Positions 1 through 64,000 of a stretch of DNA of 64,000 bases are shown piece after piece. The notes under the pieces were generated by a model that saw nothing but the letters and a program-made list of their open reading frames with translations, made no database searches and was not told where the DNA came from. This DNA comes from Bacillus sp. FJAT-22090. GTDB taxonomy: Bacteria > Bacillota > Bacilli > Bacillales_A > Planococcaceae. The first letter of the stretch is position 1. The number at the start of each line of letters is the position of its first letter. The position numbers and the translations under genes were made by a program. Where the stretch lies: the NCBI RefSeq assembly GCF_001278755.1, contig NZ_CP012601.1:1550001-1614000 (forward strand), written 5' to 3'.

Positions 1-12
1 ATCATTCTTGTA

Positions 13-27
13 TTATAAATATTCTAA
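13..27 (+). promoter_or_regulatory. PerR-like operator upstream of katA
   Basis: TTATAAATATTCTAA matches the Bacillus PerR consensus TTATAATNATTATAA at 12 of 14 defined positions. It lies about 20 bases before the katA start codon and overlaps the AT-rich stretch likely to contain the -10 element. Peroxide-responsive repression of katA by PerR is known in B. subtilis. Binding here is inferred; only 45 bases upstream are visible, so the -35 region cannot be judged. Confidence 0.6.
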
Positions 28-45
28 TCTAGGGGGAAATAGTCA

Positions 46-1524
46 ATGACAGAGAATCAAAATAATAACAAATTGACAACTGCAGCTGGAGCACCTGTAG
101 TAGATAATCAAAACTCCATGTCAGCTGGACCAAGAGGACCATTATTACTTCAAGACGTGTGGTTATTAGAAAAATTAGCTCACTTCGATAGAGAAGTTAT
201 TCCCGAGCGCCGCATGCATGCGAAAGGTTCTGCTGCTTACGGTAAATTTACTGTAACTAATGATATTACTCAATATACAAAAGCTAGTATTTTCTCCGAA
301 ATCGGAAAAGAAACAGAAATGTTCGTTCGTTTCTCTACAGTGGCTGGTGAACGTGGGGCTGCTGATGCAGAACGAGATATTCGTGGTTTTTCAATGCGAT
401 TCTACACTGAACAAGGTAACTGGGATTTAGTTGGTAATAATACTCCAGTATTTTTCTTCCGTGACCCACTTAACTTCCCAGATTTAAACCATGCAGTTAA
501 ACGTGACCCACGTACGAATATGCGTAGTGCAAATAACAACTGGGATTTCTGGACTTCTTTACCGGAAGCACTTCATCAAGTGACAATTGTCATGAGTGAC
601 CGTGGTATTCCTTCAACATACCGTAATATGCATGGATTTGGTAGCCACACTTTCAGCATGATCAATGCAAACAACGAACGTGTTTGGGTTAAGTTCCACA
701 TGCGCTCTCAACAACCTATCGAAAACTTAACAGATCAAGAAGCAGAATTGCTAATTGGTAAAGACCGTGAAAGTCATCAACGTGATCTTTTTGATAGTAT
801 TGAGCAAGGTAATTTCCCTAAATGGAAAATGTATATCCAAGTAATGACAGAAGAACAAGCAAATAATATGCCTTATAATCCTTTTGATTTAACAAAAGTT
901 TGGTATAAAAAAGATTTCCCACTAATTGAAGTTGGTGAATGGGAATTAAATCGTAACCCAGAAAACTATTTTGCAGAAGTGGAACAAGCTGCTTTCACAC
1001 CAGCGAATGTAGTACCTGGTATTAGCTTCTCCCCTGATAGAATGTTACAAGGACGCCTTTTCTCATATGGAGATGCTCAACGTTATCGTTTAGGAGTTAA
1101 CCACCACCAAATTCCGGTTAACCAACCAAAATGTCCTGTTCATTCTTTCCATAGAGATGGTGCTATGCGTGTAGATGGCAATAAAGGCGGAACACTTCAC
1201 TATGAACCAAACAGCTATGGTCAATGGAAAGCACAACCTGAATTCAAAGAGCCACCGTTAGCAATAAATGGCGAAGCATCAATTTGGGACTTCCGTGAAG
1301 ACGATGACAATTACTATGAACAACCGGGTAAATTGTTCAATCTTATGAGTCCAGAACAACAACAAGTATTGTTTGAAAACACTGCTCGTAATATGAGTGG
1401 CGTAGAGGAACATATTAAAGTTCGCCACATCATTCATTGCTACAAAGCAGACCCAGCTTATGGTAAAGGCCTTGCAGAAGCAATGGATATCCCATGGGGC
1501 AATATTGAAGCTGCTATGGCTTAA
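46..1524 (+). CDS. katA: Heme catalase KatA
   Basis: Breaks down hydrogen peroxide to water and oxygen in the cytoplasm. The 492-residue length is that of a small-subunit (clade 3) monofunctional catalase. Visible catalytic features are the distal His58 in [12 protein letters not shown], Asn131 in [14 protein letters not shown], and the proximal heme-ligand Tyr341 in [14 protein letters not shown]. The ATG start follows an AGGGGGA ribosome binding site at a normal distance. The gene stands alone, with its own terminator and a PerR-like box upstream, so a peroxide-stress role is well supported. Confidence 0.97.
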
Positions 1525-1534
1525 AAATTACTAG

Positions 1535-1567
1535 AAAGAGCTGTCTTGTAGAAAGACAGCTCTTTTT
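1535..1567 (+). terminator. Rho-independent terminator of katA
   Basis: A perfect 13-bp stem (1535-1547 with 1553-1565), AAAGAGCTGTCTT, has a 5-base loop and runs into T-residues. A second, imperfect hairpin follows at about 1576-1615 with a T-run to 1623 and may back it up. The converging ABC transporter gene ends right behind it. Confidence 0.9.
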
Positions 1568-1621
1568 ATACGAAGAAAGCTACTCCTTATGTCAATAATG
1601 ACTTAGGTAGTAGCTCTTTTT

Positions 1622-2425
1622 TTATACTGATAAAAGTGTTCGATCACTCGTTAACTTTTCACCGCGAATCCTTTGGAATTCATCCATAAGCTTTTCAATT
1701 GTGAGTGACTTTTTCTCTTCTTCATTTACCTCTAAAATAATTTGGCCTTTATCCATCATAATTAAACGATTTCCTAAATCCAAAGCTTGTTGCATATTGT
1801 GCGTAACCATTAGTGTTGTCAGTTTATCTTTCTCCACAAGTTGCTTTGTTAGGTTAGTAATTAGCTCTGCTCTAGATGGGTCAAGCGCAGCAGTGTGCTC
1901 ATCTAACAATAAAATGGAAGGATTCGTAAATGTCGCCATCAATAAAGAGAGCGCCTGTCTCTCCCCTCCCGATAGTAATCCAACTTTTGCATTCAATCTA
2001 TTTTCTAAATTTAAATGGAGCATTTCTAACGATTGTACAAAAAACTCTCGTCTTTTTTTATCAACACCAATTTTTAACCCGCGCTTTTTATTTCTTGAGT
2101 AAGCAAGAGCTAGATTTTCTTCAATAGTCATCGAAGGAGCAGTCCCAGCCATTGGATCTTGGAATACACGACCAATAAACTGAGATCGTTTATATTCTGC
2201 AAGTTTAGATACATCTTTTCCATCTATCAAAATACGTCCAAAATCTGGTGTTAGTGCACCAGAAATCATATTCATCATCGTTGATTTTCCTGCCCCGTTA
2301 CTTCCGATGACTGTTACAAAATCCCCTGCTTTTAGTTCTAAATTTATTTCATCAAGTGCAATTTTTTCATCTGCAGTCGCTTCATTAAATATTTTATTAA
2401 TCGATTGTAGTTTAAGCAAGGTCAT
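1622..2425 (-). CDS. ABC transporter ATP-binding protein (TrpXYZ-like importer)
   Basis: ATPase subunit of a binding-protein-dependent importer. Walker A GSNGAGKST is at residues 41-49, the LSGGERQ signature at 151-157, and Walker B ILLLDEH at 171-177. Its start overlaps the end of the permease gene by 14 bases, so translation is probably coupled, and the order binding protein-permease-ATPase is the usual one. Relatives with this gene set have been linked to tryptophan or tyrosine uptake in streptococci and other Firmicutes. The substrate here is unknown. Confidence 0.85.
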   Translation of the reverse strand: MTLLKLQSINKIFNEATADEKIALDEINLELKAGDFVTVIGSNGAGKSTMMNMISGALTPDFGRILIDGKDVSKLAEYKRSQFIGRVFQDPMAGTAPSMTIEENLALAYSRNKKRGLKIGVDKKRREFFVQSLEMLHLNLENRLNAKVGLLSGGERQALSLLMATFTNPSILLLDEHTAALDPSRAELITNLTKQLVEKDKLTTLMVTHNMQQALDLGNRLIMMDKGQIILEVNEEEKKSLTIEKLMDEFQRIRGEKLTSDRTLLSV

Positions 2426-3446
2426 TCCCCTCCCGTTTTATCACATTTACATTGGAAATGGCACGCTCAGCATGACGCTTAGCTTTTCTACTTTTTTCTC
2501 GTCGCTTATCAAAATATTGAGGTAGAATTAATGCACAAATAACGATAACTGCTGTGATTAGTTTCATATCACCGGTATCTAATAATTCCACACGAAGGGC
2601 AAGTGCAAGTACAATACGATAAATAATCGCTCCAGCAATTACCGCTAAAGTAGTTCGCACAATTGTTTTTGTACCAAAAATTGCTTCACCTATAATAACG
2701 GATGCTAAACCTATTACAATCATTCCGATACCCATTCCTATGTCAGCAAATTTTGCATATTGTGCTATTAGGGCACCAGAGAGAGCAACAAGACCATTTG
2801 AAATACCTAGACCTATAATAACGAGAGTATCAGTATTAGCTGAAAAACTTCTGATCATTTTTTTATTGTCTCCTGTTGCACGGATAGCTAGGCCTACCTC
2901 TGTCTTCAAGAACCAATCTACTATTAATTTAATAGCAAAAACTAAAATTGCAACAATAACAATCGTTCCCCAAGTAGAAGGAACAAACTCTATTCCTATA
3001 CTTTTCAAAAAATTATTGATCGCTTCATCAATTCCTAAGCTCCCCCACCAACTATAAAACTGACTAAACAATGTTTCAGAATTTAGAAGAGGAATATTCG
3101 GTCTTCCAATCGAGTTCTCAACTGTAAGCCCCATAATCCGTAGATTAATGGAGTAAAGAGCAATCATCATTAGAATACCTGACAGCAAAGGATTAATCTT
3201 GCCTTTCGTATGTAATAAACCAGTTATACAGCCAGCAATAAAACCAGCTAGTATTGCTACTAATGTTGCGAGTGCCGGATGATATCCTAAGACGATCATC
3301 GTAGCTGCTGTTCCAGCTCCCGTAACGAAACTTCCATCTACCGTTAAATCCGGAAAATCAAGTACTCGGAATGTAAGATACACTCCGAGTGCCATGATTG
3401 CATAGATGATTCCTTGCTCAACAGATCCAAAAATAGCTGAAAACAT
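2412..3446 (-). CDS. ABC transporter permease, branched-chain amino acid type
   Basis: Integral membrane permease of 344 residues with about eight to nine hydrophobic segments, and a basic cytoplasmic tail near the end. It resembles the BPD_transp_2 fold used by branched-chain amino acid and sugar importers, here in the single-permease form paired with an ABC_sub_bind lipoprotein. It sits 14 bases downstream of the binding-protein gene and overlaps the ATPase gene. The transported compound is inferred only from family (aromatic amino acid or related). Confidence 0.83.
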   Translation of the reverse strand: MFSAIFGSVEQGIIYAIMALGVYLTFRVLDFPDLTVDGSFVTGAGTAATMIVLGYHPALATLVAILAGFIAGCITGLLHTKGKINPLLSGILMMIALYSINLRIMGLTVENSIGRPNIPLLNSETLFSQFYSWWGSLGIDEAINNFLKSIGIEFVPSTWGTIVIVAILVFAIKLIVDWFLKTEVGLAIRATGDNKKMIRSFSANTDTLVIIGLGISNGLVALSGALIAQYAKFADIGMGIGMIVIGLASVIIGEAIFGTKTIVRTTLAVIAGAIIYRIVLALALRVELLDTGDMKLITAVIVICALILPQYFDKRREKSRKAKRHAERAISNVNVIKREGNDLA

Positions 3447-3460
3447 AAAGAATCAATCTC

Positions 3461-4477
3461 CTATCTATTCTGCGCAAATTCTGCTTTCCACTCGTCTTTA
3501 ATCTCTAAGCCAAGCAAATCAGCAGTTTCTTTATTCATTACAAATCTTAAGTTTTGAGGGTATTGGACTGGTAAATCAGCCGGTGTGCTTTCTCCATTTA
3601 AAATCTTAACAGCCATTTCACCTGCTTCATATCCGATATCAAAATACTCAAAACCATAAGCACCTAATCCACCACGTTTTACCGAGTCGAATTCACCAAC
3701 CATCATAGGTATCTTATTATCATTTGCGACTGACACAACTGATTCAAGCGCGGATACTACCGTATTATCCGTAATTATATATAGTGAATCTACTTTTCCG
3801 ATTAAGGATTCCGTAGCTTGTTTAACCTCAGCTGATGTGGAAACTGAAGCTTCCACTACATTTAATCCTACCTTGTTCATCTCTGTTTTTACTGCATCTA
3901 CTTGTGCACGTGAATTTTGTTCACCTGAATTAAACACCATTCCTACATTTTTAGATCCTAGTTCTTCTTTTAAAAATTTTACTGTACTAGGAATCGCTTC
4001 TGGTTGAGTATCTACAGTACCCGTAACATTTCCTCCTGGTTTTTCCATCGATTGAACAAGTTCAGCACTTACTGCATCTGTCACAGATGTAAAAACGATT
4101 GGAATGTCTTTCGTTAAACTTGCTACTGCTTGAGCACTTGGTGTAGAGTTCGCAAATATTAAATCAACACCAGAACTTACTAAGTTATTTGCAATCGTCG
4201 TGTTGGCACTATTGTCATTTTGAGCATTTTCATTTTGATATTCTGCTTCTATGCCTGCATCTTCCAATGCTTTTTGAAATCCTTCAAAAGCCGCATTTAG
4301 AGATGGATGTTCTACAATTTGAGTCACACCTATTTTTACTTTTTTAGCATCCCCATTTGAGCTTGTTCCTTCACTTGAAGTAGCGGTTGAACCTGAATTA
4401 TCTTTTCCTCCGCATGCCGCTAAAAGAAGAACAACCCCAATAAGAATAAATGCTAATCTCTTTATACTTTTTCTCAT
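3461..4477 (-). CDS. ABC transporter substrate-binding lipoprotein (ABC_sub_bind family)
   Basis: Extracytoplasmic binding protein, 338 residues. A positively charged start and hydrophobic stretch end in the lipobox LLAAC with the lipidated Cys at residue 22. A Ser/Thr/Gly-rich linker follows and then the two-lobed periplasmic-binding fold (KIGVTQIVEHPSLN, VDLIFANSTPSAQA, IPIVFTSVTDAV), typical of the TrpX-like ABC_sub_bind family. First gene of a three-gene operon. The roughly 70-base leader is too short for a T-box. A promoter and palindrome lie upstream. Confidence 0.85.
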   Translation of the reverse strand: MRKSIKRLAFILIGVVLLLAACGGKDNSGSTATSSEGTSSNGDAKKVKIGVTQIVEHPSLNAAFEGFQKALEDAGIEAEYQNENAQNDNSANTTIANNLVSSGVDLIFANSTPSAQAVASLTKDIPIVFTSVTDAVSAELVQSMEKPGGNVTGTVDTQPEAIPSTVKFLKEELGSKNVGMVFNSGEQNSRAQVDAVKTEMNKVGLNVVEASVSTSAEVKQATESLIGKVDSLYIITDNTVVSALESVVSVANDNKIPMMVGEFDSVKRGGLGAYGFEYFDIGYEAGEMAVKILNGESTPADLPVQYPQNLRFVMNKETADLLGLEIKDEWKAEFAQNR

Positions 4478-4546
4478 CTTTCTAAAACCCCCTAATTAAA
4501 TCATTCACACTACCGATTCAACTCGCTAAAGTGTCAATTTAAAGAT

Positions 4547-4576
4547 ATGTTACACCGCAATTGACTGATAGTCAAT
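4547..4576 (-). promoter_or_regulatory. Promoter and palindromic operator for the ABC importer
   Basis: On the minus strand TTGACT (4570-4575) and TAACAT (4547-4552) are 17 bases apart. The -35 is embedded in a perfect inverted repeat ATTGACT-GAT-AGTCAAT (4560-4576, 7-bp arms). The overlap suggests a repressor site controlling the importer. The regulator is not identifiable from the motif. Confidence 0.45.
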
Positions 4577-4716
4577 AACATTAAAAATATTTTGATAAAT
4601 ATATGAAGATATTAATCCTCAAATGAAATCTTTACATTTTCTTTACATGTTCTTGACATTACTTTTTTATAATATAAATTGACGAGAATTTGCTCATTGT
4701 AGGAGGATAAAGTTAG

Positions 4717-6465
4717 ATGGCAATTGAGGAAATAGATTACGGAGATTTACTTTTTTATATAATTGAAGAAAAAGCAATTCAAACTGTTTTCCAACCAATT
4801 ATCTCGCTTCAAAACGGCCATATTTATGGATATGAAGCATTATCTCGGGGTCCCGAAAATACTCCTTTACAAAACCCAGAAGTACTTTTTGATTATGCTA
4901 TGAAAAGCGGAAAACTATGGGAGCTCGAAAATTTATGTCGAGGAAACGCATTAAAATATGCACATCACTTAAAGGCAGAAGGAAAATTGTTTATTAATGT
5001 GAATCCTAATATTATGAATGACCCAAAGTTCAAACAAGGATTTACGAAAGAATTTCTAAGTAGATTTAATATGGATTCGGATTCAATTGTTTTTGAAATA
5101 ACGGAAAGAGAAGCGATAAATAATTTAAAGGATTTTATTAGTACTGTTGAACATTATAAAAAGCAGTTTTATCAAATTGCAATTGACGATGTTGGCTCTG
5201 GATATTCAGGGTTAAATGTCATAACAGATGTACGTCCACACTTTATTAAACTTGATATGAAGCTCATTCGTGATATAGAAAAAGATCGCACTAAACAACT
5301 TCTCGTGAAAAGTTTAAGTGAATTTGCAAATTATTCACAAATACATATTATTGCTGAGGGAATTGAAACACAAGAAGAGCTGCTTACTTTAATTGATATA
5401 GGAGTTCATTATGGACAAGGATACTTCATACAAAAACCAAATAAACAACTCTTCCCTGTTAGAAAAGAATTAAAAAAACTTATCGAGTTAGAAAGTGTTC
5501 GAAAAAATAGAATAAGCTCCAACCGTTTAACGGACACATCCATTGAACAAATCGCTACTCCTTTACGTACTATCGCAAGTCATACATCTATTTCTAAAGT
5601 AAGTAAATTGATGGATTCTAACGATGCCTTACCAGGTTTTTGTATAAAAGATGGAAATAAGTTAATTGGTGTTATTACAAGAAATAAGTTACACCTAAAA
5701 TTTAGTGGCCCGTACGGATACAGTCTTTATAATGCTAAGCCAGTCACCGCAATCATGAGTAGAAATTATATGAAAGTAGATGCATCAACACCTATTGATG
5801 TAGTTGCTAAAATTGCCATGAAACGTGATCCGATTCATTTATACGATTTCATAACGATTACAAAAGAAGACGAATACTTTGGAGTTGTAACGGTAAAAGA
5901 TTTACTTGAAAAAAGTATGCAGTTAGAAATTGACTATGCCAAGCATTTAAATCCACTTTCTGAGTTGCCTGGCAATATTATGATTGAAAAAGAATTACAA
6001 AAATGCATAGATAATTTGGAAGAATTAACTGTACTTTATTTAGATATTGATAATTTTAAGCCCTATAACGATGTATATGGATTTGAAAAGGGCGATAAAG
6101 TCATTATTAGATTAGCAGAAATATTAGAAAAAAATGCACCAGAGAATGGCTTTGTAGGACATATAGGTGGTGACGATTTCATCATGATTGTCCATACCCA
6201 TATCAGTAAGGAATTATGTGAAAAAGTTATTCAGGAATTCAATTCTTCCATTGAACATTTCTATCATTCGCATGATCTTCTTAAAGGGAGTATAATCTCT
6301 AAAAACCGCCATGGAATTGAAGAGCATTTTCCACTTTTGACTATTTCCATCGCTGGTGTTACAAACAAAACTGTTTTATCTATTTATGAACTCTCAGAAA
6401 AAGCAAGTTATTTAAAAAAACAATGCAAACAACTCGCTGGAAGCAACTCACTCCTAGATATATGA
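4717..6465 (+). CDS. EAL-CBS-CBS-GGDEF cyclic-di-GMP signalling protein
   Basis: A soluble 582-residue protein. The EAL phosphodiesterase domain comes first (about residues 15-250), with YEALSRG at 39-45, ITERE, the metal-binding DD at 157-158, Lys178, AEGIET, and Gln234 all present, so it is probably active. Two CBS repeats follow (about 275-400; AIMSRNYMKV), which usually bind adenosine ligands. The C-terminal GGDEF-type domain has GGDDF at 484-488 instead of GG(D/E)EF and no RxxD inhibitory site just before it, so it may be a degenerate or sensory domain. AGGAGGA precedes the ATG. A TATAAT at 4668-4673 is a likely -10. Monocistronic. Confidence 0.88.
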   Translation: MAIEEIDYGDLLFYIIEEKAIQTVFQPIISLQNGHIYGYEALSRGPENTPLQNPEVLFDYAMKSGKLWELENLCRGNALKYAHHLKAEGKLFINVNPNIMNDPKFKQGFTKEFLSRFNMDSDSIVFEITEREAINNLKDFISTVEHYKKQFYQIAIDDVGSGYSGLNVITDVRPHFIKLDMKLIRDIEKDRTKQLLVKSLSEFANYSQIHIIAEGIETQEELLTLIDIGVHYGQGYFIQKPNKQLFPVRKELKKLIELESVRKNRISSNRLTDTSIEQIATPLRTIASHTSISKVSKLMDSNDALPGFCIKDGNKLIGVITRNKLHLKFSGPYGYSLYNAKPVTAIMSRNYMKVDASTPIDVVAKIAMKRDPIHLYDFITITKEDEYFGVVTVKDLLEKSMQLEIDYAKHLNPLSELPGNIMIEKELQKCIDNLEELTVLYLDIDNFKPYNDVYGFEKGDKVIIRLAEILEKNAPENGFVGHIGGDDFIMIVHTHISKELCEKVIQEFNSSIEHFYHSHDLLKGSIISKNRHGIEEHFPLLTISIAGVTNKTVLSIYELSEKASYLKKQCKQLAGSNSLLDI

Positions 6466-6537
6466 AAATGAAATTTGTATAAGCCTCTAATCCCATGTGC
6501 TATGATAATGGTTGAACATGATTTAGGAGGAGAAAAA

Positions 6538-6681
6538 ATGGTTTGGGTTTTGATTTTGACAGTATTTATTTTTATCCTTGTTATGTGCCTTTCTTTTTTC
6601 ACAATAAATAAGGGATACGCATTTAAACATACAATTGATGAAATACCAAAAGAAAAAAATGAAAAAACGCATCAACCATAA
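6538..6681 (+). CDS. Small single-pass membrane protein, YtzI-like
   Basis: A 47-residue protein beginning at the ATG preceded by AGGAGGAG at 6525-6532, an excellent ribosome binding site. Residues 3-23 form one transmembrane helix, followed by INKGYAFKHTID and a charged tail. The motif after the helix recalls the short YtzI proteins of Bacillus, whose function is unknown; this match is from memory and tentative. Its stop codon lies inside the terminator hairpin shared with rlmN. Confidence 0.7.
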   Translation: MVWVLILTVFIFILVMCLSFFTINKGYAFKHTIDEIPKEKNEKTHQP

Positions 6682-6694
6682 GGTGATGCGTTTT
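6664..6694. terminator. Bidirectional terminator between the small membrane gene and rlmN
   Basis: An 11-bp perfect stem AAAACGCATCA (6664-6674) pairs with 6684-6694. A-runs and T-runs on both sides let it end transcription from both converging genes. Confidence 0.85.
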
Positions 6695-6697
6695 GTG

Positions 6698-7765
6698 TTA
6701 TACAGTAGTTTTTTGTTTTTTTATCTGTTTGCTTCGTAGTTGCCCGCAAGCTGCGTCAATATCTGTTCCTTGCTCCATACGAACACCACAGTTAATTCCT
6801 TTGTTTTTCAACGTTTGGAAAAACGCACTAATGGATTCCTCCGAGCTACGTTGATATTGGCCATGCTCGTCTACTGGGTTGTACGGAATTAGATTCACAT
6901 AAGATAAGTGACGTTTGTTTTCCAACAGTTTTGCTAATTGTTGTGCTTCCTCTATATGATCATTTACATCTTTAAGCAGAATATATTCAAAAGTTATTCG
7001 GCGATTCGTTTTTTCTAGATAGTAATCAACTGCAGCCATAACCTTCTCAATAGGGAATGCTTTATTGATGACCATAATACGTGAACGAAGCTCATCATTT
7101 GGAGCATGTAATGAAACAGCAAGATTCACTTGAATGTTCTCATCAGCATAATCATAGATTTTCTTAGCTAGTCCACTTGTTGAAACAGTAATATGTCTTG
7201 CTCCAATCGCAAGTCCTTTTTGATCGTTCACGACGCGTAAGAAGTTCATTAAGTTTGTATAGTTATCGAATGGTTCTCCGATACCCATTACTACGATATG
7301 GCTTACTCGCTCACTTTTACCCAAATTATCCAAGTGCTCTTGCACTTTCATAATTTGCCCTACAATCTCACCTGCGTCTAAATCACGACTTTTCTTAAGC
7401 AATCCACTAGCACAGAAACTGCAACCTATGTTACACCCTACCTGTGTCGTTACACAAACAGACAGTCCATATTTGAAACGCATTAACACTGTTTCAATAA
7501 GATTCCCATCCTGCATTTGAAATAAAAACTTAATGGTTCCATCGGCAGATTCTTGCTTTACAGATTCTTTCAAAGTCTGAATGACAAAGTTGTCTTTCAA
7601 CAATTGAAGACAATCTTTGTTGACATTATTCATCTCATCAAAGCTTTGCACTCTTTTAATGTATAACCAATCCCAAACCTGTTCTGCTCTAAATTTCTTT
7701 TGACCATGTTCTAATAACCACTCTATTAACTGATCTTTTGTTAGACCATAAATTGATTTCTGCAT
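6698..7765 (-). CDS. rlmN: Dual-specificity 23S rRNA/tRNA adenine-C2 methyltransferase RlmN
   Basis: A radical SAM enzyme of 355 residues that methylates A2503 of 23S rRNA and A37 of some tRNAs. The cluster motif CNIGCSFC gives Cys111, Cys115 and Cys118. Cys104 and Cys340 (AACGQL) match the pair used in the methyl-transfer mechanism. GIGEPFDNY is the RlmN form, not the Cfr resistance form (GMGEALAN). The overall sequence is close to the Listeria type. It converges with the small membrane gene and has no operon partner. Confidence 0.95.
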
Positions 7766-7959
7766 TAATATTCCTCATTTCATTCGTGTACAATTTGCCC
7801 ATTATACTATAAATGTTTACATACTACAATTAATTATACAAAAAAAAAGAAATAAAAGATATAAATTTAGCTTTTCCCCTATAAATCACTCTTGTCCGGA
7901 TTTTTTAAAAATTGCTCAGTTAAACTTCTTTGTTGTTTCAGAAAGAAATCTGTTCATCT

Positions 7960-8115
7960 AGTGTTTCCGACCACTCGGACGTGCGCTTGCCTCACGCTAC
8001 GCATGATGAGTCATACGTTTCACTCACTCCCACATCCTTACGCGGAGTCTCATTCTTCACGCTCATGCGGCGTATAAGGCGCACATCCTGATGACACCTG
8101 CGGATATAGTTTCGT
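7960..8115. repeat. Degenerate copy of the GC-rich intergenic repeat
   Basis: Part of the roughly 530-base stretch between rlmN and the rhodanese gene, which holds no credible gene. CTCGGACGTGCGCTTGCC, CACGCTACG, GCACATCCT and GATGACACCTGC recur, in this order, in the two copies at 45.9-46.5 kb, but the middle (AGTAAAGTATTTAGGTCTTAC) is missing here. GC content rises clearly above the flanks. A reading frame crossing it (7892-8077) looks like a by-product. Confidence 0.7.
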
Positions 8116-8215
8116 ATTCATTTCATCAATGCATGGAGTTTAAAACAACGTTTTTGATAGTTTGTACTTTTTAACTAGTAATTAACAACAGTATTATTTA
8201 ACAAAGTCTTAGAAA

Positions 8216-8262
8216 AAAATAAAACGCCTGAACTTCCCCATTTCAAATGGAGGTTTCAGGCG
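8216..8262 (-). terminator. Terminator of the dynA-rhodanese unit
   Basis: On the minus strand a long, slightly imperfect stem (8225-8243 with 8245-8262) built on CGCCTGAA is followed by a T-rich tract at 8224-8210, directly after the rhodanese stop codon. Confidence 0.85.
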
Positions 8263-8294
8263 CAATTTCAACTTTTTAATTAGTTCTTTAAAGA

Positions 8295-9113
8295 CTACTT
8301 TTTACTTGTTTCTACTTCGTTTTCTCGAATCCAATCACTGTAGCTGCCTACATATAATTGGACATTTTCATACCCGGCTTCCTTCAAACTTGCATAAAGT
8401 GGTGCAGCAGTCACCCCACTACCGCAATAAGCAACGACAGGCTTTGATTTATCGGTTAATCCTGTTAGTTTTTCTTGTAAATCCTCTTGTTGCAGAAACT
8501 TACCATCACTTTTAAGTTGTTCCCAATCGAAATTTAGAGCAGTCGGAATATGACCAGCAACAGAATCTATTGGTTCCATTTCACCACGATAACGCTTTGC
8601 AGATCGTGCATCAATTAACTGTGCATCCATTTCACCACTAACAATTTTTTTAACTTTATTTACATCTACATAAATTTCATCTTTCCAATTTGGCGAAATA
8701 GTCGAAGCACTAATTTCAATTTCTTCATTGGAAACAGGCAATTTCTTTTTCGCCTCTTCATATCCTTCACGAAGTACATGAACATTGTTAAAGCCTGCCC
8801 ATTCCAATAAAAAGTATGCTCTTAAAGCAAATGGGGAACCTCCTTGATCATAAATGACGATATGATCATCTAAAAGCAATCCTGCCTTTTGAATTAGATT
8901 TGTCATCTTATCCTTTGAAATCATTGGATGGCGTCCATTTTCACTTCCCATGTCGGACAAATCATTTTCCAAGTCCCAATAGATTGCTCCTTCTAAATGT
9001 TCCATCTTAAACATTTCTTTTCCTGCATTCACATTTCCTAAATCAAAACGAGTATCAATAAATCGAACATTTTTTCCAATTATTTTATCCAAATCAATAA
9101 AAATATTGCTCAT
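8295..9113 (-). CDS. Double-rhodanese sulfurtransferase (thiosulfate/3-mercaptopyruvate type)
   Basis: Transfers sulfane sulfur from thiosulfate or 3-mercaptopyruvate to a thiol acceptor. Two rhodanese domains are visible: an inactive N-terminal one (about 5-125) and a catalytic C-terminal one (about 150-272) with the active-site loop CGSGVTA and nucleophile Cys230. That loop is the form common in 3-mercaptopyruvate sulfurtransferases, but the substrate is not certain. The ATG at 9113 is chosen over an upstream TTG because GGGAG sits 8 bases before it. It lies 18 bases after dynA, so both are probably cotranscribed. Confidence 0.88.
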   Translation of the reverse strand: MSNIFIDLDKIIGKNVRFIDTRFDLGNVNAGKEMFKMEHLEGAIYWDLENDLSDMGSENGRHPMISKDKMTNLIQKAGLLLDDHIVIYDQGGSPFALRAYFLLEWAGFNNVHVLREGYEEAKKKLPVSNEEIEISASTISPNWKDEIYVDVNKVKKIVSGEMDAQLIDARSAKRYRGEMEPIDSVAGHIPTALNFDWEQLKSDGKFLQQEDLQEKLTGLTDKSKPVVAYCGSGVTAAPLYASLKEAGYENVQLYVGSYSDWIRENEVETSKK

Positions 9114-9131
9114 GTTATTCTCTCCCTTCAA

Positions 9132-12100
9132 TTAAATTTTGGCATAAATCTCTTTCCATTTGGCAAGGGTTTCTTCTTGCTCTAAAAGATTTCGTTCGGC
9201 ATCAATTTGAATAATTGACTCGTTTAACCACTTTAATCGAACTGCCTCTGTCTCGATATCTACATATTGATCTGCCCATTTTGTAAGTCGATCATGCTCC
9301 AGCTTTAAGTAGCTTTCCGCTTCGATTTTCGTTTGCTCAGATAAGGAATCACGAAGCTTCTCTTTATCGTTTTTCTCGAAAAAAGATTTATTGTTTTTAA
9401 AATAAGATTTTACGTTTTCATATTTTTGAATTTCCTCAAAAGGACCAACAAATTCTAATAAATCGCGGTCTTCACTTTCATGAGGTGTAAAAGTAAAACT
9501 TTCATTCCATTCTTTTAGCACACGTATTTCTTCTTTTTCTAACTGTTTAATTTGTTTTTGGATAAACTGCAGTACTCGAAAGTTTGTTACACGCATTTCC
9601 TGCTCCAAGTCAAAACGAAGCATACTTAACAATTCTTTCAAAGCAATTCCAAGTGCCGTATTTGCTGATTGATTACTAAACAAAGAAGGATTATATGCCT
9701 CTTTAAAGAATTCATTGAAACGATAATATACTCGTTGTAATACATAGTACAACAAAGTTTCTAGTTCTTGCTTAGCTTCCTTAGCTATTACAGAAGACAT
9801 AGAATTTGAGTAACGTTTGCGAATTTTTTGTTCTTGCTCACGTAATTCTTTTAACCTTTCATCTTTTCTAGCTAAGTTCTTTTCTGTTTGCTCTATTAAT
9901 GTTAATAATTTATTTTGTTGGCGAGACGCCTCTTCATCTAGTGATGAAACCGCAATTTGCTTTAAATCTTTTTCCAAGAAACGATGGAAGGCTTCTTCAA
10001 ATTGCACCATTCCTTCGTGTAACGGTAAATGTCCTACTTTTTCTTTAAGTGCTTGTAAGCTTGAAATACCATATACTCTTGGGAAACGAATGCCAAATCG
10101 TTGAAGCTCATTTTGCACATATTGTTTTACAAGGTTTGCTTCTTCCTCTGTTTCTGCAAGGTCGATGGCATTAACGATAAAGAACATTTTATCCAATTCA
10201 AAGGCATCTTTTACTCGACCTAGTTGTATTAGGAACTCTCTGTCTGCCTTAGCAAATGCATGGTTAAAATAAGTCACAAACAATACTGCATCCGCATTCC
10301 GTATATAGTCAAATGCAACCCCTGTATGTCTTGCATTGATAGAATCTGCTCCCGGAGTATCAACTAATGTAACTCCAAGTCTAGTCAATTCACAATCGTA
10401 ATAAAAATCAATGAAATCTACAAAACAGCTTTTAGCTTCTTCCGCCACATAACTTTCAAATTCTTCGCCATTCACCCGTAACACATTTCCAAGTTGACTT
10501 TGAAATGTTGGATACCCTTTATGAAAAGCAGAAATAAAAGATTTATGAACCTCTTCTGAGACTGTTTGATTTATTGCCCCACTTGCTTGATCGAATGCTT
10601 CATCTAAAGACATAATAGTTATTCCTAATTGTTTATAAGCAAACGATACATCTTCTAATAATTGCTCTTTTGTTTTAAATGTAACATCAGCAGTATTATG
10701 TGGATGTTTTTCTGATATTGGGCGTATTTTATTTATTGCAGCAGTTGTTGGGTTTGGTGAAACTGGCAATACATTTGCACCCATTAACGCATTAGAAAAA
10801 CTAGATTTCCCTGCACTAAAAGCACCAAATAATGCAATTGTAAATTGTTGATTTTCAACTCTTTTAGCTTTTCGTTTAATAATCTCAGCTTCCACTTTAA
10901 AAGCTGGTAACTCTTTTAATACCTCACCAATTCTGTTTGCTCTCTTTAAGACTTGCTCGGGAGATAGTATACTATTTTCTTCTTCTTGTTCTATGGGAGC
11001 TATAGTTTCTAGTTCCTGTACCTGTTCTTCCAAGCTTGGATCATATTCGGCAATAGATTTTTGAAAACTATTTCGTTCCTCATCCCATGCTATTAATAAT
11101 TGATCCCGTTCTTTCCTTATAGCTAGAGCCGGAGTCTTTGTTTCCTGTTCAAAACCATGTATTCTTTCGTCAATTTCTTCCAATGATTGGATAGCTAGTA
11201 TTTTTTCATTGAGAACTTCTGTTTTTTGATCTGCTTTTTCTGTGTCTTCCACCGGATTTTCATTCATTGCGATGATCATTTTTTCTTTCCAAATATCTGT
11301 CTCACGTACAAAAAATCGGCTGACTGTTTCTTGAACCCTGTTTGCATAATGAAGAATAGAATCTCCGGTTATACCAGCACCTTCATGTAAGGAATCTGAA
11401 ATAAACAATGATGATATCTCGAAATCCAACCCATCAATTTCATTAGCTCTTTCATTGCTTAACAAAGAAACATCCTTTAGCATACTTTTCATAAGCTGTA
11501 TCAGATGTACGGTAATATTCGTTAGTACAACCTTCTCAAGTAGAATTCTTGCATCCTCAAGGCGATTAGATCGCTCTTCTTCTGTTTTCTTTTTGCTTCC
11601 TATAAAACCTACTTTAAATGAACCTTGCATACTCTCAGCATAAGTCTTAAGTGAGTCTCTCACCTCATATGGCATAATTACAGCGTTTTCTAAGATTTCT
11701 TTTCGTTGTTCTTCAAACATCTTTTTCCATAGACTTATATCTTGTAATGCAGATTGCTTTTGAGCTATTTCAAGTTGCTCTTTAATATCTTCTTTATTAT
11801 TCCATTCCTCTTCTGTTAGTTGTCCATCAAAAGTTTCTAGACATGCTGCTTTTTCATTTTCTAAATACTGTTTATGCTCATCCGCTAGTTTCTCTAATGT
11901 CGCATGTGCAGATGTAATAAAATATTGTTCTTTGTTATTAATAGAATTTAGAACAATTTCTTGTACCTTCTTAAAATCATTATGTATAAACTGTTTATCT
12001 TTTAATGAGGTAAAAAATATATCCTTCGGTTCAACGGACCATGCTTTGAAAGCATTTGCAACGGATTGCTTAAAAGCGTCAAAGGAAAGCTCTTCTTCTC

Positions 12101-12719
12101 GATGCTTATCCACTTGGTTAACAATTAAATAAACATTTTCGTTATAGTGAAGCAATTGCTTTGTAAATTGAAAATTTAGCTCAGATTGGACATGGTTATA
12201 GTCCATTACATAAAAAACGATATCTGCCAGATGAAGAGCTGACTCAGTTGATATCCTATGTGCATCATCTGTTGAATCAACTCCAGGAGTATCCATAACA
12301 GTAATACCTTCTGGTAAACTGGAGGTTGAATGACCAATTTCAATTTGAGATACTTTACTTCCGTCTTTTGAGTATTTTTTTACAAGTTGAATATCATATT
12401 CACCTGAGAATCTTACAGGTGCTCTATCAACAAAATGAACGAGAGCATAATTATCATTTGTCTTTTTTACAGTAACAATATTTGCCGAAGTAGGTATTGG
12501 ACTAGTTGGAAGTAACTGCTCATCTACTAGAGCATTAATCATGCTAGATTTTCCAGCAGAAAAATGTCCTGCAAACGCAATAGTGAATGTGCCATTTTCC
12601 AGTTTTTCTGCAAACAATTTAGCCTTTGCAAAACGTTCCTCATCTAAATTTCGTTGAAAAAGAGTAGCAAGCAAAGCATTTTTCTCTTTTAATAGTTGTA
12701 TATTTTCTAAATTCTCCAT
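9132..12719 (-). CDS. dynA: Dynamin-like double GTPase DynA
   Basis: A bacterial dynamin of 1195 residues, the same length class as B. subtilis DynA (YpbR), which tethers and fuses membranes and protects against phage and pore formers. Two complete dynamin units are fused head to tail: P-loops GHFSAGKSS (51-59) and GAFSAGKSS (around 630), switch motifs MDTPG (around 140) and VDTPG (around 790), and long coiled-coil stalk segments rich in Glu/Lys/Gln after each GTPase. Short hydrophobic paddles, not true transmembrane spans, would contact the membrane. Followed by the rhodanese gene in the same unit. Confidence 0.94.
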   Translation of the reverse strand: MENLENIQLLKEKNALLATLFQRNLDEERFAKAKLFAEKLENGTFTIAFAGHFSAGKSSMINALVDEQLLPTSPIPTSANIVTVKKTNDNYALVHFVDRAPVRFSGEYDIQLVKKYSKDGSKVSQIEIGHSTSSLPEGITVMDTPGVDSTDDAHRISTESALHLADIVFYVMDYNHVQSELNFQFTKQLLHYNENVYLIVNQVDKHREEELSFDAFKQSVANAFKAWSVEPKDIFFTSLKDKQFIHNDFKKVQEIVLNSINNKEQYFITSAHATLEKLADEHKQYLENEKAACLETFDGQLTEEEWNNKEDIKEQLEIAQKQSALQDISLWKKMFEEQRKEILENAVIMPYEVRDSLKTYAESMQGSFKVGFIGSKKKTEEERSNRLEDARILLEKVVLTNITVHLIQLMKSMLKDVSLLSNERANEIDGLDFEISSLFISDSLHEGAGITGDSILHYANRVQETVSRFFVRETDIWKEKMIIAMNENPVEDTEKADQKTEVLNEKILAIQSLEEIDERIHGFEQETKTPALAIRKERDQLLIAWDEERNSFQKSIAEYDPSLEEQVQELETIAPIEQEEENSILSPEQVLKRANRIGEVLKELPAFKVEAEIIKRKAKRVENQQFTIALFGAFSAGKSSFSNALMGANVLPVSPNPTTAAINKIRPISEKHPHNTADVTFKTKEQLLEDVSFAYKQLGITIMSLDEAFDQASGAINQTVSEEVHKSFISAFHKGYPTFQSQLGNVLRVNGEEFESYVAEEAKSCFVDFIDFYYDCELTRLGVTLVDTPGADSINARHTGVAFDYIRNADAVLFVTYFNHAFAKADREFLIQLGRVKDAFELDKMFFIVNAIDLAETEEEANLVKQYVQNELQRFGIRFPRVYGISSLQALKEKVGHLPLHEGMVQFEEAFHRFLEKDLKQIAVSSLDEEASRQQNKLLTLIEQTEKNLARKDERLKELREQEQKIRKRYSNSMSSVIAKEAKQELETLLYYVLQRVYYRFNEFFKEAYNPSLFSNQSANTALGIALKELLSMLRFDLEQEMRVTNFRVLQFIQKQIKQLEKEEIRVLKEWNESFTFTPHESEDRDLLEFVGPFEEIQKYENVKSYFKNNKSFFEKNDKEKLRDSLSEQTKIEAESYLKLEHDRLTKWADQYVDIETEAVRLKWLNESIIQIDAERNLLEQEETLAKWKEIYAKI

Positions 12720-12796
12720 TTGAAAAAAAAATCTCCTTTATAATTCGACAATTATGTATATCATAGCAAAAAACAAAGGAACGCAAAAGCGTTCCT

Positions 12797-12955
12797 TTGT
12801 TTTTCTGCGACGAGCTTTGCGCAGGAGCAAAAAGATCTTTGTTTTTCTGCGACGAGCTTGCGCAGGAGCAAAATTCTTGAATTTCTCCGACGAGCTCGCG
12901 CAGGAGCAAAAAGATCTTCGTTTTTCTGTGACGAGCCCGCGAAGGAGTACGTTTT
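12797..12955. repeat. Four imperfect tandem repeats, period about 40 bp
   Basis: The core GACGAGC recurs at about 12809, 12851, 12889 and 12930, spaced 42, 38 and 41 bases. Each unit runs roughly TTTTTCTGCGACGAGCTTGCGCAGGAGCAAAAAGATC (shown in parts: TTTTTCTGCGACGAGC, then TTGCGCAGGAGCAAAAAG). CTGCG and CGCAG in each of the first units can pair as a small hairpin. Open frames through it on both strands encode low-complexity Arg/Lys/Ser/Cys repeats and are not credible genes. Confidence 0.85.
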
Positions 12956-13038
12956 TTATTTCCACTTCATAAGTAAAAAAACTGGCTTCATCTGTTCCAC
13001 TTATATTGAACAAATCAAACCAACTTTAGAAAGTAATT

Positions 13039-13128
13039 TTATTTAACTTGGGGGGAAGTTGCACGTAACACATAAGCTGTGACCCCACTATAAAGTAAAA
13101 TAGTTGATCCAATTAATAACGCTAACAT
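13039..13128 (-). CDS. 29-residue hydrophobic membrane peptide, possibly iron-regulated
   Basis: The frame MLALLIGSTILLYSGVTAY... ends after 29 residues in SPQVK. It is one membrane helix with a short basic/polar tail. AGAGGA sits 9-10 bases before the ATG, and a plausible promoter (TAGAAA-17-TATTAT, -10 at 13173-13178) with a Fur-like operator lies upstream. No family is recognised. The support is the promoter, operator, ribosome site and helix together; a chance frame cannot be excluded. Confidence 0.5.
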   Translation of the reverse strand: MLALLIGSTILLYSGVTAYVLRATSPQVK

Positions 13129-13146
13129 ACATATCGTCCTCTCAAG

Positions 13147-13167
13147 TGAATTTGAAATTCATTCTCA
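13147..13167 (-). promoter_or_regulatory. Fur-family operator (overlapping 7-1-7 repeats)
   Basis: A perfect 7-1-7 palindrome TGAATTTGAAATTCA (13147-13161) overlaps a second element TGAAATTCATTCTCA (13153-13167) shifted by 6 bases. The second matches the Bacillus Fur consensus TGATAATNATTATCA at 11 of 14 positions. Overlapping 7-1-7 units offset by 6 are the known architecture of Fur boxes. The site lies just downstream of a minus-strand -10 (TATTAT at 13173-13178) and before the 29-residue peptide gene. Confidence 0.5.
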
Positions 13168-13269
13168 TTTAAATAATAGCACAATGTTTCGACATTTTCT
13201 ACATATAGTATTCTTTTTGTAATACTTTTATGCTAAAATTAAGCCATCTTTACTATTCGGAGGGATAAA

Positions 13270-13722
13270 ATGAGTGCGTCTAAACACATACAAACTATAC
13301 TAAATGGCACGATTCAATCGTTAAAGTCTGTTATCCCTCTTCCTATGGATATTAAATCACCATCTTTGATGGTTCAACCATATGATCAAAAAGAGATGGG
13401 TGTACTAATTGGGATTATAGGGGATATAAAAGGTCGTATTATTATAGATTCCACATCTAATTGTTTTTCATCGATTGGTGCAACTATGTTTGGTATGGCT
13501 TTAGAAGGAGAAATGCTTGAATCATTTACAGGTGAATTAGGAAATATGATAGCAGGTAATTTATGTACTACTGTTGCAGGTAACAACTTAGAAATAGACA
13601 TCACGCCACCTACTGTCATTGTTGGGACGACTAAATTATTTGGATTTCAGCATGCTTTTAGACTACCAGTCGTAATTAATGACATTGGAAATTTAACGAT
13701 TATACTCACTATCGATGAATAA
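13270..13722 (+). CDS. CheX-like chemotaxis phosphatase
   Basis: A 150-residue single-domain protein of the CheC/CheX/FliY phosphatase superfamily. These remove phosphate from CheY-type response regulators. The helix ESFTGELGNMIAGN carries the E-x-x-N catalytic pattern; one such helix fits the CheX form (CheC has two). AGGGA precedes the ATG, and it has its own promoter region and terminator. No chemotaxis gene is nearby, so it is an orphan whose partner is elsewhere or is a non-chemotaxis response regulator. Confidence 0.82.
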   Translation: MSASKHIQTILNGTIQSLKSVIPLPMDIKSPSLMVQPYDQKEMGVLIGIIGDIKGRIIIDSTSNCFSSIGATMFGMALEGEMLESFTGELGNMIAGNLCTTVAGNNLEIDITPPTVIVGTTKLFGFQHAFRLPVVINDIGNLTIILTIDE

Positions 13723-13734
13723 TGAGACCTAAGA

Positions 13735-13763
13735 GAACTTTCACTTATGAAAGTTCTTTTTTT
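13735..13763 (+). terminator. Terminator of the CheX-like gene
   Basis: Stem GAACTTTCA (13735-13743) pairs with 13748-13756, with a 4-base loop and a T-run to 13763, 12 bases after the stop codon. Confidence 0.9.
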
Positions 13764-13826
13764 ATTCCTCCAAATACCCCTATCTCTTTTATTCTTCACA
13801 TTAATTTCACATAATCCCCTTTCTTG

Positions 13827-13869
13827 TGTGACTTTTCTCACATCATTGCACTTCAATACTATTTATTAT
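13827..13869 (+). promoter_or_regulatory. Fnr-type site and promoter of the ba3 oxidase operon
   Basis: TGTGA-CTTTTC-TCACA (13827-13842) is a perfect match to the TGTGA-N6-TCACA consensus of Fnr/CRP regulators. A -10 TATTAT lies at 13864-13869 with no good -35. A start 7 bases downstream (about 13876) places the site centre at -41.5, the classic class II activator position. Activation under low oxygen is inferred. No fnr-like gene is in this window. Confidence 0.65.
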
Positions 13870-13910
13870 TAAAAATATACAAGAACTACTTTTGTAGGAG
13901 GTGTAGACAA

Positions 13911-14033
13911 ATGTCGAAAAAACGTGAAAAAGAACCAGATTTGAAAGGAACATTATATTCGGTTGGATTTGTTGGGGTATTCGTTTTAATTACATGGTTT
14001 ATGGCATTTTACTTGTTTATTGATAGATTTTAA
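13911..14033 (+). CDS. Cytochrome c oxidase subunit IIa (ba3 type)
   Basis: A 40-residue protein with a charged N-terminus (MSKKREKEPDLKGTLYSVG) and one transmembrane helix ending FYLFIDRF. The length, the helix and the position directly before subunit II match the CoxIIa subunit of ba3-type oxidases. The start is fixed by AGGAGGTG at 13897-13904. First gene of the three-gene oxidase operon, 20 bases before subunit II. Confidence 0.82.
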   Translation: MSKKREKEPDLKGTLYSVGFVGVFVLITWFMAFYLFIDRF

Positions 14034-14053
14034 TAATTTGGAGGTTTAAAGCG

Positions 14054-14530
14054 ATGCATATTCATAAGTACGAAAAATGGTGGATAACATTTGGAGTTAG
14101 CTCATTGGTCTTATTTTTAGTCATTGTTGGTATAAGTGCATTCCACTTTGGATCACATCCACCAAGCTCAAAAATTTATATTGATCCGGAACGTGTGGAC
14201 GAAATTGCACCATTTAATAACCCAGGAGTGCATAAAGTGGAAGGAAAAGATTGGGACTACGAAGTTGTATTTGTAGCTTCTGCATTTTTTTATAATCCAC
14301 CTGAGATTGAAGTTCCCCTTGGGTCTAAAGTGAAATTCATAGCAACAACCAAGGATGTAGTTCATGGATTCCAAGTAGCTGGCACAAACATTAATATGAT
14401 GCTTGAACCAGGATATGTTTCTGAATATGTAACTACCGTTGATAAAGCTGGAGAGTATCTAATCTTATGTAATGAATATTGTGGTGTTGGACATTCGTCC
14501 ATGACATCTATGCTAAAGGTGGTTGAGTAA
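14054..14530 (+). CDS. Cytochrome c oxidase subunit II, CuA type (ba3 oxidase)
   Basis: Carries the CuA centre that takes electrons from cytochrome c and passes them to subunit I. One N-terminal transmembrane helix (about 11-31) anchors an extracytoplasmic cupredoxin domain. CuA ligands are visible: His104 and, in LCNEYCGVGHSSM, Cys139, Glu141, Cys143, His147 and Met150. At 158 residues it is the short ba3 form, unlike the long caa3 subunits with fused cytochrome c. GGAGG precedes the ATG. Its stop codon overlaps the ribosome-site region of subunit I. Confidence 0.93.
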   Translation: MHIHKYEKWWITFGVSSLVLFLVIVGISAFHFGSHPPSSKIYIDPERVDEIAPFNNPGVHKVEGKDWDYEVVFVASAFFYNPPEIEVPLGSKVKFIATTKDVVHGFQVAGTNINMMLEPGYVSEYVTTVDKAGEYLILCNEYCGVGHSSMTSMLKVVE

Positions 14531-14531
14531 T

Positions 14532-16199
14532 ATGACAACTATTACAGAAAAAGCGAAAGACTTAGTAAAAGTAGATAAAAGAGACGGAAAACTAGCACTT
14601 GCTCATATATATGTTGCTTTCATCGCATTAGCGATTGGTGGGCTTTGTGGTCTTTTACAAACATTAGTGCGCTCTGGGACCTTTACACTCCCTTGGGGAA
14701 TCGGCTATTATCAAGTTTTAACGGTTCATGGTGTTTTACTAGGACTAATTTTAACAACCTATTTTATTTTTGGTTTTCAAATTGCTGCCGTTAGCCGTAC
14801 TTCTGGTACATTAACTAATAAACAAAGATTGTTTGGATGGATCGGTTTCTGGACAATGACAATCGGTACAACTGCTGCTTCAGTTATGGTTTTGTTAAAT
14901 GAAGCATCTGTACTGTATACTTTCTATGCTCCACTACAAGCTCACTGGATTTTCTACGTAGGAATGGCTTTAGTAGTTGTGGGATCATGGATTGGTGGAG
15001 CAGGCCAGATAATGAAATACATCGAATGGAGAAAGGCTAATCCTGGTCAGCCTAGTCCATTATTAACTTTTATGGTTGTAGTGAATTTGGCAATGTGGAT
15101 TATTTGTTCACTTGGTGTAGCAGTGGAAGTTGTTTTCCAACTGATCCCCTGGTCATTGGGTTGGGTAGATGAAGTGGATGTTCTGCTTTCCCGTACATTA
15201 TTCTGGTATTTCGGTCACCCATTAGTATATTTCTGGTTATTGCCAGCATATATGGTTTGGTATGTTATTATCCCAAAAATTATTGGAGGAAAAATTTTCT
15301 CTGATGCACTCGCTAGATTGTCATTTATGTTATTTTTACTTTTCTCTATTCCAGTAGGATTCCACCATCAGTTAACTGAGCCAGGAATCAGTTCTTTCTG
15401 GAAGTTCCTGCAAGTTGTATTAACATTAATGGTTGTTATCCCTTCTCTATTAACTGCATTTTCTATGTTTGCAACGTTTGAGTTACGTGGGCGTGCATTG
15501 GGTGGAAAAGGTATATTTGGATGGGTAAAAAAATTACCATGGGGAGATGCTCGTTTCTTAGTTCCTTTTATCGGAATGGCTGCATTTATTCCTGCTGGTG
15601 CTGGTGGAATAATTAATGCCTCTCACCAGATGAACCAAGTAGTTCATAATACTATCTGGGTAACAGGCCACTTCCATTTGACTGTAGCGACAACTGTTGT
15701 GCTAACTTTCTTTGGGGCAACTTACTGGCTCATCCCACATCTTACCGGTAGAGTATTAACAAAACAAATGAACAAACTCGCTATCATTCAAGGTATTGTT
15801 TGGGCATTTGGTATGAGTATCATGTCAGGAGCAATGCATATTGTTGGTTTATTTGGAGCCCCTCGTCGTTCTGACTTCTCTACTTATGGAGGTTCTGAAC
15901 AAGCAGCAGAATGGATTCCCTATCAGATTGCACAAGCAGTTGGTGGTACCATTCTATTCATAGGGATCATATTAGTCCTTTATATTGTTATAAACTTAAT
16001 TTGGTTTGCTCCAAAAGGAGAAACTGAATTCCCAATCGGTGAAGTTTCTGAACATGCTGAGAAAACACCTATGGTACTGGAGAATTGGAAAATTTGGTTA
16101 ACCATTTGTATTGCTTTAATTTTATTTGCTTATACAGTTCCCCTAATCGATATGATTCAAAATGCACCACCTGGATCAAAAGGATATAAATTCTGGTAA
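14532..16199 (+). CDS. Cytochrome c oxidase subunit I (ba3 type)
   Basis: Catalytic heme-copper oxidase subunit, about 13 transmembrane helices, 555 residues. Seen are a low-spin heme His (VLTVHGVLLG), the CuB/Tyr region FGHPLVYFWLLP, the HH pair of the CuB site (FHHQLTEPG) and the two-His loop VTGHFHLTVATT. Divergent residues around the proton channels place it in the B-type (ba3) group. The ATG at 14532 follows AGGTGG by 9 bases, whereas an earlier TTG would overlap that ribosome site. Last gene of the oxidase operon. Confidence 0.94.
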   Translation: MTTITEKAKDLVKVDKRDGKLALAHIYVAFIALAIGGLCGLLQTLVRSGTFTLPWGIGYYQVLTVHGVLLGLILTTYFIFGFQIAAVSRTSGTLTNKQRLFGWIGFWTMTIGTTAASVMVLLNEASVLYTFYAPLQAHWIFYVGMALVVVGSWIGGAGQIMKYIEWRKANPGQPSPLLTFMVVVNLAMWIICSLGVAVEVVFQLIPWSLGWVDEVDVLLSRTLFWYFGHPLVYFWLLPAYMVWYVIIPKIIGGKIFSDALARLSFMLFLLFSIPVGFHHQLTEPGISSFWKFLQVVLTLMVVIPSLLTAFSMFATFELRGRALGGKGIFGWVKKLPWGDARFLVPFIGMAAFIPAGAGGIINASHQMNQVVHNTIWVTGHFHLTVATTVVLTFFGATYWLIPHLTGRVLTKQMNKLAIIQGIVWAFGMSIMSGAMHIVGLFGAPRRSDFSTYGGSEQAAEWIPYQIAQAVGGTILFIGIILVLYIVINLIWFAPKGETEFPIGEVSEHAEKTPMVLENWKIWLTICIALILFAYTVPLIDMIQNAPPGSKGYKFW

Positions 16200-16244
16200 T
16201 CCGTATCGTGAATAAAGTAATTTACAAAATTTACAGAGAATTGA

Positions 16245-16287
16245 GCGAGGAGGAAGTGAATAACACACTCCCTCCTCGCCTATTTTT
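16245..16287 (+). terminator. Terminator of the ba3 oxidase operon
   Basis: Perfect GC-rich stem GCGAGGAGG (16245-16253) with CCTCCTCGC (16271-16279), followed by CTATTTTTG. Confidence 0.85.
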
Positions 16288-16326
16288 GTAAATGGCCCAT
16301 TCTAGATTTATTAGTGATTGCATAAT

Positions 16327-17142
16327 CTATTTTTCTTTCATAAATTTATTTCTAAGTTCAATTAGGGCATCTTCATGACCCTGATGAAACACACTTATGG
16401 CCATCTGGGATGAAACATAATCCAATGATTGCTTCAGAGACATAGTCTGTGATTCTTTCACAATTCGTTTTGTCATTTGGATTACTTCTTGAGGTTTCTT
16501 CAGTATCCCTTCACAGTAGTTTTGAATAAATCCATTCAATTCATCATGAGGGACAACGTGACTCAACATTTTTAACTTTAGTCCTTCTTCGGCACTTAAC
16601 ACTTTGCCTGTCCAAAGCATTTCCAATGCCATGTCCATTCCGATAATTCTTGGCAAATAATATCCTCCGCCATCACCAGGGACGATTCCGGCGTTTATAT
16701 AGGTTTCACCTAATTTTGCCTGGTCAGAGGCGATTCTTATATCGCACATCAAAGCCATGTCAAGCCCAGCCCCCATTGCATGACCATTGATTGCCGCAAT
16801 CATCGGTTTATCTATCTCTTCCATTAGAAGTGGAATTCGTTGGATGTTCTTCCAAAGGCTATTTTTCACATGCAATGGTGTACTTCTAAAATCAGTCTCA
16901 TCTAATTCTTTCTTGGCTAAGAATCCTTTCTGATTAATCATTGACTTCACATCACCACCTGCACAGAAGGCACGTCCATTACCAGTAACTACTCCGATAT
17001 GAATTTCTGGATTATCCCTTATCTCCTCCAACGCCTTAATCCATAAATCAATCATTTCTTTGCTAAAGGCATTCATTTGGAGCGGTCGATTCAATGTAAT
17101 CGTAGCGATATGATTTTTCACAAGAAATAGTAAATCAGCCAT
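16327..17142 (-). CDS. Enoyl-CoA hydratase/isomerase (crotonase) family protein
   Basis: A 271-residue crotonase-fold protein acting on an acyl-CoA. The oxyanion-hole segments AGGDV (61-65) and GHAMGAGLDMA (120-130) are present. The positions of the two catalytic glutamates of true enoyl-CoA hydratases appear to hold Asp128 and Tyr148 instead, so simple hydratase activity is doubtful; Asp157 in PGDGGG could act in another way, as in isomerases. Last gene of the catabolic operon, 59 bases after the CoA-transferase gene with a hairpin between. Reaction unknown. Confidence 0.82.
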   Translation of the reverse strand: MADLLFLVKNHIATITLNRPLQMNAFSKEMIDLWIKALEEIRDNPEIHIGVVTGNGRAFCAGGDVKSMINQKGFLAKKELDETDFRSTPLHVKNSLWKNIQRIPLLMEEIDKPMIAAINGHAMGAGLDMALMCDIRIASDQAKLGETYINAGIVPGDGGGYYLPRIIGMDMALEMLWTGKVLSAEEGLKLKMLSHVVPHDELNGFIQNYCEGILKKPQEVIQMTKRIVKESQTMSLKQSLDYVSSQMAISVFHQGHEDALIELRNKFMKEK

Positions 17143-17165
17143 AAATTACTCCCCCATATGTAATA

Positions 17166-17194
17166 GAGTCGGCACTAATGATGATAGCCGACTC
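17166..17194. other. Intra-operon hairpin between the CoA-transferase and crotonase genes
   Basis: Perfect 8-bp stem GAGTCGGC (17166-17173) with GCCGACTC (17187-17194) and a 13-base loop. In the direction of the operon (minus) no T-run follows, so it is not a standard terminator. It could stabilise or delimit the upstream message. Confidence 0.55.
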
Positions 17195-17201
17195 TTCTTA
17201 T

Positions 17202-18362
17202 TTATTTCCCGTCTTTATCCCGCAACTGAAGTCCCTTTAATAACTCTTCATTATGCTCTCCCAAGTTCGGTGCATAGCGGCTTAATTCGACAGGAGTTTC
17301 CGAGAATGTTACTGGGAACTTCATATCCCTTATTTCTCCTTCCGTCGGATGATGGACAGTTCTAAAAAAATTAATGTCATTCAAATGAGGATCCTTAAAT
17401 AGGTCATCTGGTGTATTGATATTAGTGCAAGGAATATCAGCATTCACTAATAAGGAGAGCCATGTTTCAGTCGTTTTCTCAGCTATTATTTCCTCAATCA
17501 TACTGTAAACAAAATCTATATTTTGTGTCCTAACCTCCATATCAACAAATCTTTCGTCTGCCGCCAACTCTTGGTGACCCGACACTTCAAAGAAAGATTT
17601 CCATTGTTTATCATTGTAGATCATTACACCTATGTAACCATCCTTCGTCTTATATGGCTTTCGGTAAGGAGAAGTAACACGTGAATAATAGGTTGAGCCT
17701 TTTGCTGGAATAAATGTCTCCCCATACATATGCTCAATCATATTGTATGAAACCATCGTCTCAAACATTGGCACTTCAATTTCCTGACCGACCCCTTTTT
17801 CCTGGCGATAGAGCAATGCAGCCAAAATCGAACTGAGACCGACAAGCCCGGCAGTCTTGTCAGCCAAAACAGTTGCCAAATATTGGGGAGATCCTGAAAC
17901 CTTCCCTTGAGCAGACACAATTCCTGATGCAGCCTGAATAATGTCATCGTAAGCAGGCTTGTCACCATACGGCCCTTCTTTACTAAACCCGTACATCCCA
18001 CAGTAAATTAGTTGACTATTTACTTTCCTGAGATGTTCATAGGAAAGGCCGAGTCTTTCCATCGTTTTAGGTCTCATCGTATGAACGAGAACATCTGCAT
18101 CTTTTACAAGGGCAATCATCGTTTCCAACCCATCTTTACTCTTTAGATCAAGAGCAACGCTCCGCTTATTGCGGTTTAAATGGAGAAAGAGACTGCCCAT
18201 TCCACGGTTTTTCGATGGGCCGAGATACCGTGTCGTATCCCCTGATGGGCTTTCAATTTTAATGACATCAGCACCCATATCTGCTAACATGAGTGTGCAA
18301 TATGGACCCATTACAACTGAAGTCAGATCAAGTACACGAATACCTTCCAACGGTCCACTCAT
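17202..18362 (-). CDS. Class III (CaiB/BaiF family) CoA-transferase
   Basis: Moves CoA between carboxylic acids, probably activating the imported dicarboxylate. 386 residues with the family start GIRVLDLTSVVMGPYCTLML, the IKIE segment, NRNKRSVALDLK, and the nucleophile Asp168 in VLADKTAGL. It lies between a MaoC hydratase and a crotonase gene. Itaconate CoA-transferase and mesaconyl-CoA transferase belong to this family, which fits the neighbours, but specificity cannot be read from sequence. Confidence 0.88.
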   Translation of the reverse strand: MSGPLEGIRVLDLTSVVMGPYCTLMLADMGADVIKIESPSGDTTRYLGPSKNRGMGSLFLHLNRNKRSVALDLKSKDGLETMIALVKDADVLVHTMRPKTMERLGLSYEHLRKVNSQLIYCGMYGFSKEGPYGDKPAYDDIIQAASGIVSAQGKVSGSPQYLATVLADKTAGLVGLSSILAALLYRQEKGVGQEIEVPMFETMVSYNMIEHMYGETFIPAKGSTYYSRVTSPYRKPYKTKDGYIGVMIYNDKQWKSFFEVSGHQELAADERFVDMEVRTQNIDFVYSMIEEIIAEKTTETWLSLLVNADIPCTNINTPDDLFKDPHLNDINFFRTVHHPTEGEIRDMKFPVTFSETPVELSRYAPNLGEHNEELLKGLQLRDKDGK

Positions 18363-18398
18363 CTGCTCTCCTCCTAAACTTTTAAATAAAATGATTAA

Positions 18399-18863
18399 TT
18401 ATTTACTCGTACTTGGTTTTTTTAACATAAGACCCGCTCGCTTTGTCTTTACCACCAACTCCCCATGCTGGTTATAGCCTCTTTGTTCAAACCAGACGAT
18501 TCCAGTGCCAGCACGTGATTTTGACTCACGTTTACCAACAATCTCCGTCTCAGCGCGGAGTGTATCCCCGATTCGAACAGGTGCAGGAAACGTAGTCTCT
18601 TCAAAACCTAAATTACCTAGCGTTGTCCCTTCTGTTAATTCTGCAACTCCTACTCCTACGACAAAAGATAAGGTGAAAAGACTATTAACGATTCGTCCTC
18701 CATGAATTGTCCCTTTTGAATACTCCTCATCTAAATGCAGTGATTGCGTATTATGGGTCAAAGTTGTAAACAACAAGTTATCCGTTTCTGTAACTGTACG
18801 TCCAGGCAGGTGATTATAGACATCACCAATCATTAATTCCTCATAATATTTTCCGCCTGACAT
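18399..18863 (-). CDS. MaoC-family hydratase
   Basis: A single hot-dog domain of 154 residues. The (R)-hydratase signature region is seen as TTLTHNTQSLHLDEEYSKG followed by HGGRIVNSLFTLS. Such proteins hydrate 2-enoyl-CoA thioesters; itaconyl-CoA and mesaconyl-CoA hydratases are in this family. It is 12 bases downstream of the CitE-type lyase gene and 36 bases upstream of the CoA-transferase gene. Together the three would activate, hydrate and cleave an unsaturated C5 or C4 diacid. The exact substrate is inferred. Confidence 0.86.
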   Translation of the reverse strand: MSGGKYYEELMIGDVYNHLPGRTVTETDNLLFTTLTHNTQSLHLDEEYSKGTIHGGRIVNSLFTLSFVVGVGVAELTEGTTLGNLGFEETTFPAPVRIGDTLRAETEIVGKRESKSRAGTGIVWFEQRGYNQHGELVVKTKRAGLMLKKPSTSK

Positions 18864-18875
18864 GGTTTCTCCCCC

Positions 18876-19757
18876 TTATTTGATTGTCTGATGTAGTTGT
18901 TGATAGATAGCCAATATTTCCCTTGCTGTTTTCACATGGGCATAATCAATATGCTCGCCCTGGTACATGATGGCCGTTTCGCCATTGCTTTCTGCTAACT
19001 CAAATGCATCCACCAAACCACGATAGTAGATGATTTCATCCTCTGAAGGAGAGTAAATTTCATTTACAATCGAGACATTAGAAGGATGTAGAATCAGCTC
19101 GCCAGCAAACCCCAACTGTCGATTGAACGCTGCACTTCTCTTTAACCCATCTAGATTATGAACATCTTGCCAAAGACCACCAATTGGTAGGATTCCTGCA
19201 GCACGTGCAGCCATCACAACTTTAGAACGCATATACAAAGTCTCCAAGCCTTCATTCGTCCATTTATATCCGAGTGCACGAGCTACATCCCCATTTTTGG
19301 CACTTAAACCCGCTATTCCTATAACGCGTTCGCAAATGGCAATTTCATATGCCATCTGCATCGATTTTGCTGTTTCAAGGATAGGTAGGAGTTTCACCGT
19401 CCCTAAAGGGATTCCTTGATCGTGCTCCAAATTTTCCAGAACTTTCGAAATCGATTCAATGTCATCAGGACCATACAATTTTGGCAAAACAAGACCTTTA
19501 ATACCCTTCACTACGACAGCCCTTAAATCCTCCAAATCGAATTCTTCCTCTTTATTGATTCGGACAAATACATTAATACCTTTAGAGCATAGATGAGGAA
19601 TCGCTTCAGCTACATAGCCCCGTGCCTCACCTTTCAAATGCAATGGAACACTATCTTCCAAATCGAGAATGACACCATCCGCCCCAAAGGTAGGAATTTT
19701 ATCAAACCACTTTTGCTTGATCCCTGGTACAAAAAGAAACGTTCGATAGTTATTCAA
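18876..19757 (-). CDS. CitE-like CoA-ester lyase (citramalyl-/malyl-CoA lyase type)
   Basis: HpcH/HpaI aldolase superfamily, 293 residues, a TIM-barrel Mg-dependent lyase. VILDLEDSVP (29-38), FVRINKE, GLVLPKL, LPILETA and GLSAKNGDVARALGY are the family motifs. The family splits citramalyl-CoA into acetyl-CoA and pyruvate, or malyl-CoA into acetyl-CoA and glyoxylate. It is not the citrate lyase subunit, because no citD/citF partners are present. Start codon 12 bases after the IclR gene stop, so clearly in one operon. Confidence 0.87.
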   Translation of the reverse strand: MNNYRTFLFVPGIKQKWFDKIPTFGADGVILDLEDSVPLHLKGEARGYVAEAIPHLCSKGINVFVRINKEEEFDLEDLRAVVVKGIKGLVLPKLYGPDDIESISKVLENLEHDQGIPLGTVKLLPILETAKSMQMAYEIAICERVIGIAGLSAKNGDVARALGYKWTNEGLETLYMRSKVVMAARAAGILPIGGLWQDVHNLDGLKRSAAFNRQLGFAGELILHPSNVSIVNEIYSPSEDEIIYYRGLVDAFELAESNGETAIMYQGEHIDYAHVKTAREILAIYQQLHQTIK

Positions 19758-19769
19758 TGGAATCCTCCT

Positions 19770-20516
19770 TTACACTTTCGGATAACCTAATTTATAGGAA
19801 ATATTAAGAGCAGCCTCTTTTATTTTTTCTATATACGAACCTTCAAGCTCTTTTTGATAATCACCTATAGGAATTACACAGATTATGCTGCCTATTACCT
19901 TACTACGAGCATCAAATATTGGCGCTCCAATACTGAGAGCTCCTTCTTTCCGCTCATTAGCTGTAATTGCATACCCTTGGCTTTTAATTTTTTTTAGTTC
20001 CTCTTTAATTTCATTTCTTTTATCTTGTGATTCTCCTTCTTTATCAAATACATCTTCAATTTCAGAATCTGAAAGATATGCAAGTATCGTTTTACCACTG
20101 GCTGCAACGTGGATTGGCTGCAAAACACCGATTTCTAAGACATACTGGAGTGCAAATGAACTTTTAACACTATCAACAAACGAAAGCTTCGTATGTTGCG
20201 GATAATAAAGTCCAAAATATACAGAGTGCCGTAATTCTGATGCCAAACTTTCCAGTTGTGGACGAGCTACTCGTTTCACATCTACATTAGTAGAAACGAT
20301 TGATGCCATTCTGATGAAGTCAGATCCGACTCTATATTTATTAGTTAACTCCGAATACTCCAAAATATGCTCGTCCTTTAACATGGAAATCATTCGATGA
20401 GTACTACTTACAGGCATATTAAGATATCTGGAGAGTTCATTCACTCCCCACTCGTTTTGGATATCAGTAAATGCTCTAAGTATGGAAAAAGTTTTAGAGA
20501 TTACATTTGAATTCAT
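19770..20516 (-). CDS. IclR-family transcriptional regulator
   Basis: A 248-residue regulator: winged helix-turn-helix (about 8-60; WGVNELSRYLNMPVSSTHRM) and a C-terminal effector-binding domain with ASGKTILAYL and the late GALSIGAPIFDARSKVIGSI segment typical of IclR. AAGGAAA precedes the ATG. It sits inside the operon between transporter and enzyme genes and probably controls it, together with its own synthesis, in response to the substrate. A matching TGGAA-N5-TTCC operator lies in the operon promoter. Confidence 0.9.
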   Translation of the reverse strand: MNSNVISKTFSILRAFTDIQNEWGVNELSRYLNMPVSSTHRMISMLKDEHILEYSELTNKYRVGSDFIRMASIVSTNVDVKRVARPQLESLASELRHSVYFGLYYPQHTKLSFVDSVKSSFALQYVLEIGVLQPIHVAASGKTILAYLSDSEIEDVFDKEGESQDKRNEIKEELKKIKSQGYAITANERKEGALSIGAPIFDARSKVIGSIICVIPIGDYQKELEGSYIEKIKEAALNISYKLGYPKV

Positions 20517-20540
20517 ATTAATTTCCTTCCTAATTTTGCT

Positions 20541-21833
20541 TTATTTAATCATTAATTCAGGAAGCCATAATGTAATGAATGGCATTAAAATTAACAATAC
20601 TAGTATAAACAGATCCATGATGACAAACCAAGTTACCCCTTTAAATCCTTCCGCAGTCTTAACTCCTGCAGCTCCTGTAGCGACAAAGACATTCATACCG
20701 ACTGGAGGTGTTACCAATCCAATTTCTACTGTTTTCGTCACAATAATTCCAAACCATACCGGATCGAAACCAAGCGATGTGATGATTGGGAATGTTAATG
20801 GAAGTGTCAAAATAAGAATTGCTATTTGGTCCATAAAGAATCCTAAAATTAGATAGATGATGATAATGATAGCCAATATCCAATATTTAGATGTATCCAA
20901 CCCTTCAACTATTCCAACAATTCGCTGGGTGGACTGTGTCAATGTTAAGAAGTAACTGAAAATATGTGCTCCGATGATAATCGTCATTATCATTGTAGTA
21001 GATTTGATGGTATCAGTAAGTGCTTCTCCAAATTTGTTAAGATTCATTCTTCCCATGATAAATACAACGACTAATGTAATAAAAGCACCCATCGCTCCTG
21101 CTTCCGTAGCTGTTACTAGTCCGCTATAGATTCCTCCAATAACAGCAAGGATAATGATAAGCATCGGCCATATATTCTTTAGAGCAACGAACTTCTCTTT
21201 CATGGTGGGGTTGATTTCAATTTTTGGTGCAATTTCGGGCTTAAATTTTACCCAAACGAAAATGACAATAATATAACCGATCGCTGTAAGAATCCCAGGT
21301 ATAATTCCAGCAATGAGTAGGGACCCAACACCTGTTTCAGTTAAAATTCCATAAAGGATTAAGATAATGCTTGGTGGAATCATGACTGCCAAGGTTCCGG
21401 CCATACTAACAACGCCCATAGTAAAAGCTGTGTCGTATTTGTATTTTTTCATTTCTGGTGCAGCTGCTTTCGACATGGCTGCGGCAGAAGCCTGGCTCGA
21501 ACCCGAGACTGATGCCATCATCGCCCCTGCAAATACAGTAGCAATTCCAAGTCCTCCTGGCAATTTTCCAAGCCATTTGTATGCAGCCTGAAAGAGATCC
21601 TTCATAATTCCACTAACTGTCATTAATGAAGCCATGAGAATGAACATTGGAATTGAGGTCATTATGAAACTTTTAACACTGTCATAAGGTGCTGTCTGCA
21701 TAATTCCTAAAAATGAATCCCATCCGCTGTTTATAAGCAGTCCAATAGATCCTGCAATTCCTAAAGCAAAAGCAATAGGCATTCCAAAGGCTAAAAATAA
21801 TAAAAGTAAAATAAGCGGTATTGCAACACTCAT
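20541..21833 (-). CDS. dctM: TRAP transporter large permease (DctM)
   Basis: The 430-residue membrane subunit with about 12 transmembrane helices that forms the Na+-driven transport path of TRAP importers. Family segments GIAGSIGLL, ASVSGSSQASAAAMSK and PPSIILILYG are visible. It overlaps the small-permease gene by 4 bases (ATGA), a sign of translational coupling. The enzymes downstream suggest the substrate is a dicarboxylate such as itaconate or mesaconate. This is inference. Confidence 0.93.
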   Translation of the reverse strand: MSVAIPLILLLLFLAFGMPIAFALGIAGSIGLLINSGWDSFLGIMQTAPYDSVKSFIMTSIPMFILMASLMTVSGIMKDLFQAAYKWLGKLPGGLGIATVFAGAMMASVSGSSQASAAAMSKAAAPEMKKYKYDTAFTMGVVSMAGTLAVMIPPSIILILYGILTETGVGSLLIAGIIPGILTAIGYIIVIFVWVKFKPEIAPKIEINPTMKEKFVALKNIWPMLIIILAVIGGIYSGLVTATEAGAMGAFITLVVVFIMGRMNLNKFGEALTDTIKSTTMIMTIIIGAHIFSYFLTLTQSTQRIVGIVEGLDTSKYWILAIIIIIYLILGFFMDQIAILILTLPLTFPIITSLGFDPVWFGIIVTKTVEIGLVTPPVGMNVFVATGAAGVKTAEGFKGVTWFVIMDLFILVLLILMPFITLWLPELMIK

Positions 21834-22360
21834 TGCATTTCACTCCCATCAGAAGGATCTGTTTCACTGTATTTACCTTTTCCTATAACGAGAAGTAAAG
21901 CCAGTAATAGCAACCTAATTACAAATAAGAATGAACCGATAGGAATCCATATATAAGATAGCCATAAAGGTAGATTGATAAGACCAGCCGCTACATAATT
22001 AAATTGCAATGCTTCTAGTGTCATATTGAACCCTTTCAAACCGATGAAAAAAAACATCACTGCCGCGAACACGTAATAGATGATATTCAGAACATCCTGC
22101 ACTCGTTTCGGAAATCGATCGAACAGAATGTCAAGGCGGATATGTCCGTCTATTTTCTGTACAAAGCTCATGCTTAAAAACACAAGTGCCACCATCAAAT
22201 ACAATTCTATCGTTTCATAAGCTCCTATAATAGATTGCTTAAAAAAATATCGGCTTATTGCATCTGCGGTCGTTAATAACATCATGATCACAACAGCTAC
22301 TTGTGAAAGCCTCAATGAAAGAAATTCTAACTTGTCAAACCATTTTTCAATGAAGTCCAT
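21830..22360 (-). CDS. dctQ: TRAP transporter small permease (DctQ)
   Basis: A 176-residue four-helix membrane protein (helices near 18-38, 52-70, 92-112 and 135-160) of the DctQ family; the segment ALVFLSMSFVQKIDGHIRLD is characteristic. It binds and stabilises the large permease. It lies between the binding-protein and large-permease genes, with a 4-base overlap with the latter. Confidence 0.9.
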   Translation of the reverse strand: MDFIEKWFDKLEFLSLRLSQVAVVIMMLLTTADAISRYFFKQSIIGAYETIELYLMVALVFLSMSFVQKIDGHIRLDILFDRFPKRVQDVLNIIYYVFAAVMFFFIGLKGFNMTLEALQFNYVAAGLINLPLWLSYIWIPIGSFLFVIRLLLLALLLVIGKGKYSETDPSDGSEMQ

Positions 22361-22405
22361 ACTTCCACCTCCATAGGGACAGCGCTCTCGTTACAAGAAC
22401 GCCTT

Positions 22406-23443
22406 TTATTTATTTAAACTAGCTTGTATTTCACGATACTTTTTGATTGTTTCTTTAGCATTGAAACCACGGCCTTCCAAATCTTGTGCCCAACGGTCCC
22501 ATGAAGGTTCAAGAGCCTTATCCCACTGGGCGGATTCTGCTTCACTTAACTCGTATACTTCCATTTCTTCGGCATATTGTTCTGCCAATTCCTCGTTTTT
22601 CTGATCCAGGAATTTCGATAAGTGTGCGACAGTTTCGTCCCCCGCTTGGGATATCGCTTCCTTCACTCCTTGAGGTAAAGATTGGTAGACTTCATCATTA
22701 ATGGAATAAACTACAGCAAAACTACCTAGATTGGCACCTTTTGTTGTGTACTTGGCAATTGCCTCAATTTGATAGGCGGCAAAACTTGTGAATGGAAATG
22801 TGACCCCATCGACCGTGCCTCGCTCCATTGCTGTATATGCTTCCGTAGCTGGCATGAAAATCGGGGAAGCGCCAAGTTCGTCAAAACCGAACTCCATTGT
22901 CCCTGTTACACGTGCCTTTGTACCTTTGATATCTTCAATACTTTTAATCGGTTTTTCTGCTGTCACGTACTGATATTGAGGTAAAGCAACCGCAAAGATT
23001 GGACGTACATCATGTTTCAAATACTCTTCTTCCGTTAAATAGTCTTTCATAAGCTTCCAAAAGATTTCGGAACCCTCTTGGGACGAACTATAAGCACCTG
23101 GCAGAGTTGCAACTTCTGTCAAGGGTAGACGTTCAGTAGAATAGGATGTATATCCGATGTCCACTGTTTTAGACAACGTCAAATCAAGATAACTGCTCGC
23201 TTTTCCAATCTGTTCGGCTGGATAATGTTCGAATTCTACTTTACCGTTTGTTAATTCCTCTACACGATTCATGAAGTACAAAGTACCTTCTGACGAAAGA
23301 TAATTTGTAGTAGGAAGTGAATCCGCAATCTTCAGCTTAATAACCCCGTCTCTTTCATTGCCTTGAACTGTATTTCCACATCCTGAGACGAGTATTAGAA
23401 TAGAAAGACTTAGCAAAGCTACTACTTTTTTCATTTCTTTCAT
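22406..23443 (-). CDS. dctP: TRAP transporter substrate-binding lipoprotein (DctP)
   Basis: Captures the substrate outside the membrane. A lipoprotein signal (MKEMKKVV then ILILVSGC) puts the lipidated Cys at residue 22. The body has DctP-family features such as IADSLP, FEHYPAEQIGK and GTKARVTGTMEFGF, where the Arg would bind a substrate carboxylate. The ATG at 23443 is chosen since GAAGGG lies 10 bases before it; an upstream ATG at 23452 is too close to that site. First transporter gene, 26 bases after the cupin gene. Confidence 0.9.
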   Translation of the reverse strand: MKEMKKVVALLSLSILILVSGCGNTVQGNERDGVIKLKIADSLPTTNYLSSEGTLYFMNRVEELTNGKVEFEHYPAEQIGKASSYLDLTLSKTVDIGYTSYSTERLPLTEVATLPGAYSSSQEGSEIFWKLMKDYLTEEEYLKHDVRPIFAVALPQYQYVTAEKPIKSIEDIKGTKARVTGTMEFGFDELGASPIFMPATEAYTAMERGTVDGVTFPFTSFAAYQIEAIAKYTTKGANLGSFAVVYSINDEVYQSLPQGVKEAISQAGDETVAHLSKFLDQKNEELAEQYAEEMEVYELSEAESAQWDKALEPSWDRWAQDLEGRGFNAKETIKKYREIQASLNK

Positions 23444-23469
23444 TGCACCCATTCCCTTCAGTTAATATT

Positions 23470-23820
23470 TCATCCCCTCACTTTTTGAGGGGAATACATG
23501 AGGACAAAACGCAAAAGACTTTCTCCTATATTTTTCACTTCATGCATCGCCATTTTAGGAATCCAAATTACATCTCCTTTAGACAGGACTGCCTCCTTTT
23601 CATTGATGACAATATGCATCTTACCTTCCAATATGTACATGATTTGCTCCATATCCTCATGGAAATGTGGATCTGCTAACCCACCTGGTTCCATCTCTCC
23701 AATAATGACCTCCAAATTCTCAATACCCTCTGCCGGTCCCACAAGACGACGGTTGAATGTTCCTTCATGTCCAGGTGGTGAATAAATCTCAACATCCCTC
23801 TCGTTCTTCCAATAAACCAT
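23470..23820 (-). CDS. Small cupin-domain protein
   Basis: A single-domain cupin of 116 residues and the first gene of the catabolic operon. Both cupin motifs are seen: GGLADPHFHEDMEQIMYILEG in motif 1 (metal-type His, His, Glu spacing) and DVIWIPKMAMHEVKN in motif 2 with the later His. It could be a metal-dependent isomerase, a dioxygenase or a binding protein; the reaction is unknown. The ATG at 23820 has AGGGG 8 bases before it. Operon position suggests a role in the same pathway. Confidence 0.82.
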   Translation of the reverse strand: MVYWKNERDVEIYSPPGHEGTFNRRLVGPAEGIENLEVIIGEMEPGGLADPHFHEDMEQIMYILEGKMHIVINEKEAVLSKGDVIWIPKMAMHEVKNIGESLLRFVLMYSPQKVRG

Positions 23821-23847
23821 TACCATTACCCCTTTCAAACTTTCTTT

Positions 23848-23861
23848 TGAATACGCTTACA
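23848..23861 (-). promoter_or_regulatory. cre-like (CcpA) site in the operon leader
   Basis: On the minus strand TGTAAGCGTATTCA matches the cre consensus TGWAANCGNTNWCA at 10 of 11 defined positions. It lies about 60 bases downstream of the inferred start of transcription and before the cupin gene, where CcpA could block elongation. Confidence 0.5.
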
Positions 23862-23894
23862 TTTAATTCAAAAAATAAACACCATTCCATTATT

Positions 23895-23949
23895 CGGAAT
23901 AATGTTCCATTTACAAAATTAGTTTAACACAAGGAATTTTATAAAACAA
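23895..23949 (-). promoter_or_regulatory. Promoter and IclR-like operator of the catabolic operon
   Basis: On the minus strand TTGTTT (23944-23949) and TAAACT (23921-23926) are 17 bases apart, giving a start near 23914. Just downstream TGGAACATTATTCCG (23895-23909) has the TGGAA-N5-TTCC layout of IclR sites. It overlaps a perfect 8-1-8 palindrome CATTATTCGGAATAATG (23888-23904). An IclR-family gene is in the operon. Confidence 0.55.
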
Positions 23950-23951
23950 TA

Positions 23952-23966
23952 TGTTTTCTGAAAATT
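23952..23966. promoter_or_regulatory. CodY-like box just upstream of the catabolic promoter
   Basis: On the minus strand AATTTTCAGAAAACA matches the CodY consensus AATTTTCWGAAAATT at 13 of 15 positions. It ends 2 bases before the -35, well placed for control by the nutrient sensor CodY. Confidence 0.55.
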
Positions 23967-24039
23967 CCTTCTAATGAAAAAGTATGATATTTTGTAACAT
24001 GACTATTTACTTAAGTCGCTTATATCATATCTAGACAAC

Positions 24040-24080
24040 AAAAAAGGTATCCAAAACTGTCAGAGTGACAATTGGATACC
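24040..24080 (-). terminator. Terminator downstream of the carboxypeptidase gene
   Basis: Stem GGTATCCAA (24046-24054) with 24072-24080, extended by TGTCA/TGACA inside. The minus strand continues into TTTTTT. It lies about 95 bases past the stop codon of the M32 peptidase gene; the bases between show nothing else. Confidence 0.8.
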
Positions 24081-24174
24081 TAGAAAATTAAATGTATTTT
24101 ATTGAAGCGGATGAAAAAACTATAGACAACTCGTTCTTAAGTTAGTCTACAATGTAGTAAAAAGTAGCAGTATT

Positions 24175-25674
24175 TTATAATTGATAAATTTTAGTATATT
24201 TCTCTTCTAAATAATCTGCCAAGTAATTACCATTAAGCCCTTCACCTGTTGCATCTTTAAGTATTTCCAGCGGTTTTTTAAGTACCCCATACTGATGGAC
24301 ATTTTGGGTGAGCCAAGATTTGATAGGAGATAAATCCCCTTGTTCAAATAGTTCGTCAAAATTCGGGATATCCTTTAACATAGCCGCCTTAAACTGTGAA
24401 GCGTACATATAACCTAAAGCATAGGAAGGGAAATATCCGAAGCTTGCTCCCGCCCAATGAACGTCTTGCAGTATTCCTTCTGCATTTGTAGAAGGACGCA
24501 CTCCTAAATATTCCTCATATTTAGCATTCCAAATTTCAGGCAGTTCTTCAACTTTTAAATCCCCATTAAATAGACCTTTCTCGATTTCGTAACGAATCAT
24601 TATATGAAGTGCATACGTTAGTTCATCTGCTTCAATACGAATCAGGGAGGGCTTGACTTCATTTATTGCACGCAAAAACTCCTCCATCGATACATTTCCG
24701 AATTGTTCTGGAGAATAGCTTTGTAACTTTTCATAGTTTTGTTCCCAAAACTTTGGATTTCTGCCAACAAAGTTTTCATAAAATAGAGACTGTGATTCAT
24801 GAATTCCCATGGATGCACCACCCGCTAGAGGTGTACCCGTTAATTCTTCCCCAACATTTTGCTCATAAATGGCATGACCACACTCATGAATAGTACCAAA
24901 TACAGCAGAACGGAAATCTGATTCATCGTATTTCGTTGTAATTCGGACATCTCCACGATTTAATCCGGTTGCAAATGGATGAACTGTTTCATCTAGTCTC
25001 CCAGCCTCAAAATCATAACCAAGTTGTTTTAAAACATCTAAACTAAATGACTCCTGCTGCTTTTTATCGAAATGCTTATATAAGAAATCTGTTTTCGGTT
25101 GATTTGGAGATTCTGAAATTTTCTTTAATAAAGGCACAATACGATTTCTTAAATCTCCAAATACTTTATCTAGTATTTCCGTAGTCATTCCAGGCTCATA
25201 TTGATCCAACAATACATTATATGGATTATTGTCTTTTACTCCCCAATAAGTAACAAATCTCTTTAAAGTGTCCACCATTTCTGTCAAATATGGCATGAAC
25301 ATCGCCCAATCGTTTTTGGACTTCGCTTCTTCCCAAACAGATTCGGATTTAGATTGAAGAATAACAAATTTTTTATATTCATCTGCAGGTATTTTTTTAC
25401 TCAAATCATATTCTTTTTTCACTTCTTCAAACACACGCTTCGTTACAATATTTGCTGAAGAAATTGTAGGTTCTAGTTCATCTAATAATTTCTTCAACTC
25501 GTCTGATGTTGAAAGATTAAATACATCTGTTGCAAGTACACCTACAACTTCAGAACGCTGGTCTATTCCTTTTTTCGGTGCCCCTGTGCGCATGTCCCAA
25601 TATAATACACCTAATGCTTCATTGTACGCACCAATCTTTTTTACATATTCTAAAAATTGTTGTTCTAACGTCAA
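24175..25674 (-). CDS. ypwA: Thermostable-type carboxypeptidase, M32 family
   Basis: A cytoplasmic metallocarboxypeptidase of 499 residues that trims C-terminal residues of peptides. The three family motifs are visible: DVRIT (242-246), HECGH (263-267) with Glu264 as the base, and HESQ (292-295). Length matches B. subtilis YpwA, which occupies the same place next to ypvA. It is read after ypvA on the same strand, with about 50 bases between, and ends at its own terminator. Confidence 0.94.
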   Translation of the reverse strand: MTLEQQFLEYVKKIGAYNEALGVLYWDMRTGAPKKGIDQRSEVVGVLATDVFNLSTSDELKKLLDELEPTISSANIVTKRVFEEVKKEYDLSKKIPADEYKKFVILQSKSESVWEEAKSKNDWAMFMPYLTEMVDTLKRFVTYWGVKDNNPYNVLLDQYEPGMTTEILDKVFGDLRNRIVPLLKKISESPNQPKTDFLYKHFDKKQQESFSLDVLKQLGYDFEAGRLDETVHPFATGLNRGDVRITTKYDESDFRSAVFGTIHECGHAIYEQNVGEELTGTPLAGGASMGIHESQSLFYENFVGRNPKFWEQNYEKLQSYSPEQFGNVSMEEFLRAINEVKPSLIRIEADELTYALHIMIRYEIEKGLFNGDLKVEELPEIWNAKYEEYLGVRPSTNAEGILQDVHWAGASFGYFPSYALGYMYASQFKAAMLKDIPNFDELFEQGDLSPIKSWLTQNVHQYGVLKKPLEILKDATGEGLNGNYLADYLEEKYTKIYQL

Positions 25675-25723
25675 AGTAAATTCCCCCTTTTTTCCAACTC
25701 CACATTATCGTACCATATGACTA

Positions 25724-27625
25724 TTATTGATGAATAGATGTTGGCAAAATTTTAACAAATCGACTTTGTAAATTTGCTTCTTCTGGGTTAAGTAGAATAT
25801 GAATTTCTCCGTAATCGTTAGATGTTCTAATAAGTCTTCCGATGCCTTGTTGCAATCTTAGTAGCATAAATGGTAAATCAACTTCTTCAAATGGTTCGTT
25901 TGAGAAATTACGCTTTGCATCAAACAAAGGATCTGCTGGTGGGAATGGTAAATCTACAATAATAACTCTTGTTAACGCTTTTTCAGGTAAATCTAGACCT
26001 TCCCATAAGTGGTAAGAGCATAATGTTGAGAAGTTCCCTTCTTGAAACTCCTTCACTATTGTGGAAAGCTCTCTCTCCCCTTCAAAAACAATATCTTTAG
26101 TTAAAGGAATAGAATTTCTGAATTGATCCATCGCTGCTTTTGATTTAAATAAGATTAATGTTTGTTGCTTATCTTCCAATAATTTAACCACATGCTTAGC
26201 TTTGTCTTCTTGTTGTAGTTTTGTTACATTGATTTTCATCACTTCATCATAGTCAAATGGGGAAGCTACTGAGAACGATTGGTATTTTTCAACACCTAGT
26301 GAATCCGCTATATACGTAAAATCTTTTTCAATAGAAAGTGTAGCGGAAGAAAATACGATTGGCATTTTAGAAGTAAACAGTTTTTCATTTAAAATGTCTG
26401 TTACTAAACGCGGCATAATAATCAACGTTTCATGGCCATCAATAATTTCAAGCCACTCTACTCCATCCCCTTTTTCCGTGAACAAACGTAAAGAATAAAC
26501 ATACTGCTCTAAAAATTCTTCCACCATTCGAAGCTCATACTCAGGAATTGTAAATAATTCTGACTCAAAGACAAATTCTTCGAGTAAATCATCCGTTAAA
26601 CTAATAGCTTTCTTGCATGTTTGAATAAGTAAATCTGATTTATTGATCGTCATTCGGTCTGAATCTCTGGCGATGCTATTTTTTCTAATTAAACCAAAAA
26701 TCTCATCATGCGTTTCTTGTAGTTGCTCCATTAAATATAATGTTTTCTCTCTAATCCCATCTACCATGATTCGTTCTAATAAACGAACTAATGTTTCACT
26801 CTGTATTTCATACGTAAGCGCTTTTTGGGCAGCAAATTCTAATAGATGTCCCTCATCCAATACAATCATTGATACTTCGGGTAATAAAGGAAGCTGTCCT
26901 TCACGAACTCTCGATTCTTTTGTCCAAATATGTTCCATTAAAAATTCATGGGAACATATAAGCAAATCTGCAGATTCTCTATAATTTTGACGATGAATAG
27001 TTTGGCCACAACGATTACGCAAATCACAAACCATACACTGCTGAGTCGGATGAAAATTTACTTTTTGCCAATCTTCATCACTTACCCCAGAAAATTGGCT
27101 TCTTTCTCCATAGGGAAATATTTTCTGAAGAGAGGAATGACCATAAACAAAATCCGGAATGAGATCCTCTATTTCCTCTATGAAATAATCATTATCTAAA
27201 TCTTTTTGTGCATCTTCTAATCGTTTTAAACAAAGATATTGATTTCTTGATTTTGCTAGACGGACATCAATCTTTATATCTAAATAATTTTGCAGTTTAA
27301 AAATATCACCTGCTTCTTTAACTAATTGTTCAATTAACGTTTCATCTGCACATGCGATTAAAGCAGGTTTTCCCGTATATCTTGCATAAGAAATTGCAGG
27401 TAACAAATAAGCTATAGTTTTCCCTGTACCTACTCCCGCCTCGGCAAATAGCACATTTTTTTCTTTTAGAGCTTTTTCAATTTGATAAGCCATAAATATT
27501 TGTTCATCACGGCACTCAAAACCTTTTTCTGGTAATTCATCGTATAATACATCACCCATCCAATCACCTAATGATTCGAAGAAAGAGCGGTCCTTGGATA
27601 ATTGAAATGGTAAAGCTTTTTTCAT
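25724..27625 (-). CDS. ypvA: XPD/DinG-type ATP-dependent DNA helicase YpvA
   Basis: A superfamily 2 helicase of 633 residues. Walker A GVGTGKT (64-70), a DEGH box (around 255) and the C-terminal GIGRLIRT motif are seen. Four cysteines in the region LCLKRL ... CMVCDLRNRC look like the ligands of the iron-sulfur cluster of XPD/DinG helicases. GGAGG precedes the ATG. In B. subtilis the homologue is also between ypwA and ypsC. A repair role is inferred from the family. Confidence 0.9.
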   Translation of the reverse strand: MKKALPFQLSKDRSFFESLGDWMGDVLYDELPEKGFECRDEQIFMAYQIEKALKEKNVLFAEAGVGTGKTIAYLLPAISYARYTGKPALIACADETLIEQLVKEAGDIFKLQNYLDIKIDVRLAKSRNQYLCLKRLEDAQKDLDNDYFIEEIEDLIPDFVYGHSSLQKIFPYGERSQFSGVSDEDWQKVNFHPTQQCMVCDLRNRCGQTIHRQNYRESADLLICSHEFLMEHIWTKESRVREGQLPLLPEVSMIVLDEGHLLEFAAQKALTYEIQSETLVRLLERIMVDGIREKTLYLMEQLQETHDEIFGLIRKNSIARDSDRMTINKSDLLIQTCKKAISLTDDLLEEFVFESELFTIPEYELRMVEEFLEQYVYSLRLFTEKGDGVEWLEIIDGHETLIIMPRLVTDILNEKLFTSKMPIVFSSATLSIEKDFTYIADSLGVEKYQSFSVASPFDYDEVMKINVTKLQQEDKAKHVVKLLEDKQQTLILFKSKAAMDQFRNSIPLTKDIVFEGERELSTIVKEFQEGNFSTLCSYHLWEGLDLPEKALTRVIIVDLPFPPADPLFDAKRNFSNEPFEEVDLPFMLLRLQQGIGRLIRTSNDYGEIHILLNPEEANLQSRFVKILPTSIHQ

Positions 27626-27640
27626 ATATGAACTCCTCCA

Positions 27641-27678
27641 AAATAAAATAAGAACGGAAAGGAGTTCCTCCCTTCCGT
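27641..27678 (-). terminator. Terminator of ypsC
   Basis: Stem ACGGAAAGGAG (27654-27664) with CTCCCTTCCGT (27668-27678), one wobble pair, followed on the minus strand by a T-rich tract. It also lies just upstream of the ypvA start. Confidence 0.75.
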
Positions 27679-27714
27679 CAAACTAATTTTTAATCTACAC
27701 AAATAATCCTCTAC

Positions 27715-28842
27715 TTAAGAACGTTTACCCCAAAATTGGTAATAATCTGTTCGAATAAATCCGTTAAATAGTTTACGTTTTTTTGTTGCACGTTTACCAT
27801 ACAATTGTTCAAAGTTTTCCATTGATGAAAGCATATAAACAGACCAGGTAGGATACTTTTCCATTAAATATCCTAAATCGCTAATTGCTTTCTCAATTAC
27901 TTCTACTTCCCCAATTCTCTCTCCGTACGGCGGGTTACCAATCATAACACCGTCTGTAACCGTAGTGGAAAAATCACTAGCTTGCATTTGTTTAAATGTT
28001 ATAATGTCTCCAAAACCAGATTCAAAAGAATTCTGTTCCGCTACTTGAATCATTTTATGATCGATATCAGAACCTATAATTTGAAGCTCTTGATCATACC
28101 TCGCAAGATCTTCCGCTTCATTTCGTACATCATCCCATATTGTTTTAGACATCCATGACCACGATTCACTATGGAAATCACGATTAAAGCCTGGAGCTAT
28201 ATTTTGTCCAATCATAGCAGCTTCAATCGGAATTGTTCCAGAACCACAAAATGGATCAACAAATGGGCGATCTGGATTCCATTTAGAAATTTTCACTAGT
28301 GCAGCTGCAAGAGTTTCTTTTAATGGAGCTTCTCCTTGTTCTTGACGATAACCGCGTTTATGCAGACCAACACCACTTGTATCAATTGTGATGGTTGCTA
28401 TATCTTTTAAAATACTTATTTCAATTTTATATGTTGCTCCTGATTCATCTAGAAATCCTATGCGCTTATAAGCTAGTTTAAGACGCTCTACAATTGCTTT
28501 TTTTACAATAGCTTGACAGTCCGGAACACTAAAGAGAGTAGACTTAACTGATTTTCCTTGTACAGGAAATGCAGCATCTACTGTTAAAAACTTTTCCCAT
28601 TGTATTGCTTTTGTTTTTTCAAAAAGCTCGTCAAATGTTTTAGCAGGAAATTGTGCAACTACAATTTTCACACGATCAGCAACACGCAACCAAATATTTG
28701 CTTTGGCGATTGCTCTTTCATCACCTTCGAAATAAATTTTTCCATTTTCAGTAGTTGTTTCATAACCTAGTGCCTTTACTTCATCAGCTACAATAGATTC
28801 TAATCCCATTGCGGATGTTGCTACTAATTTAAATTTTGTCAT
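27715..28842 (-). CDS. ypsC: RlmL-type 23S rRNA N2-guanine methyltransferase YpsC
   Basis: A 375-residue SAM-dependent RNA methyltransferase with an N-terminal THUMP domain (about 1-155) and a Rossmann-like methylase. The GSGTIPIEAAM segment and the catalytic NPPYGER (around 303) are the family marks. It matches the N-terminal half of E. coli RlmL. Its start codon overlaps the stop codon of the broken GGDEF-EAL gene (TAATG), so the two were likely translated together. Confidence 0.92.
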   Translation of the reverse strand: MTKFKLVATSAMGLESIVADEVKALGYETTTENGKIYFEGDERAIAKANIWLRVADRVKIVVAQFPAKTFDELFEKTKAIQWEKFLTVDAAFPVQGKSVKSTLFSVPDCQAIVKKAIVERLKLAYKRIGFLDESGATYKIEISILKDIATITIDTSGVGLHKRGYRQEQGEAPLKETLAAALVKISKWNPDRPFVDPFCGSGTIPIEAAMIGQNIAPGFNRDFHSESWSWMSKTIWDDVRNEAEDLARYDQELQIIGSDIDHKMIQVAEQNSFESGFGDIITFKQMQASDFSTTVTDGVMIGNPPYGERIGEVEVIEKAISDLGYLMEKYPTWSVYMLSSMENFEQLYGKRATKKRKLFNGFIRTDYYQFWGKRS

Positions 28843-30575
28843 TATACATTCCTTTCTTGCTTATGAATTTCCCATAATTCGATGAAATCCAAAAGCTCTG
28901 AGCTTGGAATTGGCCTGCTATAATAATATCCTTGGATGATATCACAACCCATTTCCTTTAAAAGCTTAACTTGATCTTTCGTTTCTACACCTTCAGCTAC
29001 TACTTTTATATGTAAACGGTGGGCCATCATTATAATACAATCTACAATGGCTTGCTTATCTTTTAAAGAGGTAATTTGTTGAACAAAACTACTGTCTATC
29101 TTCAAATAATTTAGTGGAAAACGATTTAGATAACTTAAAGAAGAATAACCTGTTCCAAAGTCATCAATAGAAATTTTGAATCCCATATTTTTTAGTTTGA
29201 TTAACTTGTTGACTATACCCTTCGCGTCTTTCATAACCGTCCGTTCTGTCAACTCTAATTCTAATTGGCTTGGACTACAATTATATTGCACAAGAATTGC
29301 ATTTATTCATTCCATAAAGTCATCTTGTTGGAAATGTAATGACGCAATATTAATTGAAATAGGTAAGTGGAGAATCCCTTTACTTCTCCAATCCATTATA
29401 TCTAGGCATACTTTTTCCAGTATCAATTCACTTAATGGAATAATTAAACCAGTATCCTCTGCGTAAGGAATAAATTCTCCTGGTGAAACGTTGCCTAACT
29501 TATCATTTTCCCATCTAACAAGTGTTTCAACACCTATAATTTCTTGGTTACCAACTGATATTTTAGGTTGATAATAAATATGAAATTCTTTTGTTTGAAT
29601 GGCTTTTCTAAGTTCTGCTTCTAAAAGAAGTAACCGTTTAGAATCTTTTTTTAACTCCTCGAAATAAAAAGCATATTGATTTCGTCCATTCTGTTTAGCA
29701 AAATACATTGCTTTATCCGCTTTATGAATAAGTTTTTCTGCATCTATACCATCTTGCGGAAAAATACTAATTCCTATACTTGAAGTGATATATATTTCCT
29801 TTCCATCGATATAAAAGGGTTTGTTTAAAGATTTAATAATTTCTTTAGCCTGACGAGCTGCATCTTTTTGATGATGAATATCATTTAAAGTCAATAAAAA
29901 CTCATCACCACCATATCGAGCAAATATATTTTTCTCTTTTACGGTTAATTTAATACGATTGGCAACCTCTGTTAATATTATATCTCCAACATCATTTCCT
30001 ACTGTCTCATTGATATGTTTAAAACGATCTAAATCAATAAAAAGTAATGCATGTTTATGATTATGTGATTGAGGAAAACTAATTAATTCATTTAATGATT
30101 CTTTAAACGTCGATCTATTAGCTAAATTCGTTAATTGATCCGTAAGGGTCAATTCTTCTAGCTCTCTTTCTATTACTTTTTTACGAGATATATCTGAAAA
30201 AATTCCAAAATAATTGGTAACCTCTCCAGCACTATTCACTATACTTGCAATTGATAATAGTTCTGGATAAATTTCACCACTTTTTCTTTTATTCCAGATT
30301 TCGCCTCGCCAAACACCTTTCGTATTAAGTTCATTCCACATATTTTTATAGAACGAAGCGTCTTGTATTCCAGATTGTAAAATACGAGGATTTTTACCTC
30401 GAACATCATCCATCGAATACCCTGTAACCAATTCAAAAGCAGCATTTACAAGAGAAATGTGCATTTGTCCATCGGTAATCATTATACCTTCAGTTGTAGA
30501 ATGAAATACTTCCTCTACTAATTTATTTGGGTATAAATAAAATTGTTCAGGTTGTTGTTTTTTCTTCACAATCAA
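28842..30575 (-). pseudogene. PAS-GGDEF-EAL gene interrupted by one in-frame TGA
   Basis: The frame of 578 codons is continuous except for a TGA at 29307-29309. Upstream, 422 residues carry a PAS domain (about 10-140), a GGDEF domain with YGGDEFL intact, and the first part of an EAL domain (IYYQPKISV, IGVETLVRW, ISINIA). Downstream, in the same frame, follow INAILVQYNCSP and the rest of the EAL domain (LELTERTV, IDDFGTGYSSL, LKIDSSF, AEGVET, IQGYYYSRP). The stop falls after FMEW-type sequence where a Trp codon (TGG) is typical, so a single G to A change is likely. The first product would keep GGDEF activity but lose phosphodiesterase activity. Confidence 0.85.
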
Positions 30576-30654
30576 ATACCTGCCTTTGTTTACGCTACAA
30601 AGTAATAATTAAAATTTTTACTCCATAATTTTATGAAAAAGGTTATGTAAGATA

Positions 30655-30682
30655 AGAAAAGCTCTCCTCGAATGGAGAGCTT
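30655..30682 (-). terminator. Terminator of rnpB
   Basis: Stem AGCTCTCC (30660-30667) with GGAGAGCT (30674-30681), continuing into TTTTC on the minus strand, about 20 bases after the RNA 3' end. Confidence 0.85.
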
Positions 30683-30700
30683 GTTTATATTATTATTTAG

Positions 30701-31105
30701 CCACTCATACACTCAATAAGCCATGTTTTGTCTCTACGGTACTCAAACGGTGCTTTACCTCGTACTGTGTAGATGGCAATCATCTATCTACAGAATAACT
30801 TCTGTTCTTCTATCCATTCATTTCCTTCAAGAAGATGCCCCTACCATAATTTGGGTTTCTCACTCGTGGGGTTTACCTCGTTCCACCTGTATAGTTTCCT
30901 ATACAGCTACGTCACTGTGGCACTTTCAGAGATTGTCAGCCATATCCTAAAAAGAACTTAGGCCTTCATCCCGCCGTCAGCTAAAAGCTGCCTTAGTTTA
31001 TTTTTTCACTAAGCACGAACACTACATTCATCTCAGAATTGTGTGAGCATGGACTTTCCTCTACAATGTCTAGCATTGCAGCGATTGCCCGAATATATAA
31101 GTGGT
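30701..31105 (-). ncRNA. rnpB: RNase P RNA (type B)
   Basis: The catalytic RNA that trims 5' ends of tRNA precursors. The minus strand carries the conserved blocks in order: TTCGGGCAATCGCTGCA, AGAGGAAAGTCCATGCTC, CTGACGGC, GAAAGTGCCACAGTGACG, GTGAGAAACCCAAATT, TAGATAGATGATTGCC and ACAAAACATGGCTTA. The 5' CCACTTATA and the 3' TGTATGAGTGG ends pair as helix P1, which sets both limits. About 405 bases, a normal type B size. The position next to gpsB is the same as in B. subtilis. Confidence 0.95.
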
Positions 31106-31111
31106 ATTCAT

Positions 31112-31140
31112 AGTATACACGAAACTTGTCGACATTTCAA
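31112..31140 (-). promoter_or_regulatory. Promoter of rnpB
   Basis: On the minus strand TTGAAA (31135-31140), a 17-base spacer and TATACT (31112-31117) form a strong sigma-A promoter whose start would fall within a few bases of the P1 helix. Confidence 0.8.
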
Positions 31141-31159
31141 CGCATTGAAAGTAATATAA

Positions 31160-31459
31160 TTATTCGTATAATTTACTTCCAAATACATGTTTCTCTAAAT
31201 GTGAAAGTCGTTTCAAAATATCAAAATTCGTTGCACCAGTAGGTGGTGGTGGTGCTTGCTGAGTTCTTTTCGGTGCCTCTGCCAATTCTTCTCTTAATTG
31301 CTTATTTTCTAATTGAAGTTGGGAAATTTTCTTTTCAAAAGCCTCGTAATCTTGAATAATATCATCTAAGAATATGTCAACTTCCTCTTGGTTGTACCCT
31401 CTTAAGCCTGTTTTAAATTCTTTTTCTAATATATCTGATGGTTTAAACTTCAATTCCAT
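31160..31459 (-). CDS. gpsB: Cell division/wall synthesis regulator GpsB
   Basis: A 99-residue coiled-coil protein that brings penicillin-binding protein 1 to the division site and coordinates growth and division. The DivIVA-like N-terminal domain is seen ([20 protein letters not shown]), then a coiled coil, a Pro-rich linker (QQAPPPPTG) and a C-terminal helix. The ATG at 31459 is favoured over an upstream ATG at 31477 because GGAAGGAAG lies about 7 bases before it. It sits between mrfB and rnpB, as in B. subtilis. Confidence 0.95.
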
Positions 31460-31529
31460 AGTACATCTTCCTTCCATCTACATTTCGCTAAACGTATTAT
31501 AGCATAATGATGTCGAATAATGGAGTAAT

Positions 31530-32825
31530 TTAAGGCATTTGTACGCGCTTTTTGTTATGTTGTGCGCTTGCCCGGGAAATAATTATTTTCCGGCTTATTC
31601 TTTCTCTTCTTTTAACTAGTTCTTTTTCGATGCGTAACTTTGTTTGTAAGGATATACTATCGCTTAAAGAATCCATATATGTCGCGCTTTTTAATGTCAT
31701 TTTTAGCGCTGACTCAAAATCTCTTTGTTGATGCTCATACAATTTAGCTAATTCTATATAAACTTTTAAACGATATTTCCCGCTTATTTCCTTTAAAGAT
31801 TCCTCAAAAGCTTGGATACTCTCAATAAATAACTTTTTGCGTTTCAAATGTAATCCTAAGTACATATATGCAACGCAAGCTTCCTCTTTTGGGAAATGAT
31901 CCACGACAAATTTAAACCAGTTAAAGCTTACTTCGGTTGTTTTCAAATCCTGAAACCATTTTCCGATATTAGTATACGTCACAGAGGATTCATCTACTTC
32001 TTCTTTTTTGGTCATTAAATCCACTGTAATTATATATAGCGTTACCAAAGATAAAATATCCCATTCATTATGTTTTAAAACTTTCATCAAATTAACTGGA
32101 CTCCCTGTCTTCACCGCATCAAAATAAATAATGGGAGCAAGATGACCTGGTATATCTCCATTTCTCTTAAAACCTAACTTTTGTTCTTCGATTTGCTTTA
32201 ATTTAAATCTTTCTAAATCACCTTTCCATATTCGTTTGGAAGTATGCATCAAGTCGATATGATCATGCTGTTTTAATTTTGGAAGAAGATTTCGATTCAT
32301 TGTCCATCTTGTAATTAGTTGTGGTAAATCAAAGCTTTTTCCGTTATAAGTAATAATTGTTTGTGCGTCTTTCCAGAAATCCGAAGCATATAAAAATGCG
32401 GTTTCTTGACTTGGATCTGCAAGTACAAATTGTTTCAATAAAAAACCATCATTCGTTTTCGTTAATATTCCATTAAGAAATATAAGTACTCCTGTCCCCT
32501 TCAAACCAGTTGTTTCTGTATCATAAAAGGAAAAGCTATTATTTGAAGAAACTGTTAATGGATGTTCTGGATAGTTATTCTGCATAAATTTGATCGCTTG
32601 ATTTAATTTACTCAATGCAATGTTTCCATGTATATGCTCATTTGAGTAGAAAGATTCTTTTACAAATAAAAAACCATGTTCGTTCTGAATTAGTTTAAGT
32701 CCGTGCTGAATCCATTTCTCTGTATAAAAAGGAAGCTGATAAGTAGAAACTTCCTTTTTAATCTGTTCGCTCGAATTCTTTTTTACGAGCCCTTTCATTT
32801 GTAATAACTTTTTTTCATAGGACAT
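31530..32825 (-). CDS. mrfB: Mitomycin repair exonuclease MrfB (YprB)
   Basis: A 431-residue DEDDh-type exonuclease with RNase H fold (about 90-275) and C-terminal TPR-like helical repeats. The first acidic pair is in YDTETTGLKG, and ITYNGKSFDLP and EWDILSLV give later acidic residues. Its start overlaps the end of mrfA by 11 bases. In B. subtilis MrfA and MrfB act together to repair mitomycin C damage independently of UvrABC. The role here is by homology and synteny. Confidence 0.88.
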   Translation of the reverse strand: MSYEKKLLQMKGLVKKNSSEQIKKEVSTYQLPFYTEKWIQHGLKLIQNEHGFLFVKESFYSNEHIHGNIALSKLNQAIKFMQNNYPEHPLTVSSNNSFSFYDTETTGLKGTGVLIFLNGILTKTNDGFLLKQFVLADPSQETAFLYASDFWKDAQTIITYNGKSFDLPQLITRWTMNRNLLPKLKQHDHIDLMHTSKRIWKGDLERFKLKQIEEQKLGFKRNGDIPGHLAPIIYFDAVKTGSPVNLMKVLKHNEWDILSLVTLYIITVDLMTKKEEVDESSVTYTNIGKWFQDLKTTEVSFNWFKFVVDHFPKEEACVAYMYLGLHLKRKKLFIESIQAFEESLKEISGKYRLKVYIELAKLYEHQQRDFESALKMTLKSATYMDSLSDSISLQTKLRIEKELVKRRERISRKIIISRASAQHNKKRVQMP

Positions 32826-35100
32826 TTTCTTTTACCTGCAAAAAATGGAATAGTCTTAATACTTCTTTTTTCAAATTCAATTCAGCATCCTGAGCTCCGA
32901 TACAAGCAGGACAACCATTACTACAAGAACAGCTTGCTACTTGCTCTGTTACTTTAGGAACTAATTCATTCCATAAATCAAACATTCTTTCTGATAATCC
33001 GATACCACCTAGATAACTATCATAAATATAAAAAGTTGGTTTTTCCATATTAGTTGATTTCACTTGTGGTACGACATGAATATCTTTTGAATCACAATGA
33101 ATGAATAATGGAATAAATGCATGAAGCGCATAAGCTGCTCCAGTCATTGCATCTGATAGTAGAGCATCCGTCCAATCATCTGGTTTTTCAAAGCTAAACC
33201 ATGTAGAGGAAGTATGCAATTCTATTGGAGGTAAGTGAATCTTACCTGATCCAATGTTGTCGTGAGTATCAAACTTAATTTTTTTAAAGATAGTTGGTTG
33301 CGCTAATACAATGATGTCACCAAATAACAGTGTTCCAACATTGGCTTCTTTTTCCTTATCCTCACTCAATACTTTTAACTCTACCGCAATGTTAGCATCT
33401 GTGAAATAATCAACGTCTACCTCTCTGACAAATGCTTTTTTCTCTTCCCAGTCCAGTATTTCTACTTGAAATTGAGTTCCTTGATGTAAATATATCGCTT
33501 CCTCATGCAGTAAAGTCATCGCACTATATTGATCCATTTCACCAATCACTTTCGTTTTTGTTGGTATAGATTGGTCAATAATAATAACATTTTCTTGAGA
33601 CGCAGAACGTAAACTTACATTGCTCGCTGGAAAACTTTCAGACATCCAATGCCATTTCTCAGCTGTTTTTAATAAAACGCATTCCTCCTCCAAAAATTCA
33701 AGTAACTCTTGAATTGAAAATTCGCCGTATGAATCCATCGTTGAAAATGGCAACTCAAATGCTGCACATTTCAAATGATCCATTAAAATTATCATGTTAT
33801 CAGGATGAATACGTACTTCTTCTGGAGATTGACCTAAAAAGTAAGAAGGATGGTTCACAACGTATTGATCAAGTGCAGTGGATTGAGCAACGTATATAAT
33901 TAGAGCCTCATCCTGCCTTCTTCCTGCTCTTCCTGCCTGTTGCCATGCACTTGCGATATTGCCAGGGTATCCTGTCATTATACATGCTTGTAATTGACCA
34001 ATATCTACCCCTAACTCTAATGCATTAGTGCTTACTACAGTTCTAATTAATCCGTCTCTTAAGCCTTTTTCAATTGTTCTTCTTTCAGAAGGTAAATAAC
34101 CTCCTCTATAACCGCGAATTGTTTGGTCATTTATTTTTTTGCTAACTAGCCCTTGTAAATAAGTTACGAGCATTTCGACTCGAACTCTACTTTTTGCAAA
34201 AACAATTGTTTGAATCCCATTTACATATAATTCCTGTGCTAAATCTCTAACTTCTAATATTGCACTTCTTCTCACATTAAATACTGGATGAATAATTGGT
34301 GGATTGTAAAACACAAAATGTTTCTTACCTGCAGGGGCACCATTTTCATCGATTAATGTATGCGAAGCATTTGTTAAAGATTCCGCAAGCTCTTTTGGAT
34401 TTTTAATCGTAGCAGATGTACAAATAAACTGCGGATGACTTCCATAAAACGCACAAATTCTCTTTAACCTTCGTATAACATGTGCAACATGACTACCGAA
34501 AACACCCTTATATGTATGGATTTCATCTATAACTATAAATTTTAAGTTCTCGAAAAGAGATACCCATTTAGTGTGATGTGGGAGAATTCCAGAATGAAGC
34601 ATATCAGGATTTGTTAATACTATATGACCTGACTTTCTAATTTTCTGTCTTATACCAGGTTCTGTGTCTCCATCATATGTATAACTTAAAATTTCCTCTT
34701 CACTCTCTTGAATTAGTGCGTTTAAATCGCTTTTTTGGTCCTGGGCTAATGCTTTTGTCGGAAACAAGTAAATGGCTCGCGAGGTTGGATCGTCTAATAT
34801 CGACTGAAGAACTGGTAGGTGATAGCAAAGTGATTTTCCTGAGGCAGTAGGAGTGATTGTAGTATATGACTTACCAGACATCGCAGTATCAAAAGCTTGT
34901 CTTTGATGAATATACAATTGATTTACTCCACGACTGACTAATGCTTTTTGTAAAGAAGGATGCATTTGATCGGGAAATGGTGCATATTTTGCTTGTTTCT
35001 CTTCAGTTGTATGAACATGCACTATGCGTGAGTTTCTATTTCCATCTAACTTCCAATCATCTAGTAATTGTTGAACGCTCTTTCGTTTATGCATGTTCAT
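32815..35100 (-). CDS. mrfA: Mitomycin repair helicase MrfA (YprA)
   Basis: A superfamily 2 3'-5' DNA helicase of 761 residues. It has TPTASGKSL (Walker A, around 84-92), DEIH (around 190), the GRAGR motif VI, and a DUF1998-type C-terminal domain with four cysteines in CSCSNGCPAC that bind Zn in B. subtilis MrfA. The start is either the ATG at 35100 or the one at 35094; the ribosome site GGGGG is better spaced for the second. It overlaps the end of yppE by 14 bases. Confidence 0.92.
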   Translation of the reverse strand: MNMHKRKSVQQLLDDWKLDGNRNSRIVHVHTTEEKQAKYAPFPDQMHPSLQKALVSRGVNQLYIHQRQAFDTAMSGKSYTTITPTASGKSLCYHLPVLQSILDDPTSRAIYLFPTKALAQDQKSDLNALIQESEEEILSYTYDGDTEPGIRQKIRKSGHIVLTNPDMLHSGILPHHTKWVSLFENLKFIVIDEIHTYKGVFGSHVAHVIRRLKRICAFYGSHPQFICTSATIKNPKELAESLTNASHTLIDENGAPAGKKHFVFYNPPIIHPVFNVRRSAILEVRDLAQELYVNGIQTIVFAKSRVRVEMLVTYLQGLVSKKINDQTIRGYRGGYLPSERRTIEKGLRDGLIRTVVSTNALELGVDIGQLQACIMTGYPGNIASAWQQAGRAGRRQDEALIIYVAQSTALDQYVVNHPSYFLGQSPEEVRIHPDNMIILMDHLKCAAFELPFSTMDSYGEFSIQELLEFLEEECVLLKTAEKWHWMSESFPASNVSLRSASQENVIIIDQSIPTKTKVIGEMDQYSAMTLLHEEAIYLHQGTQFQVEILDWEEKKAFVREVDVDYFTDANIAVELKVLSEDKEKEANVGTLLFGDIIVLAQPTIFKKIKFDTHDNIGSGKIHLPPIELHTSSTWFSFEKPDDWTDALLSDAMTGAAYALHAFIPLFIHCDSKDIHVVPQVKSTNMEKPTFYIYDSYLGGIGLSERMFDLWNELVPKVTEQVASCSCSNGCPACIGAQDAELNLKKEVLRLFHFLQVKENVL

Positions 35101-35455
35101 CCCCCACTTCCTTGATAGCTTGAATAATTGTTTCCAATGTATATTTTGATGAATGAATTGACTTTAGAAACCTTTTTTTACTCGTACCTTTATAGTACGA
35201 TTGCACAATAAATTGCTTCATGGACTCAAGTAAAGAGTCAACCTGACTAGGATGGACATACTTAGGTCTCTTTTCTTGAATCCATTTTCGGACTAGCTGT
35301 TCCCATTCTTGCAAAAGCTCATCTATTTGATATGCATGTGGTTTTACATCTTGAAAAAAATCAGGATCCTTATCTTCTTTACGATAAGTTTCAAAACGGT
35401 TGATACAATCATCACATTCTTTCAATAAATGTTTACTAAGATTTAATAGTGACAA
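35087..35455 (-). CDS. yppE: DUF1798 protein YppE
   Basis: A 122-residue helical protein of unknown function, matching B. subtilis YppE in character and position. Features seen are an acidic/aromatic N-terminal half and a C-terminal GTSKKRFLKSIHSSKYTLE segment. Overlaps mrfA, so it is probably translated together with the mrfAB repair genes; that pairing is suggestive only. Confidence 0.78.
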   Translation of the reverse strand: MSLLNLSKHLLKECDDCINRFETYRKEDKDPDFFQDVKPHAYQIDELLQEWEQLVRKWIQEKRPKYVHPSQVDSLLESMKQFIVQSYYKGTSKKRFLKSIHSSKYTLETIIQAIKEVGDEHA

Positions 35456-35516
35456 AGTTATCCCTCACATTCTAGTAATAGTTTATCAAATATCAAAACT
35501 TTTTACTAGTTCTAGG

Positions 35517-35530
35517 CGAACGTATATTCT
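35517..35530. promoter_or_regulatory. LexA-like box upstream of yppE-mrfA-mrfB
   Basis: CGAACGTATATTCT agrees with the B. subtilis LexA box CGAACATATGTTCG at 11 of 14 positions, with the left half intact. It lies 62 bases before yppE and touches the end of the preceding 51-codon gene. No clear promoter is seen around it. Confidence 0.35.
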
Positions 35531-35686
35531 TTATAATTTATTTTCCATTTTTTCAATTTTCGCTAGCAAATGAAAAGAGGACCGACTAAAGTTTTCCTCG
35601 AATTTATCTTGTTCATCGTGTAGTCGACTTTCGAGTAAATACTCAAGTAACTCAAGTTGGTCAATTAATCGTTCAATTTTATTCAT
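35531..35686 (-). CDS. 51-residue charged helical protein
   Basis: The frame MNKIERLIDQLELLEYL ends after 51 residues at the TAA at 35531-35533. AAGGAGG sits about 8 bases before the ATG, an excellent ribosome site. The sequence is amphipathic and rich in Leu, Glu and Lys, consistent with a single long helix. It occupies a place where B. subtilis has small yppF/yppG genes, but similarity to them is not evident. Function unknown. Confidence 0.72.
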   Translation of the reverse strand: MNKIERLIDQLELLEYLLESRLHDEQDKFEENFSRSSFHLLAKIEKMENKL

Positions 35687-35880
35687 TATAATTCCTCCTT
35701 TTTAGAGTATGTTCCTTGTTTTTCTATAAATACCTTCCTTCTCGACAAACGTTCTTTACAACAGACAAAACTAGTGTACACTCGACAAAGTAAACTCGCT
35801 GTAACAGAAATGAAACTAAATATGAATAGTATTCGTCTAAGTAACTTGTGATAAACTAATAGCATAAAGAGGTGATCTGC

Positions 35881-36480
35881 TTGGCTATTCATTATCCAAA
35901 TGGTAGAGTGTATACTCCCAAAAAAGAACCGTTAAAAATTAAGAAAAAGGATTATTCTTTTAGTAATAGGGGTAAGACGTTAGAGGATGAGTTAAATGAT
36001 GCAAACGAATACTACCTTTTAAGCGGTCTAGCTGTCATCTATAAAAAACCAATCCCTATTCAGGTTGTTAAAGTAGAATATCCTAGTCGAAGTAGTGCAG
36101 TGATTAGAGAAGCGTATTATCGAACACCTTCTACAACAGACTTTAACGGTGTGTACCAAGGTAAATATATTGACTTTGAAGCAAAAGAAACGGAAAATAG
36201 AACAGCGTTTCCCTTGAAAAATGTACACGAACATCAAGTAAATCATATGAGAAAAGTAACTAAACAAAATGGCGTTTGTTTTTTACTAGTACGTTTCTCG
36301 GCATTTGATCGTTATTTTTATTTACCTTTTGAACAATTAGAGCTTTTTTGGGAAAGAATGCAAACAGGGGGAAGAAAATCTATTGCTTTTAGTGAATTCG
36401 AAGAGCATGCAATAGAGATTATTCCCAAATATGCACCAAGGATTGATTATTTAAAAATAGTTGATAACTTGAACGTATAA
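35881..36480 (+). CDS. recU: Holliday junction resolvase RecU
   Basis: Cuts Holliday junctions in recombination and chromosome segregation. 199 residues with the RecU start IHYPNGR, the metal-binding core TTDFNGVYQGKYIDFEAKE, and GGRKSI near the end. The TTG at 35881 is chosen because AGAGGTGA lies a normal distance before it and the protein then begins as in relatives; a GTG at 35872 lies inside the ribosome site. Cotranscribed with ponA, against the neighbours, as in B. subtilis. Confidence 0.93.
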   Translation: MAIHYPNGRVYTPKKEPLKIKKKDYSFSNRGKTLEDELNDANEYYLLSGLAVIYKKPIPIQVVKVEYPSRSSAVIREAYYRTPSTTDFNGVYQGKYIDFEAKETENRTAFPLKNVHEHQVNHMRKVTKQNGVCFLLVRFSAFDRYFYLPFEQLELFWERMQTGGRKSIAFSEFEEHAIEIIPKYAPRIDYLKIVDNLNV

Positions 36481-36501
36481 AGTGAAAGTGAGGAGACGTT
36501 T

Positions 36502-39126
36502 ATGAGTGAGCAAAAAAGAACTCGTGAACAAAGAAGAAAAGAATTACAACAAAAAAAACAACCGAAGAAACCTATAAAACTATGGATAAAACGTATTTTT
36601 ATTACTGTACTAGCTTTAGGTATAGTAGGACTTATAGCAGGAGGATCCCTATTCGCTTATTATGCAAGCACTGCTCCAGAATTAGACGAAAAATCTTTAA
36701 AAGATCCTATTAGTCCAAAACTTTTAGATGCAAACGGAGAAGTATTTGCTACAGTTGGTTCGGAAAGTAGAGAACATGTTCCCTACGATCAAATACCCCA
36801 ACAAATGGAAGATGCTATATTAGCGACGGAAGATGTTCGTTTTTATGATCATATGGGAGTCGATTTCCTACGTTTAGGGAAAGCAGTATTAGCAAACTTC
36901 ACAAGCGGTTTTGGTTCACAAGGTGCCAGTACTTTAACACAACAGGTGATTAAAAACTCGTTTTTAACAAATGAAAAAACATTAAAACGAAAAGCACAAG
37001 AGGCATATCTTGCTATTCAGCTAGAACGCAAGTATGAAAAAGAAGAAATATTTGAAATGTACTTCAATAAAATCTTAATGTCTGGAAGAATATATGGATT
37101 TGGAACAGCATCCCAATATTTCTATGGTAAGGAATTAAAGGACTTAACTTTAGATCAATACGCAGTACTTGCAGGGATGCCACAAAGTCCGAATAATTAT
37201 AATCCATTCAAAAATCCTGAGCTTGCTGAAAAAAGACGAAACATTGTACTTCATTTAATGAATTTACATGGCAAAATTACAGAAGAAGAAATGAAAACAG
37301 CACAAGCAGTACCTATAGAGGAAGGTTTATTACCTGAAGAGCAACGTGTAGCACGACAAGATTCTAAATATGATGCGTTCATTGATATTGTATTGGATGA
37401 ATTAGAAAAAAATGGTGATGGGGATGCAATCTCCGAAGGTATTACTATTCACACAACTTTACAACCTGAAGCACAGCAGACTGTAGAATCCACACTTAAC
37501 TCTGATATGTTCCCTTCAGAAAAAATCCAATCAGCTATTGCAGTTATTGATACAAAGACAGGTGCAATCGCTGCAGTTGGTGGTGGTAGAAATTATGGAG
37601 CAGAACGTGGATTTAACTTTGCACAAGATATGAATGTTCGCTCTCCCGGTTCTACTATCAAACCTTTAATCGACTATGGTCCAGCAGTAGAGTATTTAAA
37701 TTGGTCAACTGGTCAGACAATCGTTGATAAAGAAATCAAATACACTGGTACGGATCAAGTAGTTCGAAATTTTGATGGGAAATATAAAGGTAAAATGACA
37801 ATGCGCGAAGCACTTTATAATTCTCGAAATGTACCTGCTGTTAAAACACTACAAGAGGTTGGCACAAAAAATGCGAAAGAATTTATTAATCGTTTCGGAA
37901 TCGATTTAGGAGACGTAACCGAAAGTAGTGCGATTGGTGGTACATCTAAAGCTATGTCCCCTATTCAAATGGCTGGAGCATACGCAGCATTTGGAAATAG
38001 CGGTATGCATACTGAACCATATGCGATTAATAAAATTGTTTACCGAGATGGCAAAACAGAAAAAAATTATCGTCCTGAATCTAAACCTGTCATGAAGGAT
38101 TCTACAGCTTATATAGTGACAGATGTCCTAAGAGATGTAATGACGATAGGTACTGGTAAGCGTGCAGCAGTGAGCGGATTGGATATTGCTGGAAAATCCG
38201 GTACTTCCAATTATGACGCAAATCAAATGAAGGAATGGAATTTACCGGATAGCGCATTTCCTGATGTGTGGTTTGCTGGATACACTACAAATTACTCTAT
38301 TGCTGTTTGGTCTGGTTATCCTGAATTAAAAACTCCAATGACTACAAACGAGGAGCGTTATTTACCACAGCATATTTTTAAAGAAGTAATGGCTAATATT
38401 TCAGACGGAACAAATACAGAGCGCTTCAAAAAACCAAGTTCAGTAGTAGAAGCGACAATCGAGGTTGGATCTGATCCGTTACAATTAGCAAGCGATTATA
38501 CACCTGACAATTTAAAATCAACTGAACTGTTTGTTAAAGGAACTGAACCTACTACTGTATCGGAAGAATATGAGCAACTTGAGTTAAATGCTCCTTCTAA
38601 TTTAGCCGTGGATTATGATGAAATAACTTCAACTGCAACATTATCATGGGATTTCAAAAAACCAGAAGAAATGGAAACGGATGTACAGTTTGAAGTTTCC
38701 GTTGCAATCGATAATGGACCAAGTGAAGTTCTACAAACAACAAATCAACAGGGATTAATCGTTCAAAGTTTGATACCTGGTAGTACTTATGTATTTTCGG
38801 TTACTGCAGTTTCAGATGAAATTCGAAGTGAACCAGCTTCTATCTCTCTGACACTCGATGCCGTAGAAGAAGTAAATCCAGAAGATAACCCTTCAGACGA
38901 TATTGATGAAAATGAAGGTAATGAGAATGGTAACGGCGGCAATGGTAACAATAATGGAAATGGTAATGGCAACGGCAATGGAAACAATAATGGCAATGGT
39001 AATTCTAATGGTGAGGATGGAACTAATACCGGGGAAGACGGAACAGATACAACTCCTGAAGATGGTCAGGAAGAAACGAATCCTGATGGTACCACCTCTG
39101 GAGAGGATTCCAGTACAACTCCATAG
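36502..39126 (+). CDS. ponA: Class A penicillin-binding protein (PBP1-type)
   Basis: A bifunctional peptidoglycan transglycosylase/transpeptidase of 874 residues. Short basic cytoplasmic tail, one transmembrane helix (31-54), a GT51 domain with catalytic Glu110 in LATEDVRFYDH, and a transpeptidase domain with Ser384-Lys387 (GSTIKP), SRN at 441-443 and KSGT at 565-568. A fibronectin type III-like domain follows (about 690-795), then a low-complexity tail of about 80 residues rich in Gly/Asn then Glu/Asp/Thr, probably spanning the wall. GAGGAG precedes the ATG. Confidence 0.96.
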   Translation: MSEQKRTREQRRKELQQKKQPKKPIKLWIKRIFITVLALGIVGLIAGGSLFAYYASTAPELDEKSLKDPISPKLLDANGEVFATVGSESREHVPYDQIPQQMEDAILATEDVRFYDHMGVDFLRLGKAVLANFTSGFGSQGASTLTQQVIKNSFLTNEKTLKRKAQEAYLAIQLERKYEKEEIFEMYFNKILMSGRIYGFGTASQYFYGKELKDLTLDQYAVLAGMPQSPNNYNPFKNPELAEKRRNIVLHLMNLHGKITEEEMKTAQAVPIEEGLLPEEQRVARQDSKYDAFIDIVLDELEKNGDGDAISEGITIHTTLQPEAQQTVESTLNSDMFPSEKIQSAIAVIDTKTGAIAAVGGGRNYGAERGFNFAQDMNVRSPGSTIKPLIDYGPAVEYLNWSTGQTIVDKEIKYTGTDQVVRNFDGKYKGKMTMREALYNSRNVPAVKTLQEVGTKNAKEFINRFGIDLGDVTESSAIGGTSKAMSPIQMAGAYAAFGNSGMHTEPYAINKIVYRDGKTEKNYRPESKPVMKDSTAYIVTDVLRDVMTIGTGKRAAVSGLDIAGKSGTSNYDANQMKEWNLPDSAFPDVWFAGYTTNYSIAVWSGYPELKTPMTTNEERYLPQHIFKEVMANISDGTNTERFKKPSSVVEATIEVGSDPLQLASDYTPDNLKSTELFVKGTEPTTVSEEYEQLELNAPSNLAVDYDEITSTATLSWDFKKPEEMETDVQFEVSVAIDNGPSEVLQTTNQQGLIVQSLIPGSTYVFSVTAVSDEIRSEPASISLTLDAVEEVNPEDNPSDDIDENEGNENGNGGNGNNNGNGNGNGNGNNNGNGNSNGEDGTNTGEDGTDTTPEDGQEETNPDGTTSGEDSSTTP

Positions 39127-39135
39127 AAACAAAAA

Positions 39136-39168
39136 AACGAGTTATCCTAGAGGGATAACTCGTTTTTT
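39136..39168. terminator. Terminator of recU-ponA, likely bidirectional
   Basis: Perfect 12-bp stem AACGAGTTATCC (39136-39147) with 39153-39164, with A-run before and T-run after, so it can serve ponA and the converging ypoC unit. Confidence 0.9.
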
Positions 39169-39208
39169 ATTTGTAAATATTTAAAACTTCTCAATATGTC
39201 ATCTTCTA

Positions 39209-39511
39209 CTATTTATCATTCATGATTCTTTTCACTGCAATTTTCTTTTTCGCTTCTTTAAACAACTCTTCAAGTTGACGATAAGCAGTATAATTTGAAC
39301 TATTCTTTTGAATAAAATCAAAGCGTTCGGTAAAATTGATTAAATTTACTCCATCAGCAACCTTAATAATATCTTTCAATAGCTGTATCCCATGCTCCAT
39401 GATGATTTTTCTTGAATCATCATTTTCTTTAAAAAGCGGGACCAAACTATCTTTTAACAGGTCCCATTCTTCAAATTTACTCCGAAAATCGAAAGAATTA
39501 TCTTTAGACAA
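39209..39511 (-). CDS. ypoC: YpoC-like protein
   Basis: A 100-residue, mostly helical protein that follows nth with an 8-base overlap, as B. subtilis ypoC does. The segment NFTERFDFIQKN and the C-terminal YRQLEELFKEAKKK are the recognisable parts. It is shorter than I recall for B. subtilis YpoC. Function unknown. Confidence 0.7.
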   Translation of the reverse strand: MSKDNSFDFRSKFEEWDLLKDSLVPLFKENDDSRKIIMEHGIQLLKDIIKVADGVNLINFTERFDFIQKNSSNYTAYRQLEELFKEAKKKIAVKRIMNDK

Positions 39512-40154
39512 TTTTACTCATCCTCTTTTTCCCTTCTCGACAAACTGCCAATAAAGGGCATTCTGGGCAATTTGGATTTTGTGCTTTACAATGATAGCGC
39601 CCAAAGAATATTAGTTGATGATGTGCTTTTGACCATAGCTCCATCGGAGTTTTCTTCATCAATGTCTCTTCTACTTGCAAGACAGTATCTTTCCATCTAC
39701 ATAAACCTAAGCGTTTTGTTACACGTTCTACATGTGTATCCACCGCAATTGCTGGAATGTCAAAGGCTACTGAAACAACAACATTTGCGGTTTTGCGGCC
39801 TACACCCGGAAAAGTAGTCAATAGGTCTCTATTAGCAGGGACTTCGCCACCGTATAATTCTATCAATTGTTTACTTAATGCTTGTATATTTTTCGCCTTA
39901 TTACGATATAGACCAATTGATCGAATATCTGATTGAAGCTCTTCAATAGAAACCATTAAATAATCTTCCGGCTTTTTATATTTTTGAAATAAAGTTTTTG
40001 TCACTTTATTTACTAAAACATCTGTACATTGTGCGGACAATAATGTAGCAACAAGGAGTTCAAATGGATTTTCATGAACGAGCTCACAATGAGCATCAGG
40101 GAACATTCGCTCCATCTCGTCTAGGCAATAATGCCATTGTGCTTTCGTAAGCAA
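39504..40154 (-). CDS. nth: Endonuclease III
   Basis: Base-excision repair DNA glycosylase/AP lyase for oxidised pyrimidines. 216 residues. The helix-hairpin-helix PGVGRKTANVV, catalytic Lys121 and Asp139 (VDTHVERV) and the four iron-sulfur cysteines Cys189, Cys196, Cys199 and Cys205 are present. The TTG at 40154 is chosen because AGGAGG lies 7 bases before it; an upstream TTG at 40187 is in no such context. It follows dnaD after 11 bases. Confidence 0.95.
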   Translation of the reverse strand: MLTKAQWHYCLDEMERMFPDAHCELVHENPFELLVATLLSAQCTDVLVNKVTKTLFQKYKKPEDYLMVSIEELQSDIRSIGLYRNKAKNIQALSKQLIELYGGEVPANRDLLTTFPGVGRKTANVVVSVAFDIPAIAVDTHVERVTKRLGLCRWKDTVLQVEETLMKKTPMELWSKAHHQLIFFGRYHCKAQNPNCPECPLLAVCREGKKRMSKIV

Positions 40155-40165
40155 TTTTCCCCCTC

Positions 40166-40876
40166 CTACTCTCTTTCTTCTAACCAATTATAAAAAGATA
40201 CTTTTGTAGAATTAGAAATTTGTTCAACTTGTTTTGGAACAGATATTTGTTGTCTGAAATTAGACGACTCTTTTTCTGCAGCTTCTACTGTCTTAATATT
40301 TTTCTTTTTCCATTCAAATAAAATACGATCTATATATCGTAAGCTAAGCTTTTGGGCAAGTACTGCCTCTTTAAGTGCTAACCGAATAAGTGAAGGAGAA
40401 TGTTGATCCTGGTCAAACCACATGCCTATTGTTTCGTATTCCATGGGTGATAACAGTCTACCAAATTCTTGCTCGAATAACTTATAAATATTGCCTTCCT
40501 CCACTTTCACTTGTTGATCTTCTTCCTTGTTCTGTTCGTGCTCTGCATAATCCAAAAGTAAGTTCCAGAGACACTGAAAATCATAATATTCATTACGAAC
40601 ACCTTGTTCATCAATTTGCTGTTCAATTTGAACAAAACCTTTTTGCAAAAGTCGTTGTAAAATACTTACTACTTTATTTTCATCAAAATACGTCTTGTCC
40701 ACTAGATTTTGGGGAGTTGGAAAGTGGTTTCCAGCCTCACCATAAGCAATTAAATGAAGAAGAATGATAGCTTCTTCATCTTTCACATCAATCATCTTGT
40801 AGTAGCTAAAAAAAAGCTGGGAAATGGTTACATTTCCCTGCTCTGTCCAAATACGGAGTCGATCTCGCTTTTGCAT
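40166..40876 (-). CDS. dnaD: Replication initiation protein DnaD
   Basis: Helps load the replicative helicase at oriC and restart sites. 236 residues with a winged-helix oligomerisation domain (about 8-110) and a C-terminal DNA-binding DDBH2 domain (LFEQEFGRLLSPMEYE ... LIRLALKEAVL). The ATG at 40876 has AAAGGGAG before it, which decides the start against an upstream TTG. The gene order asnS-dnaD-nth-ypoC is as in B. subtilis. Confidence 0.94.
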   Translation of the reverse strand: MQKRDRLRIWTEQGNVTISQLFFSYYKMIDVKDEEAIILLHLIAYGEAGNHFPTPQNLVDKTYFDENKVVSILQRLLQKGFVQIEQQIDEQGVRNEYYDFQCLWNLLLDYAEHEQNKEEDQQVKVEEGNIYKLFEQEFGRLLSPMEYETIGMWFDQDQHSPSLIRLALKEAVLAQKLSLRYIDRILFEWKKKNIKTVEAAEKESSNFRQQISVPKQVEQISNSTKVSFYNWLEERE

Positions 40877-40952
40877 ACTCGTCTCCCTTTCTTTTTGATC
40901 CAACCCTAACGCCTTGTCCCTTTAAGTAAGAAAATATAGCGGTTGTTTTATC

Positions 40953-42248
40953 TTATGGATATAATCTGTTTAATAAACGTGGGAATGGAATAGACTCACG
41001 TACATGTTCTGCTCCACTTAACCATGCTACTGTTCTTTCTAATCCAAGTCCAAAACCAGAATGTGGCACGGAACCTTGTTTACGAAGTTCTAAATACCAT
41101 GCATATGCTGCTTCATCTAAATCATGCTCTTCTATTCGTTGTTTTAAAAGATCATAGTCGTGAATACGCTCAGAACCACCAATAATTTCTCCATAACCTT
41201 CAGGAGCAATTAAGTCTGCACACAATACAACATCATCTCTGTCTGGATGCGGTTGCATATAGAAAGGTTTGATCCCTACCGGATAATGTGTGATGAAAAC
41301 TGGTTTATCGTAGCTTTCTGCAATGGCAGTTTCATGAGGAGAACCAAAATCATCACCCCATTGGATATCATCAAATCCTTTTTCATGTAAAAATTTAATA
41401 GCATCATCATAAGAAATACGTGGAAACGGTGCTTTAATATTTTCAAGTTTAGATATATCACGACCTAAACGCTCTAATTCTAATGTACAATTTTTTAATA
41501 CTGCTTGTGCTATATATTCAACATATTGTTCTTGCACTTCTAAGTTTTCGTCGAATTCTACAAAAGCCATCTCAGGCTCAATCATCCAAAATTCAATTAA
41601 ATGACGTCGTGTTTTAGATTTTTCTGCACGAAATGTAGGTCCAAAAGAAAATACTTTACCAAGGGCCATTGCAGCAGCTTCCATATACAATTGACCAGAT
41701 TGAGATAAATAAGCATCCTCATCAAAATATTTTGTATGGAATAATTCGGACGTCCCTTCTGGAGCTGATCCAGTTAAAATAGGTGGGTCCATTTTTACAA
41801 ATCCATTATTATTAAAAAACTCATATGTAGCACGAATAATTTCATTACGAATTTTCATAATAGCATGTTGTTTTCTAGAACGTAACCATAAATGACGATT
41901 GTCCATTAAAAATTCCGTACCATGTTCTTTAGGTGTAATTGGGAAATCCACAGCAGCATGAATCACATCAATTTGTTTTACCTGTAATTCATAACCAAAA
42001 GAAGAACGATCGTCTTTAGTCACTTCACCTATTACATACATAGAAGTTTCTTGTGTTAATCCTTTAGCAACTTGAAAAATTTCTTCTCCAACTTCCTCTT
42101 TCACTACAACTCCTTGAACAAAACCAGAACCATCACGTAGTTGTAAAAAAGCAATTTTACCACTTGACCGTTTATTTGAAAGCCATGCACCTAATTTTAT
42201 TGTTTCGCCGACATGGTTCTCCATATCTTTAATCATAATTTTTTTCAT
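40953..42248 (-). CDS. asnS: Asparaginyl-tRNA synthetase
   Basis: Class IIb aminoacyl-tRNA synthetase of 431 residues: an OB-fold anticodon-binding domain first (about 1-120; [17 protein letters not shown]), then the catalytic domain with motif 2 [20 protein letters not shown] and motif 3 [13 protein letters not shown]. The ATG at 42248 follows GGAGGGTAAC. In B. subtilis aspB lies just upstream; here ypmB precedes directly and aspB is absent. No T-box is visible. Confidence 0.96.
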
Positions 42249-42276
42249 GTTACCCTCCAAAAATTCAAAAGTTAAA

Positions 42277-42765
42277 TTATAAGTTTGAAATACGTTTCCA
42301 CCAATCTCCGTCATTAAATAACAAATACACATAACCAAGGTTATTGTCGTTATCTACAAACGTGATTTCCCAAACTGGACCTACTTCTTCTACTCCAAGT
42401 TTAGCATGTAATATTTTACTGTCTTTTTCCTCTTTCATTGCTAGTTCAATCGCTTGTTCTTTCGTTATTCCATCCTTTAAATTAACTTCCATTATAGCTT
42501 CATCTGTCTTTTTTTCAGGAATGAAAAACGCTTTTTCTTCCCCGTTATCAGTTGTACCTATAACTGTATGGAATGAATCAGAACTATTATATACATAAGA
42601 ATCATTAATATCTGATAACAACTCATGTTTCATTACATAGGATTCAGCATCTTCGCTAGCAGCTTTGAAAGGATTTTTTGCTTGAAAGTAAATTAGTAAG
42701 CTTAGAACAACCGTTAGACTGATTAAAAAAATAACAATAAACAGGATCCATCTTTTTAATGCCAT
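42277..42765 (-). CDS. ypmB: YpmB, PepSY-type membrane-anchored protein
   Basis: 162 residues with an N-terminal transmembrane anchor (about 6-28) and two PepSY-like repeats outside ([14 protein letters not shown] is characteristic). Related PepSY proteins can inhibit or guide peptidases; the function of YpmB is unknown. It starts 3 bases after ypmA. Confidence 0.82.
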
Positions 42766-42768
42766 TAG

Positions 42769-42939
42769 TTAAGTCCTGTAAATTGTAAATACTGCTTTTT
42801 CTTGATCTTGCTTATCAAGTGCCAATCCAAACATTAAATCCTGTTCTTTTAATGTACGATTTAAAGCATCAACCACTTTATATAAGTCACCCTGATAATT
42901 TACCGTAACGGTTGATAGCACTTCAATTTTTTTTTCCAT
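42769..42939 (-). CDS. ypmA: Short conserved protein YpmA (DUF4264-like)
   Basis: A 56-residue protein starting MEKKIEVLSTVTV and ending VFTIYRT, with DLYKVVDALNRTLK and LMFGLALD in between. It matches the short YpmA proteins of Bacillus in length, pattern and position between dinG and ypmB. Function unknown. GGGTAG before the ATG is a weak ribosome site; the dinG stop lies 22 bases upstream. Confidence 0.85.
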   Translation of the reverse strand: MEKKIEVLSTVTVNYQGDLYKVVDALNRTLKEQDLMFGLALDKQDQEKAVFTIYRT

Positions 42940-42961
42940 ATTTCTACCCGCTTTCTAAAAC

Positions 42962-45718
42962 TCATACTCCCTTAGTATACCAATTTTCCAGCTCTAAGAC
43001 CATATTTTCTAGCGATACTTTCTTTACTGGAATATTAGGGATTGCTTGAATAAAATCGATTCCATAGGACTTTGTTTCAATTCTTCTATCTAACACGATA
43101 AAAACACCCTTATCGGATGATGAACGGATTAATCGACCAAAACCTTGTCTAAAGCGAAGAACTGCTTCTGGTAAAGAATAAGCAGTAAATGGGTTCTGAC
43201 CGTTAATTGTTAATAATTCTGCTCTCTTTTTAAATAAAGGGTCCTCTGGAGAGGAAAAAGGAAGTCTCACCATAATAATTACAGATAATGCGTCTCCCGG
43301 AACGTCTACACCTTCCCAAAAACTATTTGTGCCAAATAATACTGATTTAGAAAAACGCTGAAATGATTTTAATAAGCGCATTCTACTTCCAGATGACATA
43401 CCTTGTGCAAACAACATATAATCATCTAACAATTCTGTGTCTTGTATTAAGTCAACAGTTTTTCGAAGCATATCTTGAGAAGTGAACAAGACAAAGCATC
43501 TTCCTTCAGTAACCAGCACTGTTTGAACAATTGCTTCTGCGATAGATTCAATATAGTCACTTTGAGATACTTGCTGGATATCTGGCATATCGTCAACAAT
43601 TAATAATTCTGCTCCTTTATAATAGTCAGCAGAAGCTTTAAATGTAGAAATGCTAATATTATTATCTAATCCTAACTGAGAAGTGATAAAGTGGCGATTT
43701 GTAGGAACCGAAAGTGTTCCCGAAGTCCATACAACCGCCCCTTCCTCTCTTAGCGGATCGAGGGCACTTTTAATATCTTGCTGATAGTTTAATGGTCTTT
43801 TAATAATAGTCAAGCTACCCGGTATGCTTCTTGTATCCATTTCCAACCACTTTGCTTCAAGTGTGGCATCCTGTAAAAATATTTCATCCCATTCGCTTAC
43901 TTTTATTTCAAGCTCTCGAATCCAATATTCCCATTCGTTCAATATGATAGATGAATATAATTCTAATTGGTCCGAATATGAATGGATAATCGAGTTTGCA
44001 GAAAAAATAAAAGTTTGAATGGAGTTTGCTACTCTTCTCAAACTGGATTCATCTATGTTGAATTCTCCAAGAAGAATAGATTTTTTTGTATTTTTATATC
44101 GAGTTTTTGTTTGGCTTGCAGAATGGACGATAGCAGAAATAGTATCATCAAAAGTATTTACTACTTCAACAAATTGCTTTTCCAAACGTACACGTAAAGC
44201 TAATGGTATATGCAAATCGGACAATTTATAAAGTAAATGTTCCGTATCCAATGTTCCAAATTGACCAAGCACATACTTCCAATTTGTATAAGAAAAAACA
44301 CGTTCTTTTCTAGACATACTGGCATGTATAAATTGATGTGCCTCATCAATAATAGTTGCACATCCATTTGCCAATAACCTATTTTCTCTTTCCTGATCTG
44401 CTAATATCATGGCATGATTGGTAACTAAAATATCACATTTTTCACTTTTTCGAATAGCTTTCTGATAAAAGTCTACCTCTTTCAACTCTTCCGTATTAAA
44501 ACGATCAGTTCTTCTTATTTTATCAATAAAAAGTTGACCACCACCTGAAACATTTAACTCGGTCAAATCCCCTTCTTCTGTTAGTGTTAACCAAACTAAT
44601 ACTTGCATAATAGTAAAAGTTTCATCATAAGATTCGTCTTCTAATTGAAGATGCTGCCAAAATCGATATAAATCGATATAATGATGCATCCCTTTCAATT
44701 TTCCTACTTGAATTTGAACACCTAAGAGCTCATTTAATTTAGGTATTTCTTCTAAAATTAACTGATCAATTAGATGAGTTGTATACGTACTAACGATTAC
44801 TGGTTTCCGTTGCTCCATTGCATAAATGGTAGCAGGAAGTAAGTAACCCAAGGTTTTACCAATCCCAGTCTCCGCCTCACAAACAATTTCTTTTTTATCC
44901 TTTAGTGCAGCGTGAATCTTATCCATTAATTCAAATTGACCTGGACGCTCTTCAAATCGTTCCATACTTTCATGGAACAAGCTCAATTTAGAAGATCTCT
45001 CTAAAGGATAACATTGCTGAATAGGCTGAAAATCAATCTCACCCTCTACATATTTTAAAGGTATAGAATGATAAGTTGGGTAATCTTTTGAGTCCAACTC
45101 TTTTCTTTTAGAAGTTAACACCTCAAAAAAAATTAAGGATAAGTTAGATTTCAAATGAAAAGATCTTTTATGTAATAATTCTATTGTTCGTAGTGGTAAT
45201 TGAGAAAGTTGCTCTATGCACTTTAATAGCAAATGTGCAGTAGCCAACGCATCATCGTCTGCTCGATGCGCTGAATGCAACTCAATATGTAACTCAGAGG
45301 AAATATCCTGTAGCTTATAACTATACAAGTTAGGAAACATTAGTTTTGTAAATTCAACTGTATCCATATTTTTGCAAATTAACTTCGGAAGCCCAACTCT
45401 TTTAAGTTCACTTTGTAAAAATGGAAGATCAAAATGAACATTATGTGCTACAAATATATGGTCTTGAAGCATATCTAAAATTTGTGAACCAACTTCTTCA
45501 AAAAGAGGAGCATTCACTACATCTTCATCTTTAATTTTCGTTAAATCTTGAATAAAGAAAGGAATTTGTTTTTCCGGATTAATAAATGTTGTATACGTAT
45601 TTGTGATTTTATAGTCATTTATAAAGACAATTGCTATCTGAATTATGCGGTCACCATTAGAAGATGAATGGCCTGTTGTTTCAATATCTACAACTGCATA
45701 TTTATGATTTTCCACCAT
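42962..45718 (-). CDS. dinG: DinG-family helicase/exonuclease
   Basis: 918 residues. The N-terminal DEDDh exonuclease (about 5-170) has VVDIETTG with Asp11 and Glu13, HNVHFDLPF and HRADDDALAT. The XPD-like helicase domain follows with ETGIGKT (around 290), a DEAH box (around 455) and FRQGFGRLIRS. The four-cysteine iron-sulfur cluster of E. coli DinG is not seen, as in other Firmicute DinG proteins, some of which act as 3'-5' exonucleases and not helicases. First gene of dinG-ypmA-ypmB-asnS. Confidence 0.92.
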   Translation of the reverse strand: MVENHKYAVVDIETTGHSSSNGDRIIQIAIVFINDYKITNTYTTFINPEKQIPFFIQDLTKIKDEDVVNAPLFEEVGSQILDMLQDHIFVAHNVHFDLPFLQSELKRVGLPKLICKNMDTVEFTKLMFPNLYSYKLQDISSELHIELHSAHRADDDALATAHLLLKCIEQLSQLPLRTIELLHKRSFHLKSNLSLIFFEVLTSKRKELDSKDYPTYHSIPLKYVEGEIDFQPIQQCYPLERSSKLSLFHESMERFEERPGQFELMDKIHAALKDKKEIVCEAETGIGKTLGYLLPATIYAMEQRKPVIVSTYTTHLIDQLILEEIPKLNELLGVQIQVGKLKGMHHYIDLYRFWQHLQLEDESYDETFTIMQVLVWLTLTEEGDLTELNVSGGGQLFIDKIRRTDRFNTEELKEVDFYQKAIRKSEKCDILVTNHAMILADQERENRLLANGCATIIDEAHQFIHASMSRKERVFSYTNWKYVLGQFGTLDTEHLLYKLSDLHIPLALRVRLEKQFVEVVNTFDDTISAIVHSASQTKTRYKNTKKSILLGEFNIDESSLRRVANSIQTFIFSANSIIHSYSDQLELYSSIILNEWEYWIRELEIKVSEWDEIFLQDATLEAKWLEMDTRSIPGSLTIIKRPLNYQQDIKSALDPLREEGAVVWTSGTLSVPTNRHFITSQLGLDNNISISTFKASADYYKGAELLIVDDMPDIQQVSQSDYIESIAEAIVQTVLVTEGRCFVLFTSQDMLRKTVDLIQDTELLDDYMLFAQGMSSGSRMRLLKSFQRFSKSVLFGTNSFWEGVDVPGDALSVIIMVRLPFSSPEDPLFKKRAELLTINGQNPFTAYSLPEAVLRFRQGFGRLIRSSSDKGVFIVLDRRIETKSYGIDFIQAIPNIPVKKVSLENMVLELENWYTKGV

Positions 45719-45912
45719 TCCTCAACTCACAATTCTAATTTTTAAAAGTAAGAACATTAAAGACTTTCTCTAAAAAATTGTAACACATTCACTAATAAGA
45801 AACGAAAATTTTGATGTAAACAATTGAAAATAAATCTTCATTAAAACAAGCATGAATTTTATTACATAAAATATTTAGAAATGATTTATCAAATTTAAAA
45901 CCACTTTTAACA

Positions 45913-46157
45913 CGGACGTGCGCTTGCGGCTGGTAAGCCGCTCATCCTATTCACCACTTTTGATGAAAATCATTGATAACTAGTAAAGTATTTAGGTCTT
46001 ACAATACGATGTAGCCCAATTTAATTGAAACCTTTTATTTGTACTAGATGACACCTGCATTCGCACCTTCCCAGCCGCATGACGCGCCGTATGAGACAGA
46101 TTGATGCGCCTAGCGCATACAGCGGCTCATGCGGACGTGCGGCCAGCGCGAATGCAA
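45913..46157. repeat. GC-rich intergenic repeat, copy A
   Basis: Part of the roughly 950-base gene-free stretch between dinG and the panD terminator. The bases 45719-45912 are AT-rich and hold no feature beyond the likely dinG promoter area. Copy A and copy B share long identical blocks: GTAAAGTATTTAGGTCTTAC, AATACGATGTAGC, GCGCATACAGCGGCTCATGC and GTGCGGCCAGCGCGAATGC. CCGCATGA (46074-46081) and TCATGCGG (46128-46135) form an inverted repeat around a GCGCCTAGCGC core, so a long structured RNA or cruciform is possible. Confidence 0.85.
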
Positions 46158-46212
46158 ATAGATAAGAAGTTATCCATATAACATAAAAACTAATTAATTT
46201 ACTCTTTTAGGA

Positions 46213-46490
46213 CTCGGATGTGCGCTTGCCGCACGCTATGTATGAGCCTCCGTAGGAAGAGTTGCTCCTTCGTCGTTTGCACATCCTATTTTTGATGAAA
46301 AATCATTGATAACAAGTAAAGTATTTAGGTCTTACAATACGATGTAGCTCATTTTAATTGAAAACCTTTTTTTGAAATTGATGATACCTGCAGTCGCGCC
46401 TTCCCAGCCGCTTGAAGTGCCGTATGAGACAGATGTATGCGCCTTAGCGCATACAGCGGCTCATGCGGACGTGCGGCCAGCGCGAATGCA
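46213..46490. repeat. GC-rich intergenic repeat, copy B
   Basis: A second direct copy of the element, offset by about 333 bp. It keeps the shared blocks but differs at the start: ACTCGGATGTGCGCTTGCC, CACGCTATGTATGAG and a CTCCTTCGTCGTTTGCACATCC insert, the latter close to blocks at 7960-8115 and 56220-56265. No credible coding frame; the 46372-46611 frame is only the repeat. Confidence 0.85.
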
Positions 46491-46589
46491 TCTAGATAAG
46501 AAGGGTACCCCTTTATCACACCATTTAAAGAATTTCTGTTTTCAAACTATTACTTTGTTCTTTGAACAACTTCTTCTACTTCATTACTA

Positions 46590-46631
46590 CAAAAAGATGC
46601 GAGGGACGTGATAAAGTCACGTCCCTCGCAT
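46590..46631 (-). terminator. Terminator of the panB-panC-panD operon
   Basis: Perfect 15-bp stem ATGCGAGGGACGTGA (46597-46611) with 46617-46631, 5-base loop, and TTTTT following on the minus strand. Confidence 0.93.
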
Positions 46632-46675
46632 TCAAGAATTTTAGTAATCTAATAAGTCTTTGGCCGGATAGTAAA

Positions 46676-47059
46676 TTACATCACTGTAGCTTCAGGTTCG
46701 TAATGTATTATCTGTTTAATCGTATTATTATCATTCATAATGGCTACTGTTGGTTGATGTGTTTTGGCTTCATCATTCATCACGTAGGCATAGGAAAGGA
46801 TAATAACAATATCTCCTCGTTGCACGAGGCGAGCAGCTGCTCCATTTACACAAATAACACCGCTTCCTCTTTCACCAGAGATAATATACGTTTCAAAACG
46901 TGCTCCATTGTTATTATTTACAATATGCACTTTCTCGTTAGGCAGCATCCCTACTGCATCCAAAATATCTTGATCGATCGTGATACTACCTACATAATTT
47001 AAATCTGCTTGAGTCACAACTGCGCGGTGTATCTTGCTATTTAACATCATTCGTAACAT
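46676..47059 (-). CDS. panD: Aspartate 1-decarboxylase (pyruvoyl enzyme)
   Basis: Makes beta-alanine for pantothenate from aspartate. 127 residues as a proenzyme that cleaves itself between Gly24 and Ser25 (YVG-SITID) to create the pyruvoyl group; the start at 47059 puts this site at the conserved number. [15 protein letters not shown] is also typical. Its start lies 3 bases after panC stops. Third gene of panBCD. Confidence 0.96.
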
Positions 47060-47062
47060 CAA

Positions 47063-47908
47063 TCACACTTCCTTTACTTCAACTATTATATTATCGATCA
47101 AACGGGCATTTTCAAAAAATACAGCTGTTGCAAACAATACTTGTTCCACATTATTCAGATCCGTTCTTAAATTTGGATAGGATAATGCTTGAAAATAGTC
47201 GATTCGACCTGATGTGTTTTGTTCAATATGAGCCTTACCTTCTGCAAGCGCATCCTGAATATTCTTTGTTTCCATCCATGTATCGGTCGCAATAGTTAAT
47301 GCTTTATATAAATGAATGGCTTCTACTCTTTCTTTTTCGCTTAAAAAGACATTTCGTGAACTTTTTGCAAGTCCATCATGTTCTCGAACAGTTGGCACTC
47401 GAACAATTTGAACAGGAAAATTATAAGCTTGAACAAATGTATCAATAATGGCAAGTTGTTGCGCATCCTTTTGGCCAAAATAAGCATTTGTCGGTTCTAC
47501 TAAATGAAATAACTTAGTAATAACCTTTAATACACCATCAAAATGTCCTGGTCTACTTTCTCCACAAAGTTTAGTGGAAAGCTCCCCTGCATGAATAGAA
47601 ATACCGCTTTCAAAAGGGTACATTTCTGAAACAGACGGAACAAAAAGAGCATCTACCCCCGCTCCTATTGCAAGCTCTGTATCATGCTCAATATCTCTTG
47701 GATACCGATCTAAATCTTCGTTTGGACCAAACTGAGCAGGATTGACAAAAATACTAGAAACGACAATATCATTTTCCTGTCTTGCTTTGTTTAGTAGAGC
47801 GAGATGTCCTTCATGCAAGTATCCCATCGTAGGAACTAATCCAATTGTTTTTCCTTTATTACTATTTAGAAATTCTTGCAATTCATTAATTGTTTGTACT
47901 GTTTTCAT
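47063..47908 (-). CDS. panC: Pantothenate synthetase
   Basis: Joins pantoate and beta-alanine with ATP. 281 residues with [14 protein letters not shown] (first ATP signature, HIGH-like), [44 protein letters not shown]. The ATG at 47908 is chosen because GGAGG precedes it by 6 bases; it then overlaps the end of panB by 23 bases. An upstream ATG at 47920 lies within that ribosome site. Confidence 0.96.
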
Positions 47909-48740
47909 GTTTTCCTCCATACAATTGTTGAAGTTGATCTTCTTTCATAGTAAATTGATGTTGCTCTGCTGGGAAAGATTTATGTTTAACCTCTTGTACA
48001 TACTGTGTTATACCATCTGCAATTGGTCCACCAATATTTGCAAATTCCTTTACAAATTTCGGTATATGATGTGTTCCATATTTAACCATATCATGGAAAA
48101 CCAACACTTGACCATCCGCAGTAACACCAGCTCCAATTCCTATTGTAGGAATTGTTAAAGCAGTAGAAATGTTTTCAGTTAGCTGATGAGGGATACACTC
48201 TAAAACTACTGCACAAGCACCTGCTTGCTCGCATTTTTTTGCATCCTCTATTAATTTTTCTGCAGCTGCTGCAGTTTTACCTTGCACTTTATATCCACCG
48301 AGAACACCAGCTGACTGTGGAAGTAAACCTAGATGGGCAACTACCGGAATACCTGCGAAAGTTAATCTTTGAATGACAGGAATTACTTCATCTGCACCTT
48401 CCACTTTTACAGCTTGTGCACTCGTTTGCTGCATAATTTTTACTGCATTCGAAAGTGTTTGGTCTAATGAACCATGATAAGTTGCAAAAGGCATATCTAC
48501 TACTAAAAAAGTATTAGGTGCACCTCTTCTAGCAGCTTTTCCATGATGTATCATGTCATCTAGCGTCACAAGAACAGTTGAATCATAGCCAAGCACTACC
48601 ATACCTAAGGAGTCTCCAACTAGAATCATATCCATTCCTGCATTTTCTGCAAACTTAGCAGTAGGATAATCGTATGCAGTAATCATTGCAATTTTTTCAT
48701 TGTTTTTTTTCATCTCTACAAAACTACTTGTTGTTTTCAT
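47886..48740 (-). CDS. panB: 3-methyl-2-oxobutanoate hydroxymethyltransferase
   Basis: First committed pantothenate enzyme; makes ketopantoate from ketoisovalerate and methylene-tetrahydrofolate. 284 residues with [41 protein letters not shown] and the C-terminal [10 protein letters not shown]. First gene of the operon, behind a structured leader with an intrinsic terminator. GAGGAGTG precedes the ATG. Confidence 0.96.
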
Positions 48741-48778
48741 TGTGTATCACTCCTCTTTTTATTGAGAAGAAAACCGAT

Positions 48779-48868
48779 AAAAAGCCCTTCAATCCCAGAA
48801 ATGGGCAGAAGGGCAGAAAAAGTTAATTGAGGTTTTCTCCGTCCCTGTCGTTACATGATCAAGGCAGA
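48779..48868 (-). promoter_or_regulatory. Pan-motif-like leader with attenuator before panB
   Basis: On the minus strand a stem UCUG-CCUUG / CAGGG-A-CGGA (48838-48868) has one bulged A on the 3' side. The known Pan RNA motif upstream of pantothenate genes is a hairpin with bulged adenosines. Behind it GCCCTTC (48808-48814) pairs with GAAGGGC (48784-48790), inner CCCA/TGGG, followed by TTTTT: an intrinsic terminator inside the leader, about 40 bases before panB. A plausible promoter is TTGGAC-18-TATTCT (48932-48961). Identity as a Pan motif is inferred. Confidence 0.6.
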
Positions 48869-48965
48869 CTATTTAATTACAGTAAAATAATAAGCAGGTG
48901 CAGTTCAATAAAGATACTACCCTTCGCATACAGAATAACAGAATACTACAAAATAGTCCAAATTA

Positions 48966-49952
48966 TTATTTGTCAATCAAGTTAATATCTGCAGAATAAA
49001 TTCCTCTAATTTCCCCACTATCTAAACGAAGCTCTAGTACACCATCAGCAGTTATTCCAATAGCTACCCCTTCAAGTGTTTCTCTTAAGAGGCTGGCTCT
49101 AATTCTTTTTCCAATTGTACAGCTATAGCTTTCCCATAAAAGTTTTATAGGTTCAAATCCATTTTCTACATAAATGGACGAGTATTTTTCTAAATAAAAT
49201 AAGATTTTAGCAACTAACTCAGCTCGATCAATCTCTAATCCTGTTTCCATTTTTAATGAAGTAGCAATGGATTGAATGGACTCGTTAAAAGATTCCGTAT
49301 CTTGGTTTACATTTACCCCAATTCCAATAATGATAGATTGAACACGATCCATATCTGCTTGTAGCTCCGTTAATATTCCAGTCACTTTTTTTCCATTTAA
49401 CAATAAATCATTCGGCCACTTGATCTCAGGTGCATAACCTGTTAATGATTCTATTGCCTTTGTTATAGCGACAGCAGAAACAAGTGTAAATTGCGGTGCT
49501 TGATGTGGACTGATTTCTGGTCGAATAATGACACTCATCCATATTCCTTTATTCGCAGTGGAATCCCAAGCTCGTTCTAACCTACCTCTACCAGATGTTT
49601 GCTCTTCCGTAATTACTACCGTTCCATGAGAGACACCATCTCTGGCAGACTCAGCTGCAATGTTTTGGGTGGAATCGCAAACAGGGAAATATAGGATATT
49701 ATGACCTAATTGCTTTGTTTCTAATAGTGGAGTTATTCTCTCTTTCGATACAATATCCGGGATTGTTTGAAGAATATATCCTTTTTTCTTAACAGCCTCC
49801 ACGACATACCCCTCTTCTTCTAGCGCTTTCAAGTGCTTCCAAATCATTGTTCGTGAGATAGATAATTCATCTGCAAGCTTTTGGCCAGATATCGGGTTTC
49901 CTTTTGCAGCAATCAATTGGGCTAGTATTTTTTCTTTATTCGTCATATTCAC
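48966..49952 (-). CDS. birA: Biotin-protein ligase / biotin operon repressor BirA
   Basis: 328 residues: an N-terminal winged helix (KLADELSISRTMIWKHLKAL, about 20-50) for repression of biotin genes, then the ligase domain with GRGRLERAWDS and WPNDLLLNGKK, and a C-terminal SH3-like part. It attaches biotin to carboxylases. It overlaps the end of cca by 17 bases. The start is either GTG 49952 or ATG 49946; no clear ribosome site decides. Confidence 0.94.
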   Translation of the reverse strand: MNMTNKEKILAQLIAAKGNPISGQKLADELSISRTMIWKHLKALEEEGYVVEAVKKKGYILQTIPDIVSKERITPLLETKQLGHNILYFPVCDSTQNIAAESARDGVSHGTVVITEEQTSGRGRLERAWDSTANKGIWMSVIIRPEISPHQAPQFTLVSAVAITKAIESLTGYAPEIKWPNDLLLNGKKVTGILTELQADMDRVQSIIIGIGVNVNQDTESFNESIQSIATSLKMETGLEIDRAELVAKILFYLEKYSSIYVENGFEPIKLLWESYSCTIGKRIRASLLRETLEGVAIGITADGVLELRLDSGEIRGIYSADINLIDK

Positions 49953-51120
49953 GAAAAAACCATTCCTTTATACTTTTTCGATTATTCGCTACTCGTCCAT
50001 TAACAATAGCTTCCGTCATTTTATCAATAACGTCTTTTAACCAAGGTCCCCTTTTTTGTTGTTTCCATTCCATAATGTCATTTCCGTTTACTACAATTTC
50101 TTTCGAAGAAGAGATCGGAATAGCTTTTTTTAATTGTTGAATTGACTCATTTGTATAGGAAACTGAAATTCCAAATAAGAGCGCACCATAGTTAGCTGCC
50201 GCTATTAGAACATCTTCATTAAATTGAAAAATTTCATAGGTAGTCCAATGTCCTTTTTTCAATAATTCTACTGCATCTGATACTTGTTTCACATAGGATT
50301 TTTCAGCATTGGAGCACTTATAAAAATTTAATAAAGTATTTATATCATCACTTTTTTGCATAAGTGAAAAAAAGGCCCAACCATTTGCGGTATTACCAAA
50401 GTAATTAAAGCTATTCCATTTTTCCAAATAAGTATCCCAGTCACCTGGAAAATTTATTGCAAGTTTACTTGATACAAATAATTCCATTCCTCTTCCGACA
50501 TAAGTACTTGTCCAAATCTTTTCGAGTTCAACCTTTACTCTTTCCATAGATACATGCTCAATCAAAGCATGCAACGAATTAATTGCATCCAATGTACATT
50601 CTTGTAAGGAAAAGTTCAGCTGAGCAGAGAAACGAACTGCTCTTAGCATTCGAAGTGCATCCTCTGAAAAACGCTTTTTCGGGTCTCCAACTGCTCGTAT
50701 TAATCTATTCTCAATATCCTTTTGACCACCAAAGTAATCTATTAACTCATCTGATTTTGTTAAAGCCATTGCATTCATTGTAAAATCTCTTCTTTTTAGA
50801 TCTTCTTGAAGCGATCGAACAAATTCAACGTGATCTGGCCTTCTAAAATCGGAATAGGTTGCATCTGAACGAAAAGTAGTCACTTCGATTGTTTCATCTA
50901 ATACAACTAGTACTGTTCCATGTTCAATCCCTACATCAATTGTGTGTTTAAATAATTGTTTGACTTCAATCGGTGTCGCGTTAGTAGTTATATCTACATC
51001 ATTTGCATCGACTTCTCTTATGAAATCGCGGACTGCTCCTCCTACTACATATGCTTCAAATCCAGCTTGCTCTAGCTGTTCAATTACTTGATATGCAATC
51101 GGCCACCGATTCTTCATCAT
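49936..51120 (-). CDS. cca: CCA tRNA nucleotidyltransferase
   Basis: Adds the CCA end to tRNAs. 394 residues of the class II family: GGAVRDFI, DVDITTNA (catalytic Asp pair), the TTFRSDATYSDFRRPDHV and FTMNAMAL motifs and EDALRMLRAVRF are all present. ATG at 51120 or the adjacent 51117; the longer upstream frame (to 51168) lies within bshA. Starts 1 base after the bshA stop. Confidence 0.95.
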   Translation of the reverse strand: MMKNRWPIAYQVIEQLEQAGFEAYVVGGAVRDFIREVDANDVDITTNATPIEVKQLFKHTIDVGIEHGTVLVVLDETIEVTTFRSDATYSDFRRPDHVEFVRSLQEDLKRRDFTMNAMALTKSDELIDYFGGQKDIENRLIRAVGDPKKRFSEDALRMLRAVRFSAQLNFSLQECTLDAINSLHALIEHVSMERVKVELEKIWTSTYVGRGMELFVSSKLAINFPGDWDTYLEKWNSFNYFGNTANGWAFFSLMQKSDDINTLLNFYKCSNAEKSYVKQVSDAVELLKKGHWTTYEIFQFNEDVLIAAANYGALLFGISVSYTNESIQQLKKAIPISSSKEIVVNGNDIMEWKQQKRGPWLKDVIDKMTEAIVNGRVANNRKSIKEWFFREYDE

Positions 51121-51121
51121 G

Positions 51122-52252
51122 TTATTTTCTCGCCACTCTTTCATATAACGATTCATACTGTTCAACAATACTAGCAGAACTAAAACGTTCTTTTACAATT
51201 TTTAGAGATGTTTCACTTAGTTCTTTATGTAATAATGGGTCTTGTAATATATTCAATCCATATTCAGCGACCTTATTTATATCTCCTAGTTCAACAAGAT
51301 ATCCATTTTCACCATGTGAGATGACTTCTGGTATACCACCAATTTTTGTACCAATACAAGGGACTTGACATGCCATTGCTTCCAATAATACTAATCCAAA
51401 AGATTCTTTTTGAGATAGCAGTAGCATTAAATCTGATATTGAATATAACTCAGATAAATTATCTTGCTTCCCTAAAAATAATATATCATTTTCAATAGAT
51501 TTCCCTTTAACATATTCCATAATAGGGTGTTTTTCAGGTCCATCTCCAACTAATAATAATTTAGTAGGAATCTCATTTCGAATTAACTCAAAGCTTTTGA
51601 CTACATCTTGCACACGTTTTACTTTCCTAAAGTTAGAAACATGAATAATTACTTTTTCATCTTCTCTAATTCCTAATAATTCCTTTAAATTTCTATCTTC
51701 TTTTTTTGTATATTCATTTTCATCGACAAAATTATAAACAGTTTCTATTTCTTTTTTAGGAGAAATTAACTCCAATGTTTGGCTAACTAAGGAATCCGAA
51801 ACCGCAGTGACAACATCTGATTTCTCAATACCATATCGAATGGCACCTGATAAGGAAGAATCCTCACCAAGCACAGTTATATCGGTACCATGTAATGTTG
51901 TAACGATGCCAATGTCTGAATCCGCCATATCACGGGCTAAAATAGCACAAACTGCATGAGGAATCGCATAATGTACATGCAAAACATCTAGACCTTCATC
52001 TTCAATTATTTCAGCCATTTTGTTAGCTAATGCAATATCATATGGGGCATATTGAAATACAGAATAGCTATTAACGTCTACTTGATGAAACGTTATATTT
52101 GGATACATTCTGTTTAAACGGAAAGGCATACTGGAAGTGATAAAGTGAATGTCATGACCTTTTTCAGCAAGCAATTTCCCTAATTCAGTAGCAATAACAC
52201 CTGATCCGCCAACCGTCGGATAACAGGTTATTCCAATTTTCAATTTGCGCAT
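51122..52252 (-). CDS. bshA: Bacillithiol glycosyltransferase BshA
   Basis: Joins GlcNAc from UDP-GlcNAc to malate, the first step of bacillithiol synthesis. A GT4-family enzyme of 376 residues with [39 protein letters not shown] and [16 protein letters not shown]. In B. subtilis bshB1, the deacetylase, lies between mgsA and bshA; here mgsA and bshA are only 12 bases apart, so the deacetylase must be elsewhere. Confidence 0.94.
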
Positions 52253-52264
52253 AAAATCACATCC

Positions 52265-52675
52265 TTAACGTGTACGTCTCTCTTCAAGCAACCGCCAATC
52301 CAAAAATCCTTCTTCAATTCCCTTTAGTAATATCTCTGCAGTACCCATGTTTGTCGCTAAAGGTATTTGATATACATCACATAATCGGATTAAAGCAGAT
52401 ACATCTGGTTCATGAGGTTGCGCAGTAAGGGGATCTCTGAAAAAAATTACCATATCCATTACATTGTTCGCTATAGCTGAACCAATTTGTTGATCCCCTC
52501 CTAGGGGACCTGACTTGTATCTGAATACTGACAAACCTACTTCGTCAATTATTCGTGTACCTGTCGTTCCTGTTGCAAATAATTCATGTTCCTCAAAAAT
52601 AGTTTTATATGCAGTAACAAATTGAATTAAATCATCCTTTTTTTTGTCATGTGCCACTAATGCTATTCTCATCAT
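52265..52675 (-). CDS. mgsA: Methylglyoxal synthase
   Basis: Converts dihydroxyacetone phosphate to methylglyoxal and phosphate. 136 residues with [13 protein letters not shown], the ATGTTG phosphate-binding turn and [11 protein letters not shown] with the catalytic Asp. GGAGTG precedes the paired ATG codons at 52675/52672. It begins 1 base after dapB. Confidence 0.95.
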
Positions 52676-52676
52676 G

Positions 52677-53459
52677 TCACTCCTCTAAAATAATATCTTC
52701 TAAGCCGTAAATTAGTGTATTTTGTTTCATTATCTCCGTGATGGATAACACAATCCCAGACATGAAAGAAGTCCGGTCAAACGAATCATGTCGAATAGTC
52801 AATAACTGACCTTCTCCACTTAAAAGAACTTGTTGATGTGCAAGTAGACCTGGCATTCGTACGCTATGTATATGCATTCCGGAAAAGTTTGCCCCTCTTG
52901 CCCCTTCCATAATTTCTTTTTCATCTGGATGACCTTGCTTAAATGTAGTTCTCGTTTCATTAATCATCTGTGCTGTTTTTATTGCTGTACCTGAAGGAGC
53001 ATCCACCTTCTTATCATGATGCATTTCAATTATTTCTACATTCGGTAAGTATTTAGCAGCCATTTGGGAGAATTTCATCATTAGGACGGCTCCAATTGAA
53101 AAGTTCGGAGCGATAATACATCCTATTTCCTTCTCCTCAACTTTGTTTCGAATCTCATCTAATTGTAAATCAGTAAAGCCTGTAGTACCAATCACAGGTC
53201 TTACTCCACTATCCAAAGCTATCATTGCATGTTCAAAAACAGAGCTTGGTACTGTTAAATCTACAAGTACATCAGGTTCGGTTTGATATATTAACTCTTT
53301 TAAAGAAGTGAATATCGGAATATTATCTCCTAAAAAGTCTTCATTTTTTTTATTGTCTAAAACACTAACTAATAAAAAGTCTGTATTTTTAACTATTGTA
53401 GCTACTGCTTCTTTTCCCATTCTTCCTCTTGGCCCTGCGACTGCTACTTTTATAACCAT
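52677..53459 (-). CDS. dapB: 4-hydroxy-tetrahydrodipicolinate reductase
   Basis: Lysine/diaminopimelate pathway enzyme. 260 residues with the nucleotide loop [29 protein letters not shown] and the catalytic [22 protein letters not shown] precedes the ATG and lies in the end of ypjD. Supplies precursors for wall and spore. Confidence 0.96.
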
Positions 53460-53461
53460 AA

Positions 53462-53794
53462 CTAGTCCTCCTTCTTAGTCCAACGATCTTTATCCCTTGT
53501 ATTGTATTTATTTAATACCTTTTGCAAGGATTCTTGTAAGTCAATTCCTTCTGCATTTGCTAAACAAATTAACACAAAAAAGAAATCTCCCATTTCTTCT
53601 GCAAGTTCTTTATCAACTTCCGTACTCTTTTTTTTCTTCGTACCATATTTATGTTGTATCTCTCTGGAAAGCTCCCCTAACTCTTCTGTCAGTCTAGCTA
53701 ACATTTCCATTGGTGGAAAATAACCTTCGTTAAATTGATTTATGTATATATCTACATCTTTTTGTAAGTCAACTAACGTTTTATTTTCAGACAT
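53462..53794 (-). CDS. ypjD: MazG-like nucleotide pyrophosphohydrolase YpjD
   Basis: A 110-residue all-alpha NTP pyrophosphatase-like protein. The metal-binding pattern EELGELSREI followed by EEMGDFFFVL is seen. Probably hydrolyses unwanted nucleotides, but the substrate is unknown. It leads the ypjD-dapB-mgsA-bshA-cca-birA series, as in B. subtilis. Confidence 0.9.
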   Translation of the reverse strand: MSENKTLVDLQKDVDIYINQFNEGYFPPMEMLARLTEELGELSREIQHKYGTKKKKSTEVDKELAEEMGDFFFVLICLANAEGIDLQESLQKVLNKYNTRDKDRWTKKED

Positions 53795-53897
53795 ATTTTC
53801 ACACTCCCTTACTCATCCTAATAAAAATATACACTGGTTGTCAAAAGCAAACAAATGAATGATAATAATAAGTATACTATTATAGTGAGGTGGATTC

Positions 53898-54767
53898 ATG
53901 GGGATTGGTTTAAAACTTAAAAATATTATAGCTATAATAATTGGATCCGCTATTTATAGTTTTGGTTTTGTACACTTTAATATGCAAAACGAACTTGGAG
54001 AAGGTGGATTTTCTGGTATTACATTAGTTTTATATTTCGTATTTAACTGGGATCCAGCATTGATGAATCTACTACTAAATATTCCAATGTTTATCATTGG
54101 TTGGAAATTGCTCGGCAGAAAAATGTTTGCTTATACTGTAATAGGAACATTCTCTGTTTCAGTTTTCTTAAAGATATTTCATGTATACGAATTCCAATTA
54201 GGATTAGAGGATGATTTGTTTCTTATTTCCCTGTTTGCCGGAGTTTTCGTTGGAATTGGTTTAGGTATTATTTTTAGATTCGGTGGAACAACTGGCGGAG
54301 TAGACATAATTGCTCGTCTAGTCTATAAATACAAAGGCTGGAGCATGGGAAAAACGATGTTTTTATTTGATGCTTTTGTTATATTACTTTCCTGGTTAAC
54401 TTTTTTAGACGAAAGATCGATGATGTATACCTTAGTCGCTGTTTTTGTTGGGGCTAGAGTTATTGATTTCGTACAAGAAGGTGCTTATTCTGCAAGAGGT
54501 GCATTTATCATTTCTGAACAGCAAAATGAAATTGCTGATCGCATTTCAGAAATAATGGACCGTGGAGTAACTATTTTTCGTGGACACGGTCATTTTACTA
54601 AGAATGAGCGGGAAATTCTCTACTGTGTGGTCGCTAAAAATGAAATTACTGCATTAAAGTCTATTATCACTTCCGTTGACCCACATGCTTTTGTATCTCT
54701 TATGGATGTGCATGACGTTATGGGTGAAGGCTTCACACTCGATGACGAGAAAAAACCAATTGAATAA
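53898..54767 (+). CDS. YitT-family membrane protein (YpjC-like)
   Basis: 289 residues. About five to six transmembrane helices in the first 190 residues (GSAIYSFGFVHFNMQNELGEGG is characteristic), then a soluble DUF2179 domain (FTKNEREILYCVV). Function unknown. B. subtilis ypjC is in this block but reads with its neighbours; here it reads against them with its own GTGAGGTGG ribosome site and terminator. Confidence 0.88.
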   Translation: MGIGLKLKNIIAIIIGSAIYSFGFVHFNMQNELGEGGFSGITLVLYFVFNWDPALMNLLLNIPMFIIGWKLLGRKMFAYTVIGTFSVSVFLKIFHVYEFQLGLEDDLFLISLFAGVFVGIGLGIIFRFGGTTGGVDIIARLVYKYKGWSMGKTMFLFDAFVILLSWLTFLDERSMMYTLVAVFVGARVIDFVQEGAYSARGAFIISEQQNEIADRISEIMDRGVTIFRGHGHFTKNEREILYCVVAKNEITALKSIITSVDPHAFVSLMDVHDVMGEGFTLDDEKKPIE

Positions 54768-54769
54768 GA

Positions 54770-54806
54770 AAGGATTGTCCCATAACGACGAGGGACAATC
54801 CTTTTT
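54770..54806 (+). terminator. Terminator of the YitT-family gene
   Basis: Perfect 10-bp stem GGATTGTCCC (54772-54781) with 54792-54801, then TTTTT. The converging peptidase gene ends at 54812. Confidence 0.9.
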
Positions 54807-54811
54807 AAATT

Positions 54812-55495
54812 CTATTCGTCTCTGTTTGCCATACCTGTGTATATTAAGATTAAACGTACTAACTCAAGTACTGCTACTGCAGCAGCAGCTACATATGTTA
54901 ATGCAGCGGCGTTAAGTACCTTTTTCGCGTGAGGTTCTTCTTCATTGCGAATAATTCCTAACGATACCATTTGGTTCATCGCACGATTGGAAGCGTTAAA
55001 CTCCACTGGGAGGGTTACTATTTGGAATACTACGCCTACTGCAAGCAATACAATACCAAGTAACATTAAACTAGGGAAAGTTGCAAGCATACCTATCATG
55101 ATGAAAATCCAAGAAGCATTTGAAGAAATATTAGCGATTGGAACTAGTTTATGTCTAATAGTTAGAAAAGAATATGCTTCTTTATGTTGAATAGCATGTC
55201 CAACCTCATGGGCTGCAACTGCTGAACCAGCAACCGAAGACTCATGATAATTTTGCGAAGACAATGCAACAATTTTAGTCATCGGATTGTAATGGTCAGT
55301 TAAAAACCCACTACTTTCTACTACTTTAACATCTTGTAATCCATTTGCATCTAAAATTGATCTAGCTACTTGGGCACCGCTCATTCCAGATGTCGAACGT
55401 ACTTTTGAATATTTTTTAAACGTACTTTTTACTTTCATTTGTGCATAAATTGGCAATAACAAAATTATTGCAAAATATACAATGTAAGAAACCAA
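54812..55495 (-). CDS. YugP-type membrane zinc metallopeptidase
   Basis: 227 residues with an N-terminal membrane helix, the zinc site HEVGH in AAHEVGHAIQ, and two further hydrophobic stretches after it including NQMVSLGI and AAALTYVAAAAVAV. These match the Zn_peptidase_2 (YugP) family; natural substrates are unknown. In B. subtilis this gene is elsewhere and ypjB lies here. Confidence 0.88.
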   Translation of the reverse strand: MVSYIVYFAIILLLPIYAQMKVKSTFKKYSKVRSTSGMSGAQVARSILDANGLQDVKVVESSGFLTDHYNPMTKIVALSSQNYHESSVAGSAVAAHEVGHAIQHKEAYSFLTIRHKLVPIANISSNASWIFIMIGMLATFPSLMLLGIVLLAVGVVFQIVTLPVEFNASNRAMNQMVSLGIIRNEEEPHAKKVLNAAALTYVAAAAVAVLELVRLILIYTGMANRDE

Positions 55496-55551
55496 CTAAT
55501 TTTTCCCCCTCTCAATCTATACTACTATTTTAAATGGAATGTTCTCTTCAA

Positions 55552-56148
55552 TCAACTAATTCGCTTTGACCTTTTTTGATAATTTACAATTGCAATAGTA
55601 ATACACGCAATTGATAACCAAAATGTAAAATATCCAATTTGATTGGAATAGCTACTTATACTTCTATATATAGGCATTTGGTCAAACACATAATCTATAA
55701 CGTCATTATGGAGCGTCCATATAGAAGCAATTAAAATATGTACCCATCTAAACTTATAGAATGGCATATATAAGATTGCTTGAAGTGCCATTGCAAAGTG
55801 TGAGGCTACTAGCATCCAACCCATCCATCCGATTGATCCTGTTTCTACATAAGTCCAAAGATTCATTACAACTGCCCAAAGTCCGTATTTTACTAAAGTG
55901 ATTAAGGCAAGAACCTCGATTAACTTCCAATTTTTCTTTAGTAACCAACCTAATAATGCTATCGTGAAAAATAAACTTGCTGTCGGGCTATCTGGGACAA
56001 ATAAATAAAATTTTGGTTCCGTAATAGAAAGCTGAGATTCATACCAGTAGTAACCGTAAATTGTACCTAATAAGTTTACAAGGAATAATAGCCACATAAA
56101 TGATTTATTGTAGAGTATTACTTTCAAAACCGTCACTTGATCTTTCAT
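55552..56148 (-). CDS. ypjA: DUF1405 membrane protein YpjA
   Basis: 198 residues with about six to seven transmembrane segments (FMWLLFLVNLLGTIYGYYWY, FLFVPDSPTASLFF). It follows the qcr operon as in B. subtilis. Function unknown. The ATG at 56148 has GAGGAGCG before it; the longer upstream frame runs through the qcr terminator. Confidence 0.85.
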   Translation of the reverse strand: MKDQVTVLKVILYNKSFMWLLFLVNLLGTIYGYYWYESQLSITEPKFYLFVPDSPTASLFFTIALLGWLLKKNWKLIEVLALITLVKYGLWAVVMNLWTYVETGSIGWMGWMLVASHFAMALQAILYMPFYKFRWVHILIASIWTLHNDVIDYVFDQMPIYRSISSYSNQIGYFTFWLSIACITIAIVNYQKRSKRIS

Positions 56149-56171
56149 GTAAACGCTCCTCTTATATGTAG

Positions 56172-56203
56172 GTAAAAAAAAAGAGCCAGTTTCCTGACTC
56201 TTT
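56172..56203 (-). terminator. Terminator of the qcrABC operon
   Basis: On the minus strand AAAGAGTCAG/CTGGCTCTTT (56180-56203) with GAAA loop, followed by at least eight T. It separates qcrC from ypjA. Between it and qcrC are the bases 56208-56280 with two copies of TTGACAAACG. Confidence 0.9.
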
Positions 56204-56304
56204 AAGACTGTTGACAAACGCTCGCAATCTTCGTTGTTTGCACTTCGTGCGTTACGTCTCGATTGACAAACGTTTTCATGACAGTCCTATAATAATTTAA
56301 AATA

Positions 56305-57087
56305 TTATTCTGCTGGTTGAAGTGTTGTAATAAACTCTGCAAGTTTTTGAAGTTCTTCTTCAGAACCTTGGAAGGTACCACCTGGCATTCCGCCTTGACC
56401 TTCATGAGCAATTTGAACAATTTCTTCAGCAGTATATTCTAAACCGATTAACGGTTTTCCTAAACCACCTTCGAAGGCGTTACCATGACATCCAATACAG
56501 GACGAACCTTGGTATATTTGATAACCTTCAGAAGTTTCATCAATCTCCACTGCAGCAACCTCTTCTTTAATTTCCCCTTGAGCTTTAGCAGCTTCCCAAT
56601 CGTGGTTTGCAACTGATTCCCAAGTTAAGAAAATGATTGAAGCAATAGCAAGAAGCATAAATCCAGTTGGAAGTGGTCGTTTCCAAGGACTTCTTTCTTT
56701 ACTTGTATCTAAGAATGGTACTAATAATAGCGCACCGAAAGCTAGTCCTGGCATAACGATTGATCCAATAACATTAAATGGACCAGAAGCGAACTCATAT
56801 TTTAATAATTGATATAAAAACAAGAAATACCAGTCTGGTAATGGAATATACGCTGTATCTGTTGGATCCGCTTGACGCTCAAGTGGTGATGGATGCGCAA
56901 CGGTTAAAACTAAATAACCAACTAAGAAAACTGCACCGACTAACCATTCCTTTAATAAAAAGTCTGGCCAGAAAGCTTCTGTTTTACCAGGATACTCAGA
57001 ATAATCTTTCGGAGTTTTCTTTGGTCGGCTTGCGGGATCTGTTATTCGAGAGTCACCGACAAATTTCATACCTTTTCCGCGATGCAT
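56305..57087 (-). CDS. qcrC: Menaquinol-cytochrome c reductase, fused cytochrome b/c subunit QcrC
   Basis: 260 residues. The first part carries the C-terminal helices of cytochrome b (AVFLVGYLV, IPLPDWYFLFLYQLLKYEFA), the second a cytochrome c domain with CIGCH (197-201) and a late Met ligand in GQGGMPGG. This b/c fusion is typical of Bacillales. With QcrA and QcrB it moves electrons from menaquinol to cytochrome c. AAAGGAGGGG precedes the ATG. Confidence 0.95.
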   Translation of the reverse strand: MHRGKGMKFVGDSRITDPASRPKKTPKDYSEYPGKTEAFWPDFLLKEWLVGAVFLVGYLVLTVAHPSPLERQADPTDTAYIPLPDWYFLFLYQLLKYEFASGPFNVIGSIVMPGLAFGALLLVPFLDTSKERSPWKRPLPTGFMLLAIASIIFLTWESVANHDWEAAKAQGEIKEEVAAVEIDETSEGYQIYQGSSCIGCHGNAFEGGLGKPLIGLEYTAEEIVQIAHEGQGGMPGGTFQGSEEELQKLAEFITTLQPAE

Positions 57088-57128
57088 AATGTCCCCTCCT
57101 TTTAAGAATTATCTACTCCACTTACCCA

Positions 57129-57803
57129 TTATAGTGGACCAGAAATACCTTGACGACGAATCATGATAAAGTGAGCTGCAAGTAATGCGAATAATGCAGC
57201 TGGTAAGAAGAACACATGAATCGCAAAGAATCTTGTTAAAGTTTGTGCACCGATGATATGTTCATCACCAGCTAATAATGTTTTTATTGCTCCACCAATA
57301 AATGGAACAGATGCAGCAATTTCAATACCTACTTTTGTTGCGAACAATGCTTTCATGTCCCAAGGTAGTAGGTAGCCCGTAAATCCTAAACCTAACATAA
57401 CAGCGAAGATTAATACTCCGACCATCCAGTTTAGTTCACGAGGTTTTTTATAAGAACCAGTAAAGAATACACGTAACGTATGTAAGAACATCATAACAAT
57501 TACTAGTGATGCTCCCCAATGGTGCATCCCACGCACGATTTCACCGAATGCTACTTCATTTTGAAGATAGTAAACAGATTCCCATGCATTTTCAATATCT
57601 GGTACATAGTACATAGTTAAAAACATACCTGATAATATTTGAATTACCGTAATAAAGAATGTCAATCCTCCAAAACAATATACAAATGCTGAGAAATGGT
57701 GTGCAGGGTTTACGTGTTCTGGTACTTCGTGGTCCGCAATATCACGCCATATAGGTGTAATATCTAGACGTTCATCCACCCAATCATAGATTTTGTTCAG
57801 CAC
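57129..57803 (-). CDS. qcrB: Menaquinol-cytochrome c reductase cytochrome b subunit QcrB
   Basis: 224 residues, four transmembrane helices of the short (b6-like) cytochrome b. Heme-binding histidines are in RGMHHWGASLV and in the FAIHVFFLPAALF segment; GYLLPWDMKA is conserved. It lies between the Rieske gene and qcrC, with 41 bases to qcrC. Confidence 0.96.
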   Translation of the reverse strand: MLNKIYDWVDERLDITPIWRDIADHEVPEHVNPAHHFSAFVYCFGGLTFFITVIQILSGMFLTMYYVPDIENAWESVYYLQNEVAFGEIVRGMHHWGASLVIVMMFLHTLRVFFTGSYKKPRELNWMVGVLIFAVMLGLGFTGYLLPWDMKALFATKVGIEIAASVPFIGGAIKTLLAGDEHIIGAQTLTRFFAIHVFFLPAALFALLAAHFIMIRRQGISGPL

Positions 57804-57823
57804 TGATGTCGTACCCCCTTACT

Positions 57824-58327
57824 TTAAACTAATGTGTTAGGCATAGCTTTTCCAATTTCTAAGAAACCGTCATTTTCACGTACTTCATATTGATCCAACG
57901 GACCTAGAGGTGGTGTTTTTGGAACATTCTTCCCGTTTTTCTCATAGCGACCTGCGTGACATGGACAGAAGAATTGATTTTTGTGAGCTGGGTCACCTTC
58001 CCAGTTCACTGTACAACCTAGATGTTTACATACCGGTGAAAGAGCAATAATTTGATCTCCTTCTTTATAAACCCATGCAGTATTTGTTACATCAGACTTG
58101 TACCATGCATCGACTTGTTCAAATGTGAAGTCAACACGTTCAGGAACTTCCGTAATATCAGCAACTTTTTTTTCCGTAAGTACAAAATCTCCGCCTTCTG
58201 ATTTTTGCAATACAGGATCAACTGCAAAACGTACCATAGGCATTAGCATACCTGCAGCCATGAATCCGCCAACACCTGTTAATGTATAACTTAGAAATTG
58301 ACGTCTTGATACTTTATTGTTACTCAT
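57824..58327 (-). CDS. qcrA: Menaquinol-cytochrome c reductase Rieske subunit QcrA
   Basis: 167 residues with a twin-arginine start SRRQFLSYT (Tat export), a transmembrane anchor, and the 2Fe-2S site: Cys100-His102 in CKHLGC and Cys121-His124 in CPCHAG, with Cys105 and Cys123 for the disulphide. First gene of qcrABC. GGGGGGAAAAGG lies before the ATG. Confidence 0.96.
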   Translation of the reverse strand: MSNNKVSRRQFLSYTLTGVGGFMAAGMLMPMVRFAVDPVLQKSEGGDFVLTEKKVADITEVPERVDFTFEQVDAWYKSDVTNTAWVYKEGDQIIALSPVCKHLGCTVNWEGDPAHKNQFFCPCHAGRYEKNGKNVPKTPPLGPLDQYEVRENDGFLEIGKAMPNTLV

Positions 58328-58413
58328 CCTTTTCCCCCCTCTAACTTAAAGGTCAGTCCAATGGACATACTTGCTTGAATTAATAATACTAGGACATATC
58401 AATGATATATCAA

Positions 58414-58439
58414 TAAAAAAGGAAGGTCAATATTCCTTT
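58414..58439 (-). terminator. Terminator after ypiF
   Basis: Minus strand AAAGGAA/TTCCTTT (58418-58424 with 58433-58439) followed by TTTTT, about 45 bases after ypiF. The qcr promoter must lie between this and the qcrA start. Confidence 0.65.
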
Positions 58440-58485
58440 GAAACGAATTATATACTTTGTGAACAATTAATGAAAGATATTGTCA

Positions 58486-58932
58486 CTAATTCGCCCATTT
58501 TTTTGCGAATGTCGGAATAAGTTGACGAAGTTGATCTTCCAACACGGAATTTCTCAATTTTTGATCCATAGAATCGAGAGGAACAGAAGGTGTCCAAAAA
58601 ATATTTTTCTCTTCTCCCAGTGAACTCCATTCTTTATCAGAAGTAATGAAAAATACATGTTTGAACTCGGCTTTATTCAACTCTTCTTTCCACTGATTAT
58701 ATAATGTGAGCTTGTCCTGATTTTTTGTGTAAGAGAAGGAAGGAAATAAAACAATCCTTCCTTTGAATTGATTTTCGATTATATTTGCTAAGGATAATGT
58801 AAAATCGGCAGCTGATGCTGCAAATTGGAATCCTTGCTCAGAGCCATCAATTAATGTTAATGGGACTACTGCTGTATCTATATATTCTTTTTGTGCTTGA
58901 AATACTGCGCTATCTTTACCGTTCCAATGCAT
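58486..58932 (-). CDS. ypiF: DUF2487 protein YpiF
   Basis: 148 residues, no signal peptide. Recognised by MHWNGKDSAVF at the start and its place between ypiB and qcrA. The function is unknown; proximity to qcrA suggests, weakly, a link to the bc complex. Confidence 0.82.
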   Translation of the reverse strand: MHWNGKDSAVFQAQKEYIDTAVVPLTLIDGSEQGFQFAASAADFTLSLANIIENQFKGRIVLFPSFSYTKNQDKLTLYNQWKEELNKAEFKHVFFITSDKEWSSLGEEKNIFWTPSVPLDSMDQKLRNSVLEDQLRQLIPTFAKKWAN

Positions 58933-58943
58933 CTCTATCTCTC

Positions 58944-59495
58944 CTAAATATCTTTATCTACTAGTGCTTTCCACATTGCTGATAGTTCTAAAAATTTAGC
59001 TTTGTTATTTTGGTCGATTGCTTCATCGATTTGTTTTTGTAAATGTTCTACTTGAAAGGAATACAAACTCTCAGATAAGATATCTTCTACAATTAGTTTA
59101 TCCTTTTCGCTAATATGCAAATACTTCGGCATATAAGGATTTTCTTCTAGTACTGCTAAGTATTCAGGACTTGGTGGAACCGTTTGAAAATTTAACTGGA
59201 TATACATTTCTTCTTCTGGGTGAAGCCTCAAATCATGAAATGATTTTTCTGCATCAGCTGTCATAACGCTTCCCTTATAAAATCGGAATGGTATTCCTGA
59301 TGATGTCGTGACAGACATCACCATTGCTCTTGGGCAATAATGCGCTTCTTCTACAAAATGCACATTATTCAAAAGTGTCTCATGACTGATTAAGTAGTTC
59401 AAGATCCAGACGCATTCTCTTCTTTTCATCTGATATTTTTTCAAAAACCAACGGACAAATTCTTTCTTTTCGCCAACTGAAACAGAAGCAGTCAC
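58944..59495 (-). CDS. ypiB: UPF0302 protein YpiB
   Basis: 183 residues. The segment LLNNVHFVEEAHYCPRAMVMS and a C-terminal helical half with QIDEAIDQNNKAKFLEL mark the UPF0302 family. Function unknown; in B. subtilis it is also next to ypiA and ypiF. Begins 18 bases after ypiA. Confidence 0.88.
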   Translation of the reverse strand: MTASVSVGEKKEFVRWFLKKYQMKRRECVWILNYLISHETLLNNVHFVEEAHYCPRAMVMSVTTSSGIPFRFYKGSVMTADAEKSFHDLRLHPEEEMYIQLNFQTVPPSPEYLAVLEENPYMPKYLHISEKDKLIVEDILSESLYSFQVEHLQKQIDEAIDQNNKAKFLELSAMWKALVDKDI

Positions 59496-59513
59496 GTAAC
59501 CTCTCCTTCCTTT

Positions 59514-60758
59514 TTATTCAACCATTTCAAACCAAGTACTATTTTCAGGTTCTAATTTCTGTAGTAAAGCCACTACTTCTAGTGCTTCTTCTCTTTTTCC
59601 GTCTTCCAAAAGGAAGTATACGTATTTCTCTAAAAATTGTGCATCGTCCTTATGGTCAGTATATGCTAACTTATAAAATTCGTATGCTTTTTCGTAAATT
59701 TCTAATCGGTCGAATGCTGAAGCTAAAAATGGATACATGGAAGACCATTCAAAGTTCTCTTTTTTAAGATCCTCATATAAATCAACTAATTCCTCGTCAC
59801 GTTCTTCTGTTGCAAACAGTGAGGTAAGCGTAAATATTGCATCCATATATTCAGGATCTAGTGCAATGGCTTCACGTAAAAATGACTCTGCTTCTTTCAC
59901 TTTACCCAATTTAAGAGAAATTTTACCGGCAAATAAATAATATTCTTTTTCAAATTCATCTCTTGCAATGCCCTCAGTAATTACTTTTAACGCTTCTTCA
60001 TTCTTTTCCAACATGGCATTCGATTCTGCCAGTAACATATAACCAGAAAAATAATCAGGATCTATTTCAAGTAAATTTTCTAAATACTTAATTGCCGTTT
60101 CATAATGTCGTACTTGAAAAGAAGCATATGCTGCATGAAATAAAACGTCTGGAGCAACCTCAGTCTTTAAGGCGTCTGCATAATAAGGAATTGCCTCTTC
60201 ATATGCGGCTCCTGCACTATATATTTCCGCAAGCTTCAAAGGCAAGTCGACTCCTTGCAATGTATTCTTCTGTGGCAATAATTCTTCCATTATCCTAGCT
60301 GCTTCTAAATATCTTCCAGTTTCAAATAATAGTTCACCTTTAGCGTAGAGCAATAATGGTTCATTTGGTATTAATCCAATTGCCTCATTTATTTTTTGTT
60401 CCGCAACTTCATATAATCCTATCATTTGATAGTAGTCGGCTAAAGTAAGCAATGCTTGAGGATATGCTTCACTTGATTTATCAATACTTGTTAACAAGTT
60501 TAATGCTTCATCTTCTCGATCCATCTCTAAACATAGCTGTGCTTGGTCTATTTTTAATTGACTTTCCTCTGGAAATAAATATTGAAGATGCTCTAAAATT
60601 TTTATTGCTTCTTCTGTGTAACCGTATTGGGATAATAAATCAGCAAGTTCGTAGTGTTCATCTGGATTTCCTTCGATTAAAAAACGATCCACTATTGTTC
60701 CTAGCTTCTCCGTATCCCCTTCCTCCATCGCTTGGATAAAAGGCATCATTTTCTCCAT
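59514..60758 (-). CDS. ypiA: TPR-repeat protein YpiA
   Basis: 414 residues made almost entirely of tetratricopeptide helices, for example EPLLLYAKGELLFETGRYLEAA and PDYFSGYMLLAESN. Such repeats serve as protein-binding scaffolds; the partner is unknown. GGTGATAAT precedes the ATG. It has its own start after the aroA terminator and leads ypiA-ypiB-ypiF. Confidence 0.88.
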   Translation of the reverse strand: MEKMMPFIQAMEEGDTEKLGTIVDRFLIEGNPDEHYELADLLSQYGYTEEAIKILEHLQYLFPEESQLKIDQAQLCLEMDREDEALNLLTSIDKSSEAYPQALLTLADYYQMIGLYEVAEQKINEAIGLIPNEPLLLYAKGELLFETGRYLEAARIMEELLPQKNTLQGVDLPLKLAEIYSAGAAYEEAIPYYADALKTEVAPDVLFHAAYASFQVRHYETAIKYLENLLEIDPDYFSGYMLLAESNAMLEKNEEALKVITEGIARDEFEKEYYLFAGKISLKLGKVKEAESFLREAIALDPEYMDAIFTLTSLFATEERDEELVDLYEDLKKENFEWSSMYPFLASAFDRLEIYEKAYEFYKLAYTDHKDDAQFLEKYVYFLLEDGKREEALEVVALLQKLEPENSTWFEMVE

Positions 60759-60814
60759 ATTATCACCATACTTTCTTTATAACTTTATCGTACAAGAACA
60801 TTTGCATATGAACA

Positions 60815-60844
60815 AGAAAAAAACTCTCCATAAATCGGAGAGTT
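60815..60844 (-). terminator. Terminator of the hisC-tyrA-aroA operon
   Basis: Stem AACTCTCC (60822-60829) with GGAGAGTT (60837-60844), then a seven-T run on the minus strand. It lies about 270 bases past the aroA stop codon. Confidence 0.8.
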
Positions 60845-61117
60845 AAAGAAAGTAGGCAAAATTCTAATAAACGAGTTATTTACTGTCTTTTTATTTTTTG
60901 GATAAAGAAAGGCTTCCGAATCATACCGGTCGCTTTCAGCGGGCGAGCGCCGAGCCGTTTCAACTATTGTCTTATTTAGCGGACGACATTATTTAGTAAA
61001 GTCAAATGCTATAGACTTTTTTAATTGCCCTCGCTTGAGCGCTTTTTAAATAAGCGTAATATAATACTAAGCCAACTAGGCTAAAAATAAATAGGAATAA
61101 ATAACAACGCCTATACT
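60845..61117. other. Gene-free stretch with a GC-rich relic
   Basis: No gene is seen. The part 60920-60962 (CCGGTCGCTTTCAGCGGGCG, AGCGCCGAGCCG) is GC-rich against an AT-rich background and recalls intergenic elements common in Bacillales. A weak hairpin pairs CGCTT with AAGCG near 61030-61055. Otherwise AT-rich spacer. Confidence 0.5.
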
Positions 61118-62410
61118 TTATCTAATTACACTATTCAATTGCTCAAAAAAGTTAGGATAGCTTACAGAGATACAGTCAGCATTATCAATTGTCACTGGGC
61201 CAGAAGTAATGAGAGAAGCAATAGCAGCCATCATTCCGATACGATGATCTCCATAAGTTCTTAAATTTGCCCCATGAAGAGGGGTTGGTCCTTCAATTAT
61301 CATTCCATCATCTGTAGCAGAAATATTGGCTCCCAATTTTTTTAGTTCATCGACGACAGCATCAATTCGATTCGTTTCCTTCACTTTTAACTCTTCTGCA
61401 TCCTTAATAATTGTCTTTCCATGTGCTTGGGTTGCGAGAAGAGCAATAATTGGGATTTCATCAATTAGTTTAGGAATAATATCTCCACCGATTTCCGTAC
61501 ATTTTAGAGTAGATGACTCTACTACCAATGTTCCCATCTCTTCATGACTTTTAAAAGAGTCCATTTCCGTCTTAATATTGGCACCCATTTTTTCAAGTAC
61601 TTCAGTAATCCCAATTCGAGTAGGGTTTAATCCAACGTTAAGTAGAGTTAACTCACTATTTGGCACAATAGCTCCAGCAACTAAGAAAAATGCAGCAGAG
61701 GAGATGTCCCCTGGCACAACAACGTGTGTGCCAGTAAGATTTTGTCCACCAGTTAGACGAATTGTTTTATCTTCTACTGTTATGTCCGCGCCAAAATGCT
61801 GAAGCATTTTTTCTGTATGATCGCGTGAGGTTTCTATTTCTGTTACTACGGTTTCTCCTTCTGCTTGAAGTGCTGCCAATAAGATAGCAGACTTTACTTG
61901 TGCGCTAGCTACTGGCATTTTGTATTGAAATGAGTGAAGTTTTGTTCCTTCAACGGCAATAGGTGTATACTGAGCATTTTCTCGTCCAATAAATTTAGCA
62001 CCCATTTGTTTTAAAGGCTCTGTTACCCGCTTCATTGGGCGCTTTTGAATTGAATCATCACCAATTAGTACAGAAGAGACATTGGAACCAGCTAAAATAC
62101 CTAGCATTAGTCGTGTCGTTGTACCAGAGTTTCCTGTATATAAAATTTCCTTTGGCTCTTTCCAAGCGTTAATGCCTTCACTTAATATCTTGACGTTTTC
62201 ACCTTCGATTGATATATCTACGCCTAGTTTAGAAAAACAATCAATCGTTGCTAAACAATCATCACTTTGTAAGAAACCTTCAACAGTTGTTGTTCCTTTC
62301 GCTATTGCTCCAAACATAATAGAACGATGGGAAACAGATTTGTCACCGGGTATCCGTAGAGTGCCTTTCAAGGAAGGCTGTCCATAATTTAAAACTTTAC
62401 TCAAAATCAT
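61118..62410 (-). CDS. aroA: 3-phosphoshikimate 1-carboxyvinyltransferase (EPSP synthase)
   Basis: Shikimate pathway enzyme, called aroE in B. subtilis. 430 residues with [61 protein letters not shown] and [12 protein letters not shown]. It lies 9 bases downstream of tyrA in the hisC-tyrA-aroA operon. Confidence 0.96.
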
Positions 62411-62419
62411 TTTCCTCCC

Positions 62420-63520
62420 TTACGCAATATATGTCTCAAATGTTGTATTTTTTGCAATACATTCTACTGCTTTGGCACGGTCTTCCATTGTTTGAAAACT
62501 AATAACAAGTATTCCAAAAATATCTTCTCTAGTCTCAACAATACGTAAGTTAGTAATACTAATACTGTCTTTAGCTAGATAGCCAGTGATTTCTGAGATC
62601 ACCCCTGGATAATCTGGAACATCCACATATAAATCAAATACAGTAAACATGGCACCTTGTGTAGTAATAGGTAAATTGTCTCGGACTTCTTTAGCTCTGG
62701 AGAAATAAGCTTCTATTTCATTGGGTTCTGCATGCAATAATAAATTTTGTAGTCTAATCATTTCTTCCGTCCAGTTTTGTAGTTGGTTGCATAGTTCTTG
62801 ACGATTTTGGACAGTAATATCTCTCCACATAATAGGATTCGAAGAAGCGATTCTTGTCAAATCACGAAATCCACCAGCAGCTAGTTGTTTTGTAAAAGGA
62901 AAGGCTTCGTTTTCACCTGCTAGCTGATGTACAAGCGATGCTGCTACTAAGTGAGGAAAGTGACTTACAACCGCAGTCATATGATCATGCTCTTCTGCAT
63001 CCACTTGTACAATTTTTGCTTTCGTCACTTGCAAGAGATTCAAAAGTGTTTGAATTTGTTCTTCTTTTGTATCTTGAAATGGAGTTAGCATATAATAGGC
63101 ATTTTCAAAAAGATGCGCTCTGGCGGCTTCTACACCACTTTTATGAGAGCCAGCCATTGGATGGCCACCAATAAAAGTAATACCTGCTTCTTTTAATTCT
63201 AAAGCAGCTTTCATAATTACTTTTTTAGTACTTCCAGTGTCTGAAACAATCACATTCTTTTTTAATTGCCAGTTATGCATCTCTTGCATCAAGCGAATAG
63301 TTTCATTGACAGGAGTTGCAAAAATAATAACATCCGCTAGCTCTGATGCATCTTTCATATGAACTGCCATTTCATCGATAATACCGATTCTCTTTGCCGT
63401 GCGAAGCGTGTGACTATCCGCATCATAACCGATGATAAAAGTTTCAGGATTTCTCTTTAAACCAAGTGCTAGAGAACCTCCAATTAGTCCTAGTCCTATG
63501 ATGAAAACAGTTTGTTTCAT
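62420..63520 (-). CDS. tyrA: Prephenate dehydrogenase
   Basis: Makes 4-hydroxyphenylpyruvate for tyrosine, NAD dependent. 366 residues: GLGLIGGSLALGLK dinucleotide fold at the start, GGHPMAGSHKSGVEAA, VVSHFPHLVAASLV, and a C-terminal ACT domain (about 295-366; VPDYPGVISEITGYLAKD), which suggests feedback by tyrosine. Start overlaps the hisC stop codon (TAATG). Confidence 0.96.
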   Translation of the reverse strand: MKQTVFIIGLGLIGGSLALGLKRNPETFIIGYDADSHTLRTAKRIGIIDEMAVHMKDASELADVIIFATPVNETIRLMQEMHNWQLKKNVIVSDTGSTKKVIMKAALELKEAGITFIGGHPMAGSHKSGVEAARAHLFENAYYMLTPFQDTKEEQIQTLLNLLQVTKAKIVQVDAEEHDHMTAVVSHFPHLVAASLVHQLAGENEAFPFTKQLAAGGFRDLTRIASSNPIMWRDITVQNRQELCNQLQNWTEEMIRLQNLLLHAEPNEIEAYFSRAKEVRDNLPITTQGAMFTVFDLYVDVPDYPGVISEITGYLAKDSISITNLRIVETREDIFGILVISFQTMEDRAKAVECIAKNTTFETYIA

Positions 63521-64000
63521 TAAATAACGCCTTCCTCACGTAATACCTCATCAAGTTTTTGTAGGAGCTCTGAATTTTCTTCCTCTGTACCTATCGTTAT
63601 TCTTAGATATCCAGGCACTCCTAAAACATTCCCACTTCGGACGATAAATCCTCGTTGCATTAGTCCTTGGAACACTAAATCACTATCCGCTTTTACTTCC
63701 ATTAAGATAAAGTTTGTATGAGATGGATAAAAATCTAAATTACGAACTTTACAATATTCTTCAAATTGCTTTTTCCCAGCATTATTTTTCATTTTGCATT
63801 CTTGAATAAATGACTGATCTTCTAGTCCAATTATTGCTACCTCTTGGCTTAAGACTGTATTGTTAAATGGCTCGCGAGTTGGTTCTAGTTGACTAATAAC
63901 TTCCTCTGAACCAATGGCATATCCAACTCGGAAGCTTGCTAAACCGTATGCTTTCGAGAATGTACGCATAATTAGCACATTTGGATGCTTGTCTATAAGA
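63520..64000 (-). CDS. hisC: Histidinol-phosphate aminotransferase, C-terminal part
   Basis: The frame runs off the window, so only the last 159 residues are seen. The PLP lysine is in RTFSKAYGLASFRVGYAIG, and GYLRITIGTEEEN is the C-terminal substrate-binding motif. In B. subtilis hisC next to tyrA serves both histidine and aromatic amino acid synthesis; its place here fits that. Confidence 0.93.
   Translation of the reverse strand, partial: LIDKHPNVLIMRTFSKAYGLASFRVGYAIGSEEVISQLEPTREPFNNTVLSQEVAIIGLEDQSFIQECKMKNNAGKKQFEEYCKVRNLDFYPSHTNFILMEVKADSDLVFQGLMQRGFIVRSGNVLGVPGYLRITIGTEEENSELLQKLDEVLREEGVI

Follow-up and report, generated by a model that had tools for sequence, protein, structure and literature searches.

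In Pseudomonas aeruginosa, the genes PA0878-PA0886 together with IctPQM bring a CoA-transferase, a hydratase, a CitE-type lyase, and a TRAP transporter into one cluster, as does the operon described here. That cluster also contains an acyl-CoA dehydrogenase, an MmgE/PrpD protein, and a lactonase, all of which are absent here, where a cupin and an IclR gene are found instead. Yersinia pestis ripABC likewise combines a small MaoC hydratase with a CitE-like lyase, RipA being a member of another CoA-transferase family. The genome analyzed here consists of one contig of 4.21 Mb, and the window, i.e. the whole stretch of 64,000 nucleotides that was analyzed, spans G000:C1:1550001-1614000. Its ORF list contains nine ORFs at 16327-23838, all on the minus strand, with gaps from the crotonase to the cupin of 59, 36, 12, 12, 24, -4, 45, and 17 bases, as in the initial annotation, which described a nine-gene, single-strand operon with gaps of -4 to 59. 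The family calls made there hold as well, each of the nine proteins scoring above the Pfam cut-off for its family (crotonase, class III CoA-transferase, MaoC, HpcH/HpaI (CitE-like), IclR, DctM, DctQ, DctP, and Cupin_2). The longest cupin frame begins with a TTG at 23838, but the true start is probably the ATG at 23820, because two orthologues start at the corresponding position, in agreement with the operon end given earlier. The features are as follows.

16327..17142, minus strand, crotonase-family protein (271 aa), both hydratase Glu absent, probably a lineage-specific addition
17202..18362, minus strand, class III CoA-transferase (CaiB), 386 aa
18399..18863, minus strand, MaoC hydratase (154 aa), motif N(x4)HxD
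18876..19757, minus strand, CitE-like C-C lyase of a separate clade (293 aa), TTG start
19770..20516, minus strand, IclR-family regulator, 248 aa
20541..21833, minus strand, TRAP large permease dctM, 430 aa
21830..22360, minus strand, TRAP small permease dctQ, 176 aa
22406..23452, minus strand, TRAP binding protein dctP (348 aa), without the QENPxxN motif
23470..23820, minus strand, cupin, likely ATG start at 23820 (longest frame from TTG 23838)
23847..23862, minus strand, cre-like sequence, putative CcpA site
23884..23908, minus strand, operator-like array of GGAA(T)/ATTCC half-sites, putative IclR site

The order cupin-dctP-dctQ-dctM-IclR-CitE-MaoC-CaiB is kept in three other Bacillota genomes: Bacillus sp. 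B15-48 (L004), a genome of the same genus (G132, L032), and one of another genus in the same family (G006, L033). Protein identity across these three syntenic operons is 57-87%, and the recurrence of eight genes in the same order argues that their grouping is more than chance. An order-level search (E 1e-40) matched the lyase in 21 of 261 genomes. Identity exceeds 50% in six of the 261, i.e. the genome itself, G132, G006, G062, G063, and G064, and the operon is present in the first three; in the others, none of the remaining eight proteins was matched in the 18-19 kb around the lyase. Samples taken at the level of the class (E 1e-55) and of the phylum (E 1e-45) gave lyase matches in 4 and 22 of 398 genomes, respectively, with the phylum-level rows listed besides the genome itself at most 40% identical. 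A second lyase-hydratase pair, with identities of 57 and 73%, lies elsewhere in Bacillus sp. B15-48 (L005). Our literature search returned an unrelated Rhodococcus paper and none describing a CaiB-CitE-MaoC-IclR-TRAP operon.

The lyase combines conserved catalytic residues with an altered loop. In the CitE-like superfamily, these residues are an Arg, a metal-binding Glu and Asp, and a lid Asp, according to PMC3832036. All four are kept across a 39-row alignment, the operon lyase included (VRIN, ETA, NGD, and HID columns), as expected for a member of PF03328. The window's lyase belongs to a group of 17 rows set apart from the other rows by three features. Of the 17, 15 have a metal-Asp loop of the form [A/S/P]K[N/D][G/A]D, the exceptions being GPNAD (L055) and ARDAD (L056), whereas most other rows have [F/L/Y]GxxD. 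WQ is present in the whole group, within a motif reading GGLWQ in the window lyase, and so is a lid reading H[I/V]DxAH. Rv2498c binds the carboxylate of its substrate through the backbone NH of Ala136, Glu137, and Asp138, the last of which is also a metal ligand (PMC6689899). The altered loop would be the same loop as the one that holds the carboxylate in Rv2498c.

A 50-row tree, from which RipC (3qll) and Rv2498c were left out, supports the 17 changed-loop rows at 99/92. They are joined by L057 and L082, two rows from haloarchaeal plasmids in which the changed-loop motifs are only partly conserved, in a 19-row clade supported at 100/97. CLYBL, malyl-CoA lyase, and 8khl, which we take from its product name to be the Pseudomonas lyase PA0883, fall outside this clade, 8khl in a separate 18-row group (96/87). 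The branches of 8khl, 5vxc, 1sgj, and 4l9y, all outside the clade, are long, and their exact places are unsure. Against the NCBIfam models, the operon lyase scores 111.8 bits for RipC/Ccl (NF038242, cut-off 375) and 180.8 bits for citE (cut-off 443). Two usual-loop lyases, from the same genus and the same family, also stay below these cut-offs, with citE scores of 230 and 277 and RipC_Ccl scores of about 184; since they fail it too, the RipC/Ccl cut-off alone is not decisive.

For the hydratase, all 17 MaoC rows examined have N(x4)HxD and NLG, and 16 have VNS (FNS in L080). The N(x4)HxD motif is also found in domain 2 of 8hgn, a beta-methylmalyl-CoA dehydratase, which together with 4e3e is the best solved relative of the operon MaoC; in 1q6w, D replaces the N. 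The hydration and cleavage steps proposed by the initial annotation thus gain support from this shared motif and from the kept catalytic residues of the lyase. The best NCBIfam model for the operon MaoC is RipB/Ich itaconyl-CoA hydratase (NF038241), despite a score of 121 bits for a cut-off of 340; the operon hydratase and lyase are both far below the cut-offs of the models named after the Y. pestis proteins. CaiB is a full-length match to PF02515 above cut-off (class III CoA-transferase, 390.6 bits, residues 5-371), and exceeds no specific NCBIfam cut-off. It scores 239.5 bits for succinyl-CoA:mesaconate CoA-transferase (NF041294, cut-off 700) and 247 for succinate-glutarate CoA-transferase (cut-off 750), and its matches to the succinate-HMG CoA-transferase structures 9br6 and 9br7 (~190 bits) come behind those to 10uh and 4ed9.

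The TRAP binding protein also departs from the P. aeruginosa system. The itaconate-binding residues of IctP are R169, N209, and N213 (PMC12599236). The operon DctP keeps the ligand Arg, but the QENPxxN position reads VTFPFTS in it and in its three syntenic orthologues, and the equivalents of N209 and N213 are absent, IctP itself being outside the alignment and its residues being placed via the QENPxxN motif of 4p47 and similar proteins. At this position, the only other DctP-family match in the genome reads MESPISL. The best-scoring solved binding proteins (7nr2, 4n6d, 5im2, 4nap, and 4pgn) are weak matches (78-94 bits); we take them to bind aromatic or bulky acids, and a literature search gave no useful paper on the ligands of these nearest proteins. 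Because DctP is nearest to solved TRAP proteins of the non-C4 type, its substrate is possibly a mono-acid. In Paracoccus versutus, the lyase cluster includes two binding proteins ~31% identical to the operon DctP, the gene of one being on the lyase strand and that of the other on the opposite strand.

The initial annotation had left both the crotonase and the cupin unexplained. The cupin is constant in the three syntenic operons, and the crotonase adjoins CaiB in none of them. In the order-level set, a crotonase match (E 1e-60) is present in 59 of 261 genomes, own included. We examined nine loci from the other genomes with a match, all of the same genus or family, and two shared genes adjoin the crotonase in every one. 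In the one locus scanned with Pfam (L107), both are acyl-CoA dehydrogenases, and the best match of the larger in the genome analyzed here is 32% identical (residues 9-250 of 382). A CaiB-like and an IclR-like gene are also present in six of the nine loci, and three carry a transporter pair, which in L104 is a TAXI-like binding protein with a DctM-type fused permease by Pfam. At the two positions occupied by Glu in 5xzd and 5zai, presumably the catalytic pair of crotonase hydratases, the operon crotonase has D and Y, and so lacks the two Glu expected of an enoyl-CoA hydratase. A plasmid of Sulfitobacter pontiacus carries TRAP genes with a crotonase and a CaiB 42 and 48% identical to those of the operon, as well as two acyl-CoA dehydrogenases and an IclR-type gene, and because of this combination a function of the crotonase in the present operon is still conceivable. 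Considering its absence beside CaiB in the syntenic operons and the position of its relatives in another type of operon, we downgraded it as a step of the pathway; it is probably a lineage-specific addition.

An array of GGAA(T)/ATTCC/GGAAT-like half-sites lies upstream of the cupin in all four operons, the third half-site being weaker in L004. The search pattern was written from these same four sites, which match it by construction. The genome has no other array site with fewer than three mismatches; at three mismatches or fewer, a reversed control pattern gave three matches, the same number as the array pattern. Between the array and the cupin is a cre-like sequence, with one exact match in the window for 0.29 expected, and at least one match in 25 of 100 shuffles. 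Inspected by eye, this sequence is exact in L032 and has one mismatch in L004, and none was seen upstream of the cupin in L033. The array may bind IclR and the cre-like sequence may bind CcpA, the latter being a putative call based on the cre consensus. Consensus promoters upstream are no more frequent than chance (22 found, 27.7 expected), and a search for repeats upstream of the operon found nothing.

On balance, we lean towards a catabolic operon that is induced by its substrate, an unsaturated or hydroxylated carboxylic acid that is most likely a diacid of the 2-substituted fumarate type and not itaconate. The TRAP system would import the acid, and CaiB would activate it by CoA transfer, with an acyl-CoA (e.g. 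succinyl- or acetyl-CoA) as the donor. MaoC, in which the motif is observed, would then add water at the 2,3 double bond, and the CitE-like enzyme would split the resulting 3-hydroxyacyl-CoA into acetyl-CoA and a 2-oxo acid. Both products would feed into central metabolism, and the operon could thus do without further enzymes. Repression by IclR would act through the array immediately upstream, possibly supplemented by catabolite repression through CcpA; the cupin would be a constant accessory and the crotonase a lineage-specific addition. This pathway is proposed because the eight-gene order is kept in four genomes, own included, because the catalytic Arg, Glu, metal Asp, and lid Asp of the lyase and the hydratase motif are kept, and because the same eight families recur, rearranged, on a Citricoccus plasmid; its regulation is proposed because the upstream array is conserved and has no second near match in the genome. 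The general chemistry put forward by the initial annotation is thus supported, with genes for TRAP transport, class III CoA transfer, MaoC, and a CitE-superfamily enzyme in one conserved, IclR-linked operon. Counting against the proposed pathway are the non-C4 type of the solved proteins nearest to DctP, similar TRAP genes in acyl-CoA operons without detected CitE (Sulfitobacter L076 and Tistrella L081), and similar MaoC proteins partnered with usual-loop lyases. The changed loop could also point to a product other than a 2-oxo acid.

By contrast, the initial annotation's more specific proposal of itaconate or mesaconate is not supported, and we do not accept either as a firm substrate. Conversion of itaconate via itaconyl-CoA and (S)-citramalyl-CoA to pyruvate and acetyl-CoA is not favored, and we consider it improbable. 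It would account for the set of enzyme types, which is that of known clusters (PMC12290011), and for RipB/Ich being the best model for the hydratase; the genome also encodes isocitrate lyase, the target of itaconate inhibition (PMC7397319). The glyoxylate shunt does not discriminate between products, as the genome encodes malate synthase in addition to isocitrate lyase. The lyase clade, which is apart from 8khl, the changed substrate loop, the scores far below cut-off for lyase, hydratase, and CoA-transferase, and the two IctP asparagines missing in DctP all speak against itaconate. An equally low probability attaches to the uptake of an aryl or beta-branched 2-enoic acid followed by its shortening, in which MaoC would hydrate the enoyl-CoA and the lyase would release an aldehyde or ketone and acetyl-CoA. 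The nearest solved binding proteins, presumed binders of aromatic or bulky acids, would suit such a substrate, as would the altered carboxylate loop and the several records that place relatives among aromatic- or xenobiotic-degradation genes (ring-hydroxylating dioxygenases and P450s), but the similarity of DctP to those proteins is weak and the operon lacks an aldehyde dehydrogenase or any other enzyme that would process such a product. A route from 3-methylglutaconate or 3-hydroxy-3-methylglutarate to acetoacetate and acetyl-CoA, quite improbable in our view, is suggested by the CitE-like Rv2498c, which cleaves (R)-HMG-CoA and (S)-citramalyl-CoA (PMC6689899), and by the CaiB matches to 9br6/9br7. 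Homologues of Rv2498c are distant from the operon lyase (6aq4, 49 bits), and CaiB passes no specific cut-off, including that for succinate-glutarate.

Related lyase/hydratase pairs occur with other upstream enzymes in Burkholderia, Cupriavidus, Paracoccus, Rhodococcus, and Aurantimicrobium, and the lyases of all five are of the changed-loop type. In the first three, the genes are on plasmids (L051-L054), with lyases 50-52% and hydratases 52-60% identical to those of the operon and the same lyase active-site motifs; these clusters differ by an extra acyl-CoA dehydrogenase and a CaiB pair beside CitE and MaoC, with MFS, TctC, or TRAP genes nearby. Two of these four plasmid records have no annotation at the lyase cluster. 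The acyl-CoA dehydrogenase and two CaiB of these relatives fit a saturated version of the proposed route. The Citricoccus sp. SGAir0253 plasmid cluster (L077) brings all eight families together in rearranged order, with identities to the operon of 26% (CitE), 53% (MaoC), 27% (DctP), 25% (DctQ), 42% (DctM), 34% (CaiB), and 28% (cupin); its IclR has no BLAST match at 1e-5 to the operon IclR and is assigned by Pfam. Unlike the operon lyase, the Citricoccus lyase has the usual ED loop, and similar MaoC proteins are paired with such lyases in Frigidibacter and Novosphingobium as well. Given these pairings, the changed loop is by itself weaker evidence for a new substrate, and usual and changed-loop lyases may serve related steps.

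We tentatively suggest an undescribed catabolic module, in which a mesaconyl-type MaoC and a CitE-like lyase with a rebuilt loop would cleave a CoA ester that no characterized CitE-like lyase uses. Its CoA-activation front ends would be interchangeable (one CaiB, paired CaiB with acyl-CoA dehydrogenase, or an AMP-forming ligase), and it would occur in Bacillota, Actinomycetota, Pseudomonadota, and perhaps partly in haloarchaea. The logic of the operon is of an ordinary catabolic type; its lyase belongs to a distinct clade, and it has a clear candidate operator. The names given to CitE-like enzymes often come from the cluster that hosts them, and this operon cautions against assigning itaconate degradation to every cluster of the CaiB-MaoC-CitE-TRAP type. 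With its single upstream array, the operon allows a direct test of the inducer, and a lyase clade in which the chemistry residues are kept and the presumably carboxylate-holding loop is changed is a clear target for a new substrate.

Lyases of the same clade as the window CitE-like lyase also occur by themselves. Three loci of genus g10 (L034, L035 and L036) encode such a protein, at 51-53% to the window lyase, without the remaining operon genes, and in L035 the gene located 1.3 kb from the lyase is groEL. In locus L059 of genome G287 (positions 1110-8444), a CaiB-CitE-MaoC group is adjoined by a GntR gene, a CaiB, two genes of the aconitase family and one that resembles HMG-CoA lyase.

On the plasmid of Citricoccus sp. 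SGAir0253 (L077, positions 6418-15944), genes annotated as encoding TraM recognition domain proteins lie on either side of the rearranged set of eight operon families, i.e. those other than the crotonase. This arrangement looks like an insertion between conjugation genes.

Elsewhere in the window, three neighbouring minus-strand genes (1622-4477) look by eye like an ABC transporter binding protein, permease and ATPase. The FJAT-22090 genome also harbours a second CaiB gene (L030, C1:1512000-1531000, positions 6080-10934), whose neighbours are a crotonase (30% to that of the operon, at window 16327..17142 on the minus strand) and an FMN-dependent dehydrogenase, and which is also grouped with ABC transporter genes (NIL domain and permease). 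This region is possibly a further acid-degradation operon.
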